Source of the DNA: Parasphaerochaeta coccoides DSM 17374
Lineage (GTDB): Bacteria > Spirochaetota > Spirochaetia > Sphaerochaetales > Sphaerochaetaceae
DNA: 64,000 nucleotides
NCBI RefSeq assembly: GCF_000208385.1
Contig: NC_015436.1
Location: forward strand, 1,302,001-1,366,000
Direction of reading: 5' to 3'
Part shown: piece by piece, positions 1-64,000 of the stretch
How the letters are laid out: each line of letters begins with the position of its first letter
Position numbering within the stretch: the stretch's first letter is position 1
Position numbers and translations under genes: made by a program
Notes under the pieces: model-generated
Seen by the model: the letters and a program-made list of their open reading frames with translations, nothing else
The model's database searches: none
Told to the model about the DNA's origin: nothing

Positions 1-2292
1 GTTGCTCTATTCCCCGCAAGTGCGGGGGTGTTTCTACCGATACCATAATGAGACGAACCAGTACCAGCTATTCCCCGCAAGTGCGGGGGTGTTTCCCCAG
101 TCGTGTTACTGGTTTGATGCAGTCTACTCTATTCCCCGCAAGTGCGGGGGTGTTTCTCTTGTAAACGCCATGCGGCTTGTGCAAGTCCACTATTCCCCGC
201 AAGTGCGGGGGTGTTTCTATTTTCCATCATCGTGGGCGCACCGTCATAATCTATTCCCCGCAAGTGCGGGGGTGTTTCTGTGTTTTCTCCCGTTGTTGAA
301 GGTGATTCTTCCTATTCCCCGCAAGTGCGGGGGTGTTTCTCTCGCGTTCATTTTGAAAACGAGAATGAATAACTATTCCCCGCAAGTGCGGGGGTGTTTC
401 TAGCATCCATAGCACGCGTCTGTGGGACTGTCTCTATTCCCCGCAAGTGCGGGGGTGTTTCCACTTTGAAAAGTGCCTTTATACTGCCTTTTGTCTATTC
501 CCCGCAAGTGCGGGGGTGTTTCTTCCCTGTCACCACTGTGGATACTTTCGCCAAGCTATTCCCCGCAAGTGCGGGGGTGTTTCCTGCCCTTTCGTTATCG
601 CCATCAGTTTGCCACTCTATTCCCCGCAAGTGCGGGGGTGTTTCTGGGATGAGCGAAGGCGCGCAGGTCCTCACTGCCTATTCCCCGCAAGTGCGGGGGT
701 GTTTCCCATATGTAAAGCACCTTGACGGCGATATATGGCTATTCCCCGCAAGTGCGGGGGTGTTTCTATTTTACTAAGTTCTTTTGCTGTCATGATTTAC
801 TATTCCCCGCAAGTGCGGGGGTGTTTCTATCGGCTTCTTTGAGAAGCTCAATACATTCTGCTATTCCCCGCAAGTGCGGGGGTGTTTCCCTGAACCGTTC
901 AGGTTATCATAAAGATGTCACCTATTCCCCGCAAGTGCGGGGGTGTTTCTTACGCAACGCTATCTATACGGGCGAATGGCTCACTATTCCCCGCAAGTGC
1001 GGGGGTGTTTCCGAGCAACCCTAAAAGAGACTATATGCAATCATCTATTCCCCGCAAGTGCGGGGGTGTTTCTTATGATTCCCGTTAAAACGCCTAAAAC
1101 TGATACTATTCCCCGCAAGTGCGGGGGTGTTTCTATCAGCGGGAGGCTTTGTCGGTCATGATGGACCTATTCCCCGCAAGTGCGGGGGTGTTTCTTCCTG
1201 ACACGGCAGGGCATCATCGGAGACGAGCTATTCCCCGCAAGTGCGGGGGTGTTTCCATTTCGTCAATGCCATGATGTAAAGCCCTGACCTATTCCCCGCA
1301 AGTGCGGGGGTGTTTCCTCATCAACGGAGAAGTGTTCCAATACGCATCCCTATTCCCCGCAAGTGCGGGGGTGTTTCTCAAGAGGCTGTTCCGCAGGGGG
1401 CACAGGGAAGCTATTCCCCGCAAGTGCGGGGGTGTTTCTGCTGTTCAGCGTAGAATGGCCGATTTGGAAAGCTATTCCCCGCAAGTGCGGGGGTGTTTCC
1501 GATAATGGGAACGCTCATACCACCAACATACTCTATTCCCCGCAAGTGCGGGGGTGTTTCCCCGTCTTTTGAAGATATTAAGTTAGTTGGTGACTATTCC
1601 CCGCAAGTGCGGGGGTGTTTCCCACGTCTTCGCATACATACATCTCCTTCTATACTATTCCCCGCAAGTGCGGGGGTGTTTCTATAATATACGATAAATA
1701 ACAAATATTATATGACTATTCCCCGCAAGTGCGGGGGTGTTTCTAATTTAAAGTTGTCTGCATCAAACCGCACACGCTATTCCCCGCAAGTGCGGGGGTG
1801 TTTCCACCATACTTCTCAAGAAAAAATTCAAACATTCCTATTCCCCGCAAGTGCGGGGGTGTTTCTGACCTTACCCTGAAAGTGTTCGCGGTAGTGGCCT
1901 ATTCCCCGCAAGTGCGGGGGTGTTTCCCCGAACCGTTCGGGTTATCATGAAGATGTCACCTATTCCCCGCAAGTGCGGGGGTGTTTCTATGCGTATCTTT
2001 TTATCGTAAAGGAAGGGAGCCTATTCCCCGCAAGTGCGGGGGTGTTTCTGAGGGGTGGGCTATGCGGGGAATCTGATGATTCTATTCCCCGCAAGTGCGG
2101 GGGTGTTTCTGACATCGCTCTTGCTTTTGGGCTACGACGAAGCTATTCCCCGCAAGTGCGGGGGTGTTTCTATGACACAGAAAAAGCGGACTGGGTATGT
2201 GACCTATTCCCCGCAAGTGCGGGGGTGTTTCCGAATCCTGCGCCCAGTGGTTGTGCAGTCTTATCTATTCCCCGCAAGTGCGGGGGTGTTTC

Positions 2293-2658
2293 TACCCTTC
2301 CCCCCATTCATTGGTATAGTCGGCCCTATTCCCCGCAAGTGCGGGGGTGTTTCTATTGCCGGAGAGCCCAAATAATATTCTTTCCGCTATTCCCCGCAAG
2401 TGCGGGGGTGTTTCTAAGACCCTATTCCCCGCATGACGCAAGGGAATCTATTCCCCGCAAGTGCGGGGGTGTTTCTACCCTTCCCCCCATTCATTGGTAT
2501 AGTCGGCCCTATTCCCCGCAAGTGCGGGGGTGTTTCTATTGCCGGAGAGCCCAAATAATATTCTTTCCGCTATTCCCCGCAAGTGCGGGGGTGTTTCTAA
2601 GACCCTATTCCCCGCATGACGCAAGGGAATCTATTCCCCGCAAGTGCGGGGGTGTTTC
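2293..2658 (+). repeat. Tandem duplication of three spacer-repeat units inside the I-E array
   Basis: Positions 2293-2475 (three 33-nt spacers and three repeats, 183 nt) are repeated exactly at 2476-2658. The spacers begin TACCCTTCC, TATTGCCGG and TAAGACCCT. The identical order shows array recombination rather than independent acquisition. Confidence 0.95.
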
Positions 2659-3208
2659 TTGCTGACACACTCCTAGAGAAAAGCGGACTCTCTATTCCCC
2701 GCAAGTGCGGGGGTGTTTCTCTCCTCCGTCACCTTTGGTCGAGTAAAGACAGCTATTCCCCGCAAGTGCGTGGGTGTTTCTCATCCACAGAGACATAATC
2801 ATCTATAGGTATGCTATTCCCCGCAAGTGCGGGGGTGTTTCCATTCCACTGATTCCATATTTGAAAGCACGTTTACTATTCCCCGCAAGTGCGGGGGTGT
2901 TTCTGCTTGAGGCTGACCGTCAGCTTTTTCGTACTGCTATTCCCCGCAAGTGCGGGGGTGTTTCTGGAATTGGCAAAGTATGCCTCCTTTCGAAAAACTA
3001 TTCCCCGCAAGTGCGGGGGTGTTTCCGCATGAATACACGGTCGCCAATCTGACAGCGGCTATTCCCCGCAAGTGCGGGGGTGTTTCTAGCTTGTTGTTTC
3101 AAATCTTGTCATGAGAGCACTATTCCCCGCAAGTGCGGGGGTGTTTCTGGAAAGGGCGGCATAGCACGGGGGGAATACACCTATTCCCCGCAAGTGCGGG
3201 GGTGTTTC

Positions 3209-3302
3209 TGCGTTGTCCGCCTGCGCTCCGGCATCCGCAATCTATTCCCCGCAAGTGCGGGGGTGTTTCTGCGTTGTCCGCCTGCGCTCCGGCATCCGCA
3301 AT
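3209..3302 (+). repeat. Identical spacer in two adjacent units
   Basis: The 33-nt spacer at 3209-3241, beginning TGCGTTGTCCGCC, is identical to the next spacer at 3270-3302. This is a single-unit tandem duplication, separate from the three-unit duplication at 2293-2658. Confidence 0.95.
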
Positions 3303-4491
3303 CTATTCCCCGCAAGTGCGGGGGTGTTTCCTCTACCTGAGCAAGCTGTGACAGCAGCTGCACCTATTCCCCGCAAGTGCGGGGGTGTTTCTGAATGGGG
3401 GGAAGGGTATTTCCGGATAAAATCCTATTCCCCGCAAGTGCGGGGGTGTTTCTGGGTTCCCATTCCCCGTCAGGGAAGGACGCGACTATTCCCCGCAAGT
3501 GCGGGGGTGTTTCTCAGGTCGGTGATGCTCTTACTGCTGGTAGCAACTATTCCCCGCAAGTGCGGGGGTGTTTCTTCTTTGGCATTGCATGTAGATGAAT
3601 TGATGTCCTATTCCCCGCAAGTGCGGGGGTGTTTCCAAGGCAAATCTTCTACAGACTGTCGCAAAGATACTATTCCCCGCAAGTGCGGGGGTGTTTCCCA
3701 AGTGTCGCTCCAGTAGACATCCCTGTAGAGCTATTCCCCGCAAGTGCGGGGGTGTTTCCATCAAAATATCTTTGTATATAATCGGTCCAAACTATTCCCC
3801 GCAAGTGCGGGGGTGTTTCTTTGCGTGATGCAGTGACAGGTGTCTCCAGGGCCTATTCCCCGCAAGTGCGGGGGTGTTTCCCGTTTGGGTTTGTCAACAG
3901 AAAAAGTAAAAACCTATTCCCCGCAAGTGCGGGGGTGTTTCTTGCCCTTTGAGTATGCCATATGCCTCATTTCTCTATTCCCCGCAAGTGCGGGGGTGTT
4001 TCTCATGTACTTCTCTGGTACATCTTTATGATAACCTATTCCCCGCAAGTGCGGGGGTGTTTCCAAGGAAGACATAGAGGACATGAAGCGGAAGATCTAT
4101 TCCCCGCAAGTGCGGGGGTGTTTCCAAAAAGCACATGAGGCTTTACGCGCGGAAGATCTATTCCCCGCAAGTGCGGGGGTGTTTCGATATCAGTTCTTTC
4201 GCTTCATGGGCAACGTGCCTATTCCCCGCAAGTGCGGGGGTGTTTCTAACCCAAACGGTTTGGGTTTGTCAACAACAAACTATTCCCCGCAAGTGCGGGG
4301 GTGTTTCCATGAAAGACTGGAGGCGAAGATGCGCGCTTTGGGTATTCCCCGCAAGTGCGGGGGTGTTTCTTGATGAGATTTTTGAGCCTGTCTTCATACG
4401 TAGTATTCCCCGCAAGTGCGGGGGTGTTTCCGGAGAGGACGGAGAACGGATCAGGCAGCTTCTGTATTCCCCGCAAGTGCGGGGGTGTTTC

Positions 4492-4978
4492 CGTTCTGCC
4501 TCACAGAGAAGCGTTTCCCCGGCAGGAAAGTTACTTTTCTGTAGCATTTCATGAGATGACGCATAGTACTGGTTCTAAAAATAGGCTCAATCGTCCAGAG
4601 CTTGCAATTTATGCCCAAGATATTCATGCCCGTGCAAAGGAAGAACTTGTTGCGGAGTTGGGAGCCGTTGCCTTATGTGAAAAATGTAATATGCGATATG
4701 CCCATCAAGAATCCGCTGCATATCTAGATAACTGGAGCAAATCTTTTAAGTATAGGGAAGTATCCCTTCAAAATATTTACACATCGGTTTCACCGGCAGT
4801 CCGTTATATCACAGCTGAGACACAGAAAGAACGGCAGGACATCCTCAAACGGACTGAACCCCTTATACCGGAATGGAAAAAAATCGTCGAGAAGGCAACT
4901 GAAAAAACAGTGTCACTTTCTCAAACTCAAAAAAACCATTCACCAAGAACCGCAATACGGGGAGAACCAGATGAGTAA
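4492..4978 (+). pseudogene. ArdC-like zincin metallopeptidase, C-terminal fragment
   Basis: Reading resumes right after the last CRISPR repeat with no start codon. The translated piece contains HEMTHSTG followed by RLNR and then KEELVAELGA. This is the HExxH...EELVAE arrangement of the zincin domain in ArdC-type antirestriction proteins and in large polyvalent phage/conjugative proteins. The N-terminal DNA-binding half is missing, so the array trailer abuts or has replaced the 5' end. The zinc-binding motif HEMTH and the second glutamate are intact. The stop overlaps the start of the next gene by 8 nt, so the two were once co-translated. I infer a remnant of a mobile element; activity is unlikely without the upstream part. 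Confidence 0.7.
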
Positions 4979-5561
4979 GCTCATAGTCAAACGCCGTATC
5001 CGTTATGAAGAAATTCGCCTTTTCCGACCTAATGATATTGACCAGTCACGGTACCAGGAATCGCTCAAAAGACGCATTGCAGCATATGAATATGTGACAA
5101 ATCATCCAGGAAAGATGGTCCCCAGACAGACTATACCGGTATGCGACGTTCCGTTCGTGCTTACGGAATTAGGCGTTCCCCATGGGAAAATAATTCTGAG
5201 AGGGCAGACTGTCGCCAAAATCCTTGGATTTGAAGATGAAGCTAATTTCTCGACAAACTTGCATGAGGTTCCGATAGACGTTCTTGAAGATCTTCCTAAT
5301 CAATTATGTGATCCCATTGCCATTATTCATTCTGCTTCTCGACCCGACGATAGTCTTGTTGTTCTTACTGAACACCGCATTGATGATAAGCCGATTGTGG
5401 GAATTCTTCTGATAGATACCGTAAAAAAGGATAATGAATCAGTTCATATAATCACGTCTGTTTATGACCATGAGACAACCTCAAAAGGATTCAAAAAAAT
5501 TGAGATATTCGAGGAATGGGCTAATAAGGGTTTATACATTTATGTAAAAACAAGGACTTAA
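4971..5561 (+). CDS. Stand-alone MuF-C-terminal-like (BECR-type) domain protein
   Basis: 196 residues; ATG overlaps the ArdC-like fragment's stop by 8 nt and is preceded by GGGGAG. The region from residue 45 on aligns by eye with residues about 1590-1715 of the giant phage protein at 47237-55840: both have LG(V/L)P, then a spaced LPxxLxDP, a hydrophobic strand with VVL.E/D, a NP/KP.V strand, I.S.Y and W...GL..Y. This is the pattern of the C-terminal domain of phage MuF-type proteins, a barnase/RelE-like toxin fold. Here it is a separate gene with its own N-terminal 45 residues. It may be a released toxin module or the broken tail of a polyvalent protein. Catalytic residues cannot be assigned by eye. 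Confidence 0.5.
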   Translation: MSKLIVKRRIRYEEIRLFRPNDIDQSRYQESLKRRIAAYEYVTNHPGKMVPRQTIPVCDVPFVLTELGVPHGKIILRGQTVAKILGFEDEANFSTNLHEVPIDVLEDLPNQLCDPIAIIHSASRPDDSLVVLTEHRIDDKPIVGILLIDTVKKDNESVHIITSVYDHETTSKGFKKIEIFEEWANKGLYIYVKTRT

Positions 5562-5584
5562 GGAAAACTGAATTCATACCAAAT

Positions 5585-6034
5585 TTGGCAGATAAGACCC
5601 AGTATAATTCTGGGTGGAGTCTTCCCAAGTCCTTCACAGAAAATGTACTAACGAAAAACGATCTTGTCAACCGATTCCGCAAACACCGACAGCATCGCAC
5701 CTTCCTTGCCGGGATCTCCCCTGATGATCCTGCAGCACTGGATCAGTATGCCAATGCGGAAAAACAACTGACCCAGCGCGGATTCTACGTTGAAAACCCA
5801 TTCAGGACCATCAGGGCATCGATAGATCAGGTAAAGAAATGCTCACAAGTAGCTGTTCTCACCGACCGACCTGCCATGGTCGAAGGATTGCCGGTCGAAA
5901 GGATCGCACAAGCGACAGGCATACCCATGCATTTTTTGAGCGACCTGTTGCCACGAAAGATTGATTTCTCCCCGGTACTGGCAAAGACATCCGCCAAGGA
6001 TTCACCCGTGAAGACCCCCTGCCGTTCCCGGTAA
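5585..6034 (+). CDS. Nucleoside deoxyribosyltransferase-like (DUF4406-type) phage protein
   Basis: 149 residues if started at the TTG at 5585; no good ribosome site precedes it and the frame is open further upstream, so the start is uncertain. Residues about 41-115 read as an NDT/DUF4406-type domain: FLAGI near the front, then AEKQLTQRGF and VENPFR, and later a cysteine-containing 'KKCSQVAVL' strand followed by PVERIAQATGI. The A.k.L...Gf.v.NP.R pattern is typical of that family, found in phages and mobile elements. The role is not established. It sits 23 nt after the MuF-C-like gene and 20 nt before the next gene, all on one strand, suggesting one remnant operon. Confidence 0.45.
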   Translation: MADKTQYNSGWSLPKSFTENVLTKNDLVNRFRKHRQHRTFLAGISPDDPAALDQYANAEKQLTQRGFYVENPFRTIRASIDQVKKCSQVAVLTDRPAMVEGLPVERIAQATGIPMHFLSDLLPRKIDFSPVLAKTSAKDSPVKTPCRSR

Positions 6035-6054
6035 GGCTGAAGGAGAACACCCGT

Positions 6055-6450
6055 ATGGATGAAAGAACACTGACCGCCCGCATATACGAAGCTCCCGTCT
6101 TGCTTACAGATGGAAACGCTCTCGTGAGCTTACGGACAGAAGACGGCGGCATATATGCATTTTTACCTAAGTCTTTCAGCCCGCTTTTTGACAGTACGGT
6201 TCTTGCCCCGGCACACATGGGGAAAAACCCGCAGCCTTCCTTGCTTGAGCTGAAGGGAACATTCATCGAAGAGAAGTCAGTGTTCGCCATCTCCGCTTTA
6301 CGGAGCATAACACATGCATCAGGCCGGATTACAAAACCTGAAGCCTTTTCAGGGGAACACAGCGATCCTTTGAAACGTTTGTATGAGGAAGAAAAAAATG
6401 ACGTGCTACCTTTATGCATACCAATTCACTTTTTGGGGGCTTATGAGTAG
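6055..6450 (+). CDS. Hypothetical protein, phage/plasmid remnant operon
   Basis: 131 residues. AAGGAG lies 9 nt before the ATG, so translation is plausible. I do not recognise a family. The sequence is soluble and mixed, beginning MDERTLTARIYEAPVLLTDG, with no signal peptide or membrane segment. Its stop overlaps the start of the broken integrase gene at 6443 by 8 nt, so it belonged to the same transcription unit as an integrative element. Confidence 0.5.
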   Translation: MDERTLTARIYEAPVLLTDGNALVSLRTEDGGIYAFLPKSFSPLFDSTVLAPAHMGKNPQPSLLELKGTFIEEKSVFAISALRSITHASGRITKPEAFSGEHSDPLKRLYEEEKNDVLPLCIPIHFLGAYE

Positions 6451-6562
6451 GCAAAGACAGCAGTTTCCGCTGGTTCAATATCGGAAGGAATACTGGTATA
6501 TCCGCTATTATGATGATTAAAATATACGCAGGGCAATCTCCAGTGGCACAAAAAAGATATGA
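6443..6562 (+). pseudogene. Tyrosine integrase, N-terminal fragment with in-frame stop
   Basis: The ATG at 6443 opens MSRQRQQFPLVQYRKEYWYI then RYYDD, an in-frame TAA at 6518-6520, then NIRRAISSGTKK and a final TGA at 6560-6562. 'YW.IRYyd..g.RR.iSsGTk' is the usual arm-binding N-terminus of phage and ICE tyrosine recombinases. Everything downstream, including the core-binding and catalytic domains, is gone. This marks the position of an integrase and therefore probably the end of an old integrated element whose other genes lie at 4.5-6.4 kb. Confidence 0.6.
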
Positions 6563-6618
6563 GAAACAACCAAAGAGCTATCAAACCATTTAGACACTTT
6601 CTTTATCTTTAAGGAAAG

Positions 6619-7524
6619 CTATCCAATTAGCAGTTCTTCTATTGTCTTGCCTGATGGGGAAAAATCAAAAACATACGTGTTATGGTAGTGTAGATAGGAA
6701 TCGACACCTTCAGGAACTTTTTTTAATCTTCGAGAATCGTCCACATGCAATTTATCCCAATCCCTGTCATCTACAACATCAGACATCCATATCCGTCCAT
6801 CACGTGGATCAAAGGATATGTAACCCAAGTCAAAAAGCCTGTCGTATGTTGGTGAAAGGATGAGCGAATTCTTAGGGTCAATTCGTTCTTCATTTGTTGA
6901 GTCACGCCAAGGCTTAATATGGCTTGCAATCAATATCCGCTGATTTGAAATTTCAGTTACTGCACATTCATTGCCCCATAACGTTAATGCGGCATCACGG
7001 TAATCTCTCTGTACCGTCCTAACATTTACATATCTTCGTGCCTCTGTATTTCTTGGAACATACAAAGGACTTTGCTCACTTATCTCCTCGGCAGAAAACT
7101 GTGGCGTAGTTGCCTCATGTTCATATAAATGCATGATAACCTGAGAAGGAGTACCTAAGGGAAATATCTTCATCCTCACAGGAACAGCTCGACCATAGTA
7201 GGTATAAGGACCTGAGGCTTCATGACGTATAAAGGGAAATATCTCGTCTGTACCTGCCTGCATTCGTTTTTCAGCGAATTTTCGGGAGGTCTGGCCTTCC
7301 CAATAAAGAGTACTACCATCCAAATGATCCACGTACTGCGTAGCGGCAACTCGCTTCTTGAGATTTATAATAAGAATGAGAAAATTTTCCTCTGAACGGG
7401 TGATGACTCCACCTGAACGACTAACATATCCTGCTGTAGCTCCGATGAGTCTAGCTATATCTGAGGATGTATATGAAGCATTGATAACAAGTTCTTTTAT
7501 CAAGTGCTGAGTAATCAGAGTCAT
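6619..7524 (-). CDS. HNH endonuclease (HNH_2 type)
   Basis: 301 residues. The C-terminal half carries an HNH_2-like nuclease core: CAVTEISNQR, then IASHIKPWRDS, then NSLILSPTYDRLFDLGYISF. The ASHI(K/R)PW and N.L.L....D.LFD.G.I.F signatures hold the catalytic His and metal/structural Asn and His-equivalent positions. The N-terminal 100 residues contain a helical segment (SSDIARLIGATAGYVSRSGG) that looks like an HTH or specificity domain. Proteins of this layout are common as single-gene restriction or defence nucleases. The gene faces the fragment operon at 4.5-6.5 kb and has no partner of its own, so it looks like a solitary cargo gene. Start chosen at the first ATG, 7524. Confidence 0.75.
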   Translation of the reverse strand: MTLITQHLIKELVINASYTSSDIARLIGATAGYVSRSGGVITRSEENFLILIINLKKRVAATQYVDHLDGSTLYWEGQTSRKFAEKRMQAGTDEIFPFIRHEASGPYTYYGRAVPVRMKIFPLGTPSQVIMHLYEHEATTPQFSAEEISEQSPLYVPRNTEARRYVNVRTVQRDYRDAALTLWGNECAVTEISNQRILIASHIKPWRDSTNEERIDPKNSLILSPTYDRLFDLGYISFDPRDGRIWMSDVVDDRDWDKLHVDDSRRLKKVPEGVDSYLHYHNTYVFDFSPSGKTIEELLIG

Positions 7525-7805
7525 GATGAATCAAAGTTTAATCTAGAACTGCTGCTAAAACAAGGGGAAGGAAGTAGCTTGCTCAACATAAAGGATAAAG
7601 TAACCAAGCATTATAATTTAATACATCACATCCCGTGCAAACTTCCATTCTAGCGTATATCTTCTACCGGCAATCGTGTACAAGATGACCTTTCCTCTTA
7701 CAGTCTATAGCTCAGTAGAGTATCATCGAGGCTCCAGCTTTATTCTTATTCATCACCTCTCCGTTTGGCGAATACGCCCCACTTATGCTATTGGTCTTGC
7801 TCCAA
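7525..7805. other. Intergenic stretch, no gene recognised
   Basis: AT-rich spacer upstream of the HNH gene. No conserved ORF in either direction. It must hold the HNH promoter on the minus strand, but no clear -35/-10 pair stands out. TAGCTCAGTAGAG near 7710 resembles a tRNA D-arm but has no companion arms. Confidence 0.4.
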
Positions 7806-7841
7806 AAGAAAATATCCCAGTACAAAGGAGTACCGGGATAT
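7806..7841 (-). terminator. Rho-independent terminator for the esterase fragment
   Basis: Read on the minus strand, ATATCCCGGTAC and GTACTGGGATAT form a 12-bp arm pair with one mismatch around CTCCTTT-type loop bases, followed by TTTTCTTTT. It lies about 40 nt after the stop of the esterase-like ORF. Confidence 0.7.
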
Positions 7842-7879
7842 GGATATACAGATGAATATCCTTCATTCTATGGATGCTA

Positions 7880-8356
7880 CTAGATACTGTCCTGAAATAC
7901 CCTACGCAGGGCGTCGGGGAACCGATATCGCCACTCACGCTGTGTATGCATGGCATCAGGGAAAATCTCATACTTCAGGGAACTTTCACCCAAGTCATTC
8001 TTCTTGAAAAAGTCATTGCGGGTATCCGAACCTGAAAGAAATTCTTCCTTGGTTGTCATCCGGCCGAACTCATTTGTCCCTACATATACATCGACATACT
8101 TGAGAGAACTGTAGTCAGCAGAGCTAAGGGTTTCCTCAAGGTAATCCATCCAGATACATACCGCAGAACTCATGGCAATGAGTCTGGAGATTACCTGAGG
8201 ATATGCCAGAGAGGCATAAATACTTATCAGAGTCCCTGTACTGTATCCGCCGATTCCCGTTGAGTCACAATCAGGCCGTGTCCCGTAATTCTTATCTATC
8301 CATAGCTTCAACAAATCTCTCTTATCTATACATACATCCTTGCAAGACATGAACAA
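7880..8356 (-). pseudogene. Alpha/beta-hydrolase esterase, C-terminal fragment
   Basis: 158 residues in the open frame. It contains GGYSTGTLISIYASLAYPQV, a G-x-S-x-G nucleophile elbow with the flanking helix of PF00756-type esterases (esterase D/enterochelin esterase-like), then AMSSAVC.WMDYLEE, and a late HTQREWRYRFPDALRR that supplies the expected C-terminal catalytic His. The N-terminal part of the fold, with the oxyanion strand, is missing: the frame begins with unrelated residues at 8356, where a different fragment on the plus strand starts. Probably a broken chromosomal gene. A terminator follows at 7806-7841. Confidence 0.65.
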
Positions 8357-8625
8357 TCGGAACCACAGGGGATAACATCACTATTCTTTCGGACATAATT
8401 CCGAATCTGGGGGCGGATTCTTTCAATGGGATTGGGTCTCTTACTATCGACATATCCGCTGATCCATCTATCCGCGCTGCATATCAAGCAGCGTTGGCAG
8501 ACACGGGGAATGCGCTCGGCTGGTACGCGCCGACAAGAAGCGATTCACTGATCGACACGACAGTACTCACTGTTACAGGTCTTTCAGGATCAACCAGAGC
8601 AATAACTATTCGGGCAATCCTCTAA
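8353..8625 (+). pseudogene. C-terminal fragment of a secreted or surface protein
   Basis: An open frame without a start codon runs from about 8353 to the TAA at 8623-8625. It translates to residues such as GADSFNGIGSLTIDISADPS and VTGLSGSTRAITIRAIL, low in charge and rich in Ser, Thr, Ile and Gly, as in beta-rich exported proteins. The break at about 8355 coincides with the truncation point of the esterase fragment on the other strand, so this is a rearrangement junction. Its stop overlaps the next ATG by 1 nt. No family recognised. Confidence 0.45.
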
Positions 8626-9086
8626 TGAAGAGAAAACCATATGCTTTCATCACATTGTCGCTTGTCCTGCTGACTTTCCTGGCCTCCTGCACTTTAGAAT
8701 TCAGGCAGAAGATAGTCCTGGTCATATCCATATATCATCCATCGGATAAAAGCGAACCCCCGTTGGGAAGCAAGGAGAAGCCTCTCTCCATTACAGTCGG
8801 CTATGACGCTGACACAATCATTGACGCAGTCAAGGACATCGACATCGTCATAAATTATACGATTGCAGCTTCCGAGCAGCGGACTATCGAGGAATTCATG
8901 CTCTCGGGGAACGTCCACTCCCTGTATCTGGATTCAGGGAATCCTAATAGAGCCATATTTCTCTACCAGGATGAATACGGTGAAAGCTATTTTTCTATTT
9001 ATTTCTTGACAAAAATGAGTTTAATAGGAGATATCACTGAATGGAAAGACCCTCCAGCGGTGGGGAATGGACAGGATATGCTGTAG
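8625..9086 (+). CDS. Small lipoprotein, C-terminus rearranged
   Basis: 153 residues; ATG overlaps the preceding stop by one base, suggesting translational coupling. The N-terminus MKRKPYAFITLSLVLLTFLA is a signal peptide followed by the lipobox LASC with Cys22 as the lipidation site, so the product should be anchored at the membrane facing the periplasm or outside. The mature part has no recognised domain. The last 15 residues overlap, in another frame, an Ltp-like fragment, so the natural C-terminus was probably lost at a junction near 9045. Confidence 0.55.
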   Translation: MKRKPYAFITLSLVLLTFLASCTLEFRQKIVLVISIYHPSDKSEPPLGSKEKPLSITVGYDADTIIDAVKDIDIVINYTIAASEQRTIEEFMLSGNVHSLYLDSGNPNRAIFLYQDEYGESYFSIYFLTKMSLIGDITEWKDPPAVGNGQDML

Positions 9087-9247
9087 ATCATTGTGGAGCG
9101 AACTGGAATGAACAGGCAGCAAAAAAAGCCGCCAGCTACCTGAGGTCTTCTTCGGTCTCCCGAACAGGACTATATGACCACCTAAAATGGGAAGGTTTCA
9201 TTCCCAGCCAAGCAACCTATGATCTTACTCAAGTAGTGGATTGGTAA
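9041..9247 (+). pseudogene. Ltp-family surface lipoprotein repeat fragment
   Basis: The frame contains GYAVDHCGANWNEQAAKKAA, then SYLRSSSVSRTGLYDHLKWE and GF.PSQATYDL. This is the repeated W(N)EQA...A..YL....SR.GL...L..EGF...A.Y pattern of Ltp-family lipoproteins (PF07553-like), some of which give superinfection exclusion. One complete repeat and the last few residues of a preceding one are present. The signal peptide and earlier repeats are missing, and 46 nt overlap the lipoprotein ORF upstream in a different frame, so this is a 3' remnant joined by recombination. Confidence 0.55.
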
Positions 9248-9303
9248 TAAAGATTCAGAAAAACCTGAAAATGTGCCCCGTCAAGCGTGTGTGAGCATCC
9301 CCG

Positions 9304-9572
9304 TCACTCATCCGGAAACAAACCTGATTCCCGCGGCATCACCAACTGAAGGAAATCATCATAATACGTCGCATCCTCAAGCCTGAGCAAAGAGTCATCG
9401 TCTTCAGTCTTGCTGAACATGTTCAGGCTTCCATACCAGACCACCCTCTTCCCGACCAGAATGAAATTACCGACCTCCTCATCCCGCTGTTCCAAGGATA
9501 CTCCACTCTTGCCCAATGCTACATATGCGGCTTCGACAACATCTGGTTTTGAAAAGAACCGGGATCTACGTA
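9304..9572 (-). pseudogene. PLD-like C-terminal domain cut off from the helicase by a frameshift
   Basis: A different frame from the helicase carries FFSKPDVVEAAYVALGKSGV, then GNFILVGKRVVWYGSLNMFS and LLRLEDATYYDDFLQL. 'VVWYGS.N..S......LRLE' is characteristic of the C-terminal phospholipase-D-like domain found behind many SF2 helicases of mobile elements. The helicase frame ends at a TAG at 9573-9575 in the middle of the expected domain (..SALSESGRSYL). One insertion or deletion at about 9570-9580 would restore a protein of about 950 residues. The last complete ORF inside the fragment starts at 9516. Confidence 0.65.
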
Positions 9573-12155
9573 CTACAAATATGACCTGCCGCTCTCACTT
9601 AAGGCCGACAGGAAGGAAGAATACAGACGAACCTTGGGCAGTGCGACATGAGGAACAGAAAAAACAATGTCTCCCGGATATGCTTTACAGTCTTCCTGAA
9701 GTCTCTTCCAGAAGTCATTGCGCCCATACATGATTTTCTCACGCGGTTTGCTTTCATCATAGATCAGTGAATAGCCGATATGCCTGTAAGCGGCAATGCG
9801 CTTGCGGAACATCCTCTCAAGCACCGGGATCTTGAAGTCAACATAGTCGATGACCTGAACGGAATTCTTCCCTTCGTACTCACGGTTTATCCTTCCTGCA
9901 TACTGGATGACATTCCCCTTCCATGCTATGGGAGAGGCCAAGAACAGTGTGTCGAGTTTGGGGAAGTCAAATCCTTCCCCAATGAATTGTCCTGTGGATA
10001 AAATCAGCACCGGAGAATCAGAAGCTCCCGCTTGAGCAAGCTGTTCCATCATCTCTTTCTTTTTTCGTGTGGACTGCTTTCCCCAGAGCACTATGGAAGT
10101 GATAGCTGATTCACGGAGAATCGCATCAAGGATTTCCAGATGCTCTATACGGGATGACAGCACCAGGATAGATTTCCCTTGGGACGCATAGGTCTTGATA
10201 TCGGCGACAATCTTCTTATTGCGAGCCTCATCGTGGACCAGTGCTTCATAGAGCACCTGAATGTCCTTGACAGAATAATCGCATCTGAAACGTGAGAACT
10301 TCGGAATGACCTGCCCTATGAAAGATTTACCCTTGGATACAGGGAGAACATCCGCCTGATAGACCAGCTTGCCGCATTGCATGAAGATGATGGCGTGATG
10401 ACCATCATTGCGCATGGGTGTAGCTGTCAATCCATATATCCGGGAGCTGGAAATACGCCTGACAGTCTGTTCATACGTCACTGCAGGGATATGATGGCAT
10501 TCATCGCAGATAACCATACCATACCTGTCAAAATCAATCCCACTTCCTTTCCGAGCAAGAGAATTGATGATCGCCACATCGACTATCCCTGTCAGGGTGT
10601 CCTTGCCTCCTCCCAGGATTCCGGGAATCATAGGCTCACCCTCATGGTGGATGAAACGTCCGAGACGATTTTTCCACTGTTCGAGTAATGTTTTGGTATG
10701 CACGATGATCAGGACAGATGTACGGGCACGGGCAATCAAAGCAGAACCCACGACTGTTTTTCCGAATCCTGCCGGAGCCGACAGTACTCCCTGGTCAGAA
10801 GCATACAGTGCTTCCACAGCTTTATGCTGTTCAGGTTTCAAGGTGCCAGAGAATGTTAGATCGCATACGGTTCCCACACTCCGTTCATCCTGGATGTGCA
10901 CTGTCACTCTATGAACTCTGAAAAGTTCCCGCACGGAAGAGAGACATCCTCTGGGAATAATCAGATGAGATTCGTCTTTTTCCGCGCAGCACACCACGCG
11001 CGGTTTATTCCATGTAGGCAGGCGCATTCTTTCAGCCTTGTGGAATTCCGGATTATGAAAAGATGCAAGACGCTTCAGCTTGTTCATCAAGCTCGCATCC
11101 ATCTCCGAATAAGGGATATATATTCTATCCTTCAACCGGATGATAATTGTCCCGCCGCCAGATACGCTCTTTTTCCCCGGCGATTCCATTGCTGCTGGTT
11201 GTTCCAGTACTTGGTCGTTCATCTTACCCACGTCATGACAACCCCTTTCCATGGCATGGCTCAAGAAGTCATCGACTTCATCTTCGGACAGTTTGCGCGT
11301 ATCCCTCAATGCTGACCATTGGTTTGGAAGAGTAGAAAAATCCTCGGCGATAAAAACACTGTTTCCTTTCTGCCGGGCAAAGCCCTGCAATGGGAGCGCG
11401 ATGAGATTTCCCAGTCCATCCTGAGTCACAACATCCTGGGAGGGAAAGAGTCTGTCGTAGGAGGACATGGATAGTCCAGCATGAAATCCCATGGCGAATG
11501 ACAGAATGCTGCTGCACATGGAGCGTGCTTTTCTGGCCTTGATCCGGTCCTTGAAGAAAAACCAGAGATGCCCGCCGTTTCCAGACTGGGAGCGCTCAAG
11601 CAGACATGGAAGGCCATGCTCTTTGCATACCTGCATGACAGCACTCACATCCTGTTGCCATGAGGTTCCGTCAAAATCCATAGCAGACAGATAGCATTCA
11701 TCAGTATCGACCATGGGATAGAGTCCGATGACCGCCGAAGTGTCAGATTTCGTTGCTAGGTGCTTCATCAGCACATTATCCGTCAGGTGTTCGTAGATAT
11801 CCGTCTGCCCATGGGAGACAACATCATATCTCTGTTTCTGTGAATTCCACACTTTGAAGCGTGGTTTCACGACAGGAGTATATCCCTTCTTCTTTCCATC
11901 ACGGCTGATCCACTTGCGAGCATAGACATCTGTACGCCCTCTGAAATATTCAGTGAACAAAGCCAGCCGTTCAGCAACAAGTTCTTTGCTCCTCTTATCC
12001 AGCGATGGAGATACGCCCGTCAATGATTTTGGGTCTGGCAGTGTTTCAAAAGACATGCCGTTGGCACTCAACAGCTCCTTGAGTCGGCGGTTCTCATTCT
12101 CAAGGAAGGCGATGCGTTTTTTCAGGGCTTCAATATCATCAAAAGATTCTGCCAT
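9573..12155 (-). CDS. TOTE-type archaeo-eukaryotic primase fused to SF2 helicase
   Basis: 860 residues. Residues 1-45 form a leucine-zipper-like coiled coil (LKKRIAFLENENRRLKELL). A primase (AEP) domain follows at about 60-270: ECYLSAMDFDG holds the DxD metal site and SQSGNGGHLWFFF the conserved His. Residues about 400-800 are an SF2 helicase: Walker A SAPAGFGKTVVGSAL, DECHH box, GLTATPMR, and motif VI region QYAGRINRE. This AEP-plus-helicase layout is that of TOTE conflict systems, proposed as defence or element-competition proteins. The gene starts 28 nt after the AlbA_2 gene, so the two form an operon. The normal C-terminal PLD-like domain is frameshifted off (9304-9572), so the product is probably damaged. 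Confidence 0.8.
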   Translation of the reverse strand: MAESFDDIEALKKRIAFLENENRRLKELLSANGMSFETLPDPKSLTGVSPSLDKRSKELVAERLALFTEYFRGRTDVYARKWISRDGKKKGYTPVVKPRFKVWNSQKQRYDVVSHGQTDIYEHLTDNVLMKHLATKSDTSAVIGLYPMVDTDECYLSAMDFDGTSWQQDVSAVMQVCKEHGLPCLLERSQSGNGGHLWFFFKDRIKARKARSMCSSILSFAMGFHAGLSMSSYDRLFPSQDVVTQDGLGNLIALPLQGFARQKGNSVFIAEDFSTLPNQWSALRDTRKLSEDEVDDFLSHAMERGCHDVGKMNDQVLEQPAAMESPGKKSVSGGGTIIIRLKDRIYIPYSEMDASLMNKLKRLASFHNPEFHKAERMRLPTWNKPRVVCCAEKDESHLIIPRGCLSSVRELFRVHRVTVHIQDERSVGTVCDLTFSGTLKPEQHKAVEALYASDQGVLSAPAGFGKTVVGSALIARARTSVLIIVHTKTLLEQWKNRLGRFIHHEGEPMIPGILGGGKDTLTGIVDVAIINSLARKGSGIDFDRYGMVICDECHHIPAVTYEQTVRRISSSRIYGLTATPMRNDGHHAIIFMQCGKLVYQADVLPVSKGKSFIGQVIPKFSRFRCDYSVKDIQVLYEALVHDEARNKKIVADIKTYASQGKSILVLSSRIEHLEILDAILRESAITSIVLWGKQSTRKKKEMMEQLAQAGASDSPVLILSTGQFIGEGFDFPKLDTLFLASPIAWKGNVIQYAGRINREYEGKNSVQVIDYVDFKIPVLERMFRKRIAAYRHIGYSLIYDESKPREKIMYGRNDFWKRLQEDCKAYPGDIVFSVPHVALPKVRLYSSFLSALSESGRSYL

Positions 12156-12183
12156 AAACGGTTTCCATTATTGTTGCTCATTG

Positions 12184-13683
12184 TCACAAACCAGCAATTC
12201 GATACACCCTGCCCTTGTTCTCACCTTTCGCCACCAAAAGACCGTCTTCGACCATCTGACCCAATATTATCCTAGCGCGAGACTCTCTTATATTTAGAAG
12301 TTCACATACGATGGCATTTGTACATTCTTTGTTCTTCCGCAGATACTCTATTATCTGATTGCGTTGTTCTTCAGTTTTCTTGCCAAGCTCTTTATCGCCA
12401 CTTTTTATCGCCACTTTTTTATCGCCACTTTTTATCGCCACTTTTTCCCCCGAAGCCTTCCCCATGACAAGATTCAGGGCAGTTCTCTCAGGATTGAAGG
12501 TCTCAGAAAGTATAGGCTCAATCCATTTCTGTTGTTTCCAGACAGCGAATATATTGGACAGACCACTGTCGGCTCGTTCTCCAATATTAATCAGCATGAA
12601 CATAGTGAACACCGTACCGTTACGGGGATCGGAGAGTCCTCCATCAATGGCCGCCTCAGGGCAAATACGGAGTCCTCCTGGATTAGAGAATTCAAATGAG
12701 TTTTTCCGCTTTATGACAACCAGGCCCCGACGTTCATAGTAATTTGCATGAACCAAGGAGTTCACCAAGGCTTCGCGCACAGCCTTGTGAACGGGAGTAT
12801 CATCAATCCTCACCATATTTTCATCCAAGGCAAAAGGAGTCTTTATGCCGACCATGAGCTTCTCTGCGACAAGGAAATAGAAGTCAAACAGATTTCCGCT
12901 CCAGTTCGCAGCATTGGATACAATACGGTCTACCCAGCGGCTTTCCTCATCGGTCACTTCCCGATAATCGAGAAGATAAGAAGGAAATTCCTTTACGATT
13001 TCATAATGATACCCAAACATGAGAAGTCCTGCGGCCGTAGGATGAAGATAAGCATCTTTCTCGCTACGTCCTATGGCATTGAGTCGGTACAGTAATTCTT
13101 CATCTGAAAGTTGGTTCCACGATAAATCAGGCTTTACTGTCGCCAGTCTCCTGCGATATTTCTGTATGGTATCAGCACACAACGCATCCAGACCCAGAGC
13201 TTCCAGCACCACCAAGTCGGCAGGACTTCTGCTGGAATCACGGATCATGTTACGGACTTCATCTTCCGAACAATGATAGTCTCCATCGCCATTACGGCGA
13301 TAAGATCCGGAATAAACATCGCCATTTATAAAAATTGGTTTGTCAGTCCTTGCGGCACGAGGAACACCAATGACAATGACATTCTTCCCTTCTGTTTCCT
13401 CAAGCCTGATGTTGTGTTCAACAAGGATGTTGCGGCTCACCTTCTGGCGGTTGTTCAAAGTATTCCAGATTGTCTTTACATAACGCTCGGCGTCAGGAAC
13501 ACCGGCAACCTGAAGGTTCCCAGACGTGTCTTCATCCACTCCCAGTATGATGGTTCCGCCCATGGTATTCGCAAATGAGGAATAGGTTTCCCACAGAGTC
13601 TGAGGAACTCCCTCCCGGGCTCTCTTTACTTCAAGTCGATTGTTTTCTTTACGTTTATACAACTCAGTGATAAGCTGTGACAT
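12184..13683 (-). CDS. AlbA_2 (Schlafen-like) ATP-binding regulator with C-terminal wHTH
   Basis: 499 residues. N-terminal AlbA_2 domain at about 1-130: E.KRA..G.P.TLWET.SSFANTMGG.I.LGVDE and IGVPRA. The middle has the GHKL-like PVHKAVREALVNSLVHANYY motif with EFSNPGGL. The C-terminus is a winged helix (IIEYLRKNKECTNAIVCELL). Proteins of this plan are widespread in defence islands. Between the two is a linker with KVAIKSGDK repeated. The ATG is preceded by GAGGTAGAG. It is the upstream gene of a two-gene operon with the primase-helicase. Spirochaete and Bacteroidetes genomes carry many such genes as apparent regulators; the specific target is unknown. Confidence 0.8.
   Translation of the reverse strand: MSQLITELYKRKENNRLEVKRAREGVPQTLWETYSSFANTMGGTIILGVDEDTSGNLQVAGVPDAERYVKTIWNTLNNRQKVSRNILVEHNIRLEETEGKNVIVIGVPRAARTDKPIFINGDVYSGSYRRNGDGDYHCSEDEVRNMIRDSSRSPADLVVLEALGLDALCADTIQKYRRRLATVKPDLSWNQLSDEELLYRLNAIGRSEKDAYLHPTAAGLLMFGYHYEIVKEFPSYLLDYREVTDEESRWVDRIVSNAANWSGNLFDFYFLVAEKLMVGIKTPFALDENMVRIDDTPVHKAVREALVNSLVHANYYERRGLVVIKRKNSFEFSNPGGLRICPEAAIDGGLSDPRNGTVFTMFMLINIGERADSGLSNIFAVWKQQKWIEPILSETFNPERTALNLVMGKASGEKVAIKSGDKKVAIKSGDKELGKKTEEQRNQIIEYLRKNKECTNAIVCELLNIRESRARIILGQMVEDGLLVAKGENKGRVYRIAGL
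12391..12446 (+). repeat. Degenerate 13/14-nt tandem repeat coding for KVAIKSGDK linkers
   Basis: On the plus strand TTTATCGCCAC recurs four times, separated by runs of 5 or 6 T, with unit spacings of 13, 14 and 13 nt. Two units (27 nt) code for nine residues on the minus strand. Variation in a single T-run would shift the AlbA_2 reading frame just before the wHTH domain. Confidence 0.8.
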
Positions 13684-13970
13684 TTTTCTCTACCTCAAGA
13701 CGATAACGGGTACTGGACTAGCAAAACAAATTTTATTCATCTCAGCTCCCGTGATGATGGTAAGGCTCTATCCTCTCCACGTCAAGGAATGGCTCGTTAA
13801 CTGATAAGAATTCAGGAAAAATCCCAATAAAAGTCTTAGGATAGAAGAGAAATTAGGGCAACTACTGCAAATACTCATGCATTTGTGCACCATCGTACGA
13901 CCTCCAATGATTCCTCATCACCCATTATGTAAACATGAGTCTGTCCAATTTCCCTTTTATTGACTGTAAT
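13684..13970. other. Intergenic region upstream of the AlbA_2-helicase operon
   Basis: No convincing ORF. It must contain the minus-strand promoter of the operon. It also carries, at 13941-13970, a sequence TGTCCAATTtcccTTTTATTGAC and following bases that recurs in slightly altered form at 32792-32816 near the second AlbA_2 gene. Confidence 0.4.
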
Positions 13971-13973
13971 TGA

Positions 13974-14184
13974 CTGTAATATGTTCATATCTTGACATAA
14001 CCATTCATATCTATTCATCAATACATAATGTTACATGACAACAAAATACGCCGATTAAGCAGACGGAAGGCATGGCTTCAAGTCCATAGCGGTGGCAACA
14101 CTGTGTAAGTTCGAGTCTTGTTCTGATAATGAAGGATATCTACTTATGTTACGTAGAGTTACATGAGTAGATAGCCTTCTTTTC
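13974..14184 (+). ncRNA. tRNA-Leu-like element, copy 1, with promoter-like sequence and terminator
   Basis: On the plus strand: TTGACA at 13992-13997; a D-arm-like CCG/CGG stem at 14051-14066; an anticodon-like stem ATGG/CCAT around CTTCAAGT at 14072-14087; a class II variable arm GCGGTG-GCAA-CACTGT at 14089-14104; a T-arm with loop TTCGAGT at 14105-14121. A rho-independent terminator with a 19-bp imperfect stem (14134-14176) and TTCTTTT follows. The anticodon loop has 8 nt and the 5' acceptor strand does not pair with the 3' strand, so this is not a functional tRNA. It is clearly homologous to the element at 58775-58985. It is either a decayed attachment-site tRNA or a tRNA-like RNA. Confidence 0.55.
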
Positions 14185-14189
14185 ATGGC

Positions 14190-14351
14190 TCAACTCGGAA
14201 AGTTGTGGGATGGACGATAAGGAAGCAGAAAAGAAAGGCGGAAAAACTGGAACCAGTCCTTTTCCACTGCCGAAGCACTAATATGTTTCTGACGTTCGAT
14301 TTCAGTGAAAATCGTTCTTCGGTCTTCAGCTGGCACATTGCATAAAAGCAT
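14190..14351 (-). pseudogene. AbiEii toxin, N-terminal 53-codon fragment
   Basis: The ATG at 14351 lies 3 nt after the AbiEi stop. The frame reads MLLCNVPAEDRRTIFTEIER, then QKHISASAVEKDWFQFF, and then diverges to a TGA at 14190. 'A.eRr.iFtEiarqk.is...VEKDWw' is the standard start of AbiEii/AbiGii nucleotidyltransferase toxins. The NTase core (GGT/DxD) is lost. The break lies directly against the terminator of the tRNA-like element. Confidence 0.65.
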
Positions 14352-14354
14352 GTT

Positions 14355-14966
14355 TTAACTACTCCCCTTTCGAAGAATCCCTATCAATTCCTTCTGTATC
14401 CATTCCGGAGCAATCAGGATGTCTTCACGAGCCTTATCATAAGGAACTGACTCTAATAACCTGGCAAGAAGATTCCGTGTTTCAGCATCAATACCTTTCG
14501 CTCCGATTTCCTTCAGTGCAGAAACAATAATTCCAATAGTAGTATTTTTATATGCGAGGTTCTTTGCCGCTGTGCGTTTGAAGATGATTTCACGTCCGTC
14601 TTCAAGAGTCATTTTTCTGGGAGAACCGTCTGTCAGAAATATCGCACGGGTGGGTATCTGCGTTGACAGTCCAAGCCGATGTACGGCATATGCTCCTGAA
14701 GGAACAATTCTCGCCTTTTCCTTCTGGGCGACAGCCTGTGCTATATCCCCAACAGAAGGATATTCTATGGAATGAATGAGATTACTATACCGAGGTTTCA
14801 TATAAATGCCGGCTCCCAGGCGGACAATCGTATTGTCTTTGGCAAGCCGTGACAAGATAACGCGTACCGCCTGTCGATCATCCATACCAAAGTCATCGGC
14901 AAAGAAGATGGATCGGGAGTTCATCCTCTGAATCTGTGATCGTATTTCTTCTACACGTGACTTCAT
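14355..14966 (-). CDS. AbiEi-type (DUF6088) antitoxin/regulator of type IV TA system
   Basis: 203 residues. N-terminal winged helix at about 1-60 (IFFADDFGMDDRQAVRVILS...IVRLGAGIYMKP), the layout of AbiEi/DUF6088 proteins in which the wHTH represses the operon and the C-terminal part blocks toxicity. The central segment IPTRAIFLTDGSPRKMTLED and the RTAAKNL.YK strand are typical. It is complete, unlike its toxin partner downstream, of which only 53 codons remain. An inverted repeat in its promoter region (14979-15011) is the likely operator. With the toxin lost, the gene would act only as an orphan repressor or anti-addiction protein. Confidence 0.75.
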   Translation of the reverse strand: MKSRVEEIRSQIQRMNSRSIFFADDFGMDDRQAVRVILSRLAKDNTIVRLGAGIYMKPRYSNLIHSIEYPSVGDIAQAVAQKEKARIVPSGAYAVHRLGLSTQIPTRAIFLTDGSPRKMTLEDGREIIFKRTAAKNLAYKNTTIGIIVSALKEIGAKGIDAETRNLLARLLESVPYDKAREDILIAPEWIQKELIGILRKGSS

Positions 14967-14978
14967 ACATCATCCGTC

Positions 14979-15011
14979 CTTGATATGATTTTATCAAAAA
15001 ATAATATCAAG
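14979..15011. promoter_or_regulatory. Inverted repeat upstream of abiEi-like gene
   Basis: CTTGATAT and ATATCAAG are perfect 8-nt arms separated by 17 nt, located 13-45 nt upstream of the AbiEi ATG. AbiEi proteins autoregulate by binding inverted repeats in their own promoter, so this is the best operator candidate. Confidence 0.5.
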
Positions 15012-15113
15012 TCACCTATGGACTACAACTCGAAGTACATCAACGAAATTCATAGGAGAATATTGGAGTCGGTCAAGGTTCCCCACTGACCAGTTCCACC
15101 GCTTCACGTTCCG

Positions 15114-15875
15114 TTATTTGATCTCGTTGATCGTGGTTTTCCATTCCCATTTTCCCAAATCGCTCCAGCCAAAGATGTATGCAGACCCGACTCTGAATTC
15201 CTTCCCTCCATATGTAATCTTTGCGTATACCTGTCCAAAGACAGAAGCGTTCTTTTCAAAAAAATATCCCTGAAGAATGGATTCGCAATCTTTCAGGAAT
15301 GCGTCAACCTGACTCTTCCTGTAGCCATTTCCGTTCAGGAGGTAATCCTTCGTGATATCAAAGGTGAGTGTAACTGAATAATATCCAGAACTCTTGTCCA
15401 CATAACAACTCAATTCCACAGGCTTTTTATTCGCAAGTCCATCCAGATACTTACCGAAGGCTGCGGAAAATTCCGCATCTTCCTCCTTTTGTCTTTCAGC
15501 CTTGTCAGCGGCATCAAGCTCAATCAATGAGCCGTAATATTCGTCAATCACCTTAGTGCCAATTTCCTTGTTCTCCTCGGTCGTACGCTTTTCATCATAC
15601 GGACGCTTCAAAGTAATCTGCTGATCACCTTCTATCGTTTCCAGGATGGAAACTATCTCCCAGCCATGCCTACCGAGTATATCCAGATTATATTCGATGA
15701 ACGAGTCCTCTTGTGCAGTCGTGCTGATGCCCTCATATGCCATCGTCTTCCTTCGGAATTCGGAGAAATATGGCGTACCGAACGAGACAACCATATATTC
15801 GTATTGATCGGCAGAGGCCGCATACACCAGAGAACCCACCAGAATGATGACAACAAAAAAAATGCATTTCTTCAT
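15114..15875 (-). CDS. Exported protein with DUF4177-like N-terminal part
   Basis: The open frame begins at 15902, but I place the start at the ATG at 15875 (MKKCIFFVVIILVGSLVYAA), which follows GTGGGG and gives a clean signal peptide ending near YAASA; product 253 residues. Residues after the signal read QYEYMVVSFG...FIEYNLDILGRHGWEIVSI, which resembles the small DUF4177 fold (strand, helix, 'LN.lG.eGWElv.v'). A charged helical stretch (EAADKAERQKEEDAEF) follows, then an uncharacterised beta-rich end with FGQVYAKITYGGKEF. Probably periplasmic. No operon partner. Confidence 0.6.
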   Translation of the reverse strand: MKKCIFFVVIILVGSLVYAASADQYEYMVVSFGTPYFSEFRRKTMAYEGISTTAQEDSFIEYNLDILGRHGWEIVSILETIEGDQQITLKRPYDEKRTTEENKEIGTKVIDEYYGSLIELDAADKAERQKEEDAEFSAAFGKYLDGLANKKPVELSCYVDKSSGYYSVTLTFDITKDYLLNGNGYRKSQVDAFLKDCESILQGYFFEKNASVFGQVYAKITYGGKEFRVGSAYIFGWSDLGKWEWKTTINEIK

Positions 15876-16038
15876 GATTTTACCCCACAAAGAGAATCGC
15901 ACATCCCAATCACAAAATAAAGTCTATCAGATATGAAATCTGACCAAATCTTACTTGAACGTACACCCAGGTTCCTTATACGCTACAATCGATCGGAACA
16001 AACCAAGCATAGAACCAATCCTCAAAGAAAGGCCATCA

Positions 16039-16155
16039 ATGCCTCGCAAGCCCAAGCACCCCTGTTCCTATCCTGACCGTCCATGTCTGACTGATAGCTG
16101 TTATTGTGACGAACATGCAAAGCTGGTTTCCCAAGGTATGGGGGCAGTTGCAAAT
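16039..16155 (+). pseudogene. Phage HNH endonuclease, N-terminal fragment
   Basis: The ATG at 16039 opens MPRKPKHPCSYPDRPCLTDS, then CYCDEHAKLVSQ, and diverges to a stop at 16156-16158. 'MPRKPK.PC..PgCp.Lt...YC.eHak' is the zinc-binding start of the small HNH endonuclease that sits beside terminase genes in many tailed phages. The HNH core is missing, and the frame after LVSQ is unrelated. Confidence 0.6.
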
Positions 16156-16636
16156 TGACATTTTCATAAGGAACAGTGACGTATCACTCTCAGGGACACT
16201 CCCTGATTCTGCCGATTGGATTCAGGACTCCATCGGTAACAACAGAATCATCTACAGCCACCACCGCCCCACAGGTGTGCTGCTTTTCTCAACTTACTTC
16301 CGCTGTGGTTGGTTCGGAGGTGGGCATTTTAGAATCTACAAGTGGATACATGGAGGCTGGAATGAAACTGTCTATGCGGCCAATTTTGGATGGAATACCA
16401 ATACCACGGTCAATGCCAATAGTACGGGATCAGGACAGTACAGGATTTGTTCCGAGACTGCTTTTCAGTTCGTAACCATCAGCTGGAGAATTTATTGTGG
16501 CCAGACGGATTGCACCAAGGGCAAGCATCTGACCGTATATGACGGATTCAGATCCAGCATCAATACATTACCGGGAACCTTGATAACACCAAGTCTTTGC
16601 AATTCGCAACGGGTCGGGACACTGGGAACACCATAG
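16139..16636 (+). pseudogene. Hypothetical phage-type protein lacking its start
   Basis: The open frame nominally begins at 16106, but its first residues are the HNH fragment read in another frame; the sequence that looks native starts near 16139. About 165 residues follow (QIDIFIRNSDVSLSGTLPDS, then many Trp, Gly, Asn and Tyr), suggestive of a beta-rich structural or surface protein. It ends at 16636, 10 nt before the next start, which has an AGGGGG site. I do not recognise a family. Confidence 0.4.
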
Positions 16637-16646
16637 GGGGATTATT

Positions 16647-16712
16647 ATGGCGATAACAGTAAAAAGAAATACCCAGACGGTATTCGAATATGACATCAGC
16701 TCGTTTTCCATT
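16647..16712 (+). pseudogene. Start of an unknown gene cut by an IS256 remnant
   Basis: AGGGGGATTATT precedes an ATG opening MAITVKRNTQTVFEYDISSF. Homology with anything native must stop near 16712, where an IS256-family transposase start runs in from the other strand. The strong ribosome site suggests that this was an expressed gene following the ORF at 16139-16636. Confidence 0.45.
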
Positions 16713-16985
16713 TTAGATGTGCTCGTATCTCTGGGCATTGGTAAGCTTGTCGGCTTCCTCGTCCAACAGCTTGTTCAGCATCGCCTCGACACTTTCCCGC
16801 ACCAATGTACCCAGCTGTACTTTCACAACGTCCTCATTAAACTGTATGATTTTCTCCGACATGGTCTGTCTTCTCCTTGGTGTTCTGTAGTGTTTGGTTA
16901 CCTACATTCTACCAAGTGGAGGCAGGCCATGTCTTTCTTGGCCTCTTTTTAATTGAGCAAAATTTAGCGTACCTTATCAAGAAAT
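16713..16985 (-). mobile_element. IS256-family 5' remnant, copy 1
   Basis: On the minus strand an ATG at 16862 opens MSEKIIQFNEDVVKVQLGTL, then VRESVEAMLNKLLDEEADKL and a stop at 16713-16715. This is the characteristic start of IS256/Mutator transposases, cut after 49 codons of about 400. Upstream to about 16985 is the noncoding 5' end (GGCCATGTCTTTCTTGGCCTC hairpin region and TAGCGTACCTTATC). The same structure recurs at 28679-28928. Confidence 0.75.
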
Positions 16986-17130
16986 ACCGGTTCAACACTT
17001 TATTTTTAGTCAATTAAAACCGTAAGGACACTCTAGTTCTCTAAAAGACACTTGAAGGCACTCTGTTACTACCTGTAGGATACAATCGGATAAGAACAAA
17101 GACGCAGAGAATCGTCTTTAGGCATTTTTT

Positions 17131-17457
17131 CTACATAAAAGTGAGCATGGTCTGTTTGTTCGGATTTCTAAGGGCATAAGCCCGTGACTTATGGATACCA
17201 TAGTTGATGAGAATGAAGCCATCACATTCATCAGGCATCTTCGGCAAATCGAACGATGTCAACCCGTCAACATCAAATATTCCAGGCCTTCTGATATTGA
17301 CGAAAAATCCTTGAGTATCCGAATCAAGCTTTCTATTCACGAACATGTTGCTGGTTGGTCTATAAAACACTACTTCAGGTTCTCCACTTTCATCAACAGC
17401 ATAGGAAACACCTTTGTCTGGCATTATCTTCAAAACTGCTTTTTTGTGAAAAAACAT
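17131..17457 (-). CDS. Small hypothetical protein with strong ribosome site
   Basis: 108 residues; TAGGAGGATTTC directly precedes the ATG, so it is very likely translated. It begins MFFHKKAVLKIMPDKGVSYA and ends ALRNPNKQTMLTFM, with FDLPKMPDECDGFILINYGI in the middle. No signal peptide, membrane helix or recognised domain. It stands alone between the IS256 remnant and an SDR fragment. Size and isolation suggest mobile-element origin. Confidence 0.5.
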   Translation of the reverse strand: MFFHKKAVLKIMPDKGVSYAVDESGEPEVVFYRPTSNMFVNRKLDSDTQGFFVNIRRPGIFDVDGLTSFDLPKMPDECDGFILINYGIHKSRAYALRNPNKQTMLTFM

Positions 17458-17582
17458 GAAATCCTCCTAAATCAAAACCCTGAATCCATTATAACACGTA
17501 GTCGAAGGCATATCAAAGGAAAAGAGTCTATGCCCACCCATCGCGCCAGTGTCCGTACCAATCCTAGATATCCAGCTTTGCA

Positions 17583-17950
17583 AAGCTTCCAGCTTATAAG
17601 GAAGCGGTAGCATATTGTGAGTTTGATATTACTCATACAGATGAAACTGGTAGAGTTGTAGCGGGGATTATTGCCGACCACGGACCAATTGATATTCTTG
17701 TGAACAATGTGGGAAATCACTGCAAGAAACCAATAGAAGAAATGACAGTGGAAGATTATCGGTCGGTATTAGACGTACATCTTGTCGGAGCGTTTGCTTT
17801 GACAAAGGAACTTGTTCCCCACATGAAGACCCGCAACAAAAGCACCATCATCTTCCATGCGAGTATGACCAGCTACATTGGTCAGCCGGAAGTTTCTGGC
17901 TATTCAACGGCTAATCAAGTGTTTGAAGTCAGCTCAATTTTTGTTCAGCA
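17583..17950 (+). pseudogene. Short-chain dehydrogenase/reductase fragment
   Basis: No start codon. The frame contains DHGPIDILVNNVGNH (the NNxG strand of SDR enzymes), then VLDVHLVGAFALTKELVPHM and STIIFHASMTSYIGQPEVSG, then YSTANQ where the catalytic YxxxK should be (S and Y are present, the Lys is replaced). The N-terminal TGxxxGxG cofactor loop and the C-terminal third are gone. The right end runs into the I-F array. Probably a chromosomal gene destroyed when the CRISPR-Cas locus arrived. Confidence 0.7.
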
Positions 17951-17988
17951 GTTTCTGCCTGTACGGCAGGAAATAATACATTCAAGGA

Positions 17989-20002
17989 TTTCTAAGCTGC
18001 CTATGCGGCAGCATACTGTTGGCAAAGACTTGACAGCATCGCCTGTGATTTCTAAGCTGCCTATGCGGTAGCATACTCCCCTAGCATAGTGTCTATCAGG
18101 TCTTTGTATTTCTAAGCTGCCTATGCGGCAGCATACAGATGAGCATCTATGAGCGAGCATATACAATATTTCTAAGCTGCCTATGCGGCAGCATACGATG
18201 TTGTCCTTCCATCCGTCATATTCGTCAATTTCTAAGCTGCCTATGCGGCAGCATACGACTGGGAGGCCAACCGCTCGGACTCCCTTGCATTTCTAAGCTG
18301 CCTATGCGGCAGCATACGATTCGCCGACAGGTTCGCACTGGAAGCCGGAGTTTCTAAGCTGCCTATGCGGCAGCATACGCAGGCCGTCAAGGATTCCTTG
18401 CGTCTGCGGCCTTTCTAAGCTGCCTATGCGGCAGCATACATTCAGGAGATACAGATTGTCCTCTATCTCAATTTCTAAGCTGCCTATGCGGCAGCATACT
18501 ACAGTTCCTCGATGCATATCAACTTTTTGTCTTTCTAAGCTGCCTATGCGGCAGCATACCATGGTGAAGACGACATCCTCGGTGATGGTGATTTCTAAGC
18601 TGCCTATGCGGCAGCATACATCCATCCTGCTTTCCCTGCTCGCCTTCTCATTTTCTAAGCTGCCTATGCGGCAGCATACCCACGCCGTTGCCCCGGCTGA
18701 ACCTTCCCAATTTTCTAAGCTGCCTATGCGGCAGCATACGGGGCAATCGGGAGCGGTCTGTCCGTTGAGTCTTTCTAAGCTGCCTATGCGGCAGCATACC
18801 AACAAGTAAAGCTGGTAGTCCTCAAGCCCGATTTCTAAGCTGCCTATGCGGCAGCATACACTTCCCGATGCTTTTCCCTGTCGCTTTCTCAATTTCTAAG
18901 CTGCCTATGCGGCAGCATACAGTATACAACCTGCCAAGGCAGAAAGCAAGAATTTCTAAGCTGCCTATGCGGCAGCATACGTAGATGAAGGACTCCTGCC
19001 TGCGGCGGATTTTTTCTAAGCTGCCTATGCGGCAGCATACGATGAGGTCGTTTTGTACGGTATCGATGTGGTATTTCTAAGCTGCCTATGCGGCAGCATA
19101 CTTTCACGGTCTGCGCCCAGAGCCTGCGCCTCGTTTCTAAGCTGCCTATGCGGCAGCATACGAAGGGGGACAAGGGGGACACCGGGCCTTCCGTTTCTAA
19201 GCTGCCTATGCGGCAGCATACGCTGTCGTATGACTTGCTGAACGTCTTGGCGTTTTCTAAGCTGCCTATGCGGCAGCATACTTCCGACGCCCAGCTTGAA
19301 GTTCGAGGAAAAAATTTCTAAGCTGCCTATGCGGCAGCATACGCTAAGTTTTTCCGAGCGGAAAAGATCCCTTATTTCTAAGCTGCCTATGCGGCAGCAT
19401 ACGTCCTGTTTGGCACTCTGGGCGTTCTGTGACATTTCTAAGCTGCCTATGCGGCAGCATACATAGCGGGAGGCGCCAGCTATCGGATTGCAGATTTCTA
19501 AGCTGCCTATGCGGCAGCATACCAACCTGCCAAGGCAGAAAGCAAGAAGACTGTTTTCTAAGCTGCCTATGCGGCAGCATACATGATGAAATTCTTCATG
19601 GCCTGCGTAGTTCTTTTCTAAGCTGCCTATGCGGCAGCATACGGGATCGGTGGTCATCATCGGACCGACGGAAGCTTTCTAAGCTGCCTATGCGGCAGCA
19701 TACCTGCCCGTGTTCCTGTTGTGCAGTTTTTTGACTTTCTAAGCTGCCTATGCGGCAGCATACAGCGTCAACCAAATCCTTTCCCTTGTCAGCGCTTTCT
19801 AAGCTGCCTATGCGGCAGCATACTGTAGTTAGCCTTGAGTGCTTTTATAAGGATTTTCTAAGCTGCCTATGCGGCAGCATACATATAAGTGCGTGTGGAC
19901 CACTGCGCGGTAGTTTTCTAAGCTGCCTATGCGGCAGCATACCCGACAGCATCACCTTTACCGTCACGGATACATTTCTAAGCTGCCTATGCGGCAGCAT
20001 AC
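17989..20002 (-). CRISPR. Type I-F CRISPR array, 34 repeats
   Basis: A 28-nt repeat, on the minus strand GTATGCTGCCGCATAGGCAG followed by CTTAGAAA, recurs every 60 nt with 32-33-nt spacers. The CTGCC...GGCAG hairpin and CTTAGAAA end are those of type I-F. The cas6f gene lies at the right, so transcription runs right to left, newest spacers being near 20000. The second repeat from the left (18049-18076) carries a mutated stem base, fitting a distal trailer. The spacer at 19163-19194 encodes KGDKGDTGPS-like residues, as in collagen-like phage tail fibres. Two spacers (18921-18952 and 19523-19554) overlap by 26 nt. Confidence 0.98.
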
Positions 20003-20086
20003 ACAAAAAAAATCAACACAAATTCCTACTCTATATAGAAATAAAAAACAAAATCGGATTTAACCTTCTGATTTTCTATATTACCA
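20003..20086 (-). promoter_or_regulatory. AT-rich leader of the I-F array
   Basis: 84 nt between the cas6f stop and the first repeat, about three quarters A+T. AAAATCGGA and TTCTGATTTT form an imperfect hairpin that could end cas transcription. Position and composition match a CRISPR leader; promoter boxes are not distinct enough to assign. Confidence 0.6.
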
Positions 20087-20668
20087 CTAGAATTCAGGGA
20101 CGGTGCAAATCGCGCTCAACCCATATGTACTAAAAGAAAACTCACGAGAAACTTCAGCAAGTTCCTTTTTTATGAAAAGACAGAAGTCTTGATGAGAACT
20201 CAAACTTTTCATATATATGTAAGGAAACAAATTATCCGAAGATTTATTTGAACCGGGTACTTTCAGACGAGCCAAAGCCTCATCATAAGACAGTCCCTCA
20301 CGAGAAGCTTTCCTTCGTGCAATTTTCGGCAGATTTCCATTCGGCTGCAACCTTTTATACAACGCATAAGTACAGCCGTCGGGAATATTCCCAATTCCCG
20401 TCACATGCACATAATCAGCAAAATCCGCAAAGGTCCGCTTCGCATCCAAGGAAATAAGATTCTGTTCTGACTCAGCAAAAACACGTAACTTACTTCCCAC
20501 ACTGAGAGGATTTTCAGCATAACCTGGAAATGATACCCCATAGGGAACAGTCCTGAAAGCATCCTGCAACCCTACAAAACGCAAATGCAGTCTCATGAAA
20601 ATCTTCTTCCATAAAAAAGGTAAGGGCACCTCAATGCCGGGCAACAATGTTATCTCAACGTATTTCAT
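20087..20668 (-). CDS. cas6f: Type I-F crRNA endoribonuclease Cas6f (Csy4)
   Basis: 193 residues. It processes the I-F precursor crRNA at the base of the repeat hairpin and remains bound to the 3' end. The N-terminus MKYVEITLLPGIEVPLPFLW is the first ferredoxin-like strand and helix; FMRLHLRF places the catalytic His at residue 28, matching His29 of the Pseudomonas enzyme. A basic helix with PKIARRKASREG provides RNA contacts, followed by PYIYMKSLSSHQDFCLFIKK with a Ser in the position of the second catalytic residue, and the conserved end STYGLS. It lies 9 nt after cas7f and directly before the leader. Confidence 0.93.
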   Translation of the reverse strand: MKYVEITLLPGIEVPLPFLWKKIFMRLHLRFVGLQDAFRTVPYGVSFPGYAENPLSVGSKLRVFAESEQNLISLDAKRTFADFADYVHVTGIGNIPDGCTYALYKRLQPNGNLPKIARRKASREGLSYDEALARLKVPGSNKSSDNLFPYIYMKSLSSHQDFCLFIKKELAEVSREFSFSTYGLSAICTVPEF

Positions 20669-20677
20669 AGTTATACC

Positions 20678-21712
20678 CTATTTATCCTTTCCACTTTTCC
20701 CAAAGACTCCACCGCGAACCAATACAGCCATGACATAATCCACAGCCTCCTGAGACACTAATGACTCTCCAAATACGAACTTATCAAACAATGAGAAAAA
20801 GTCCAGTTTAGGTTTCCCAGGTTCCCTAAAAACCTTACCTAATGTAGTAACAACGCCATAAGGCTCAATTGCTATGGGGCCAAAAGTATTTTCTTCGTAT
20901 TCCGGATACCATGTATCAATTGTCCGCAAGGCATTTCCAATCTTCTGGGAATGAAGAGCCGCAACATCGTCCACCTGATAGAGAATCTTGCTTTTTTGGT
21001 TTTTATCCTTCGGCTTGTTCAACACAAACTCCTCACTGGGATACACTTCCTGACCTTTCCCTACAAGCACATAGGCATCGACTTCCAAAAACAGGAATTC
21101 ATTCTTACCCAAAAAAGTATCCGCAATATAAGATGACAGTTCATCCAAATCTCCATTCCTGAAAGTAAAATCATCTTTCAAGGAAAAAGATTTTGCATTG
21201 AATGCCCACCTCTTGTCTGAAGCAGGAGCAGCAATACACACCTCGATTTTCTCTGCACCTACCCTGTTCCTCCACAGGAAACGCCCATTTGCAAGATTTG
21301 TTGCATACCGATGGCTCAATTCCGCAAAACCAGTATCAGCAATGTATTTTTCGACTTGAGAAACCAGCTCACTCCTGAAATCATCATTATTACACGCAGA
21401 AGGGATTCCAACGCCACTGAGGAACTTGACTGTGAAATGAACTTTCAAGGTGTCATGGTTGAAATCCAGTGCACATCCATCAACAATCTGAGGATTGGGA
21501 TTCTTAACAGCAGCATCAAGCTTCAAGGGATCTTCTTGGAATTTTTTGAGATTTGAAATTGTTCCCCTGACAGTTTTTTCATTCAAAATCAGAGGCATGG
21601 CCTCTTCTGTCCGATTTTCCCAGTTCACACCATAAAACAACCCGGCAGACGGAACAATTTTCTTCTCAAATGCCAGGACAGTGGGCATTACTTTTTTTTC
21701 ATTTTTTGCCAT
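20678..21712 (-). CDS. cas7f: Type I-F backbone protein Cas7f (Csy3)
   Basis: Forms the helical backbone of the Csy surveillance complex, six copies along the crRNA. The frame opens at 21721, but AAGGAG lies immediately before that ATG and 9 nt before the ATG at 21712, so I prefer 21712 (MAKNEKKVMPTVLAFEKKIV), giving 344 residues with no overlap of the cas5f stop. Typical features: PSAGLFYGVNWENR near the start, SHRYATNLANGRFLWRNRVG in the middle and AIEPYGVVTTLGKVFREPGK near the end. Length is normal for Csy3. Confidence 0.93.
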   Translation of the reverse strand: MAKNEKKVMPTVLAFEKKIVPSAGLFYGVNWENRTEEAMPLILNEKTVRGTISNLKKFQEDPLKLDAAVKNPNPQIVDGCALDFNHDTLKVHFTVKFLSGVGIPSACNNDDFRSELVSQVEKYIADTGFAELSHRYATNLANGRFLWRNRVGAEKIEVCIAAPASDKRWAFNAKSFSLKDDFTFRNGDLDELSSYIADTFLGKNEFLFLEVDAYVLVGKGQEVYPSEEFVLNKPKDKNQKSKILYQVDDVAALHSQKIGNALRTIDTWYPEYEENTFGPIAIEPYGVVTTLGKVFREPGKPKLDFFSLFDKFVFGESLVSQEAVDYVMAVLVRGGVFGKSGKDK

Positions 21713-21713
21713 T

Positions 21714-22607
21714 TTATTCATCTCCTTCTATCAGTTTTTCATTTCTACAGACATACAATTCATTGTCAGCGGTGACATGGTAATGCCACAGCATGTCATC
21801 CAATTTCCTAATCCTATATACCATCTTGAATTCACCTAATGTAACCACACTTTCCACAAACCTGTGGGGAACAGAAGTATCACGTTGTCCTGGAGAATCC
21901 ACAAAACCAGTTATTGCCTGATATCCCACAGAAATTGGAACAATCCAGCCCATCCCTTTACGATTCTGGCTCCATTCAACCACATCATCAGCCTGCGAAC
22001 AGGTATTATGAACCTTCAGGTAATCCAACACCACATCCATCGCGTCTGCCTGAGGATTCTCTTTTAGAGCATCCACCATCAACTTTCTCCGTTCAACAAG
22101 AACATAGCCAGGCATGAGTGAACCCATCAGTCTGGGCAGGGATTCTGTATCAGCATTCTCAAGACGGGGCTTACCGGCCTTCATCACATCACCAGAAGCA
22201 ATTTTCATCCGACCTATGAGAATTCCATTCACAAGATTGATGAAATCATTCCTGTACATTAAATCAAGACCGGAAATTTGAATAATCAAAGAGACCTCAA
22301 GAGAACACTTTGCCTCTTCAATAAATGAAGGACGATCACCCTTTTTATCCAACGGGTTAGAAGTCCCAATGAGAGACGCTACATATTTTTCTCGATCCCT
22401 GTAGGAATGCATGGTAAAGTCATGACAGACAATGCCAACCCCTTCACACTTCACCAATTTCATATTTTCATTTTGTACTATTTCTCTTTGTAGGAAATGG
22501 GCGGCCCCCAGCCATGCTGTCATTGCAGGGAAACCGACAGTGTAGGGACTGGAGTGCGCATTGGCATTCAGAACACAGATATGAGGCAGAACCATGACAA
22601 TACTCAT
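21714..22607 (-). CDS. cas5f: Type I-F Cas5f (Csy2)
   Basis: 297 residues, part of the Csy complex, holding the 5' handle of the crRNA together with Cas8f. The start MSIVMVLPHICVLNANAHSS followed by PYTVGFPAMTAWLGAAHFLQ is diagnostic (NAN..SS..T.GFPAMTA...H.LQR). Further on: GDRPSFIEEAKCSLEVSLII and RRKLMVDALKENPQADAMDV. It overlaps the cas8f stop by 4 nt. Length is normal for the family. Confidence 0.93.
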   Translation of the reverse strand: MSIVMVLPHICVLNANAHSSPYTVGFPAMTAWLGAAHFLQREIVQNENMKLVKCEGVGIVCHDFTMHSYRDREKYVASLIGTSNPLDKKGDRPSFIEEAKCSLEVSLIIQISGLDLMYRNDFINLVNGILIGRMKIASGDVMKAGKPRLENADTESLPRLMGSLMPGYVLVERRKLMVDALKENPQADAMDVVLDYLKVHNTCSQADDVVEWSQNRKGMGWIVPISVGYQAITGFVDSPGQRDTSVPHRFVESVVTLGEFKMVYRIRKLDDMLWHYHVTADNELYVCRNEKLIEGDE

Positions 22608-23806
22608 AAAAGACCTCCTTCAGAATCCCTAACAACACTTTTGATGTGGAGGAAATCATCATCATTCAAAGGAATCCCACTGTCTGGTCGAAAAGATTCT
22701 AAAGCTTTGAAAATCCAGCGACCTATCTCATCGATGAGCCTCTCAAGCCAGTCCTCAGAAGTATAACGCTCTTCAGCATACAGGGAATCCAGCCAGATTT
22801 TCTGATATTCGGGAAGCTGAGCATAGTATTCTTCCTTAGTCCAGCCACCTTCATAAGAGCGTATTGCCAAACTTTTTTGGATGATCTTATCAACAATTAC
22901 CCCAAAGATTTCATCCCTTCGGGTCCTGACTTCAACATTCCTATCAGGCGCTGCAATAATATCTCGTAGAGCCTTGAAATCATCCGCAAAATCTCTCACA
23001 TACAGGGAATTGAAGAAATTACGCCGGGGAAGACGGACAGCTCGTGCATGCAGGACGGGAGGAAAGCTTGGCAGAAGAAGTGAAACCCCACCCGCACGGT
23101 TGTTCAACACCCCTGCATTCTGTGAGTTAGAACCACCATAACCCATCTCAGTCAAGTCAAACACTTCATCATAGCCCTCATGTATTTCATTGTTTTTCTT
23201 TGCCTCCCGCCCTTCTTTTGCTTGGTCAGAAAAGCGGATTTTGCTTATCCTTTTATTCATTTCCGATACCAAGACGGAAGGAGTAAGAATAGAAAGTAAG
23301 TGATATTCATCCTTTCCAACAGGAAAGTACACCTGTTTCATAACATCCTGAGTTGTCGCATAACCAGCTTCAGGCATTATTTTCATGAATCCAGCACAGG
23401 CCGTTTGATACTCAGCATCACTTAATCTCAATTCCTGTTGTAATATCCTGCTCCTCTGCTGAACATGATGGAATACCGTATGACCATCTTCAAGTACTAA
23501 AGAAAGAAAAGTGTACACATCCAATGCCGCAGCATTTCCCAAACAGTCAAGTTTTTCCAAAGTGTCGACATATCGTACATCGCAATTTCCGGTTCTCAGA
23601 TAACCATCAGGAGCTTGGGGTCGGGACAAAGCAATACAACTTGCCTCCTTGCATGCCGAGGTATGAATATACTTTCCACTGTGAGTAGCCATGACCAATT
23701 GATTTGCCCTAATTGCCGCCTTCAGAATCCACTCAGAAACAGAAGACTTGTTCTCAGGTTTAAACAGGTCTTTTTTTGTGAAGAAATCTACAAGTGTTTT
23801 ATCCAA
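22604..23806 (-). CDS. cas8f: Type I-F large subunit Cas8f (Csy1)
   Basis: Large subunit, which with Cas5f binds the crRNA 5' handle and recognises the PAM. The frame could start at 23866 inside cas2-3, but a strong TAAGGAGG lies 6 nt before the TTG at 23804-23806 (read LDKTLVDFFTKKDLF), so I choose that start: 400 residues. It contains TNSAGVLNNRAGG-like SNSQNAGVLNNRAGGVSLLL, then LPRRNFFNSLYVRDFADDFK and, near the end, the helical-bundle region with WLDSLYAEERYTSEDWLERL. Twenty nt separate it from the cas2-3 stop. Confidence 0.9.
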   Translation of the reverse strand: MDKTLVDFFTKKDLFKPENKSSVSEWILKAAIRANQLVMATHSGKYIHTSACKEASCIALSRPQAPDGYLRTGNCDVRYVDTLEKLDCLGNAAALDVYTFLSLVLEDGHTVFHHVQQRSRILQQELRLSDAEYQTACAGFMKIMPEAGYATTQDVMKQVYFPVGKDEYHLLSILTPSVLVSEMNKRISKIRFSDQAKEGREAKKNNEIHEGYDEVFDLTEMGYGGSNSQNAGVLNNRAGGVSLLLPSFPPVLHARAVRLPRRNFFNSLYVRDFADDFKALRDIIAAPDRNVEVRTRRDEIFGVIVDKIIQKSLAIRSYEGGWTKEEYYAQLPEYQKIWLDSLYAEERYTSEDWLERLIDEIGRWIFKALESFRPDSGIPLNDDDFLHIKSVVRDSEGGLL

Positions 23807-23826
23807 GTTAATCCTCCTTAGATGTT

Positions 23827-26800
23827 TTAAAAAAAGTACTCTAAGCCCAACTGGTCGGAATAGCAATAAGAAAAATTATTTCCTGTTGGAACTTCAATCT
23901 CCCCATAGCGCAGAGAAAGAACCTTCTCACTCTCCCCTGTCCTCTCTGCCTGCTGGGTAAGCTGCTCGGCATAATCCCTGGCAAGCCAGAACCGCTTCCG
24001 GATATACTCAGGACTGTTTGCAAAAGGCTCCTCCCTGTGGATATTCAAAGGCTTCTCCTGAGAGTGAAACCCTTTGTCATATATGCCGAACACCAACCTG
24101 TCATTCTCATCAAACGAGTCATAGCATAGGATGGATGGCCTGCGGGAACGGAATGGACAGAATACCTGGGGGAAAGCAGTCATGAACCAGAAACCCTGCA
24201 ACCAACCCTCCATAGAGTCCGGACCAATCCGTTCATAACTTGCCAGCTTCCGCGATATGGTATAGTGTTCCAGATCCACCAGACTTGTTTCGTACTGGAG
24301 CGGCTTTGTATCATTCCTGACAATCCGTGGACTTGCATTGATGGACTTACCGATTCTTTTTCCATCGATAAGCTGGGACATATCATGCGTCTTCAACATT
24401 GCGTCTTCACTCTCATACCCAGGACGACAGAACACAGGTTCGTTCCCCGTGCCCAGTAGTCCCGCCAGATTGTATTGCATGATGTAAATGTTAGGCATGT
24501 CCCCAAAAGGAAGACGATGCCGTCTGACACGTCCTGCCAGCTGGATGATCGAGCGGTATGAAGACGGCTCAATGACTGCCCAGTCAAAGTCATGGTCTCG
24601 GCCTACCTCTTCCACAGGCGTGGCAACTACGATGAAAATGATATTTTTTCTTGGCGATGTATCAAGATGGTGCCGTATTATGGGATCTGCTAATGACTTT
24701 TCCCTCTGCTCTCCAGGATTCGCTAGAATAGCATCTAAATGCCTCTCCTGGCTGTTCCTGAGCAGAAGGACTTGTCGGCTATGGTATGCCATGACTCTTA
24801 CATCATACTCGTCTGGATACTCACTGGCAATCAATGTCCTGGTCAGATCAATGCAATCATTTACATGGGCGACTCGGATACAGCCAAAAGAAACCCTTTT
24901 CCCAGTATTACCATCAGTTATGGAGAAGTTGTCATGCAAAGTCCGCAGGCTTTGCATGATCAGTTCATAGTAGCCCTTCCTCTTTTCATTCTCTCCTGTG
25001 AGCGAGAAAAGAGACTGGCATGACACAATCAGACCTCTGCGTCGTACGCCATGTGATGCCTCATTTTCCCGCAGATAGCGGATCCGCTTCATGCCGAAGT
25101 CATGATGTTCTTTTCTGAATGCTTCGCAGGCGGAATCCGGCAGGATCATGGTGTTCGTAGTGACGCGGCAAGCAAATTCATCTATCCAGGCACAGCCGAT
25201 ATCCTTGGTCAGGTTGTGGAATTCCGCATAAGCCGCCCATCCCCTTTGGTAAGCCCGAAAATAGCCTTCGGCCATGTCGGGCGGTATGGTAGCTGATGAG
25301 AGTACGACTTTACGTCCCAGCATCCCCGCCAGATGGATAAGCCGGCCAACAGCAATCATGGAGTCTCCGGTAAAATCATCGATTTCATCAATGACCAAGT
25401 CAGAAGACATGAGCCGGATAAAAGGCAACATCCACCTCCCACCTTTTTTTACTTCCGTTGCCGCAATAATGTAGTCGATAGTACAGGCCAGGACAGGCGA
25501 ATAGAGAAGCTGGCTGCTTTTCCGATCGTTCAGCAGGACAGCCAGTTCACTCTGGAGAATTTCTGAGTCATAATTAACCTCACCATCAAAAAGCCCTCGT
25601 GAGGATTCCGATTCTCCTCTGTTTTTCTCATCCTTCTGTTTCTGGTTAAAAAGCTCTTCAAAAGCTTTTGAGCCAATGATAACGGCCAGTTCGGTATCAT
25701 CTAGGCCAATTCTTTTCCTGTATTCAGCACCGGTCTGTAGGGTCAGCGTACGCAAGCCCAAGGCAAGGACATAGCGAAGGCCTTTCTCCTCTTTTGATAG
25801 ACTCTGCATGATTTTTGCATTCCCGACGGTCTTTCCGCATCCCGTACTGGCCATATTGATGGCAAAGAAACCGAAATGATCTGTGTCTGCTGACTGAGGA
25901 CGTTGGGCAACCCAGTCTGCAACCTTTGTCGAAGCCTTGTCCTGCCAGTAATAAATGGGAGATATCCGGCTCTTTTCTTTCAAGCTGTTCACAGCCTGCA
26001 CCGTATTCCCTTCTTCAGCAAAAGAAGGGAGAAGATGGGCTGAGCGCAGAGCTTTTTGCATGACACCGTTCAGGTGATCATCAAGAGTTTGTTTCATGTG
26101 CCCCTGTCCATCTGTGTTGGCATAGAGCTGCTTTTTATCAATCTGTGTGGGTGGGTCATCTTGGAAAGAATAGGAATAATCTCCCAGCATGAGAGATAAA
26201 CGGGCATAAGAGAGCACCAAACGAAATGAAGATTTCGGCCAGGCGAGATCAAATGCAGGCAATCCATCCAAAGCCCTGAGAGCCCATTCCTTTATATTCT
26301 TTACCCAGAGGAGTGACTGGCAAGGTAATCCCTTCGGAAAGAGAAAACAGTGAGCGACAGCCTCCCCCCGCTTTTCATATCCCCAGTCTTTCTGTATGAG
26401 AGCCAGAATACCCTGCATGTTCCTCTTGAGTTTATCGTTTTTCAAATAAGCCTCTGAATAAACTGGTAGCTTATGGTGGGAAAGAATCAGCCACACAATA
26501 GTTTGAGCCAGAGGTGGCAGGCTTATGAATGGCTGGGATCGCCGGGACATCTCCAAGATTCCGTTGATGATGGTTTTTTCATCAAAAATACCCGTGACGC
26601 AGTATTCCAGCCAGTCCCTATCAGAGGTACCAGCGCTGGTGACGAGAGTGGTAAAGAGAAGAGCAGAAATCCATTCATGCCGAAGGGGATCAGCTGAAGG
26701 CCGGCTCTCCTGAAGTTTTTTCTGGAAGTAGAGCGAGGCTTTTCCCCAGTCATGGAACAGAGCTGCCAATGCTACAAGATATTGTATACAGGGAAGCTGA

Positions 26801-27120
26801 TCCCAGGAATTCTCCCATTTTACATTGACAATATCCTGATGCGTAATGCTGACAGGAATCCTGCCCGTTCTATCAAAAAGATTCCTGTTACCAACAACCC
26901 ATAGCAACTCAGAACCAAAAGTTCCGTGCAGGTAATGGCAGGCAACGGCTGTGTTCTTACTTGCAGTCTTTTTCAAGAGCTTTTTGACAGCAAGAAGGCC
27001 TTCTTCTGTAATGACTGTCCGCCATACCCTGTCCCCAATCCTGTCAGCAAAGGTATCCAGGACACGGGCTGTGCGTAGCATTGCTTTCTTGGAGCATTGG
27101 GAAACAAACATGACAATCAT
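23827..27120 (-). CDS. cas2-3: Type I-F Cas2-Cas3 fusion nuclease-helicase
   Basis: 1,097 residues. Cas2 domain at about 1-95 (MFVSQCSKKAMLRTARVLDT...HGTFGSELLWVVGNR). HD nuclease from about 135, with FHDWGKASLYFQKKL. Helicase: Walker A MASTGCGKTVGNAKIM (about 415), LVIDEIDDF box (about 595), VLSSATIP (about 630), and QLAGRVRRHR motif VI (about 870). It degrades DNA unwound at the Csy complex and, through Cas2, joins Cas1 in spacer acquisition. Full length and all motifs intact. The ATG overlaps the cas1 stop by 4 nt, with GAGGA 8 nt before it. Confidence 0.95.
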   Translation of the reverse strand: MIVMFVSQCSKKAMLRTARVLDTFADRIGDRVWRTVITEEGLLAVKKLLKKTASKNTAVACHYLHGTFGSELLWVVGNRNLFDRTGRIPVSITHQDIVNVKWENSWDQLPCIQYLVALAALFHDWGKASLYFQKKLQESRPSADPLRHEWISALLFTTLVTSAGTSDRDWLEYCVTGIFDEKTIINGILEMSRRSQPFISLPPLAQTIVWLILSHHKLPVYSEAYLKNDKLKRNMQGILALIQKDWGYEKRGEAVAHCFLFPKGLPCQSLLWVKNIKEWALRALDGLPAFDLAWPKSSFRLVLSYARLSLMLGDYSYSFQDDPPTQIDKKQLYANTDGQGHMKQTLDDHLNGVMQKALRSAHLLPSFAEEGNTVQAVNSLKEKSRISPIYYWQDKASTKVADWVAQRPQSADTDHFGFFAINMASTGCGKTVGNAKIMQSLSKEEKGLRYVLALGLRTLTLQTGAEYRKRIGLDDTELAVIIGSKAFEELFNQKQKDEKNRGESESSRGLFDGEVNYDSEILQSELAVLLNDRKSSQLLYSPVLACTIDYIIAATEVKKGGRWMLPFIRLMSSDLVIDEIDDFTGDSMIAVGRLIHLAGMLGRKVVLSSATIPPDMAEGYFRAYQRGWAAYAEFHNLTKDIGCAWIDEFACRVTTNTMILPDSACEAFRKEHHDFGMKRIRYLRENEASHGVRRRGLIVSCQSLFSLTGENEKRKGYYELIMQSLRTLHDNFSITDGNTGKRVSFGCIRVAHVNDCIDLTRTLIASEYPDEYDVRVMAYHSRQVLLLRNSQERHLDAILANPGEQREKSLADPIIRHHLDTSPRKNIIFIVVATPVEEVGRDHDFDWAVIEPSSYRSIIQLAGRVRRHRLPFGDMPNIYIMQYNLAGLLGTGNEPVFCRPGYESEDAMLKTHDMSQLIDGKRIGKSINASPRIVRNDTKPLQYETSLVDLEHYTISRKLASYERIGPDSMEGWLQGFWFMTAFPQVFCPFRSRRPSILCYDSFDENDRLVFGIYDKGFHSQEKPLNIHREEPFANSPEYIRKRFWLARDYAEQLTQQAERTGESEKVLSLRYGEIEVPTGNNFSYCYSDQLGLEYFF

Positions 27121-28094
27121 ACGGGATAGTCCTCCTGCTGGATAAAGCCAATGGCATGTTTCTTGACACAGGTGAACATGTAATCCAAAGCTTTGTATGT
27201 GGCAAAATTCTGTAGACAGAGCTCCCGGAACTCCCGTTCCTTCATCTTTTCCTTGGCGGCAATGAAGGCAAGGGGAAGAACAATGGCATCCTTGACAAGA
27301 TCGGCAACATCAAAAACCAATGCACCTCGTCTGGTCTTTCCATGCATGACTGCAAACCCGTGTGGGATTCCCAGAACCCATAGGCAGGTTGCAGTAAGGC
27401 CATAGGCAAGATAATTTCCATGGTTAAGGAATGTGTTCACAGCATCCATAGGTTCATCACGATTCCGCGTGAATCCAGAAAGGCCGGTTTTCTGTGCGGC
27501 GTATTTGAATAGCCTCTTTGTCATCTGAGCTTCTAGTCTCAATAGTTCATTGACCGTCGGAGCTTGGACGACTTGCTGGGAATAACGCGTGAGGGCATCC
27601 TCAATCTCTGCGTCATCCATATAGAAGCCTGCATTCTGCAAGTATTTATCTTTATGCCAGATTTCAGTTAAGAATTCGATGCGATATTCTTGAAAAGCTT
27701 TTGCTACTTTCAATCTTTTATCATCATCAAACCAAAAGCTCACCCATCCTTGCAAATATTCTGTAGGACGATATTCACTTTGAGGCGTAACCCACTCAAT
27801 TTCATTCCCTGCAAACAATGGCGTTCCACCAGAACCGGAAAACCCCAGCAGCACTCCCGCTGAAGCAATCATGCGGACAGCAGCCTGTGTTATTGAGGTT
27901 CCAGTACCTAACAATATGACCGTAGTATTGGCAATGGGGATATTCCAGTATTGGAATTCATTTTTCATTTCAGTCAGAAATACAACCCTACCGTCTTTCA
28001 CCATGAGCCGGGCTTTCTCAATGTAATAGATATTTGCCCGTTTTGAATGAAGAATCGCCTTCAAATCCGAGAGATATTCCAAGGCTGTGCCCAT
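27117..28094 (-). CDS. cas1: Type I-F integrase Cas1
   Basis: 325 residues from the ATG at 28094; alternatively 321 from the TTG at 28082 (LEYLSDLKAILHSKRANIYY), which fits the family's N-terminus and places AGGA at better spacing. Catalytic Glu in LLRLEAQMTKRLFK, His in AVMHGKTRRGALVF and Asp shortly after in DVADLVKDAIVLP. Cas1 and Cas2-3 together insert new spacers at the leader end of the I-F array. First gene of the cas operon; a possible promoter lies at 28119-28148. Confidence 0.94.
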   Translation of the reverse strand: MGTALEYLSDLKAILHSKRANIYYIEKARLMVKDGRVVFLTEMKNEFQYWNIPIANTTVILLGTGTSITQAAVRMIASAGVLLGFSGSGGTPLFAGNEIEWVTPQSEYRPTEYLQGWVSFWFDDDKRLKVAKAFQEYRIEFLTEIWHKDKYLQNAGFYMDDAEIEDALTRYSQQVVQAPTVNELLRLEAQMTKRLFKYAAQKTGLSGFTRNRDEPMDAVNTFLNHGNYLAYGLTATCLWVLGIPHGFAVMHGKTRRGALVFDVADLVKDAIVLPLAFIAAKEKMKEREFRELCLQNFATYKALDYMFTCVKKHAIGFIQQEDYPV

Positions 28095-28118
28095 CCTTTT
28101 CAGTTTTGGTATTACTTT

Positions 28119-28148
28119 AGAATACGCTCACTTGCTGGGCAATACCAA
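28119..28148 (-). promoter_or_regulatory. Possible cas operon promoter
   Basis: Minus strand: TTGGTA (28143-28148), an 18-nt spacer, TATTCT (28119-28124), 25 nt before the cas1 ATG. The only reasonable -35/-10 pair in the gap upstream of cas1. Confidence 0.35.
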
Positions 28149-28209
28149 TCTTTATTTACTTTGCTTCATGATTTAGGTAGATTCAAGCCAGAAACGACCA
28201 TCCATAAAT

Positions 28210-28578
28210 ATGGCTGTTCGATATTTTGACAGAATGATGTCTTTCAATCCTGAGGAGCATAAAAGACTTCTTGGAATCTTGATGGATGCCTGGGTCAACC
28301 TGGATGCGACTGAACTTGTGAAGCATATCAGCTTGGATTTCCAATACGACTCACAATGGGTTTTCAATAGCATGTACGCTGAAGAATATCCCTCTTACAT
28401 TAAAGGAAAATTTGAGACAAGCAAAAGGACGGGAGTTTTCCCCTCCGTGTCCTTAGTCAATGACACACATTCCCCCGGAGGCATGTTGAAACTGGAACAA
28501 CAGGGCAATCCTCCTGGATATCTCAGAATACAGTGCTCAGAAGGGCTGATATGCAAGATAGATATGAGTATGTGCTGA
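28210..28578 (+). CDS. Hypothetical small protein, possibly NTF2-like
   Basis: 122 residues, divergent from cas1. Residues about 14-75 (HKRLLGILMDAWVNLDATEL, SQWVFNSMYAEEYPSYIKGK) resemble the helix-plus-cone opening of NTF2/SnoaL-like folds; the end is FLRIQCSEGL-like. No catalytic signature. No clear Shine-Dalgarno site precedes the first ATG; an internal Met at 28237 is an alternative. A GAGGATA/TATCCTC hairpin follows at 28585-28602. It lies inside the segment bracketed by the IS256 remnants. Confidence 0.45.
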   Translation: MAVRYFDRMMSFNPEEHKRLLGILMDAWVNLDATELVKHISLDFQYDSQWVFNSMYAEEYPSYIKGKFETSKRTGVFPSVSLVNDTHSPGGMLKLEQQGNPPGYLRIQCSEGLICKIDMSMC

Positions 28579-28678
28579 TTACCGGAGGATAAACGTATCC
28601 TCAATATCTATCTCAACTACTTTTAGGAAAGCAGTTCGAAAGGGAGCCTTTTTTACGTCTCGTCAACAGGAGCTTTCC

Positions 28679-28928
28679 TCATGGGATTTTCCAGGACTGT
28701 TCCGCTCCTAGCAACTTGTTCAGCGTCGCCTCCACGCTTTCTCGTACCAATGTGCCCACCTGCTGTTTTACGACATCCTCGTTAAACTGTATAATCTTCT
28801 CCGACATGGTCTGTCTTCTCCGTGGTGTTTTATGGTGTTTGCTACCAACATTCTACCAAGGGGAGGCAGGACATGTCTTTCATGGCCTCTTTTCAAGAGA
28901 ACGAAACTTAGCATACCTTATCCATATA
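28679..28928 (-). mobile_element. IS256-family 5' remnant, copy 2
   Basis: Minus-strand ATG at 28807 opens MSEKIIQFNEDVVKQQVGTL then VRESVEATLNKLLGAEQSW and a stop at 28679-28681. It is the same transposase start as at 16713-16862, cut at almost the same codon, with the same upstream noncoding end to TAGCATACCTTATC near 28924. Both copies point the same way and bracket the I-F locus. Confidence 0.75.
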
Positions 28929-28934
28929 AATCTC

Positions 28935-30119
28935 CTATTCTCTCGAAATATTTCTGAGTCCAAATGCAAACCCTGAATATGATACTATTGAAAATAGGAT
29001 TACGAAAACGACGCTAGCACTGATGGACAACTTGTCGTTTAAGAAACTTATCCAAGATACTAGTATCATTTGTATTATTCTTGTAAAAGTTGAGATAACG
29101 CTTAAAACTCTACCAGAATAAGTTAAATCCATAGCATTGATGTATTGTGTGTTCATCTTCACTCTGATTACAGAACAGGCCAATCCGAAATAACACATGC
29201 TTATTATAAGCATTGCCGGTAGTATATTAATCCTTAGTATGATCATTGTGACTAATATCATGATGAACGCACCATTAGTTATTGAGCTGTCCTTAAATCT
29301 TCTTAAAATACCAATTCCCAATAGAAGACTCCCAATTGCAACACCGATACTATATCCAGAATAAGAAAATGAATATAATTCTGGTTGCAGGGGATATTTC
29401 TCAATAACCATTACTGGAAGCAAAAGATTAAAACAGGCGGCAATTAGCGTAGGGAAATATGCTAGAAATCCTAAAATAAACAACTGTTTTTTTGAGACTA
29501 AATATTTCAACCCTATTTCCATCTCTCGAAAATATGATTTTCTTTCGTTGTCATGGTTACGAACAATTGGTGGCTCAGAATAGAATATGATAATGAAGCT
29601 TGATGCGATAAAACAGATTGAATTAATTAAAAGAACTCCTTGGATTAAGAATCTATTAAATAGTAGAGCTGCCAATAAACCGGCAATAAATGAACTTGAG
29701 TGCAACGAAAATTCAATGTATGAATTTGATTTAGAAATGAGTTCTTTCTTGTCCAACTTTCGGATTAGGGTCGATACAGAATTTGAGTACAAAGAGAAAC
29801 CCAATCCATTAATAAAGTTGAGTATATAAAATTCGTATACTGACACGACACCTGAAACTACAGCAAAGCATACAAGTAACGATGCGACTCCTCGGATAAT
29901 ACTAATTACAGATATTAAGTGTTTTACTCGAAACTTATCGATTAGTATTCCCATAAATGGTGAAAATACTAATCCGGCAAAGGTATATATGATTGATTGT
30001 AATGCAACAGTTGAACTAAGGCCTGTAAGTTCTAATAAGAACCAGTTCACACTAATAAAACAAACCCAAGAACCGAAACCAGTAATAAAATCTACTGATA
30101 GTAAAATTAAGTTGTTCAT
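28935..30119 (-). CDS. MFS transporter
   Basis: I start at the ATG at 30119 (MNNLILLSVDFITGFGSWVC), preceded by AAGGAATAATACT, rather than at 30191 inside the upstream gene; product 394 residues. About ten to twelve hydrophobic helices, with the MFS signature region GLVFSPFMGILIDKFRVKHL between helices 2 and 3 and a long central loop (EPPIVRNHDNERKSYFREME). Likely an exporter (MFS_3/enterobactin-exporter-like layout). It starts 4 nt after the radical-SAM gene's stop, so the two form an operon. The pair is markedly more AT-rich than its surroundings. Confidence 0.8.
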   Translation of the reverse strand: MNNLILLSVDFITGFGSWVCFISVNWFLLELTGLSSTVALQSIIYTFAGLVFSPFMGILIDKFRVKHLISVISIIRGVASLLVCFAVVSGVVSVYEFYILNFINGLGFSLYSNSVSTLIRKLDKKELISKSNSYIEFSLHSSSFIAGLLAALLFNRFLIQGVLLINSICFIASSFIIIFYSEPPIVRNHDNERKSYFREMEIGLKYLVSKKQLFILGFLAYFPTLIAACFNLLLPVMVIEKYPLQPELYSFSYSGYSIGVAIGSLLLGIGILRRFKDSSITNGAFIMILVTMIILRINILPAMLIISMCYFGLACSVIRVKMNTQYINAMDLTYSGRVLSVISTFTRIIQMILVSWISFLNDKLSISASVVFVILFSIVSYSGFAFGLRNISRE

Positions 30120-30123
30120 AGTA

Positions 30124-30948
30124 TTATTCCTTGCGGTGTTGGATGATTTCAGCATGTCGCAACGAAAAATTATAGCGGGAAATGCTCTCATTAACTAAAA
30201 CTTCAAGCTTTTTATGCGATGAATCTAAATACTTCTTTGATAGAACCTCAACCGGGACTTTTCCTCTCAATCTTAAGGCAATCTGAGCATTGATGTTCAA
30301 GTATTCAACAAACACCTCTTGTACTCCAACATTATGAAGAACGCGAAAGATATCATCAAGCTCATCGGGTTTCTCTTGATAGAAAGGCAATAACGGCCCA
30401 ATAAACGCATATGTCTTGATGCCACTTTCTACAAGCTTTGCCAAAGTCTTGAGCCGTATAGTGTTTGAAGGTGCTCGGTTCTCATACTCTATCCTTTTAC
30501 CCGATGAAGCTGTAACTGTTATGCCTACTTTTAGATTATCAATACGAGTAAGAATATCTATATCACGGGTGACGATTGGAGACTTCGTTAGGATTTCAAC
30601 ATAACCAAATGGATTATTCTTTATGAGAGTTTCAAGAATGGAATGAGTTATCTTTTCATTTTTCTCTATCGGCTGGTAAGGGTCAGTTACTGAACCAATC
30701 AAAACTCTTTTTCCTGCGTAATATTCACGTCTCTTTAAGGCCTTCTCTAACAACTCTTTTACATTCTCCTTAACGTAGACATAGTCTCCCCATTCAGAGA
30801 CAGCCCTTCCTTCAAATTTTGCCATGAAGCATGCATAGCAGTAGTTACAGGCAAAGTAACAACCCGTGTAAGGATTAATCACAAAGTCAGCTTCTGGGAG
30901 AGCCGACTTTGTAAGAATTGCTTTAGCTCTGATATGTTTTACGTTCAT
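30124..30948 (-). CDS. Radical SAM protein of the SplB-like group
   Basis: Start set at 30948 (MNVKHIRAKAILTKSALPEA), where GGAGG lies 8 nt upstream; 274 residues. Motif NPYTGCYFACNYCYACFM gives Cys-x3-Cys-x2-Cys for the 4Fe-4S cluster, and RVLIGSVTDPYQPIEKNEKI plus LTKSPIVTRDIDILTRI are typical of the spore-photoproduct-lyase-like radical SAM group. There is no SPASM or B12 domain. It is followed at 4 nt by an MFS exporter, which may mean that its product is exported, but no precursor peptide gene is evident. AT-rich, likely recently acquired. Confidence 0.75.
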   Translation of the reverse strand: MNVKHIRAKAILTKSALPEADFVINPYTGCYFACNYCYACFMAKFEGRAVSEWGDYVYVKENVKELLEKALKRREYYAGKRVLIGSVTDPYQPIEKNEKITHSILETLIKNNPFGYVEILTKSPIVTRDIDILTRIDNLKVGITVTASSGKRIEYENRAPSNTIRLKTLAKLVESGIKTYAFIGPLLPFYQEKPDELDDIFRVLHNVGVQEVFVEYLNINAQIALRLRGKVPVEVLSKKYLDSSHKKLEVLVNESISRYNFSLRHAEIIQHRKE

Positions 30949-30991
30949 TGACCGCCCCTCCAAAAAAATTGAATGAGACTACAATAACAAG

Positions 30992-31120
30992 TAACAAATA
31001 CTTAGAACGATTGTTCTTGAAAATGACGCTACTGCTATTCTTGTCAGCCAATTTCGTTGCCTTGGAGAAAGGCTGATTAGCTTCGGTCATTGTCACAATC
31101 AGTTTCGTGTTGGTGATCAT
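30992..31120 (-). pseudogene. Phd/YefM-type antitoxin, N-terminal fragment
   Basis: ATG at 31120 after GAGGTAATACT opens MITNTKLIVTMTEANQPFSK, then ATKLADKNSSSVIFKNNRSK. 'i.n...lv.mtEAnqnFSk...laD..g..vI.KNN.pkY' is the N-terminal DNA-binding half of Phd/YefM antitoxins. After about residue 43 the sequence becomes hydrophobic and unrelated (LLLVIVVSFNFFGG), where the radical-SAM/MFS cassette begins. The toxin-binding half and any toxin gene are gone. Confidence 0.6.
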
Positions 31121-31233
31121 AGTATTACCTCACAGCTGAATAACCTCGTAATACCCTCTCTCAGGGGGCGGATGCTCTTCTAGTTTATACTTCTGTTTCC
31201 CGACAAAATTCTGGAAGTCTTTTGATAAACAAT
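31121..31233 (-). other. C-terminal tail of an unrecognised gene upstream of the Phd fragment
   Basis: A minus-strand frame reads FIDCLSKDFQNFVGKQKYKL then EEHPPPERGYYEVIQL and a stop just before the Phd ribosome site. The composition looks coding and the stop-RBS-start spacing is operon-like, but the 5' part is replaced by the end of the AlbA_2 gene. Possibly the tail of a gene once paired with the antitoxin. Confidence 0.35.
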
Positions 31234-32685
31234 CTATGAATTCTTAGCCGTTACATATCTCTGATAACGGCTGTTCGGCTTATCCGGTATGGTCATGCGC
31301 AATTTCCCAGAATCAAGCAAAGGCTTGAGATATACCTTCCGGAAATATTCCCGATGTTCAATGCCGATATGCGTCTGCATCTCATCCCTTGTTCGTGGAA
31401 TTGAACAGAATTCTATGAGTATTTTCAGACGATTATCTTGCGCGGTATCTTGCGCGGTATCTTGCGCGGTATCTTGCGCGGTATCTTGCGCGGTATCTTG
31501 CGCGGTAAGAGTCATAGACACATAGTTTACATTCTTCAAGACGACACGAAAGTCCGATGGAGTTGAGAAAAATTCAGGTTTCATCTTGTCCGTATAACCA
31601 GGAAGTTTCGCTGTCTCGTTCAGAATCTTTGACAACCCGCTGCCACGACGCTCCATGAATTTCATACGATGAAATAAGTCTGCGATTACAGGATTACGCC
31701 GTGCAGAACCGATGGAGCGGATATCCCTGTCCTGAATCGCCCGACCATCGAACATTCCTCCTGGACTCTGGATCTCAAGGCGGTCATCGAACATATCGAC
31801 ATGAATCTCACTGCCCAAAAGAATATAGTCACGATGAATGAGTGCGTTCACAATCGCTTCGGTCACCGCACGGTCGGCGTAATCGGGCTTATCGACACGA
31901 TAGTCCGCTTCCTTCACAAAGCGCATCTTGGAATTGTTGCGTATGAAGTCACTGCTGTTCCGGAGTAAGCTGATCAAATTGCCTTCATATTCCTTATCAT
32001 CCAAGGCGTCGTCAAAGATGGAACCTTTATCGAGTCCATTCCATCGCGTACAGAATATCCGTGAGTTACGGACAATGTACTGGTCGGCCATCAGCTTGCC
32101 GGCGTTGGTCAGGAACCCCTGCCTGTCAGCCAGTCCAAAAGAGATGTAATCGGAATCTTCAAAATGTATCCCGGCTTTCTCAAGGTAGGTTGCCTCAAGC
32201 AAGGTAAAGCTATAATCCGTCTTTCTTGCATCGGTAACCATTGCATCAAATGAGCGGTTCGTACCTTTGAGAATCAATTCATTCAGAACATGGTCAGGAG
32301 CAGGCATGCTCTCGTTCCCCACCCTGATGTACGCCTCCATGACTCCGTCAGCTTTATAATAATACGGAGTCGAACGACCGGGCAAAATCTTCAAGCTCAG
32401 GATATCCTTTTCATTCTCCTTGATTGCCTTCAACTCAATCTGGGGCAATGGAGTAATTCTATCCTTGATAAGCCGACTGATGGTCTCAGCATCGTCCTGC
32501 GCAGAATCAAGCCCAACGACCTGTTTGTCATCGGACACTCCGAATAGGAGCATACCTCCGATTGAATTGGCGAAGGCACTGACGCTTTTCAGCCAGCTCT
32601 TCGGTTTCTTCTTTTCCAGTGCGATCTTGAATTCATAGTCGGAGACTTCCGCAACAAGCAACTCAATCATGTCTGGCCCCTTCAT
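31234..32685 (-). CDS. AlbA_2 (Schlafen-like) ATP-binding protein with AQDT repeat linker
   Basis: 483 residues. AlbA_2 domain at about 1-130 (YEFKIALEKKKPKSWLKSVS, AFANSIGGMLLFGVSDDKQV). GHKL-like middle with RAVTEAIVNALIHRDYILLG and RLEIQSPGGMFDGR, then R.G.GL.KI. A linker of six TAQD/AQDT units (residues about 393-416) precedes a C-terminal winged helix (ILIEFCSIPRTRDEMQTHIG). Same plan as the protein at 12184-13683 but of a different subgroup. It stands alone, upstream of the broken antitoxin. Function in defence or regulation is inferred only from the family. Confidence 0.8.
   Translation of the reverse strand: MKGPDMIELLVAEVSDYEFKIALEKKKPKSWLKSVSAFANSIGGMLLFGVSDDKQVVGLDSAQDDAETISRLIKDRITPLPQIELKAIKENEKDILSLKILPGRSTPYYYKADGVMEAYIRVGNESMPAPDHVLNELILKGTNRSFDAMVTDARKTDYSFTLLEATYLEKAGIHFEDSDYISFGLADRQGFLTNAGKLMADQYIVRNSRIFCTRWNGLDKGSIFDDALDDKEYEGNLISLLRNSSDFIRNNSKMRFVKEADYRVDKPDYADRAVTEAIVNALIHRDYILLGSEIHVDMFDDRLEIQSPGGMFDGRAIQDRDIRSIGSARRNPVIADLFHRMKFMERRGSGLSKILNETAKLPGYTDKMKPEFFSTPSDFRVVLKNVNYVSMTLTAQDTAQDTAQDTAQDTAQDTAQDNRLKILIEFCSIPRTRDEMQTHIGIEHREYFRKVYLKPLLDSGKLRMTIPDKPNSRYQRYVTAKNS
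31436..31507 (+). repeat. Six tandem copies of a 12-bp unit in the AlbA_2 linker
   Basis: The unit TTGCGCGGTATC is repeated almost perfectly six times. Twelve nt equals four codons, so copy-number changes lengthen or shorten the linker by AQDT units without breaking the frame. Confidence 0.9.
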
Positions 32686-32834
32686 TTTTCACAGCTATCA
32701 TATTACCATACAAAGCAAGAAAGATAATCATGAGTGTTTAGGTTTACGCCTGCATGGTGATAAGACACCATGACCCATCCGTTCTCCTTCACATGTCCAA
32801 TTCACCTTTTATTGACCGTAATCAACACTACATT

Positions 32835-33051
32835 CTACTCTTTTTGAAAATCTATCAGTTTTCTGATATCATCAATTTTTAGAGCTTCGGCAATCTTTGA
32901 AAGATGTTCAAAGTTACTGACTGTTCTTGTTCCCCGAATAATATCACTAATGGTTGATTCACGTACACCAGACATCTCAGCTAATTTCTTCTGAGTAATG
33001 CCTTTCTTCAAGTAAATCCTTAATTCTCAACCGGATATTGAAACCAGCCAT
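32835..33051 (-). pseudogene. XRE-family HTH regulator, frameshifted
   Basis: ATG at 33051 opens MAGFNIRLRIKDL; a one-base shift near 33023-33030 is needed to continue as KKGITQKKLAEMSGVRESTI, SDIIRGTRTVSNFEHLSKIA and EALKIDDIRKLIDFQKE to a TAG at 32835-32837. The second frame is an unmistakable Cro/C1-type HTH. In the annotated frame translation stops after MAGFNIRLRIKDLLEERHYS and four further residues. AGGAG in the end of the AIPR gene serves as ribosome site, so AIPR and XRE were one operon. A palindrome upstream of the AIPR gene (34241-34260) would be its natural operator. Confidence 0.7.
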
Positions 33052-33053
33052 CT

Positions 33054-34223
33054 TTAAGCTCCTAACAGTTTCTGTTGTACCGTCATATATGCTATGTCCC
33101 AGACATTTGGATCCTTTCCAACAGCATTCGGATTATCTCCAATGGAACTGGCAAAACCCACGACTTTTGTTGCAAGGGATTGTTTACAATCTTCCCAAAC
33201 TGCAATAGGTCCATTAATAGTCTTTTTCCATTCGTACTTCTCTGTAGTAAAATTATATTCTAGAAGACACCTGAAAGCTGCGACAACTGGATAAATCAAT
33301 CCATTGGGAATCTTATAAAAAAGATCTTGCATTCCAAATTTGCTTTTCCCGACAACTCGATTATTTTTAAAGCCAGAGTACTTTTTCCTTCCATAGCGCC
33401 CTCCACCATTATTATAGGCATCCGCAAACTCTAGTTCTATTACATCATAAAGATCAAAGATGTCGGGACTAACATTTACCAATTTTCGATATTTCTCTGG
33501 ATTTTCCAAATAGTATTCCAACATCTTTGCTTTAGAAGAATAAGCTTGAATTGGATGATTCCCTTCATCAAAACGCTCACTATCGAACATATTAATGATA
33601 GCAACTATTTCTCTAGCATCGATCATTCTTTGACTTTTCCCAGTCTCTGTATCTTGAGTTACCTGATTTTGTTTGAAAGCAATTCGTGAAAAAAATGGCA
33701 TCCCATCAAGAGCTTCTTTTATTGGATCAAAATGATTGGCTAACTCAGCCATAGATTTGACATCCACCTGTATGGAGGTATTTCTGGCTTCAGCTAGCTG
33801 CTCTATGATGTCTTCTACCCCAGTCATGACCTCAAACTGAACAAACTGACTAAGACTTCCATCTAAATGGTCACATACTATTTTATAAGTATGTCCCCCA
33901 TCAACGTTGCCATGCTTTTCATCATCATCAAAAAAAATGGTGACTTCTTCTGTCCTGTTGTTATAGTTAACACTTGCAGCCGAAAGCACGATACCACGAT
34001 TTTTCAAATGAAAATAACCATCATTACTTTCAAGTGACTCTTGGATCGCTTTTGCAACATCTGTATTCAACTTTTGATCTCGTGGATTGGTAGCCATTGG
34101 GATGTTTTTTATGACATCTCTAACCTTTACATAAAACACGTATTTAGCCGATTTTGAATTCTCGGACGGATCATCGAGACGCCGGAAGGAATTACTTTTT
34201 ACCTTCATTGTAGCTTTAAACAT
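33054..34223 (-). CDS. AIPR-family abortive phage infection protein
   Basis: 389 residues. Contains the AIPR (PF10592) features FHLKNRGIVLSAASVNYNNR, then GNVDGGHTYKIVCDHLDG (the NGGHT.kil motif, here with Asp for Asn), then EQLAEARNTSIQVDVKSMAE and KSQRMIDAREIVAIINMF. Members such as AbiR-type and AIPR proteins act in abortive infection and restriction-linked defence. The ATG follows GAGGAGAAAAAA. It is followed at once by a frameshifted XRE regulator, and the stop codon and XRE ribosome site overlap. Complete by length. Confidence 0.75.
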   Translation of the reverse strand: MFKATMKVKSNSFRRLDDPSENSKSAKYVFYVKVRDVIKNIPMATNPRDQKLNTDVAKAIQESLESNDGYFHLKNRGIVLSAASVNYNNRTEEVTIFFDDDEKHGNVDGGHTYKIVCDHLDGSLSQFVQFEVMTGVEDIIEQLAEARNTSIQVDVKSMAELANHFDPIKEALDGMPFFSRIAFKQNQVTQDTETGKSQRMIDAREIVAIINMFDSERFDEGNHPIQAYSSKAKMLEYYLENPEKYRKLVNVSPDIFDLYDVIELEFADAYNNGGGRYGRKKYSGFKNNRVVGKSKFGMQDLFYKIPNGLIYPVVAAFRCLLEYNFTTEKYEWKKTINGPIAVWEDCKQSLATKVVGFASSIGDNPNAVGKDPNVWDIAYMTVQQKLLGA

Positions 34224-34240
34224 TTTTTTCTCCTCTCCTA

Positions 34241-34260
34241 CTTGGAATCAGCGTTCCAAG
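34241..34260. promoter_or_regulatory. Palindrome upstream of the AIPR gene, candidate operator
   Basis: CTTGGAA-TCAGCG-TTCCAAG: perfect 7-nt arms, 6-nt spacer, 18 nt before the AIPR ATG. The size suits a Cro/C1-type dimer, and the neighbouring regulator gene is of that family. Confidence 0.5.
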
Positions 34261-34370
34261 AGGCAATGTTTATGCGATATTCAAAATATTGTAATCAAAG
34301 TGTTAGAGGTAATCGCTATTCTGTCAATTGGAATCCATTATTTTTTTACTTTTCCTACTCCTTTTGAATT

Positions 34371-34670
34371 TTAACCAAAATTCCCTGTGTATAAACATAA
34401 CCAGGATCTGGTTTTATCTTTCTTATAATATTTTGTCTCATACCTATCCACCCTCAGGATAAGCCCGTTCATCCAGTTTGGAGTATGATCCATCCGGATA
34501 CAGATTTCCTCGACTGACGTATCCTGGGAACATTCGATGATCAGTTCGTCATGCACATGAGCGACAATCCGATACCCCCTCAGCATCTTCATGGCATGAC
34601 AAAGAAGATCCCGGCTGGTTGCCTGCACAATGTTCTCCACAAACTTGGGGCCATAAGCTTCAAGACGTTC
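34371..34670 (-). pseudogene. Phage family A DNA polymerase, C-terminal fragment
   Basis: Immediately after the stop at 34671-34673 the same frame continues ERLEAYGPKFVENIVQATSR, DLLCHAMKMLRGYRIVAHVH and DELIIECS. 'ygpK.vENivQa.aRD.L..aM.......iv.hVHDE' is motif C and its preceding helix in Pol I-type polymerases; VHDE holds the catalytic Asp. About 100 residues remain. The matching N-terminal piece is at 58680-58789 on the same strand, 24 kb away. Confidence 0.75.
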
Positions 34671-35812
34671 TCATTTCTCAGGGGCATGGAAGGGCAAGTT
34701 CCGAGTGCGTCCGGCATTCGCCTTGGCCACTGGAAGCCCCTGGATGACTGTCGTGAACGTCTCTCCGTCTTCGGACGTCTGAAGCTTGAACTGTATCGTC
34801 GCACGTCCTGCCACAACGGCCATGATATCGTAGGATGCGAAAGGTGCGCGGGAGTGACCTTTCTTGTCCGGGTATATGTCACATCGCTCCCATTGGCCGT
34901 AATCATCACTTGTGGCGTACTCTCCAGTCCCTGCCCTGTCACGTTGATGACGCTCTCGCCTTCTACCACGCCCTCCGGGGAGACGGTGAAGACATGGGAA
35001 CTCAAAGAAAGGTTCAGGATCTTGCCGTCCTTTCCCGCATAGCCGTCCCGCACTACCGTGATGGTTTGTGTGGCCATGTAATACATCGTCTCGGAATAAG
35101 AGTGCTTCCATGTACACATGTAGGCTCCGGTCTCAGAAACGTCGAGGGCCTTGCCCGTCCCCTCGTCCGTGTCCTGTGTCGTTCCTTCCGTCCGGCTTTT
35201 CCAACTGAACTCCGCTCCGTCGTAATCGGCGCTCACGTCCTGTCCCTCCTCGTCAAGGAGCTGGGCGTGGATGGTCGTCGTCCCTTCGGCAGGCAGGGGA
35301 GCGGCGTACAGAATCAGCGTGAACTTCGTCCGGTCGTCAAGTCCCTGGAGGAGACCGGTCGTATAGGTGAAGAACTCCTCATCCAACAGCGAGGACGCGC
35401 CATAGTATGCATCGAACCGGGCCTTGAGGACTGCTCCGGATATGTCTGACGGCGTAGTCAAGTCGTGAAGCACGTCGCCCAGCTGGTCGTCAAGCACAAG
35501 GTATGCCTGCGCATAGCTCACGTATACCTGCTGCTCTTTCATGCCATAGCTTTCCGCCTGAGAGCTGTACAGGGCGTGACTGGACTGCATGGTTTTCCAC
35601 TCGCGGTACAAAATTGATTTCTCGGATGGAGTGAGCACATCGTCGCTGGTCATCTCCCCGATCTCTGCCTTGATCCTGGCAAGGTCGCGCTTGGCGAGCT
35701 GTGCATCGGCGATACGTTTGATATCGCCGCTCGTCTGCCTGGATTGAGGATGCAGTTCCGTTATTTCATCGACGACGAGGCTCTTTCCTGCGGCATTGTA
35801 TTCATTGCTCAT
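34671..35812 (-). pseudogene. Phage tail fibre/tip-like structural protein, frameshifted
   Basis: ATG at 35812 overlaps the giant gene's stop (ATGA). The first frame (about 320 residues) has SLVVDEITELHPQSRQTSGD, a helical domain with LTPSEKSILYREWKTMQSSH of the kind seen in phage tail-tip and fibre proteins, then Ig-like beta domains (DGAEFSWKSRTEGTTQD, AYMCTWKHSYSETMYYMATQ) and a DGYAGKDGK linker. Near 34850 the frame must shift to continue as PFASYDIMAVVAGRATIQFK, ending HAPEK at 34671. Position directly after the gp16-like gene is where T7-like phages place the tail fibre. The DNA polymerase fragment follows the stop without a gap. Confidence 0.6.
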
Positions 35813-38800
35813 CTCCACCACCCCCATAAATCGCCATAGTCAGACCCGAACATCTCCAGAGGATTCCCATCCTTTACAGCGTTGAATGTCCGCTGGATTG
35901 CCGTTGTCGGGATGGCGAGAGTTTTGCCTGCATCCCTGACGGCATTCCAGAGCTTCTTGGAAAGATTTTCATCACCGTTTGCTAATCCAAGAAGGAACAG
36001 TCCCGACGTGAACGGAAGCCCAATCAGCCCTGTGGATGACCACCCCTCCATGCCTTGGGAAACTTGAGGCCCAACATATGGAACCAAACTCTGAACTATA
36101 TTCTTTCCAATCTCTATGGCAAAGTCTTTTTCCTTGTCGTCATCATCGCCGAAGAGAACGCCTTTCGCCAATGCCATGAAAGCCCATGACAATCCAAGCC
36201 CAACTGCGGTACCGGCCAGCTTTCTCCAGTTCTTCTGTCTGAAATAGAACGGCATGTCGTAGTAGACCATGTTCAACTGCTGGAAAATATCATTGGTGAA
36301 CATGATGGCAGTTCTCAACCAAGGATTCTTTGAGCGTTGGACTTTTGCCAGATCAGTCACGCTGGATGAGCTCTGCGTCTCCGCGACAATCTGGGATGCC
36401 CTGTACACAGCCTCAGCTTCCAGCCGCGCCTCCCATCCTTCACCAGTCTTGCGGTATTTCTCAGTGTTCCGCTGGACGAACGTCGTGTATCCGCTCTGCC
36501 ACAGGACAACCTTGACCGCCTGGTCGACGAACTCGACTCCCTTGAGACCGATGGTGTTCACATTTCCCATGAATCGTCCGAATCCACTCTTGTTCGTCTG
36601 GTTATGAAATCTGAGAATCTCCACATCAAAGGTCGATGCTTTCAGTTCAGGAGCTTTTGCATAGATTGATTCCATGGTTTCCTCATGATTGACCACCAGA
36701 TTCCGGGATGCCTTAAGAAATTCCACAGGACTTATGTCCCCCCGGAGAGCGAACGACAGTGAAGCCAGCTGCTTGATTGGCGTCATGGCGTTGTAGGCCA
36801 GTACCGCAGCGGCACTGTTGGACAAGAGAGTATTGTACATGCGGTCCAGATCATCAAGGATGAAGTTAGGAGATCCTGCGTCGTTCACGTAGGCTTGGAT
36901 CTGATCTTTTGCACCCTTGCCATATTTGTACTCCAGGACAGCCCCCATCGAACCGTGCTGTCCGAGAAGGTAATGGGTGTCCCTGACCCACTCCGCCCAT
37001 GCCATGAAGTGTTCCTGTCGGCGTACCTGCTGAGTGTAGATGTTGGTCACATCCAGTCTCATCTTATACTTGGCGTGTGGTTTTACCGCTTTGGTCATGC
37101 CTTTGTCCGTGTACCGAACTTTCTTGCTATCGGGTCCTATCAGAACGTCAGTATTTCCCTCGGTGTAATTCCCTTCGGATACCCATGTGAAATATTTATC
37201 CCTTCTGCCAAGAATCTCGTTGTAGACGCGATAGAATACTTCGTACATACGATTGTACGCTTCGTCCCCGCCCAGCTCACTCATCATGTACTCGGCCCAG
37301 GCCTTGTCATTGCCGCTGAGGAGATTGATGGCTTCCGACAGTTTTTCAATCGGGATGTTGTTGCCCCATTCCCTGATAAGTTTTTCAAGGGAGAACTCAT
37401 TCTGCTGATAGATGTACATGCCCATGACCTGGTCGCGTGTGAATTCAACGTCCTGCCCTGCGCTCGTCTTGTAGGAGAAAATCTTCTCACGCAGATGCTT
37501 TGTGGTCATGCCCAGCTCTTCCATCTTCTTTTCAGAGGCTTCGAGTCGGCGGGTCACATGAGATTGCTCCTGCTGGTTCGCCAAGAATGACTGACGGGCG
37601 AAAAGGTCATACAGGACCCCTTCCCTGTTTCCATCGAACTTACGAGCAAGGCGCTGTATCTTTCCGAATGAATTCCTGACGACTTCCCAGGCATTGTCTT
37701 TTCCGTGCTCAGGTTCAGTCTTCACAAGCTCACTGATCAACTCATCCCAATCCACGTCCTTGCCATAGGTCTGCCGATAATATGCCGAAGCATATCCTCT
37801 CAACCTTCCCATGCGCTCTTCATTCCGCGTACTCAATGCCGCACGCGCGTCCATGGCCAGCAGCTTGGCGGCTTCCCGCAATTCCTGTAGTTCTGAGATT
37901 GACCAGTCATTGATAGGACGGTTGAACCGGACGACATCGCCGACATACTGGGAAAGATGTTCCGGAACCGCCCCGACATCACCATCTTTACGCCAGTCCT
38001 TGATCTGCTTCCGGGATCTGTTTTTCGGGTCAACCATAGCCTGAAGCATCTGCATGTCGTCGATGTAGGCGGCATCCATGGTATTCTCATTCCATGTCGT
38101 GGACTTCTTGATTTCTCCAAACAGATGGGATCTGGCTTCTTTCAGCCTGTGAGCTTCAAGCTTCCTCTGCAAAGCGGTGAGAATAGCAGTCTGTTTCTTT
38201 TCCTCCGCGCGTGATTCCTTGAGCGCGGCCCTCAGTTCTCCGATCCGCTGGTTTTTCTTTTTCTGTACTGTCAGTTCCCTGGAAATTTCCCGTACCTTGG
38301 ATTTCGCATCCTCCGCCCGCTTCCTGACGGTCTTGATCTGTCTCTGCAAACCAGCCTTGTCTTTGGCCGCCTGAACCATATACCTGTCGAGGATGATACG
38401 GGAATCGGCTTCCATCGCATCAATCTGGGTTTGAGTCACCGGACCGTCGGCAGGTTTCATGTCCACCGATTCGACAAGAGGCTCATCTGCATAGTGGGTA
38501 CCGAACAGTTCATTCTCAACGTCTTCTCCGACTTCTTCCAGATAAGCGGCGACGTCATTGGCAGTCGCATAGGCGTTGTTTCCATCTTCGCTGTTAGTAA
38601 TCCGGGTGGCTACACGGTAATTGGCCTGTTCAACGACCAAGAGAGCGTTCCGATATGCCCGCGGATTGTTCATGATGGCCTGGCGGGCCCTGGCGAATTC
38701 TTCGGGAGATGATGACTCTTTCAACCTCAGCACATAGGGAGAAACACCGGGGAACGCTCCGAATCGAGCGCGGACGAATGTATAGACAGGCTTCCTTCTC

Positions 38801-41800
38801 TTAGGGAAATATTTGGTATCGACATCGCTATATACCCTGAGGGACGTGACCAGTTCAAGAAGTTTCTTATCCGAAGAAAGATACTTGTTCACAAAAAGAC
38901 GATCCCGTTGATCACGGGATTTCAGATGGGCGTATGCGTAGACTTTCCCAAAGAAATATTCATCTGCATCCATCCAGTCTTCAGGCGTGACATGTTCGTC
39001 AACAAAATCCCTGTCATAGACCTTCGGGTCATTTTTCATCGCCTCCATGAAATCCTCAGAAGTCTGATACTCGCGAGCTCTCTTGAGCAGTTCAGGCGAT
39101 GCGTTGATCATGCTCCGGAGATTCATTTCCTTGACGGCCCATTCCTTTCCCTGGGCGGCGTATTCATCTACTACCGAGGTCGGGACGTAGTAATTCCCTC
39201 CCAGGGCATGCTGCACATCATTTTCCCGTTGATTGAGGATTTCTTCCTTCGCCTCGTCGGAGAGCTGGTAGAGCGCCGCCTCGCCGTCTGTCGATATCTT
39301 GTCTGACTCCTGAGAATTAGGTATACTTAAAGCAGAGGAGGACTCTATGGCGGTCAAATACTTTGATATCTGCGATATCCCCATGAGAACCGACGAGGGA
39401 GGATTTTTCTTGGAAGCGGTACTCGTTCCTTCTCCTGATGGTAAGTCCGTCATCGAGAGGAAACCGACTGAACGGGAAGGCGGGATGTGGGAGCGCAACA
39501 GACTCGACAGTTCCCTGCTTTCCCGCAAGGTTGCCGAGGCCTTGGCGCTCAATCCCGGCTTGTCGTATTCGAATCCCTTTGAGGAATAGACTTCTACACT
39601 CCATGCCTTGAGTGATTCATATAACCTATCGATTCTTTCGGTGATATCCTTCCCGAACAGCGCGGTATATTTTTCCTTGCTTCGAGAATACTTTTCTAAT
39701 TTCCTCGCCTCGGCATATATCAGGTGTCCGCCGGTTTCCTTTGCATGGAATATCGCCTTGCCCAGGAGCTGGACTTCACCGATGAATCCGTTGGACATGC
39801 GGATGTTCACCGTGAAGTCCTTGTAGCCGAAATCGGTATCCTTCTTCTTTTCTCTGGCGACGATGTCCGCATGCTCCTTGAGAATCCGCTCGTAGGCGGC
39901 CTGCGCGTCACCGGACTCCTCGAAGACGAGCATCGCGCCGTTGATGTCCAGCAGACGCCCCCAGTCCCCGCCATAATCCTGCGCGACCTTCACCCTGGCA
40001 CGCTCGACGCCCTTGAGGTCCGGACGGAACATGACTGCATCATCAGGCAGATGGAAGGCCGCTGCCATGGCGCGTACAGTATCCGAGAACTCCGTACGGG
40101 ATTCCTCGGCAAGGGCATAGACGCGTGACTCTCCGCCTTCATTTTCATTAAAAGGCACGTCCATACGTACTGAAGCAGTCTGGAATAATACGTTCGGGAA
40201 GTCTTCCTGATACGGGATGTCTGGATTGTCCGGGTCGAATGTGTCGGTGGCGGACTTGATTTGTCCGGGATCAAACACCGCTATGCCTGTGCCTGATTCA
40301 TCATGCACATAGACACCATCATGCCCCGCATCCCTCCATTGTGCGACCTTTTGAGGCGATTCCGCGTCATGCTGTTCGATACCGGATGACATCTCGTTCA
40401 CCGGATTCTTTACAGAAAGAAAAACCGGAATGACGTCCCTTTTCCCGTGTGCCGCTCGTTTTGCAGACTTTTCATCAAACCCCAAATAAATGGTTCCTGC
40501 GGAATTCCCGCTTTGCAATGGTGTGGATTCATTGTCCGTCGCATGATAGGCCACCAGAGGTTCGCCATTGGAGTCGATGACGCGGGAAAAATTCTTGACA
40601 TTCGCAAAAATCCGTGCTATTTCTTGCTTGAGATTGGAAGCTCCGGTAGCTGATTTTTCAGCCGGACCGGTCAGAGCGGCTTCCAATCTTTTTATATCTT
40701 CATCAACATAGACATTATGTACATAGAAATAATTGGCGTCACCCTCTTTTTCTCTTACCCTGATGAATACGTATTTCCGCTCTCCATCCAGCTCAACGGG
40801 AGCAATGAAGAAATGACTTGTGAAGTGTTCCTGATTGATATGCGGAATCTTGCCTAGATATGCGCCTTGTTCCAAAACTCGTTTAATGACAGGCAATACA
40901 AACACCTTATTGGGGTATAGTGGTTTATGACTCATGGAGTTCTGAACCCCTGTTTCATCAATTATGACAGTTCCTATCACTGTCTCAGCGTTGCCGACGG
41001 GATTTTCCTGAATCCACTTCTTTGCGGCATCAATGATTCTCCTGTCTCCAATGTGAATATCATGGGAAGATACAGACGCAATGGGTTTCCCCTCCATGAG
41101 AGCCGACGCCTCCCAGTCCCCGAACCATTCCTTGAACGCCGGAGTTCGTACCGTCACCCATTGTCTTTCCGTGAGGTTCGTCGGCTTTCCGTTCGGAGCC
41201 TTCATCCACAGGTCTGTTCCGCGATAACGGGTTTCAACCTCAGTGTACTGACGCTGGGCCTCTTGTGGTGTCAGGGAGGATTCCTGCTGGAACAGCTCCA
41301 CAGCCCGTCCCGCGCGGTTCTCTGCCGTGCCGTCTTCGCTGAAAAGTCTGTCGAACGCCTGGATGACATCCGCGGAGAGCCTGTCCTTGAACTTCTCCAC
41401 CAAAGCCTTGAGAGCAGCCTTGAAGCGCTCGAAGAAAGGCTTCATCTCCTCGATGGGTGCGATTCCCCGGCCAAGGTATCCTGTCCCGTCCTCGGCGAAA
41501 CGTTCCTCGAACGGACGAACTACATCGAGCGCCTCCTCATACGTGGAGAACTCCTTTTTTCCGAGATAGAACTTCCCGTCCCTTTCCTTGATGTCCTCAA
41601 GCCACATCTCCCCGTCCGTCCCGCCATACGCTTTCACGAAGGGAGCCATAAGTTCCTTGGGAACCAGAGGGCGCATGAAATGGAGCACTTCATGGGGAAG
41701 CGTCGAGGCATCGGCCTTCTTGGATATGTGGACGGTATACACGGGCTTCCCATTCACCAGCGACGGTCTTTCGAGGAAACCGAGAGCGACCTTGTCCTTT

Positions 41801-43668
41801 TGGGGAGCAGGAATCTCCGTATCCAGCGTGAACGTCAGGTGATTCTTCAACAGATCGTCGGTGTTCATCTTCAAGGCCTGCCCGACGGCAAGGACGGCGT
41901 CGACATTCGCGTCCATATCGGAGCGGGATATGCGCCCCTGCGTATGGCTGACAAGGTCTCCAATCGCCTCCTCGACCATCTCCCGCTCGCGTGCCTGGAT
42001 CGCCCGGTCTGCGCTCATCGTGCTCAGACGGTAGGGGACTTCCACCGTGGGCAGGATGGACGCGTCCGCCTCGGAGCTTTCCATCTGTCCGTCATCAAGA
42101 GCCAGGGAAACGCTCATTTTGGAATTGTCGACCATGATGTCATATTCATTCCCCCGTGTTTCAAGGGCCATGCGAGATATCTGGTCCCGTGCAGCATCAA
42201 AGTCTTCCTGAGATTCAAAGACCAAGGTGTTGCCGCTCAGACGTGAACCGAAATGCAGAGCCATCGTGTTGATCTGCTCCGCCTGGGTATTCCCGTCCGC
42301 CTGGGGGATGTCAATGACCTGTACGCGGGCGGCCCGTGTCCCCTGCCTGTCAGCCGTAGATATCTTCCGTGCATCCTCGGCGGACGCAGGGATAAGGACT
42401 CCGTTGCCTTTATAGACCTTGGGAGGTGACATCTTCCCGGTTGATTGAGGTTCGGCGGACTCTACAGGACTCGTGTCAGGATTCAGGATATAGCGGCGAT
42501 CGACAACGGACGAACCATCTTCCTTGGCATAACTTTTGTTGGCTTCTGCATTCATACGCCGGGCATATACAGTCTCTCCTATTCCACCAGTGACCAGTCC
42601 GGAAAGGACCATGCCCTTTGCGCCCTCCCACATGGCCTTGCCTGCATTCCGAGCCATCTGCGGGATATCGATACCCTCAAAGTCCGCTCCGTTCTTGTTC
42701 GCCGCATCGGTGAGGATGTTTCTCACGGCATCGGACACAACGGACTGGCCACCTTCCTCCAACGATTCTCCGACCAATCCCTTTATCCAACCGGCTCCAA
42801 ACTCTTTCAAGTAACCGGACATGGATTGTTTTGCTGCCTTGGAAAATGCATTGGGCGTTATGAGCTTGTTCAGGTGCTTGTATCCGGGGAACCACTCCAT
42901 ACCAACGACTTCTATCCCGCCCTGCACCAGAACATCCAGAACGAACAGTCCTTTGGCAAGGGGACTTGTCATGTCCAGCCTTTCGCCGTTGGCGTCCTCC
43001 ATGTGGTACATGTCGTAATAATCGTTCCCCGCCTGGGAGGAACCGGACTCGATCACATGGAATGCTTTGGCCAGGATTTGCCCCGCAGTGAGGGCCACCC
43101 CTCCGACACCCCCGGTGAGCAGGGATACTCCGCCCTTGATCAGCAGGTCCTCAAGGGCGAACTTTACACCGGAATACAGGGGTTGCGCTGAGGCGACAAA
43201 GAGGTCTCCGAGAACATTGTAATCCTCAAAGACACGGTTCTTTTTCAGCTTTTCATTGAAATCGTCGGCCACCTTCATCCATTTATCATCCCCTGTGGCG
43301 ACGAATTTCGTCGTTGCTATCCCTTTACGATCCTGCCACCAGGCATTTCTCAAGGCAACGAGAAAGCTCTCTCCTGCACTCTTGCGATCCGTGTTCCGGT
43401 TCGCCAAGGATGAACCCTGTCCGGTCTGCATCATCTGCATGCCGGACTCCACGGGAATGTTCATATATTTTGACAGCAAGAGGGCACCCTGAGCCTGTGT
43501 CGCCGTACTGGAAGGATCAGGAGAAGAATCGATGAGTTCTTGCAGCAAAGGAGTCACCGCTCTGGCTTCCTGATCCTTCTGACCGAAGTAGTCGCCGTAT
43601 ATCTTCTCTCCACGGAGGTTATATTTGCGGTAGACATCGCTGTCGAAGAAATCCAAGGGATCGTACAT
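35809..43668 (-). CDS. Giant polyvalent ejection protein B (gp16-like position), 2,619 residues
   Basis: Domains by approximate residue: 100-390 Gly/Ala-rich amphipathic and hydrophobic segments (GGVSLLTGGVGGVALTAGQI); 655-665 zincin motif HEVLH; 834-853 NLTERQWVTVRTPAFKEWFG; 1027-1165 ART-like domain with NGEPLVAYHATDN and GHDGVYVHDESG; 1186-1340 RelA/SpoT-like domain (DYGGDWGRLLDINGAMLVFE, FGYKDFTVNIRMSNGFIGEV); 1743-1840 coiled coil; 2483-2505 membrane segment (GTAVGLGLSWAFMALAKGVL). These are polyvalent-protein modules. Order after a gp14-like and a gp15-like gene and before a fibre gene matches T7 gp16, so I infer injection with the DNA. ATG overlaps the upstream stop by 1 nt. An antisense ORF lies within residues 1360-1441. 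Confidence 0.75.
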   Translation of the reverse strand: MYDPLDFFDSDVYRKYNLRGEKIYGDYFGQKDQEARAVTPLLQELIDSSPDPSSTATQAQGALLLSKYMNIPVESGMQMMQTGQGSSLANRNTDRKSAGESFLVALRNAWWQDRKGIATTKFVATGDDKWMKVADDFNEKLKKNRVFEDYNVLGDLFVASAQPLYSGVKFALEDLLIKGGVSLLTGGVGGVALTAGQILAKAFHVIESGSSQAGNDYYDMYHMEDANGERLDMTSPLAKGLFVLDVLVQGGIEVVGMEWFPGYKHLNKLITPNAFSKAAKQSMSGYLKEFGAGWIKGLVGESLEEGGQSVVSDAVRNILTDAANKNGADFEGIDIPQMARNAGKAMWEGAKGMVLSGLVTGGIGETVYARRMNAEANKSYAKEDGSSVVDRRYILNPDTSPVESAEPQSTGKMSPPKVYKGNGVLIPASAEDARKISTADRQGTRAARVQVIDIPQADGNTQAEQINTMALHFGSRLSGNTLVFESQEDFDAARDQISRMALETRGNEYDIMVDNSKMSVSLALDDGQMESSEADASILPTVEVPYRLSTMSADRAIQAREREMVEEAIGDLVSHTQGRISRSDMDANVDAVLAVGQALKMNTDDLLKNHLTFTLDTEIPAPQKDKVALGFLERPSLVNGKPVYTVHISKKADASTLPHEVLHFMRPLVPKELMAPFVKAYGGTDGEMWLEDIKERDGKFYLGKKEFSTYEEALDVVRPFEERFAEDGTGYLGRGIAPIEEMKPFFERFKAALKALVEKFKDRLSADVIQAFDRLFSEDGTAENRAGRAVELFQQESSLTPQEAQRQYTEVETRYRGTDLWMKAPNGKPTNLTERQWVTVRTPAFKEWFGDWEASALMEGKPIASVSSHDIHIGDRRIIDAAKKWIQENPVGNAETVIGTVIIDETGVQNSMSHKPLYPNKVFVLPVIKRVLEQGAYLGKIPHINQEHFTSHFFIAPVELDGERKYVFIRVREKEGDANYFYVHNVYVDEDIKRLEAALTGPAEKSATGASNLKQEIARIFANVKNFSRVIDSNGEPLVAYHATDNESTPLQSGNSAGTIYLGFDEKSAKRAAHGKRDVIPVFLSVKNPVNEMSSGIEQHDAESPQKVAQWRDAGHDGVYVHDESGTGIAVFDPGQIKSATDTFDPDNPDIPYQEDFPNVLFQTASVRMDVPFNENEGGESRVYALAEESRTEFSDTVRAMAAAFHLPDDAVMFRPDLKGVERARVKVAQDYGGDWGRLLDINGAMLVFEESGDAQAAYERILKEHADIVAREKKKDTDFGYKDFTVNIRMSNGFIGEVQLLGKAIFHAKETGGHLIYAEARKLEKYSRSKEKYTALFGKDITERIDRLYESLKAWSVEVYSSKGFEYDKPGLSAKASATLRESRELSSLLRSHIPPSRSVGFLSMTDLPSGEGTSTASKKNPPSSVLMGISQISKYLTAIESSSALSIPNSQESDKISTDGEAALYQLSDEAKEEILNQRENDVQHALGGNYYVPTSVVDEYAAQGKEWAVKEMNLRSMINASPELLKRAREYQTSEDFMEAMKNDPKVYDRDFVDEHVTPEDWMDADEYFFGKVYAYAHLKSRDQRDRLFVNKYLSSDKKLLELVTSLRVYSDVDTKYFPKRRKPVYTFVRARFGAFPGVSPYVLRLKESSSPEEFARARQAIMNNPRAYRNALLVVEQANYRVATRITNSEDGNNAYATANDVAAYLEEVGEDVENELFGTHYADEPLVESVDMKPADGPVTQTQIDAMEADSRIILDRYMVQAAKDKAGLQRQIKTVRKRAEDAKSKVREISRELTVQKKKNQRIGELRAALKESRAEEKKQTAILTALQRKLEAHRLKEARSHLFGEIKKSTTWNENTMDAAYIDDMQMLQAMVDPKNRSRKQIKDWRKDGDVGAVPEHLSQYVGDVVRFNRPINDWSISELQELREAAKLLAMDARAALSTRNEERMGRLRGYASAYYRQTYGKDVDWDELISELVKTEPEHGKDNAWEVVRNSFGKIQRLARKFDGNREGVLYDLFARQSFLANQQEQSHVTRRLEASEKKMEELGMTTKHLREKIFSYKTSAGQDVEFTRDQVMGMYIYQQNEFSLEKLIREWGNNIPIEKLSEAINLLSGNDKAWAEYMMSELGGDEAYNRMYEVFYRVYNEILGRRDKYFTWVSEGNYTEGNTDVLIGPDSKKVRYTDKGMTKAVKPHAKYKMRLDVTNIYTQQVRRQEHFMAWAEWVRDTHYLLGQHGSMGAVLEYKYGKGAKDQIQAYVNDAGSPNFILDDLDRMYNTLLSNSAAAVLAYNAMTPIKQLASLSFALRGDISPVEFLKASRNLVVNHEETMESIYAKAPELKASTFDVEILRFHNQTNKSGFGRFMGNVNTIGLKGVEFVDQAVKVVLWQSGYTTFVQRNTEKYRKTGEGWEARLEAEAVYRASQIVAETQSSSSVTDLAKVQRSKNPWLRTAIMFTNDIFQQLNMVYYDMPFYFRQKNWRKLAGTAVGLGLSWAFMALAKGVLFGDDDDKEKDFAIEIGKNIVQSLVPYVGPQVSQGMEGWSSTGLIGLPFTSGLFLLGLANGDENLSKKLWNAVRDAGKTLAIPTTAIQRTFNAVKDGNPLEMFGSDYGDLWGWWR
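39299..39327 (+). promoter_or_regulatory. Promoter of nested antisense gene, copy B
   Basis: TTGTCT (39299-39304), 17-nt spacer, TATACT (39322-39327), then AGGAGG at 39336-39341 and ATG at 39347. Spacing at every step is near ideal. It is identical at 51324-51352 in the paralogous gene. Confidence 0.65.
39347..39589 (+). CDS. Nested antisense small protein, copy B (80 residues)
   Basis: An ORF on the strand opposite the giant gene, beginning MAVKYFDICDIPMRTDEGGF and ending AEALALNPGLSYSNPFEE. It has its own promoter and an AGGAGG five nt before the ATG. The product is soluble and acidic-basic mixed, with no signal peptide and no recognised family. The opposing giant protein in this stretch is Ser/Pro-rich and featureless, as expected of a linker tolerated on the antisense strand of a real gene. 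Copy A at 51372-51614 has 69 of 80 residues identical. Third codon positions of the two frames coincide, so substitution pattern alone cannot decide which strand is selected. Possible immunity or antitoxin role toward the adjacent RelA/SpoT-like domain is inference. Confidence 0.6.
   Translation: MAVKYFDICDIPMRTDEGGFFLEAVLVPSPDGKSVIERKPTEREGGMWERNRLDSSLLSRKVAEALALNPGLSYSNPFEE
41118..41359. repeat. About 240-bp repeat, copy in giant gene B
   Basis: Closely similar to 53243-53484. It encodes the segment from RAGRAVELF through TQEAQRQYTEVETRYRGTDL to TERQWVTVRT that leads into the ART-like module in both giant proteins. Confidence 0.75.
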
Positions 43669-46451
43669 CAGTTCACCCCCACAAAAAGGTCTATGCTCTG
43701 CATGATCGCATCAACCTGGCCGGTATACCTCTTCTCTAACTGTGTGACCTGGGGGGCCAAGTCCCGCAGGTTTTTATCTGCCATTGCGAAACCTTCCTGA
43801 AAACCAGCACGGATATATGCCTCTGCCCTGCCGGTAGGATCATAGATCTGTACACCCCTCGCCAGATTCACTGTCGCATGTGTACGGGCTTCTATAAGGG
43901 CATTCTGCCTTTCCTTCTTGGCAATCAATTCATCTTTCAGGTGCGGATCAAGATAAACGGACAATGGTGTCAGGCTACGCGGAGATAGTGTATAGGTTCC
44001 ATCATCATTCCTCTGTCCTTTCACGAATGACCACGAGGCACGTCCGTCCTGTCCTACGATATCCGAATAGGAAGCAAGGACAGCGAACACTCCGTCATGG
44101 TTCGGCAATTCAAAAGCCCACTGGCTGCCCATGATCTTAACGCGCTTGGGACTGGTCTCGAACGCTTTCTCAAACAATCGGGTATAGGACGCCCGGCTCA
44201 TGACGAATCCGGTATTCACCGCCACCTTCACCCGCTCGAAGTCTGTACCGAGCTCAGAATATGTTCTCCCGAAAAGCTTTTGAGAAATAGAATCGAGTAC
44301 ATGCTCTCGATCATATCCTGTCTTTGCCAAACTTCCGGCATAAGAGTCCGTTATTCCCTTGTCCAACCAGAAATCATAGACGCCATCGGCGGCAGCCTGC
44401 ATGAATGCGGCAGGGCCTTTGGCAGAGACGTCCTTTAAGAAATCATCGGGATCGGCAAACTGCTTCGCGGCCGAGGTTGCTGTGTTCAAAAGAGTGTTCA
44501 TCGCACCTTTACGGGCAATGTCCGCTATCTGCTGTTTCAGGTTCTCAAGTTTTCCACTATCTGTCAGCACCTGTGGATCTTCATAGACAGCCTCAATGAT
44601 CGCATCCCGGACGGTTGAGGAGAGAGTCAGGTTCCCTTCATACATCCCTCCCGTTTTCGTCAGCTCCGCAACCGCTTTTTCCCCTATTTTAAACAAGATG
44701 TCCATGTTGGGATTGTTTGCAAAAGAATACTTGGTGGCATGTGTCTCAGCATCTTCCGTGGTGAGCAAACCCGACTGTTGAGCCAGCCAGACATATTCCG
44801 TCAGTTTCGGTTGGGGAGTGCTATCGGCCCTCATCGTTTTCACCGTCTGTAGGGTTGCAGGATCGCTGACTGTGGCGCCTACCTCGCTCAGGATATCCAC
44901 GGCCTTGTTCAAATTCTTTTTCGACATACCAGAAAGTACTGATACCTGCGATTCTCCGCTTTTATGAAAGGCATCAGCCTCCTGAACGGAAGAGAATTTT
45001 CCCAGATGCTGGCCTGTTGTCTGGTAATGGGAAATCGCCTCTTCATCAGATACGTCTTTTCCATCGACACGTGTAGGGATAAGGACTGCCAGTCCGTCTT
45101 CCTCGATAGAGATACTGCGGACAGTACTGACACTTCCGTCATCATTCTTCACAACAGAAAGGGACGAGACATCGATTGTCCCCGCCTGGACCGGTTGTGG
45201 AGTGCCCCCCTCTTCAAAAAAGCCAAGAACCAACTTCTCATAATCATCCTTGTTTTCCAGCTGAGCCTTGATTGCCGCCAGACTTTTCACGAATGCCGCC
45301 TGCTTCACAGTGCTGCTTGCCGTAAACTCAGGAGTTGATACAGCATTCAAAGCATCCTCAGGATTCCCGCTTTTGTTGAAAGCTGTCATGGCACGTGAAA
45401 AAAGGATGTCAGTCTGTACATCGTCACGAGTTTTTGAATCGGAGAAAAGAGCGAAATCATCATCCGTCAGCGTATCTCCTTTCTGGATTTTGTCGGTGAT
45501 CTTCTGCGCATAAATCCCGTCATTCTGTGAGAGAGCAAGATTCTTGAGCTTTGTTCCCTGGACGCGGCCACGCCAGGGATATTCATTGAATGCGGAGTCA
45601 ATCATGGAGACATCGACGACCTGCCCTTCTTCCCCGGCCTTGAACAGCACATCGGCCCAGGAGTCATAGGTCGTCGAGATGTTCTCATCGACTTTCCCGT
45701 CCAGTTCCTTCTTGTACGCATAAGCATTTTTGCTCATGGTCTTGACCTGGTCATCCCGTAAGCCGAAATCAAAAGCAGCCCGTGAAAGCGCGGCCTCTAT
45801 ATCCAGATCATCGGAAAGGATTCCCGCGTCGATCTCACGCTGAACCTGCTGAAGGGCCTTTTCAGGACGATATGTCTCACGGAAAGTTTCAACCATCCGA
45901 CTTCGCGTGCCTTCTGTATATGGGGTGTGCGCGAGGAATGAGGCATACTGGGTACTTGCCTCTTCCAAAGACAGGGAGGGAGCGGTGCCCAGGACATCGG
46001 ATTTTCCCTTGATGATTGCATCCACCTCGGCCTTTGCTCCATCTGCTTGCAGTTGCGTCACTTTCACAGCCATGTCATTGGCCATGTTCGGCAGCTCGAC
46101 GGTCAGAAGGCGACCCTTGGTCTCGTCATCGATGGAGGAGTCTGTCGTGATCCTGGACGCCTGGGTGTTTTTCCATTCCTCCAGGCGCTTGGGATATCCC
46201 TCGAAGTCCCTGTCATAGGGAAGGTCATTACTGAAGAACTTCTGCCGACTCTGTTCCAAGGCAGCGACCTGCTGGTCTGTCCGGGCGTTGACCAAGCTCG
46301 TCCTCAGGAGCTTGTAACGCTCCTCCTCTTCTTTTTTCTTTTTGTCCTTAAGATCGCTCACTATCCCGGCCGCATCCCGTACCGACGCCTCTACGGTCGA
46401 GACGGCGTCCAGTATCTGATGCGCTCCATATCCCTGCATGACACTACCCAT
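43668..46451 (-). CDS. Large helical ejection-type protein B (gp15-like position), 927 residues
   Basis: Mostly helical and charged (DLKDKKKKEEEERYKLLRTS near the start). At about 425-510 it contains IDVSSLSVVKNDDGSVSTVR, SISIEEDGLAVLIPTRVDGK and AISHYQTTGQHLGKF, a module common in tailed-phage internal and tail proteins. No signal peptide or enzyme motif. GGGAG lies 7 nt before the ATG; start is 3 nt after the gp14-like stop, and its own stop overlaps the giant gene's ATG. Size and position match gp15 of T7-like phages, which lines the ejection channel; similarity is by layout, not by residues I can match. Confidence 0.65.
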   Translation of the reverse strand: MGSVMQGYGAHQILDAVSTVEASVRDAAGIVSDLKDKKKKEEEERYKLLRTSLVNARTDQQVAALEQSRQKFFSNDLPYDRDFEGYPKRLEEWKNTQASRITTDSSIDDETKGRLLTVELPNMANDMAVKVTQLQADGAKAEVDAIIKGKSDVLGTAPSLSLEEASTQYASFLAHTPYTEGTRSRMVETFRETYRPEKALQQVQREIDAGILSDDLDIEAALSRAAFDFGLRDDQVKTMSKNAYAYKKELDGKVDENISTTYDSWADVLFKAGEEGQVVDVSMIDSAFNEYPWRGRVQGTKLKNLALSQNDGIYAQKITDKIQKGDTLTDDDFALFSDSKTRDDVQTDILFSRAMTAFNKSGNPEDALNAVSTPEFTASSTVKQAAFVKSLAAIKAQLENKDDYEKLVLGFFEEGGTPQPVQAGTIDVSSLSVVKNDDGSVSTVRSISIEEDGLAVLIPTRVDGKDVSDEEAISHYQTTGQHLGKFSSVQEADAFHKSGESQVSVLSGMSKKNLNKAVDILSEVGATVSDPATLQTVKTMRADSTPQPKLTEYVWLAQQSGLLTTEDAETHATKYSFANNPNMDILFKIGEKAVAELTKTGGMYEGNLTLSSTVRDAIIEAVYEDPQVLTDSGKLENLKQQIADIARKGAMNTLLNTATSAAKQFADPDDFLKDVSAKGPAAFMQAAADGVYDFWLDKGITDSYAGSLAKTGYDREHVLDSISQKLFGRTYSELGTDFERVKVAVNTGFVMSRASYTRLFEKAFETSPKRVKIMGSQWAFELPNHDGVFAVLASYSDIVGQDGRASWSFVKGQRNDDGTYTLSPRSLTPLSVYLDPHLKDELIAKKERQNALIEARTHATVNLARGVQIYDPTGRAEAYIRAGFQEGFAMADKNLRDLAPQVTQLEKRYTGQVDAIMQSIDLFVGVN

Positions 46452-46454
46452 TCT

Positions 46455-47240
46455 TTACTCCCACAACCATTTACCAGTGTTTGTGTTCACCATGCTACGT
46501 GCGCCCTCATACAGGCCGCCGAAGATATCCCCGGCCATTGCCCAGCCTGTCGTAATACGTCCGGTGGTCTTCATGTAATCGATGTCCTCCTGGAGATTCC
46601 CGGCGTTCATGTCATACATCTCCTTCGCCTGGGAAAGGGAAAGGTCGATTTCCTCCTGCACCCGTGCAAGATTGGAATTGTTCGCGTCCACCTGACGCCT
46701 GTATGCCTCGGTCTGTTCTGTCGCGCTCGTATAGGCATTGAGGGCGGATGAGTATGTCTGGACGTGGCTGAGCCCAATCTGCTGACGTGCCAGCGCCAAG
46801 GAATCATCCGATGAGCGCTGGGCATTCTCCAGGACATTGCCTGCTGTCCCCGAATTGCGGAAGCCGCTGGTGGCGACCTGCTGCAAAGCCGTTCCCTCAG
46901 TCTTCTGGTTTTCCACCGCCAGTGTCGCCACCTGGGAAGATGCTATCTGGGAAGCAAGACTGCCCGCCCTCGATGCCTGACCAAGAGCCACCGCCCGGTT
47001 CTGTTCGGTCTGAATCGCAAGAAGATTCAGTTCGGTATTGGCCTCACTGGTTTGCGCCTGTGCCTGCGTCTTTTGTAGATTCAGACTGCTCTGGGCCTGA
47101 CTGTACTGCTTGTCCAGGGACTCCTTGGAACGGTTGAGTTCTTCAAGCTTGGCTTTATATTCAGCGTTGCGGGCAATGGACGAGGCGATGCCTTTGCCAA
47201 GTCCGAGGATGCCTCCGGCGATTGCAAGGGCGAGCATCAT
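46455..47240 (-). CDS. Small membrane-active ejection-type protein (gp14-like position), 261 residues
   Basis: Starts with a glycine/alanine hydrophobic segment (MLALAIAGGILGLGKGIASS) followed by long heptad-rich helices (LNRSKESLDKQYSQAQSSLN, NLARVQEEIDLSLSQAKEMY) and ends NTGKWLWE. This is the typical look of internal virion protein gp14 of podoviruses. Its ATG overlaps the preceding stop as ATGA. The preceding coding sequence at that point is the tail-tube-B-like tail fused onto giant protein A, which is the expected upstream gene in a T7-like order. Confidence 0.65.
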   Translation of the reverse strand: MMLALAIAGGILGLGKGIASSIARNAEYKAKLEELNRSKESLDKQYSQAQSSLNLQKTQAQAQTSEANTELNLLAIQTEQNRAVALGQASRAGSLASQIASSQVATLAVENQKTEGTALQQVATSGFRNSGTAGNVLENAQRSSDDSLALARQQIGLSHVQTYSSALNAYTSATEQTEAYRRQVDANNSNLARVQEEIDLSLSQAKEMYDMNAGNLQEDIDYMKTTGRITTGWAMAGDIFGGLYEGARSMVNTNTGKWLWE

Positions 47241-50200
47241 GCGACATCAACCTCCATTACGATTGCAAGGATGGTCATGGGATCATCCTCGACGCCTTCT
47301 ATGACCAGCTGAAGCTGCTTGTCAAAGCCTGTAGAGGTATACACATCAGCATCATCGGAACCGATCTCCCGTGTCGGAGGCTCCATGCGCTGGGTGGAAC
47401 CAATGCATATCCGCCCCGTCTGATACATGCGGGCAAAGACGCGAGAGACTTTCTTCACCTGTCCGATGGATGTCTGGGTCTCGAAGGGATTGAGAACCAC
47501 ACGAGGAGTGAACTGGATAGCGTCATCCCTGTCGTGCCAGTCATCACAGACGCTTTCATCGAACCTCTCGATGACCGTCTCTTCTTCGCGGGACGTGAGG
47601 ATGTACACGTCCTGTCCATCAGGAGTATCGACCACCGTGACCGACTGGGAGACTTCCCCGGCAAAGGAAAGCATGAGGTTCTTCCAGTACTCTTCCTCGT
47701 CATCCCCAGGGAACAACGCCCCGCCGATGAGGAGCATGGTCACCCAGTTGAGTCCGAGACCCGCAATCATGCCGATAGCCTTCTTATAATCCTTCTGCCT
47801 GAAATACCGGGGGATGTCAGCCCAGATCATGTTGAATTCCTTGACCCCCTGTGTGGTGAACATCGTCAGCCATTTGATGAGCTGGTTGTTCGTCCGGTGC
47901 AGCTGGTCGGCGTCCAATACGGTCGATGTCTGCTGGGTGCGCTTGATGAAGGCGGTCGCCTCCTGCGAAGCTTTGGCGGAATCCATGCCCTTCTTCATGG
48001 CGCTCTTGTACGCCCCAAGCCAGAGCGTGTTGGCTATGCAGGAGTCCGCCCACTGTATGGGACTCATGGCCAGCTCCCCGACTTTCTTCATGGTGCGGCC
48101 ATACTTCGTCCGTGTCTCGATTCCCTTGATATCAAGGAAGGCACGCTCGGCGACACGATCCTGCATCTGGGGAGCGAGGGAATACACACGCTTGGTCGTC
48201 CCGTCGAAGTCGCTCATCATTTCCTTGGAGGCGGACATCAGGTCGATGGGTGAGAACTCTCCCATGAACATCCACACGGCACCGGTCTGCCTCAGGACCG
48301 TGGCGACGTTGAAACCCAGCTTGGCGATTGCATAGTTGGACCGGAGCTTGTCGAACAGCCCCTTCAGGTCGGTATTGACAAGGTGAGGGGACGCGATGTC
48401 GTTGAAGTACCGTTGTATCCAGTCGGCGTATTTCTTGGAATGATTGCGGGCGATGAGATCATACAACCCGCCCTTTTTCTTGTTCAGCGTGTACTGCATC
48501 CCTTTCACTATGCCTGCAAAATTGATGAAATGCTCCTGCTTCTTGATCTGGTTCTCAAAGACGGCAACGGCGTCCAGGTTGATCTCGTAGGCGCTCCATG
48601 ACGACCTGTGGCGGGTCTGGGAACGTCCGACATATTTCTGAGAGGGACCATACCCGCTCATCAACACGTCCTGTTGCGATTCCTCGGCCTCCATCGGCAC
48701 CAGCGGCCAGTAATCGGCGACCTTGTGCATCGGGATGTTATATTCCTCGGCCAGAACCTTTGCCATGGCCTCTCGTGTGACACCCATCTCCTTCTTCATC
48801 CATTGGGCAAGCTCGATGTAGTGTGGTTCAAGCTGCCCGACCATGTATCTGATGTCCTCGTCGCTGTATGCATGGGTCAGTCCCGGACCTTCAATGTCGA
48901 TGGGTTTGCCCTTTTCATCCAGGACAAATCCTTGCAGCTTCTGACGGTTCGTCTTGTTGCTGCTGTTCAGATAGATTCCCATGCCTTGGCTGCGGGTGAA
49001 ATGCCGCCCGCTGGGTGTGAGGATCGTATGGGCGTACAGGTCGTCCTGCGTGATGCCCAGCTCCTTCATCTTCGCTTTCCATGCATCGAGCCGCCGGTGA
49101 ACCGAGGCCGATTCCGCAGTGGCCGCCACGTCCAGGCGGTCACAGAGATCGTGCCATACGCCGTATTCGTTGCGCCAGTCAAGTTCCCACGCCATGTTGC
49201 GCGGAGTGAACAACCATGCCTTGATGCCCTCGATGAGCGTGCCTTTATTCTCTTGCTTGATAGCTTCCTTGCTCTGGGGATCCGTGACCAAAGGTTTCTG
49301 GCCGTCCGTCCCTTTGCCGTAATGGAGCAACTCCTGGTTGCCGACCGCGGAAACGAACGTCTCTGATGCGCTCCAGGCCCGGTTTCTCCGGACGGTCTCG
49401 TCCTGACGGGCCCGGAGCCTGATCTGGGAGACAAGCTCGTCCATGATCTGCAATTCCTTCAGGCTCCACCTGTTCAGAGGCTTGTGCAGCGTGATCGTCC
49501 CGTCCTCCTCGGTGACGATGATGCCTTTCATCTCCTGGGGAATCTCGACAACGTAGCCTTTCTCCTGCTGCCAGTTCGCTATGCGCTTCTCAGAGCGGAA
49601 ATTCGGGTCAATCAGCTGGTTCAGGAGATTCCCTATCGGTTCATACCATGCCGCGAGGTTAGGGTTCCATTTCTTGGAGATGTTGCGGGCATGCTGGATC
49701 ATCTCCTGCCTCACGGCCTGCCGTCTCCTGACATTCCTCAGGCCCCGCACCTGGCGCTTGAGGCTGAGGACCTGTGCCGTCTGCGCCTTGAGCCTCCGGT
49801 TCACCGCGCGGTTGAAGTCCTCCTCCCCCTGGACATCCTGCCACGTCAGGGAAAGGTCGCGGACATTGCGGGAGAAGGTGGTGTTGTCCACCCACTCGTC
49901 AAGGCCGAGGGTCTGCTCATAATACAGCTGCTGGCGCTGGTATTCATCCCCGGCCGCGGCAAGCAGCTTGCGGAAGTAGCGGGGATCTCCCTTCATGAGC
50001 TTCATGACGGCCTCGACCTGTTTGGGCGTATTCTCTCCCCGGATGGTGAGCGCCCACATCTGCGGCGGCATCTGACCGCGGGTGATGCCATTCTCACGCA
50101 GCTGCTTGGCAAAGGACACCACATCCCGGACGGTATTCGCATAGTTAGCAAGGAACGATGCGTTGGCGACCGCAGGAGTTGACAGCGAGTATTCCTTGTC

Positions 50201-53200
50201 CAGGCGTTTGATGAACCGTACGTCCGAGCCGGAGGGCATGTCCATATCAACCTCTCCTTCGGCCTTTAGCATCAGATTGAAACGTGCCATGACGATCTGA
50301 TAGTCCTCAAGCGTCCCCCAGGCAAGGCGGGCGGACTCCTGTTCCTCAAGGCTCTTGAGGGCGGCGGTGCGTTCCTGCTCGACCTGATCCCGTGCCTCCC
50401 GGTACAGGCGGAGCATCTCAAGGTTCAGGACCTTACGGAATTGGATTTCCCACTGCACGTCAGGGTCGTCGCTGAACTCCTGGAGGATGTCATCTGATAC
50501 CCGGTATCCGGCCTCCAGGGCACGGATTACCTCATCACGGTTGCGCCTGCGCTGTTCCTCCTTTGCCTTCGGGGAAAGCTCGAACAGCTCCTGATCCGGA
50601 TCGGGAGAATCATTGTTGACAACGTCTTCTTTTGTCAGTATCATCTTACCTAGAGCTGGGATGCTTCCCTCTAGCGGCAATTGGAGCCTACTGACTGGAA
50701 GCCTTGAGAAAATCCCAGCTTCTTTTTTTTGGTATCGCAACAATCCTTCATCAATCCAATTTTGGAGTGCGTTTATAGATTTCCCATAGGCAGATGCAAT
50801 AAGGTTTGCCGTGATATGTCCTGTCCGTTCATTAGGATGTAGAGCTACAACAACTGGATTGCCTTGAATGTCCAGCATATCAAGAACTGCTACATACCCC
50901 TTGCTTGTAGAAGCAAATACCAAAAAAGGATCTTGTAGGGCATCGGGCAATTGTTTGAGGATTGCCTTGTCAATTGAATTGATGTGTCCCTTTTCTTTGT
51001 CGTACAGAATAGTTTTCATCTTGCTTCGATACATGACAAGAGGCAGGTTCGGAAGACCGAGAGCTTGAAAAATAATGGGCGTATGATGAAGAACCTGTGC
51101 ATGCCCTCTTCTCACCACATCCGTGATGGAATTGACTTCTCGCCCGAACCATGCAAGATCTTTCTTCTGCAACCTTTCCCTGTCCGCCCGCTCCCGTGAT
51201 GCTATGTTGACAATATCCTCTTTCATGATTAGGCTGTCATTAAGTTCACGGATATCAGGAGAAAGCCATTGTAGCCGACCACCTATCCGTGAGCTTTCTT
51301 CTTTTACGCCGTCTGCCGATATCTTGTCTGACTCCTGAGAATTAGGTATACTTAAAGAAGAGGAGGACTCTATGGCAGTCATGTATCTTGATATCTGCGA
51401 TATCCCCATGAGAACCGATGAGCGCGGATTTGCCTTGGAAGCGGTACTCGTTCCTTCTCCTGATGGTAAGTCCGTCGTCGAGAGGCCCCCGACTGAAAGG
51501 GAAGGCGGGATGTTCGTACGCAACGCATTGGACAGTTCCATGCTCTCCCGCAAGGTCGCCGAGGCCTTGGCGCTCAATCCTGGTTTATCGTATTCGAATC
51601 CTTTGGAGGAATAGACTTCCACACTCCATGCCTTGAGAGATTCATATAACCTATCGATTCTTTCGTAGACATCCTTCCCGAACAGCGCGACATATTTTTC
51701 CTTGCCATAACGATACTTTTCAAATTTCCTCGCCTCGGCGTATATCTCGTGCCCGCCGGTTTCCTTCGCATGGAATATCGCCTTGCCCAGAAGCTGGACT
51801 TCGCCGATGAATCCGTTGGACATGCGGATGTTCACCGTGAAGTCCTTGTAGCCGAAAGGAGTATCCTTCTTCTTCTCTCTGGCGACGATGTCCGCATGCT
51901 CCTTGAGAATCCGCTCGTAGGCGGCCTGCGCGTCACTGGACTCCTCGAAGACGAGCATCGCGCCGTTGATGTCCAGCAGACGCCCCCAGTCCCCGCCATA
52001 ATCCTGCGTGACCTTCACCCTGGCACGCTCGACGCCCTTGAGGTCCCGACGGAACATGACTGCATCATCAGGCAGATGGAAGGCCGCTGCCATGGCGCGT
52101 ACGGTATCCGAGAACTCCGTACGGGATTCCTCGGCAAGGGCATAGACACGTGACTCCCCGCCTTCATTTTCATTAAAAGGCACGTCCATACGTACTGAAG
52201 CAGTCTGGAATAATACGTTCGGGAAGTCTTCGGTCTGGAAAAGAATGCTTGGATTCGTCGCATTAAATGTTCCAACGTTATCAGTGGCGGATTTGATTTG
52301 CTCAGGGGCGAAGGCACCATAGTAGGTGTCTTTGACAAGCTCATCATCGGTCTGATTGGAAATAATCATTCCATCATGGCCAGCGTCCTGTGCTTTTTGA
52401 ATCAAAGGTGCTTCAGCCGTTGGGTCGGTGAATTGTCCAGACGGAAGGCTGGTAATATAAGGATTGCGTATATTCAGGTACGCTTCAACAATCCTGTCTC
52501 CATTCCGTTCCTCTGCCATTGCTTCCGCATAATCCATGCTTTCAGAAAACCAAGAGACTCCATCTTTCGATTGGAATTCAGAAAAATCCTTGTCCGTACC
52601 ATGATAAACGACACGCGGTTCTCCGTTTTCATCTACTACCACGGAAAATCCTTGCAAAAGTGAAAATAATCGTTTATCTTCTATAGCGTAAGAATCTTTT
52701 GGGGCACGAGCTGGGCTTGTTAACCAGGGAGTGCCATTGTTCTCCTGTCTTGAATACGGGAGAGCAGCCAAAAGGTTCTTAACTTTTTCAAGACTGCTCA
52801 GTTTGTGGTCGTAATAGTATTTTCCACTCTCTTCCCTGAGAGACGAGCGTACGACATATCGGTTCCCATTGTATTCGAACAAAGACAGAAGATAGGTAAA
52901 CTTCCTGGCGTTCCCATCGGTAAAAGACCCCAATATCTTACCGTTTTCAATGAACTTGGGAATAGCAAATAGTGAAGCAAGATGTTCCTCGTTCAGATAG
53001 TCGTGCCGGAGCAAATCGTCAAGAGAACTCCTATTAAACTCAATTGATTCTTGGCTGTCCTTATTTATATAGCTCGCTCGAATCCCGGCGGTCATGGTGC
53101 GTATTTTCTTGCGGGTATCCGATGCATTATCCGATACTGAAAATGGAAGTTTTTCTCCACTCACAACCGATGATGATTTCTCCAAAGAATCGATGATTGT

Positions 53201-55840
53201 CTCAATTTTTGAAGCGGCGTCAGGAATGACGGTTTCCCAATCCCCGAACCAGTTTTTAAATGCCGTCGTTCGTACCGTCACCCATTGTCTTTCCGTGAGG
53301 TTCGTCGGCTTTCCGTTCGGAGCCTTCATCCACAGGTCTGTTCCGCGATAACGGGTTTCAACCTCAGTGTACTGACGCTGGGCCTCTTGTGGTGTCAGGG
53401 AGAATTCCCGCTCGAACAGCTCCACCGCCCGTCCCGCGCGGTTCTCTGCCGTGCCGTCTTCGCTGAACAGCCTGTCGAATGCCGCGACCGTTTCCGGGGA
53501 CAGGTAGTTCTTCAGGTAGCGGATGAGCTCTTTCAGGGCCTTCTTCATCGTCTCGAAGAAGGATGTCAGTTCCGGTTTCGGAGCCTTGCCCGTCTGCACG
53601 TATGTCACCAGGTCATCGGCGAAACGTTCCTCGAACTGCGCCGCTGCATCGAAGGCCCTCTGGCGGTCGTCGTATGTCGTGCCGTTCCACACCCATTTCC
53701 CGTCACTGCTCTGAATCGGACGTTCATACCATTTCCCGTCCTTCACGCCATAGATGCTCTCGAAGGGCGCAAGCTGCTGAGCCGAGAGGCTCATGCGCGT
53801 CACATGAGACAGCTCATGGGTCACGGAGCCGACATCGGCGTCCTCGGTCAGGTGGATCGTGAACCGACCGTCCTGCTCACGGCTCACGCTCGCCAGTTCG
53901 CCTGCCCTGCGCCTGTCGGTGCGTATGACGAAGGGCGTGTCAGAGAAGCGCGTCTGCATGAACTGGTCGACCGTCATGCCGGTGATGCGGCTCATGACGC
54001 TGATGAAACCCGTGGTCGCCGTGACATCGGCGTCAGAGAGATGGGGAGCCGCGGCCTTTATCGTGGGGGCGACCGCATGTTCCAGGTATCCGCTTTCCAG
54101 CTCGGCATCGGATGTCCCCCTGAACGTCCGCACGAAGGCGTTGCCGGAATCAGTGTTTCCTGCGGCAAACGGGGCATCAGTCATGGGAGAGGCGGCGTCC
54201 GCGTAGCCTTCGGTCGTGAAGGAGATTTTCGTGAAGGAACCGTCATCCTGCCGGAAGGTCAGCTCTACGGAAGACTCCTTCACATCGACGCCGAACACCG
54301 AGGGTTCCCGGTTCACCAGGCCGGAGACGGAAGCGCTCATCTCCTGCGGATCCTGGAAGACTACAGTGTTCCCGTTCACCCGTGCGTCAAACGCTACGGC
54401 CATGGTATGCGCCAAGTGCCGGGTTTCTTCGTTCTCGACCGTCTCTGGCGTGACCTTGGTGACGTTCGCCCCCACGATGCCTGAAGCTTGCAGATCCGCA
54501 AGACGCTGGGCGTCTTCGGGATGCACCGCCTTCAAGCCTCCTCTGAATTCCACAACGTCAATCGGAGGAAGCTTTTTGGTTTCAAGTTTTTTCAGCTCGT
54601 CCTTCGAGAGCTTCCTGCCCTTCACTCCGGATGTGTCCACCCACCGGGAGTTGACCGCCGTCCCTTCCTGGTACATCTTGTTCGCGTCACTGCCCACCTT
54701 GCCATTGGTCACAGAATCAACGAGAACTTCCGAGACAGTGCCAAAGCCACCTGTCAGCGCGAAGGCCGCAGCAGAGCTCTTGGCGGTGTCCCACAGGCGA
54801 TTGTAGTATTCTTCCCCTTTGGCATAGTCATAATGCGCACCGGCCTCATTCGCGGCCATCTTGTATGCTTCCACGCCAAGCATGGTCACCAGCTCCTGCG
54901 AGACTTCCTGGGCGGTGTTCTCCCCGATGCCCTCGATCAGATAGGTCTTTACAGCGCCTTTGAGAATGCTCTTCAAACTCTGTTTCGCCGCTTTGTCTAT
55001 CGCCGTCTGTGAACCGGCGCGGTAAAGGGTTCTCACTCCGGGCATGGAACTCAGCTGCCAATGCTCCAGGAACATATTCACCAGTCCGACGGCATCGGAA
55101 ATCTTGCGCTTCGTGTCCTGGTCGACCTCAATGCCGTATTCCTCTGCCAACGCATCAATTTCGGCGGAGGTTGAACCGCTCTCAATCATCCCCATGGAAG
55201 CACTTGCGGCCCATCCTCCAATCTGTGCGCCAAGGCGCAGGCCTCCCGCCACACCGCTTGCCGCGCTGACAAGGCCGCCGATTCCCGCTGTTATTCCTGT
55301 GAAAGCAAGTTGTATCGCGAGCTGTTGGATGAAAGGAGACGCACCGATGAACCATTCAGCGACAGCGCTGCGGTCCTGAAAGTCCTTCATGGTGGCCGCC
55401 GACTGCCTGAATCCTTGGGCGTTCCTGCGGTACCGCTGGACGATCTCCCCTTCTGAATGGTCCGCCATCCATTGGTTGAGTCCTGCCATCTGCTGGTAAT
55501 ACCCTTGCTTTATCCCATCTGCAAATGCGCTCCACCCTGAGACATCATCGGTGCGCAGCCCTGTATAGTGCTTGAGGATGGACGAAGAGTTCTTATAGGC
55601 GTCGGAGAAGCTCATGCCCGTGGCGGCGGATGCCACGTATGCTATTTTTGTCCGGGCTTCGGCTGACTTTGGATCGTCCCCCATCTGCCAGATCGCGCGG
55701 AGATTGGATTGAAGCGTATCATTCGCCTGTATCTGCTGCGCTGTCAGGGCCGTGATGAGACGCCCCTGGGAATCATACTTGTAGGAATCCGTCTGCTGAT
55801 AGTTCCGGTATATGGGTTGGAATGTGAATTGCGTGTTCAT
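47237..55840 (-). CDS. Giant polyvalent ejection protein A fused to tail-tube-B-like C-terminus, 2,867 residues
   Basis: Approximate residues: 150-390 hydrophobic/Gly-rich (FTGITAGIGGLVSAASGVAG); 670 zincin HELSH; 852 TERQWVTVRT; 1065-1200 ART-like (VVVDENGEPRVVYHGTDKDF); 1237-1390 RelA/SpoT-like; 1590-1715 MuF-C-like (LGLPNLPLVMYRSKMKTILY, LPDALQDPFLVFASTSKG); a long coiled region; 2683-2707 membrane segment (AIGMIAGLGLNWVTMLLIGG). From about 2732 the sequence changes to VYILTSREEETVIERFDESV...RICIG...DDPMTILAIVMEVDV, the look of a tail tubular protein B C-terminus. The natural end of a gp16-like protein, as in protein B, is absent. So it is an in-frame chimera. It starts in ATGA overlap with the gp15-like gene A. 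Confidence 0.75.
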   Translation of the reverse strand: MNTQFTFQPIYRNYQQTDSYKYDSQGRLITALTAQQIQANDTLQSNLRAIWQMGDDPKSAEARTKIAYVASAATGMSFSDAYKNSSSILKHYTGLRTDDVSGWSAFADGIKQGYYQQMAGLNQWMADHSEGEIVQRYRRNAQGFRQSAATMKDFQDRSAVAEWFIGASPFIQQLAIQLAFTGITAGIGGLVSAASGVAGGLRLGAQIGGWAASASMGMIESGSTSAEIDALAEEYGIEVDQDTKRKISDAVGLVNMFLEHWQLSSMPGVRTLYRAGSQTAIDKAAKQSLKSILKGAVKTYLIEGIGENTAQEVSQELVTMLGVEAYKMAANEAGAHYDYAKGEEYYNRLWDTAKSSAAAFALTGGFGTVSEVLVDSVTNGKVGSDANKMYQEGTAVNSRWVDTSGVKGRKLSKDELKKLETKKLPPIDVVEFRGGLKAVHPEDAQRLADLQASGIVGANVTKVTPETVENEETRHLAHTMAVAFDARVNGNTVVFQDPQEMSASVSGLVNREPSVFGVDVKESSVELTFRQDDGSFTKISFTTEGYADAASPMTDAPFAAGNTDSGNAFVRTFRGTSDAELESGYLEHAVAPTIKAAAPHLSDADVTATTGFISVMSRITGMTVDQFMQTRFSDTPFVIRTDRRRAGELASVSREQDGRFTIHLTEDADVGSVTHELSHVTRMSLSAQQLAPFESIYGVKDGKWYERPIQSSDGKWVWNGTTYDDRQRAFDAAAQFEERFADDLVTYVQTGKAPKPELTSFFETMKKALKELIRYLKNYLSPETVAAFDRLFSEDGTAENRAGRAVELFEREFSLTPQEAQRQYTEVETRYRGTDLWMKAPNGKPTNLTERQWVTVRTTAFKNWFGDWETVIPDAASKIETIIDSLEKSSSVVSGEKLPFSVSDNASDTRKKIRTMTAGIRASYINKDSQESIEFNRSSLDDLLRHDYLNEEHLASLFAIPKFIENGKILGSFTDGNARKFTYLLSLFEYNGNRYVVRSSLREESGKYYYDHKLSSLEKVKNLLAALPYSRQENNGTPWLTSPARAPKDSYAIEDKRLFSLLQGFSVVVDENGEPRVVYHGTDKDFSEFQSKDGVSWFSESMDYAEAMAEERNGDRIVEAYLNIRNPYITSLPSGQFTDPTAEAPLIQKAQDAGHDGMIISNQTDDELVKDTYYGAFAPEQIKSATDNVGTFNATNPSILFQTEDFPNVLFQTASVRMDVPFNENEGGESRVYALAEESRTEFSDTVRAMAAAFHLPDDAVMFRRDLKGVERARVKVTQDYGGDWGRLLDINGAMLVFEESSDAQAAYERILKEHADIVAREKKKDTPFGYKDFTVNIRMSNGFIGEVQLLGKAIFHAKETGGHEIYAEARKFEKYRYGKEKYVALFGKDVYERIDRLYESLKAWSVEVYSSKGFEYDKPGLSAKASATLRESMELSNALRTNIPPSLSVGGLSTTDLPSGEGTSTASKANPRSSVLMGISQISRYMTAIESSSSLSIPNSQESDKISADGVKEESSRIGGRLQWLSPDIRELNDSLIMKEDIVNIASRERADRERLQKKDLAWFGREVNSITDVVRRGHAQVLHHTPIIFQALGLPNLPLVMYRSKMKTILYDKEKGHINSIDKAILKQLPDALQDPFLVFASTSKGYVAVLDMLDIQGNPVVVALHPNERTGHITANLIASAYGKSINALQNWIDEGLLRYQKKEAGIFSRLPVSRLQLPLEGSIPALGKMILTKEDVVNNDSPDPDQELFELSPKAKEEQRRRNRDEVIRALEAGYRVSDDILQEFSDDPDVQWEIQFRKVLNLEMLRLYREARDQVEQERTAALKSLEEQESARLAWGTLEDYQIVMARFNLMLKAEGEVDMDMPSGSDVRFIKRLDKEYSLSTPAVANASFLANYANTVRDVVSFAKQLRENGITRGQMPPQMWALTIRGENTPKQVEAVMKLMKGDPRYFRKLLAAAGDEYQRQQLYYEQTLGLDEWVDNTTFSRNVRDLSLTWQDVQGEEDFNRAVNRRLKAQTAQVLSLKRQVRGLRNVRRRQAVRQEMIQHARNISKKWNPNLAAWYEPIGNLLNQLIDPNFRSEKRIANWQQEKGYVVEIPQEMKGIIVTEEDGTITLHKPLNRWSLKELQIMDELVSQIRLRARQDETVRRNRAWSASETFVSAVGNQELLHYGKGTDGQKPLVTDPQSKEAIKQENKGTLIEGIKAWLFTPRNMAWELDWRNEYGVWHDLCDRLDVAATAESASVHRRLDAWKAKMKELGITQDDLYAHTILTPSGRHFTRSQGMGIYLNSSNKTNRQKLQGFVLDEKGKPIDIEGPGLTHAYSDEDIRYMVGQLEPHYIELAQWMKKEMGVTREAMAKVLAEEYNIPMHKVADYWPLVPMEAEESQQDVLMSGYGPSQKYVGRSQTRHRSSWSAYEINLDAVAVFENQIKKQEHFINFAGIVKGMQYTLNKKKGGLYDLIARNHSKKYADWIQRYFNDIASPHLVNTDLKGLFDKLRSNYAIAKLGFNVATVLRQTGAVWMFMGEFSPIDLMSASKEMMSDFDGTTKRVYSLAPQMQDRVAERAFLDIKGIETRTKYGRTMKKVGELAMSPIQWADSCIANTLWLGAYKSAMKKGMDSAKASQEATAFIKRTQQTSTVLDADQLHRTNNQLIKWLTMFTTQGVKEFNMIWADIPRYFRQKDYKKAIGMIAGLGLNWVTMLLIGGALFPGDDEEEYWKNLMLSFAGEVSQSVTVVDTPDGQDVYILTSREEETVIERFDESVCDDWHDRDDAIQFTPRVVLNPFETQTSIGQVKKVSRVFARMYQTGRICIGSTQRMEPPTREIGSDDADVYTSTGFDKQLQLVIEGVEDDPMTILAIVMEVDVA
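51324..51352 (+). promoter_or_regulatory. Promoter of nested antisense gene, copy A
   Basis: TTGTCT (51324-51329), 17-nt spacer, TATACT (51347-51352); AGGAGG at 51361-51366 and ATG at 51372. Confidence 0.65.
51372..51614 (+). CDS. Nested antisense small protein, copy A (80 residues)
   Basis: Begins MAVMYLDICDIPMRTDERGF and ends AEALALNPGLSYSNPLEE; paralogue of 39347-39589 with 11 substitutions and no gaps. The conserved blocks are DICDIPMRTDE, LEAVLVPSPDGKSV, PTEREGGM and LSRKVAEALALNPGLSYSNP. Same promoter and AGGAGG site. It lies antisense to residues about 1409-1490 of giant protein A, directly C-terminal to the RelA/SpoT-like domain. No family recognised. Confidence 0.6.
   Translation: MAVMYLDICDIPMRTDERGFALEAVLVPSPDGKSVVERPPTEREGGMFVRNALDSSMLSRKVAEALALNPGLSYSNPLEE
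53243..53484. repeat. About 240-bp repeat, copy in giant gene A
   Basis: Partner of 41118-41359. The distance between the partners is 12,125 nt, against 12,025 nt for the 924-bp repeat, so these are two separate conserved modules. Confidence 0.75.
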
Positions 55841-58422
55841 TTTGGGGTCTTGTCCTTTTTCTTTTCTGACGTCACCAGGGCAGGATGCACAGAGAGCCGT
55901 TCAATGGCCTTCGTCTCAACTAATCGCTGCCTCCCAGCCTCTTGTTCTTCTAACTTCTTCAAGTAATCCAAGAGAATTTTTCTTTCTCCCAAAGGCAACG
56001 TATTCACATCGGCGAGTGTTTTTATCGCTGAGTAGTCATACCCTTTGCCTCTGAGTGCTACGGGTTCCTCAACAACAAGACTGTTTGCTGAATATTCCGT
56101 ACCGGGGGACAGGTCCTTCCCAGTAAGCAAATATCCTGCTCTTGTGACTCCTAAACTGATCATCTTGTGTATCGTCCAGTCCCTGAAATCTCCGGTGTTA
56201 TCAGCTGGCATATAGACATACCCCTCATTGTCAACCACCGCCGGTCCGCGGTCAGTCAGACGGATTTCCACTATCTTTGCATTGAGTTGCTTCTCCGCGG
56301 CATCCTTCATGCCGTAGGCGTATTCGATGTACAGGACGTTTAAGTCCACGACGTTCTTCTCAAAGGTCGAGAGATTCTCATACGTGCGGCTGAACAGGTC
56401 TGACGCAATGATCGGACGCGGATTTATCCCCTTGTCGGTGGTCGCCGTCTTGGACATCCATCCCAACAAACGATCTTCCTGGAGGAGACCATCATACTTC
56501 CCGTTCCTCACGTCCTGCATCATCTCCTGGGGCTTTTTCTTCTTGAACAGGTCTTCCGTGTCGAAAGCCTCCGGGGAAGCGGCTCCCGCCACAGAGGAAT
56601 CAACGAGCTTGGAAATGTAATTGTCGGTGGCGGCTTTCGATATGACGCCATACAGGGCGTCCCAGTCCATGTCGGGATTAAGCATCAGCGTGTCCTCGAA
56701 AAGCTGGAGGGCTTCCGTGTGTGCCTGCTCGGCCATCTTGAGCTTGGCCGGGTCTTTCTCCTTATCCAATCCAAGGTCAATCGCCAATTTCTTAGAGACT
56801 TCCTGATACCGCGGGGAAGCAATGTACTCTGGCCTGTCCCACAACCTGGCCAGGTCGTCATCATCGATTGTTCCGGCGTTATGGGCTTTTATGAGCGCAC
56901 GATGATAAGACCCATCGGAAATGAGGCCGTTGAACCTGTATGATTCAAAGGTCGCAACTCTGGACTGATTATTTTGTGCCCGATCGGACAGGACGTCTAG
57001 CGTGGCGGACCCTGATTTTTTCCATTCAACCTGCAAATCCTTGACGGCTTTCTGATAGCCCTCGGTATGCCACAGACTGGCGTGGAAGTCGGCGTCCGTC
57101 GCGGTTCCGGCCGCTATCTTCTGCAAGAGTCCCTCGTACAGGCTGCGGTCATCGGAAGAGTGGACAAAGTCAACCCATTCTTGGTAAAGCATACCGCCGC
57201 CAAGGGAAAGGTCGACGCCCGCAAACGCAGAGCCGACATCCTCCAAGGTGATTGTCTCTCCCCTGGACAGTTTCTCATCGAGCGTGGCGGATGCGGCGAA
57301 TGCCTTGAGGCCCTCATTGTCGGCCTTCTTCTCATGTTCACGGTCCATGAAGGACAATGCCTGCGTGGTCAAGTCCGCCTTCTGGATGTCATCCATGCCG
57401 TAATAGGAGGCGATTCGCTCAATCTCCTGTTCATGATCAACGGATTCCCCCGCGCCTTCACGGGAAAGATAGAAGTTCTTGAAGTCGGTCATCGGCTGAA
57501 CGGCCCTCAGCCGCGCGTCAAACTCCGCGTTGAGCTGGGCTTTCTGCGTCGGCGTCGCATACGCCAGCTTGCCGACCTCGGCTTGTATGGCGGCCTGGCT
57601 CCGCTCATAGGGCGTGCCGGTGGCCACGGTTCCTTGCGGGACGGGGACGCCGTTGGCTATGATGTCCTGGACTGTGGCGTCAAGGGTAGGCATTTGTTCG
57701 CTGACGGCACGCTGATTATGGGTAGCACGGGTATACAGGTCGACTTCAAGGTTCAGCTTGTCATCGTAGGTGATCCGTCCGGCCTCATACGCCTCGTCGA
57801 TGACGCTTTTGCCCAGAGTGAGACCGTCGTTGTCCAACGCCGCATGGGCGTTCCTCTGGACGGTGGTCAGCAAGCTCTGCTTGGTGAAGCTCTGGATCTT
57901 GGACTCGACGACTTCCGGGCGGAACAGGGGATCCTTGTACGTCCCGTCCTCGTTCACTCCCCCGGTGAGGAAGTTCAGATACCCGGCATTCATGGCTTCT
58001 TCGGGAAGGTTCCCGCGCAGGAATTCTTCCCTGACCGTCTTGTCACGGTCTTCCACGTCGAAGGCTTTCTCGCTGGCGACATACGCGCCCATCCTTTTCT
58101 GGGAGTCCTTCCTCGCCATGGTCCACGATACAGAGTTCTGAAAGTTCTTCTTCGCCGTTTCACTGGTGACGTTCGCCGAAGCGAATATCTCGTCCAGGAC
58201 TTCCTGCTCCACCTCCTGGAGCTTGAGCAGCTTCTCATCGCTCGTGAGGGTGTTGTCCGCCATGATCGTCTTTTCCCGCGCATCCCAGATGGAATCGGCG
58301 ATGGATGCCGCCGTCCTGACCTGCGAGCCGATGTCCGAGGCTATCAGCTTGGTGACATCGAAGATTCCCTGCGTGAAGGACTGGAGAGCCCCCTGTATGT
58401 GCCCGGCCTTGTCAAATGCCAT
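55837..58422 (-). CDS. Large helical ejection-type protein A (gp15-like position), 861 residues
   Basis: The frame opens at 58572, but the first 50 residues are an antisense-like Arg/Gln/Lys run; I choose the ATG at 58422 (MAFDKAGHIQGALQSFTQGI) because GGAGG lies 4 nt upstream. Helical, charged, no signal peptide, no enzyme motif. Its stop overlaps giant gene A's ATG by 4 nt. It occupies the same place in set A as the 927-residue protein in set B; direct residue similarity between the two is not obvious by eye. Inferred inner-core or ejection component. Confidence 0.6.
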   Translation of the reverse strand: MAFDKAGHIQGALQSFTQGIFDVTKLIASDIGSQVRTAASIADSIWDAREKTIMADNTLTSDEKLLKLQEVEQEVLDEIFASANVTSETAKKNFQNSVSWTMARKDSQKRMGAYVASEKAFDVEDRDKTVREEFLRGNLPEEAMNAGYLNFLTGGVNEDGTYKDPLFRPEVVESKIQSFTKQSLLTTVQRNAHAALDNDGLTLGKSVIDEAYEAGRITYDDKLNLEVDLYTRATHNQRAVSEQMPTLDATVQDIIANGVPVPQGTVATGTPYERSQAAIQAEVGKLAYATPTQKAQLNAEFDARLRAVQPMTDFKNFYLSREGAGESVDHEQEIERIASYYGMDDIQKADLTTQALSFMDREHEKKADNEGLKAFAASATLDEKLSRGETITLEDVGSAFAGVDLSLGGGMLYQEWVDFVHSSDDRSLYEGLLQKIAAGTATDADFHASLWHTEGYQKAVKDLQVEWKKSGSATLDVLSDRAQNNQSRVATFESYRFNGLISDGSYHRALIKAHNAGTIDDDDLARLWDRPEYIASPRYQEVSKKLAIDLGLDKEKDPAKLKMAEQAHTEALQLFEDTLMLNPDMDWDALYGVISKAATDNYISKLVDSSVAGAASPEAFDTEDLFKKKKPQEMMQDVRNGKYDGLLQEDRLLGWMSKTATTDKGINPRPIIASDLFSRTYENLSTFEKNVVDLNVLYIEYAYGMKDAAEKQLNAKIVEIRLTDRGPAVVDNEGYVYMPADNTGDFRDWTIHKMISLGVTRAGYLLTGKDLSPGTEYSANSLVVEEPVALRGKGYDYSAIKTLADVNTLPLGERKILLDYLKKLEEQEAGRQRLVETKAIERLSVHPALVTSEKKKDKTPK

Positions 58423-58432
58423 ATGTCCTCCG

Positions 58433-58789
58433 TTATGCGTTCGCCGCAGCCGCCGCTGCCTTTTTTGCCGCTTCCGCTTTTGCCTTTTTTGCCGCTGCCG
58501 CTTTTGCCGCGTCCGTATTGCCCATAGCGATGTCCAGGTTTGCCCCGGTAGAGTATCCCGACAGGCCCGCACCGACCGCAGAAGCGCCCGCCGCCCACCA
58601 GTACCCGCTGTTCAGATAATCAAGGGACTCCTTGTTGCCCTGCTTGGCCAGTTTGATGTTCTCGGTCAGATAGTGATAGCTCGTATCCAGTCCAGCCAGG
58701 GAATGATTCAGCGAAAGTGAAAGGCAGATACGTTCGAACGAAGCATTGAACGCCCATTTCACCACCGTAGTCTGTTTCCTGTAATACAT
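58433..58789 (-). pseudogene. Fusion of DNA polymerase N-terminal piece with gp14-like C-terminal piece
   Basis: 118-codon ORF. Residues about 9-30 read TVVKWAFNASFERICLSLSL, the exonuclease-domain signature seen in phage Pol I-type polymerases ('.kkAfNA.FEr.cls..l'). From about residue 33 it changes to LAGLDTSYHYLTENIKLAKQ, GYWWAAGASAVGAGLSGYST and an Ala/Lys repeat tail, resembling the end of a gp14-like membrane-active protein. It ends 10 nt before the gp15-like start. So the N-terminal stump of a polymerase is joined in frame to the tail of the first gene of ejection set A. Confidence 0.55.
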
Positions 58790-58796
58790 TCATATC

Positions 58797-58826
58797 TTGA
58801 CATGGTAGGTCATATATATTCATAAT
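58797..58826 (+). promoter_or_regulatory. Promoter-like sequence before tRNA-Leu-like element, copy 2
   Basis: TTGACA (58797-58802), 18-nt spacer, CATAAT (58821-58826), 27 nt before the tRNA-like 5' end. The TTCATATCTTGACAT context is shared with copy 1 at 13984-13998. Confidence 0.45.
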
Positions 58827-58852
58827 CCACTTCGTTGTAATATTAAAAAATA

Positions 58853-58985
58853 GCCCTAAAAACATGATTTTGACTTGGGTTCAGATCCTAGCGGTGGCAA
58901 CACCGTGCAAGTTCAGGTCTTGTTCTGGGCATGAAAGGCTATTTTCTTATGTGACAATGAGTTACATAAAGAGATAGCCTTTTTT
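58853..58985 (+). ncRNA. tRNA-Leu-like element, copy 2, with terminator; probable attachment site
   Basis: 58853-58931: GCCC...GGGC acceptor (5 of 7 pairs); anticodon arm TTGGG-TTCAGAT-CCTAG with CAG in anticodon position; class II variable arm GCGGTG-GCAA-CACCGT; T-arm GCAAG-TTCAGGT-CTTGT; discriminator A. The region that should hold the D-arm is short and unpaired, so it is not a normal tRNA. A strong terminator (stem 58936-58980, T5) follows. It is intact from the anticodon arm onward and junk before, exactly where prophage genes give way to chromosomal ones, as expected for the 3' tRNA half left at an att site. Confidence 0.6.
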
Positions 58986-59021
58986 GTGTCTATACATAAT
59001 GGACAAGGAGGATTGAAAATC

Positions 59022-59192
59022 ATGACTCTATCACAAAGTATCCTGACGGCCGTGTTCTGCATAGCTATCGTTTTCACTGTCCTGGCCGTTCTCTGGGCGC
59101 TTATCCGGCTGTTCTCAGTGATAATCACGCGTGTTCAGCGCCCTGCGACAGAAAATGTCGGTACGGGAAAAGGAAAAACAAATGTTCGTTGA
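59022..59192 (+). CDS. oadG: Oxaloacetate decarboxylase-type gamma subunit
   Basis: 56 residues from the ATG at 59022, with AAGGAGG 8 nt upstream; the in-frame ATG at 58986 has no site. One membrane helix (ILTAVFCIAIVFTVLAVLWA) and a polar tail, the plan of the small OadG/GcdC-type subunit that assembles the sodium-pumping decarboxylase. It overlaps the beta subunit gene by 11 nt. The alpha (carboxyltransferase/biotin) subunit is not in the window. Confidence 0.7.
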   Translation: MTLSQSILTAVFCIAIVFTVLAVLWALIRLFSVIITRVQRPATENVGTGKGKTNVR

Positions 59193-60318
59193 TGCATTGA
59201 TAAAAATGTGGAATTCCTCTGGTTTCTCAATTCTAAGCTGGCAGTCGGCAGTGATGATTCTGATATCCGGTTTCCTGATGTTCCTTGCCATCAGAAGGAA
59301 ATTCGAACCTTTGCTCCTGCTGCCAATCGCCTTTGGCATGTTGCTGGCCAACCTGCCTCTGACAGGTCTGATGGAAGGGTCGGACTCTCTTGGTGAACCC
59401 GGAGGACTGCTGTACTATCTCTATCAAGGAGTGAAACTGGGTATCTATCCGTCGCTGATATTCCTGGGAGTCGGGGCCATGACTGATTTCGGCCCTCTGT
59501 TGGCTCGTCCGAGCAGCCTGTTCATCGGAGCCGGAGCTCAGTTCGGCATAGCCGTTGCGTTCATCGTAGCGATAGCCCTGGGCTTTTCTCCCCAGGAATC
59601 AGCATCCATCAGCATCATTGGAGGCGCGGATGGGCCCACGGCCATTTTCCTGACAACCCGCCTTGCTCCTCACCTTCTTGCGCCAATCTCCATAGCGGCC
59701 TATTCGTACATGGCGCTGATACCGCTCATCCAGCCGCCCCTGATGCGCGCCCTGACGACCCGCAAGGAACGTGAAATCAAAATGAAGCAGCTCAGGCCTG
59801 TCTCCAAACTGGAAAAGATATGCTTTCCCATCGTGGTCACAACCTTCTGCATACTGCTCCTGCCGTCCGTCGCCCCTTTGATCGGAATGCTGATGCTCGG
59901 CAACCTGTTCAAGGAATCGGGTGTTGCTGACAGACTGTCGGACACGGTACAGAACGCACTGATCAACATCGTGACAATCTTTCTCGGACTCACCGTCGGA
60001 GCGACGGCTGTCGGACCGCAGTTCCTCCAGGCGCGTACCCTGGGCATCATAACCCTCGGTCTGGCCGCCTTCATATTCAGTACCGTCGGTGGACTGCTCA
60101 TAGCAAAACTGATGTGTTGGATTACAAAAGGGAAGATAAACCCATTGATTGGCTCGGCTGGCGTATCTGCGGTTCCGATGGCCGCCCGGATTTCCCATAT
60201 CGAAGGACAGAAGGTCAAACTAACCAACTACCTGCTGATGCACGCAATGGGTCCCAATGTCGCCGGAGTAATCGGTTCAGCGGTCGCCGCGGGAGTCCTG
60301 CTCTCGATTTTCGGATGA
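59182..60318 (+). CDS. oadB: Sodium-pumping decarboxylase beta subunit (OadB-like)
   Basis: Start at 59182 (MFVDALIKMWNSSGFSILSW), preceded by AAAAGGA, overlapping oadG; 378 residues. Signature segments: FEPLLLLPIAFGMLLANLPL, LIFLGVGAMTDFGPLLARP (the conserved G(A/V)(M/L)TDFGP with the sodium-binding Asp), SIIGGADGPTAIFLTTRLAP, and near the end LIGSAGVSAVPMAARISHIE and MHAMGPNVAGVIGSAVAAGV. It is an integral membrane protein that couples carboxybiotin decarboxylation to Na+ export. Complete and typical, so the chromosomal backbone is intact here. A large hairpin follows. Confidence 0.92.
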   Translation: MFVDALIKMWNSSGFSILSWQSAVMILISGFLMFLAIRRKFEPLLLLPIAFGMLLANLPLTGLMEGSDSLGEPGGLLYYLYQGVKLGIYPSLIFLGVGAMTDFGPLLARPSSLFIGAGAQFGIAVAFIVAIALGFSPQESASISIIGGADGPTAIFLTTRLAPHLLAPISIAAYSYMALIPLIQPPLMRALTTRKEREIKMKQLRPVSKLEKICFPIVVTTFCILLLPSVAPLIGMLMLGNLFKESGVADRLSDTVQNALINIVTIFLGLTVGATAVGPQFLQARTLGIITLGLAAFIFSTVGGLLIAKLMCWITKGKINPLIGSAGVSAVPMAARISHIEGQKVKLTNYLLMHAMGPNVAGVIGSAVAAGVLLSIFG

Positions 60319-60337
60319 CAGTACGCGAAATAACACG

Positions 60338-60402
60338 CGAAAACAGTCTGGAAAACATGTACCCGTGAATCTCCACGGAAAACAGCGTTCTCCAGACTAT
60401 CA
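60338..60402. terminator. Bidirectional hairpin between oadB and ktrA-like gene
   Basis: AGTCTGGA (near 60346) and TCCAGACT (near 60393) form an outer stem, with CCGTG/CACGG inside. It lies between the convergent stops of oadB and the TrkA-type gene and probably ends both; no long T-run is present. Confidence 0.45.
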
Positions 60403-61080
60403 TTACGCATGCTTTGCGTTGAACTCTTGGAACGCATGGAGCTTCTCGTTGTTACCTGCCACCACAATGATGGCACCACCGCACAGGACAGTATCAGGAC
60501 GGATGTCCGCATCTGCCTTCCCGTCCCTGATTACCGTGATGACATTCAGTCCAAATCTGTTGCGGAAATTCAGCTCCTTGAGGCTTTTTCCGTCGAATTC
60601 ATGAGAAAGCTCAAGTTCGACAATCGAGAAATTATCGTTCAAGGCAAGAAAATCAAGAGCGTTTTTCGTCGTGAGCGACCACGCCAGACGAGTGCCCATA
60701 TCGACCTCTGGATAGACGACTTCGGCGCCCAGCTTTTTCAGCAACAACCCATGGTCGTCGCTTATCGCCTTGCTAATCACCCGTGGTATCCCAAGCTCTA
60801 TGAGGTTGAGGGTGGCAAGCAGGTTACTTTCCAAGTCCTTGCCTATGCAGACAACAGCGGCCGCGCAGTCGCCGATTCCCGTTTCACCGAGCGCTTCCTT
60901 TGTTAGGGAATCAATGCGGTACAAATCCCTCATCTTGTTTTTCAGCGGCTGGAGACGACTTTCATCCTTGTCCAGCGCAATGACATGCTTGCCAGAATCG
61001 AGTAGCTCGTTAGCGAGCGCAAGGCCGAAACGCCCGATACCTATGATTCCAAAAGCATTCTGATCAACAAACTTTGCCAC
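60403..61080 (-). CDS. ktrA: KtrA/TrkA-type potassium channel regulatory subunit
   Basis: 225 residues: RCK_N Rossmann domain with FGIIGIGRFGLALANELLDS (GxGxxG) and acidic ALDKDESR at the end of strand 2, then an RCK_C domain from about 140 (LELSHEFDGKSLKELNFRNR, DVLCGGAIIVVAGN-like end). It forms a ring that gates the membrane partner in response to nucleotides. It begins 16 nt after the trkH/ktrB-like gene, so they are one operon. A single RCK unit is the KtrA pattern, unlike the tandem TrkA starting at 63108. Confidence 0.9.
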   Translation of the reverse strand: MAKFVDQNAFGIIGIGRFGLALANELLDSGKHVIALDKDESRLQPLKNKMRDLYRIDSLTKEALGETGIGDCAAAVVCIGKDLESNLLATLNLIELGIPRVISKAISDDHGLLLKKLGAEVVYPEVDMGTRLAWSLTTKNALDFLALNDNFSIVELELSHEFDGKSLKELNFRNRFGLNVITVIRDGKADADIRPDTVLCGGAIIVVAGNNEKLHAFQEFNAKHA

Positions 61081-61096
61081 AGTTTTTCTCCTTTCA

Positions 61097-62389
61097 TCAC
61101 CCTATCAGTATCTGTTCTTCAATGAAATCAGTTTGTCTGTGACGTATCATCCAGCTACCGGCGACCGTCAGGGGACCTACCCTTCCAATATACATCAGCA
61201 CGATGAGTACGACCTTTGAAAACCCAGACAAGGCAGGAGTGATGCCCATGGACAGCCCTACCGTCGCAAACGCAGAAATGGATTCGAACACAATGTGATC
61301 CAGACTATAGCCCGACCCTTCCATGACAGCGATAAGACAGGAACCAATGAGTACCACACACAGGGCGAGAAGCAACACCATGAAAGCTTTTCTCATGCTG
61401 TCCGCGGACATCCTGCGCTTGAAAGCAACAGGTTCCTGTCTCGTAAATACCTGCTGGATCGTCTTGATAATCGCAAAGAATGTCGTTGTTTTGATTCCGC
61501 CTCCCGTAGATCCCGGCGAAGCACCAATGAACATCAGAACATTGAGAACCAGCAGGGCACCTGAGGAAATAGCGCCAATATCAATTGTGCTGAACCCCGC
61601 GGTGCGGGCTGAGACGCTCTGGAAAAACGCTTCAAACCATGGCACTCCCGCCACGCGGAGCAAGACTGTTCCCGCGACCAGCAGACATGCCGAGGTGAGC
61701 AGGACAATACGGGCATGGGTAGACAGCCGGCGGATCTTCCTCCATGAGACAATCTCCCGCAGGACAGAGAAACCAAGACCTCCAATGATGACCAGTGCCG
61801 AGGTCATGATGTTCAGTAGAACGTCGGCACGATATGGAATGAGGCTTTCGAAACCAGGGAAAATATCCAGACCGGCGTTATTGAACGATGAGACAGCATG
61901 GAAAACAGCATACCCGACACTTTCCCAGAACGGATACATGCGGGAAAAGACATGGTAGAACCCGACCGCTCCAATGGTCTCAACGACAAGAGCCGACAAC
62001 ATGACGAACTTGACAAGATTGACCAGCCCTCTTGGTGATACGCCAAGAGCTTCGCGCACGGGCCCCCTCTCCGCGAACCCTACAGGACGCCCAAGCATCA
62101 CGAGAAAAAATACGACGAATACAGAGAATCCCAGACCACCCGTCTGGATTAACAATGCTATGACCGTCCTGCCGAAGACGGTGAAAGTATCTCCGGGAGA
62201 CACCGTGACAAGGCCGGTGACACACACGGAACTGGTTGAAATAAACAGCGAATCGACATACTTGAGCTTCATTCCGTCCTTGAGGGAGAACGGCACCATC
62301 AGCAGGATGCTTCCTAGCACGATGATTGCAAGAAAACCAATAAGGAGCGTGCTTCCCGGACTGATTCGCATTCTGCGTTTACCAAGCAT
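61097..62389 (-). CDS. ktrB: KtrB/TrkH-type potassium uptake membrane protein
   Basis: 430 residues with four M1-P-M2 repeats. Selectivity-filter loops are visible: SSVCVTGLVTV, SSFNNAGLDIF, SARTAGFSTID and SAFATVGLSMG; the intramembrane gate region IGASPGSTGGGIKTTTFFAI follows repeat 3. Length near 430 and the short N-terminus fit KtrB rather than the longer TrkH. With KtrA it takes up K+, often driven by Na+. First gene of the operon. Confidence 0.92.
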   Translation of the reverse strand: MLGKRRMRISPGSTLLIGFLAIIVLGSILLMVPFSLKDGMKLKYVDSLFISTSSVCVTGLVTVSPGDTFTVFGRTVIALLIQTGGLGFSVFVVFFLVMLGRPVGFAERGPVREALGVSPRGLVNLVKFVMLSALVVETIGAVGFYHVFSRMYPFWESVGYAVFHAVSSFNNAGLDIFPGFESLIPYRADVLLNIMTSALVIIGGLGFSVLREIVSWRKIRRLSTHARIVLLTSACLLVAGTVLLRVAGVPWFEAFFQSVSARTAGFSTIDIGAISSGALLVLNVLMFIGASPGSTGGGIKTTTFFAIIKTIQQVFTRQEPVAFKRRMSADSMRKAFMVLLLALCVVLIGSCLIAVMEGSGYSLDHIVFESISAFATVGLSMGITPALSGFSKVVLIVLMYIGRVGPLTVAGSWMIRHRQTDFIEEQILIG

Positions 62390-62736
62390 GATAGGTGAAG
62401 TATATCAAAAATCCAGTAAACAATCCAAGGAGACACCTTAACGGACGCTTAACCCAAACATCGTCCAAAAACCAGAGACTTTTGTCCATCATTCGCGCCC
62501 ATCATTCATCCACAAACAAATCTGATTACCGCAGCATGTGCAGCAGTTCCTTTAACAGGCTATTTTCATCCTCAAGGGATGCAATGCGGTTTTTCTTGGC
62601 AGACTCTCCAATTTCAGGAATATTTAGCCATACTATAAACCATAATATAAAACATTGAATTATGACTCACTCCATATAATGATGGAATTTCTGACTTCAT
62701 CACTTAAGAATACCATTAAACCTTCATCTGTAAGGA
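62390..62736. other. Intergenic region with a leucine-zipper-like coding remnant
   Basis: On the minus strand, 62535-62612 reads ESAKKNRIASLEDENSLLKE then LLHMLR and a stop, a short heptad pattern like the N-terminus of the primase-helicase at 12155 or the end of a transposase OrfA; no start is evident. The rest holds no ORF. The ktrB promoter must lie here on the minus strand. Confidence 0.3.
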
Positions 62737-62771
62737 CTGATTTAATTTAATTCGCAAATTAAATTCGTCAG
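62737..62771. repeat. Inverted repeat upstream of the initiator tRNA
   Basis: CTGA-TTTAATTT and AAATTAAA-TTCG-TCAG pair around AATTCGC. It ends 6 nt before the tRNA's -35 box, so it may be a terminator for upstream transcription or a regulatory site. Confidence 0.4.
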
Positions 62772-62777
62772 CGCTGG

Positions 62778-62806
62778 TTGACAATATCATGCAACTTCCA
62801 TATAGT
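62778..62806 (+). promoter_or_regulatory. Promoter of the initiator tRNA gene
   Basis: TTGACA (62778-62783), 17-nt spacer, TATAGT (62801-62806), 15 nt before the tRNA 5' end. Confidence 0.8.
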
Positions 62807-62821
62807 GACGTAGCACATCGA

Positions 62822-62894
62822 CGCGGGGTAGAGCAGTTGGCAGCTCGTCGGGCTCATAACCCGGAGGTCGCAGGTTCGAGTCCTGTCCCCGCTA
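62822..62894 (+). tRNA. Initiator tRNA-Met (CAT)
   Basis: CGCGGGG acceptor pairs with CCCCGCT except at position 1-72 (C-T mismatch), an initiator hallmark. The anticodon stem has three G-C pairs (GGG-CTCATAA-CCC) with anticodon CAT. T-arm GCAGG-TTCGAGT-CCTGT; discriminator A; CCA is not encoded (ACTA follows). All arms are intact. Confidence 0.95.
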
Positions 62895-62907
62895 CTAAAA
62901 TTGATTG

Positions 62908-62941
62908 GCAATTCCTTATAATATAGGGAATTGCTTTTTTA
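62908..62941 (+). terminator. Rho-independent terminator of tRNA-Met
   Basis: GCAATTCC and GGGAATTGC form an 8-bp stem with a TTATAATATA-type loop, followed by six T. Confidence 0.9.
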
Positions 62942-63070
62942 TTGTCCTTTCTGTGTCCGTAATTTGGCCGTTACCAACCCAACAACCTGCCTAACTTCCC
63001 AATTCTACATCAGGAATGTGGAAAGAGCGTGGCTTCAACACCAATTTATCATCCCCCGCTCATCACGCAC

Positions 63071-63098
63071 TTGAAATTACACGGAAGAATGGGATAAT
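63071..63098 (+). promoter_or_regulatory. Promoter very close to the trkA start
   Basis: TTGAAA (63071-63076), 16-nt spacer, GATAAT (63093-63098). The predicted start of transcription is only a few nt before the ATG at 63108, and no Shine-Dalgarno site fits in between. Confidence 0.5.
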
Positions 63099-63107
63099 GA
63101 CAGCATC

Positions 63108-64000
63108 ATGAAAGTCATCATCCTTGGAGCCGGACGACGGGGACTCCTCATGGCACGGCAACTCATAGCGGAAGACAACGATGTCGTATTGATTGACTCT
63201 GACCCTGCACGCATTGAGGATGCGCTCTCTCGCCTTGACTGCATGGGAATCGTCGGAAGCGGCATGGACGTTGAAGTGCTGAAGTCAGCCGACTGCGAAC
63301 ATGCCGATGCTTTCATTGCCGTATCGGACAGTGATGAAATCAACCTGGTGTCCTGCGGCATCGTATCTACCGAGTTCGGCGAGACCAAGACCGTGGCGGC
63401 AATCCGCAACATCACCTATACCGGACAAGCCGGCTTGAAAGGAGCCCTGCTTGGCATTGACTACATAGCAAATCCTGACGAAGAAGCCGCAAAAAGCCTT
63501 CATGCCATGATAGAAAGCGGAATCTTCGGCAATGCCATCTCCTTCACCCGCTCGGACCTGTTGCTTTTCACCTTTTCCGTCAAACACGGCTCTCCTTTCG
63601 CTGACAAACATATCTCCGCCCTACGGGGAAGCATGGACGCGGAATTCATCGTAGCCGCGATAAACCGCAGCGGTACCGTGTTCGTACCCTCCGGCACATC
63701 GGTCATCAAAGTCGGCGACACTGTTTCCCTCGTAGCCAAGGATGCTGACATCGACATCCTCCGAGGCTCCGCCGGATACTTCCGGAAAAGACCCAAGTCC
63801 ATCGTCATGGTGGGAGGAACCCGCATCGCCCATCTGATACTCAAGGAATTTCCGCCTGAGACACGGACATGCGTGGCTTTGGTTGACAGAAACCGGGAAG
63901 TGTGTGAACAGTTTGCCTCGCACTTTCCCGGAATCCTGGTTCTGAACGCCGCGATCACCGATGATTCCGTCTTTGAGGAAGAACACCTGGCCTCCTACGA
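63108..64000 (+). CDS. trkA: TrkA potassium uptake regulator, tandem RCK, partial at right edge
   Basis: Opens MKVIILGAGRRGLLMARQLI with GxGxxG, then DNDVVLIDSDPARIEDALSR, a complete first RCK_N, an RCK_C (KVGDTVSLVAK-like end near residue 213), and a second Rossmann start (RKRPKSIVMVGGTRIAHLIL) before the window ends at residue 297. Tandem RCK pairs are the full-length TrkA pattern (about 450 residues). It binds NAD(H) and controls a TrkH/TrkG partner, which may lie downstream. Only the 5' two thirds is visible. Confidence 0.9.
   Translation, partial: MKVIILGAGRRGLLMARQLIAEDNDVVLIDSDPARIEDALSRLDCMGIVGSGMDVEVLKSADCEHADAFIAVSDSDEINLVSCGIVSTEFGETKTVAAIRNITYTGQAGLKGALLGIDYIANPDEEAAKSLHAMIESGIFGNAISFTRSDLLLFTFSVKHGSPFADKHISALRGSMDAEFIVAAINRSGTVFVPSGTSVIKVGDTVSLVAKDADIDILRGSAGYFRKRPKSIVMVGGTRIAHLILKEFPPETRTCVALVDRNREVCEQFASHFPGILVLNAAITDDSVFEEEHLASY

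Follow-up and report, generated by a model that had tools for sequence, protein, structure and literature searches.

Does a small reading frame that lies antisense within a giant phage gene encode a protein, and if it does, what would that protein do? The window examined here is a 64,000-nucleotide stretch of the Parasphaerochaeta coccoides DSM 17374 genome, part of one 2.23-Mb contig. Its minus strand includes giant gene B (35809-43668, minus), an ORF of 2,619 codons, and an 80-codon plus-strand ORF (39347-39589, plus; start ATG at 39347, stop TAG ending at 39589) is entirely enclosed within it, directly behind a region encoding a RelA/SpoT-like domain (39593-40179, minus). Ahead of the start codon are a -35-like hexamer, TTGTCT (39299-39304, plus), and, after a 17-base spacer, a -10-like hexamer, TATACT (39322-39327, plus), both recognized by reading the sequence and by a promoter scan, followed by a Shine-Dalgarno motif, AGGAGG (39336-39341, plus), read from the sequence. 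All of these elements are where the initial annotation had placed them, and the coordinates bear out the enclosure of the ORF and its contact with the domain. The opposing stretch of giant protein B, described there as serine-rich, is 22% Ser (compared with 6% in the remainder of the protein). A promoter scan of positions 39200-39800 returns a single site, the nested gene's own, against a mean of 0.3 for shuffled sequence.

Giant protein B (2,619 aa) is of the polyvalent type, with ART-PolyVal (48.0 bits; cut-off 31.2) and LPD3 (36.5 bits; cut-off 27) domains, and its frame runs about 1,260 residues past the RelA/SpoT-like domain. A second giant gene in the window (47237-55840, minus; 2,867 aa; ART-PolyVal, LPD3, and MuF_C domains) contains a RelA/SpoT-like domain 94% identical to that of giant B (51618-52204, minus) and a second nested gene (51372-51614, plus; 80 aa; protein 86% identical) with its own AGGAGG, a TTGTCT beginning at 51324, and a TATACT ending at 51352. 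The domain, nested gene, and promoter together form a 925-base module (39282-40206, minus) that is 93% common with positions 51307-52231 of the other giant gene. The same genome also has a third nested copy, in another giant gene (L011:3555-9827) about 357 kb away. At 2,090 aa this third giant is the shorter one, and right before the RelA/SpoT-like domain it has an extra, presumably nuclease-like stretch that is absent from the window copy. ART-PolyVal or LPD domains likewise occur in the second giant protein and at locus L043. Two other plus-strand ORFs of the window opposite large minus-strand genes (40927-42246, 439 aa; 57067-58527, 486 aa) are perhaps mere mirror frames.

The RelA/SpoT-like domain is a predicted toxin. 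Its modeled structure has the predicted fold of a small alarmone synthetase, and the solved structure that it matches best, in sequence as well as in fold, is the type VI toxin Tas1; the fold and the match together lead to a prediction of nucleotide pyrophosphorylation. Residues D78, G118-Y119, E135, and H152, which we take to be catalytic-type residues of the synthetase, are invariant in all 11 domain sequences. In a comparison with Pfam PF04607, two of six domains match, the best at 21.0 bits (below the curated cut-off of 27 bits), and the window's own domain gives no match. A PADLOC SduA match for one domain (E 0.0012) is taken as chance.

The domain and the small gene occur together beyond this genome. 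A domain profile (A5) searched against 139 genomes of the order finds 9 loci in 7 genomes, with an antisense small gene behind the domain at all nine. A second profile (A6) was run on genomes drawn evenly from wider groups: in the phylum set (392 genomes) it finds 7 loci in 5 genomes, and in the class set (394 genomes) 13 loci in 10. Together, the searches with both profiles give 15 distinct genome loci. Five of the genome loci with a nested gene were located through the domain alone; among the first nine, the small genes of genomes G495 and G491 were missed by the small-protein profile and found only by inspecting the DNA behind the domain. Six loci are additional to those nine, and at three of them (L060, L061, and L063, of two other families) the domain lies inside a long or contig-cut frame with an antisense ORF in each case. 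Three related viral contigs (L039-L041, with DNA 90-99% identical over most of their length) also have an antisense ORF each. Altogether, wherever the frame reads onward past the domain, an antisense small ORF is present (15/15 loci: 12 in Spirochaete genomes and 3 viral), always fully enclosed by that frame and with one and the same codon phase. The onward frame is short in genome G026, where it amounts to 369 residues and stops 121 bases past the nested gene.

At three of the five loci whose protein ends with the domain, a small sense ORF comes next, encoding 69 aa in Bordetella phage PHB04, 72 aa at L053, and 68 aa at L054. The other two terminal-domain loci, L062 (264 aa) and Photobacterium L045, have no recognized small partner gene, and both count against a sense rule. 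In PHB04 (L044:5098-7363) the domain ends a 493-aa protein encoded behind the portal gene; the 69-aa gene follows with a 1-base overlap, and an HD-type hydrolase gene comes after it, which is the apk2-iapK-aph1 gene order. The Photobacterium plasmid pDA100 (L045:5785-7617) encodes two tandem domain proteins with N-termini that appear signal-like by eye. Giant B departs from the PHB04-like plan of Apk2 MuF toxins, a C-terminal toxin followed by a sense immunity gene, in that its frame continues and its small gene is antisense. These counts suggest a rule in which an internal domain is accompanied by an antisense immunity gene and a terminal domain by a sense one.

The promoter pattern recurs as well. 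At each of the 15 nested loci, the best -35/-10 pair was sought with spacings of 14-21 no more than 60 bases from the start; it has a spacing of 17 at 13 loci, and at G137 and L039 another spacing does equally well. The hexamers are TTGTCT/TATACT in the three own-genome copies, TTGCCA/TATACT in G488, G490, and G495, TTTACA/TATACT in G491, TTGACC/CATACT in G041, TTGACC/GATATT in G026, TTGACG/GATAAT in G550 (twice), TTGCCT/GATACT in G137, and TTGACA/TACATT in the three viral contigs. Since related loci are not independent, the 15 represent eight separate groups; the start used in the test is one codon or base off at two viral and two genome loci, which leaves the hexamers unaffected. Antisense ORFs of at least 60 aa in 12 large genes offer 741 start-codon choices, of which 33 score 8.5 or more for a promoter; among those 33, seven have a Shine-Dalgarno match of 5-6 bases, and all seven come from six nested family genes. 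At L010 (start 10219, minus) and L039 (start 4836, minus), the start is 10 bases past the -10 hexamer and there is no Shine-Dalgarno motif, and these two genes are predicted to have nearly leaderless messages.

Which of the two strands is under selection is harder to read, because at all 15 nested loci the third codon positions of the two frames coincide, and synonymous counts among nested copies therefore tell little. Two free-standing copies of the small gene, in genomes G037 and G500, allow other comparisons. Relative to the G037 copy, changes that are silent in the plus frame and nonsilent in the minus frame are in excess (11, 8.5, and 11 observed, about 4 expected), with no such excess of the reverse kind (6.5, 3.5, and 5, with 5.1 expected). 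Relative to the G500 copy the tendency is slight: plus-silent changes number 7, 10, and 9 for 4.2-4.5 expected, the reverse kind 8.5, 10.5, and 9 for 6.8-6.9 expected, and in all three comparisons the minus frame is better preserved as judged by BLOSUM score. Strand-specific selection is clear in the comparison with one free copy and slight in that with the other, and codon-position counts alone leave the strand unsettled.

Codon usage is more telling. Sense and mirror frames of eight giant genes were scored after training on the other giant genes, and in 8/8, both window giants included, the sense-minus-mirror score of the gene is at its lowest in the nested stretch (-0.44 to -0.03, compared with averages of 0.55 to 0.73 for the remaining gene). 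None of 4,431 other overlapping windows in these genes reaches the value of its own nested stretch, although that stretch is barely negative in two genes and one other L010 window reaches -0.10. The codon-score minima of L060, L061, and L063 coincide with their antisense ORFs. The codon statistics, in short, do not favor the minus strand alone at the nested stretch. The protein stretch opposite the nested gene is 19-30% Ser in the same eight proteins, compared with 6-8% elsewhere in them. A separate 112-codon antisense ORF in the giant gene of G491 (L043:10971-11309, plus) has the top promoter score (TTGACG-16-TATAAT) and is probably spurious: its product is Ser-rich, and the sense strand appears nuclease-like by eye.

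The two free copies are homologues of the small gene away from the antisense setting. The G037 copy lies beside two phage-type integrase genes, without the domain, and its DNA similarity to the window extends from 6 bases before the Shine-Dalgarno motif to 22 bases before the gene end; the G500 copy is flanked by other genes on a contig of 4.6 kb. The 139-genome profile search gives no domain match for either genome, but both are draft assemblies. Neither copy has a -35/-10 pair of the kind described above, and the G500 copy has an extended -10 by eye. Orphan immunity genes are known from other toxin systems (PMC12247911).

Comparison of the window with the third copy in its own genome indicates that the small gene and part of the domain diverge jointly. 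The giant backbone is 98.4% identical over 1,331 bases behind and 99.0% over 311 bases before, the promoter stretch is 98.1% identical (54 bases), and the N-terminal half of the domain is 95.8% identical; by comparison, the small gene is 80.6% identical (aligned over 222 of its 243 bases) and the C-terminal half of the domain is 78.5% identical (aligned over 256 of 328). At the protein level, 36 of 38 domain differences fall within residues 86-195. Such a pattern would be expected after exchange of a toxin-immunity cassette with matched specificities, and it may have other causes.

Relatives of the small protein number 3 by protein search and 20 by profile search of the protein database, and the relatives bear the names Sphaerochaeta and other Spirochaetales. 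The reading frame is maintained down to about 25-30% protein identity. The model of the small protein has a confident predicted fold, whose top, weak structural match is chain B, the immunity protein in the crystal of Tas1 that the domain matches. Foldseek with this model finds no reliable match in the PDB and viral libraries, and Pfam, PHROGs, NCBIfam, and PADLOC hold no family for the protein. Contig scans with the small proteins found nothing, and a further scan re-found only the contigs of G026 and G041. A fragment like the C-terminal part of the small protein (G041:C45:20959-21051) lies on a contig without a domain match in the 139-genome profile search; this match (L029), 31 residues long, was dropped, as was L049, a weak match (E 3e-4) opposite a PhoH-like ORF. 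The small proteins of the viral contigs form a second family whose relation to the first is not demonstrable, and a 79-residue database protein shares its start methionine with the viral small ORF. Profile comparisons with the first family are weak for the L039 family (probability 1.6), the Bordetella protein (13), and the L060, L061, and L063 proteins (15, yet collinear over 54 columns), and all of these appear equivalent in position, with homology unproven.

That the nested plus-strand ORF is a genuine gene, as first proposed, is close to certain; in its favor are the homologues, the two copies that stand free, the promoters, the codon statistics, and the confident predicted fold. We put at roughly 0.8 the probability that it encodes an immunity protein that would bind and block the RelA/SpoT-like domain, the two forming a toxin-immunity pair in which the immunity gene is nested antisense in the toxin gene. 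The initial annotation also suggested a possible further level of control through transcription collision or antisense RNA. The suggestion of an immunity protein or antitoxin was already made there, and the 15/15 co-occurrence, the joint divergence, Tas1 as the best domain match, and the weak match to the partner chain of the crystal support it indirectly. The starting points are computed (the ORF, its position and phase, the promoter pattern, co-occurrence, joint divergence, and predicted folds), and from them we infer expression, toxicity, binding, protection, injection, and timing. Polyvalent proteins are viewed as packaged in the virion and injected (PMC5512222, PMC9503650), and the giant protein would enter the cell along with the phage DNA. 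There the domain would pyrophosphorylate a nucleotide, by analogy converting ATP to (p)ppApp. An ordinary toxin-immunity pair has its immunity gene after the toxin, in sense. Because the toxin domain here is in mid-protein and the frame runs on, the immunity gene would instead run in reverse through the linker that follows the domain, and on the giant's strand this linker would have turned into a Ser-rich spacer. Driven from a sigma-70-like promoter of its own, the nested gene would be expressed in the lysogen whether or not the late giant gene is active, its product would shield the lysogen from the giant protein of its own and sibling phages, and the gene would rank among the first genes readable upon entry of new phage DNA.

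A bolder extension, which we consider unlikely, is that overprinting makes the pair inseparable by recombination, so that it moves as one DNA block, and that the toxin arrives as protein and the antidote only on incoming DNA with an immediately readable promoter. A cell that keeps the DNA would be rescued and one that destroys it would stay poisoned, a penalty for restricting the phage that is delivered by injection.

Position, co-occurrence, and joint divergence would suit any tight binder, including a chaperone or assembly cap that would hold the domain in an inactive or folded state while virions are assembled and would play no part in lysogen immunity; we regard this as improbable, since a gene's own promoter opposite the giant gene, free-standing copies without the domain, and a top structural match to an immunity protein all fit immunity better. 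Less probable still is a mainly regulatory role, in which the giant mRNA would be held down through antisense RNA or transcription collision, with the protein in second place: a promoter-like site does face the giant gene at 15/15 nested loci, yet RNA control has no need of a frame maintained to such low protein identity or of a confident predicted fold, and the free-standing copies have no target. Last comes a mirror artefact, in which selection acts on the giant's linker only and the shared wobble position produces a conserved ghost ORF; the uniform phase and a minus frame that is open and conserved in the compared nested copies (and open in the free copies) and scores slightly above the plus frame with G500 speak for it, but giant-strand codon usage is least sense-like exactly there, the linker is Ser-rich like the product of the one clearly spurious antisense ORF examined, the gene occurs without the domain in G037 and G500 with the G037 similarity bounded by the gene, promoters and in most cases ribosome sites are maintained, plus-silent changes are in excess against G037, and the small protein has a confident predicted fold, all of which makes it the least credible explanation.

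If the immunity reading is true, a predicted poison and its predicted antidote share one stretch of DNA. Immunity genes are usually sought in sense downstream of toxins, and annotation programs commonly discard overlapping genes; the finding indicates where to look for antidotes still missing for the toxin domains that lie within giant phage proteins. It also presents a rare case of two proteins overlapping antisense over a long stretch, recurrent across families and with a testable reason, and it makes the old question of the functionality of prokaryotic antisense proteins directly testable.

Among the closest known systems is the type VI secretion effector pair of Tas1, which we take to be the same as Apk1, and its immunity protein, presumably Tis1. 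The Apk1-Tis1 pair is treated in PMC12691689. The likeness lies in the best solved match of the domain and the weak top match of the small protein, both in the Tas1-immunity crystal; the differences are a type VI effector there and here an internal domain of a giant phage protein with a nested antisense immunity gene, and immunity proteins without detectable sequence similarity. A type II toxin-antitoxin pair is a co-directional two-gene operon, unlike this antisense gene with its own promoter-like site. The toxSAS modules are two-gene or fused operons in sense. They are similar in that a RelA/SpoT-fold toxin is neutralized by a small partner protein (FaRel2, CapRel; PMC11782079), and differ in lying outside any giant phage protein. 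Bacterial antisense overlapping genes also place a coding gene opposite another gene, and none in the covered text of PMC9927249 and PMC2396522 encodes the partner of a toxin from within that toxin's own gene. MuF toxins of temperate phages, some of them RelA-like, have small immunity genes behind them, and IapK obstructs the acceptor site, according to PMC5576092 and PMC12226406. As in Apk2 with IapK and Aph1, a temperate-phage protein would here carry a RelA/SpoT-type, (p)ppApp-making toxin domain matched by a small binding immunity protein, both predicted; unlike in Apk2, whose C-terminal toxin domain precedes its immunity genes (PMC12226406, PMC5576092), an internal domain is accompanied here by an antisense gene. 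RelA/SpoT domains are described in polyvalent proteins of Spirochaete phages and prophages, the same class of giant protein, in PMC5512222, the main text of which uses neither "immunity protein" nor "antisense", with no nested gene described in the covered passages. In the covered open-licence PMC literature, no description was found of an immunity gene nested antisense in the gene of its toxin; the toxin fold and the immunity principle are known, and the nested antisense arrangement was not found in print there. It joins the MuF toxin-immunity strand (PMC5576092, PMC12226406) to the polyvalent RelA/SpoT strand (PMC5512222), as far as the covered text of each extends, in the form of an internal, predicted toxin domain with its probable antidote overprinted antisense.
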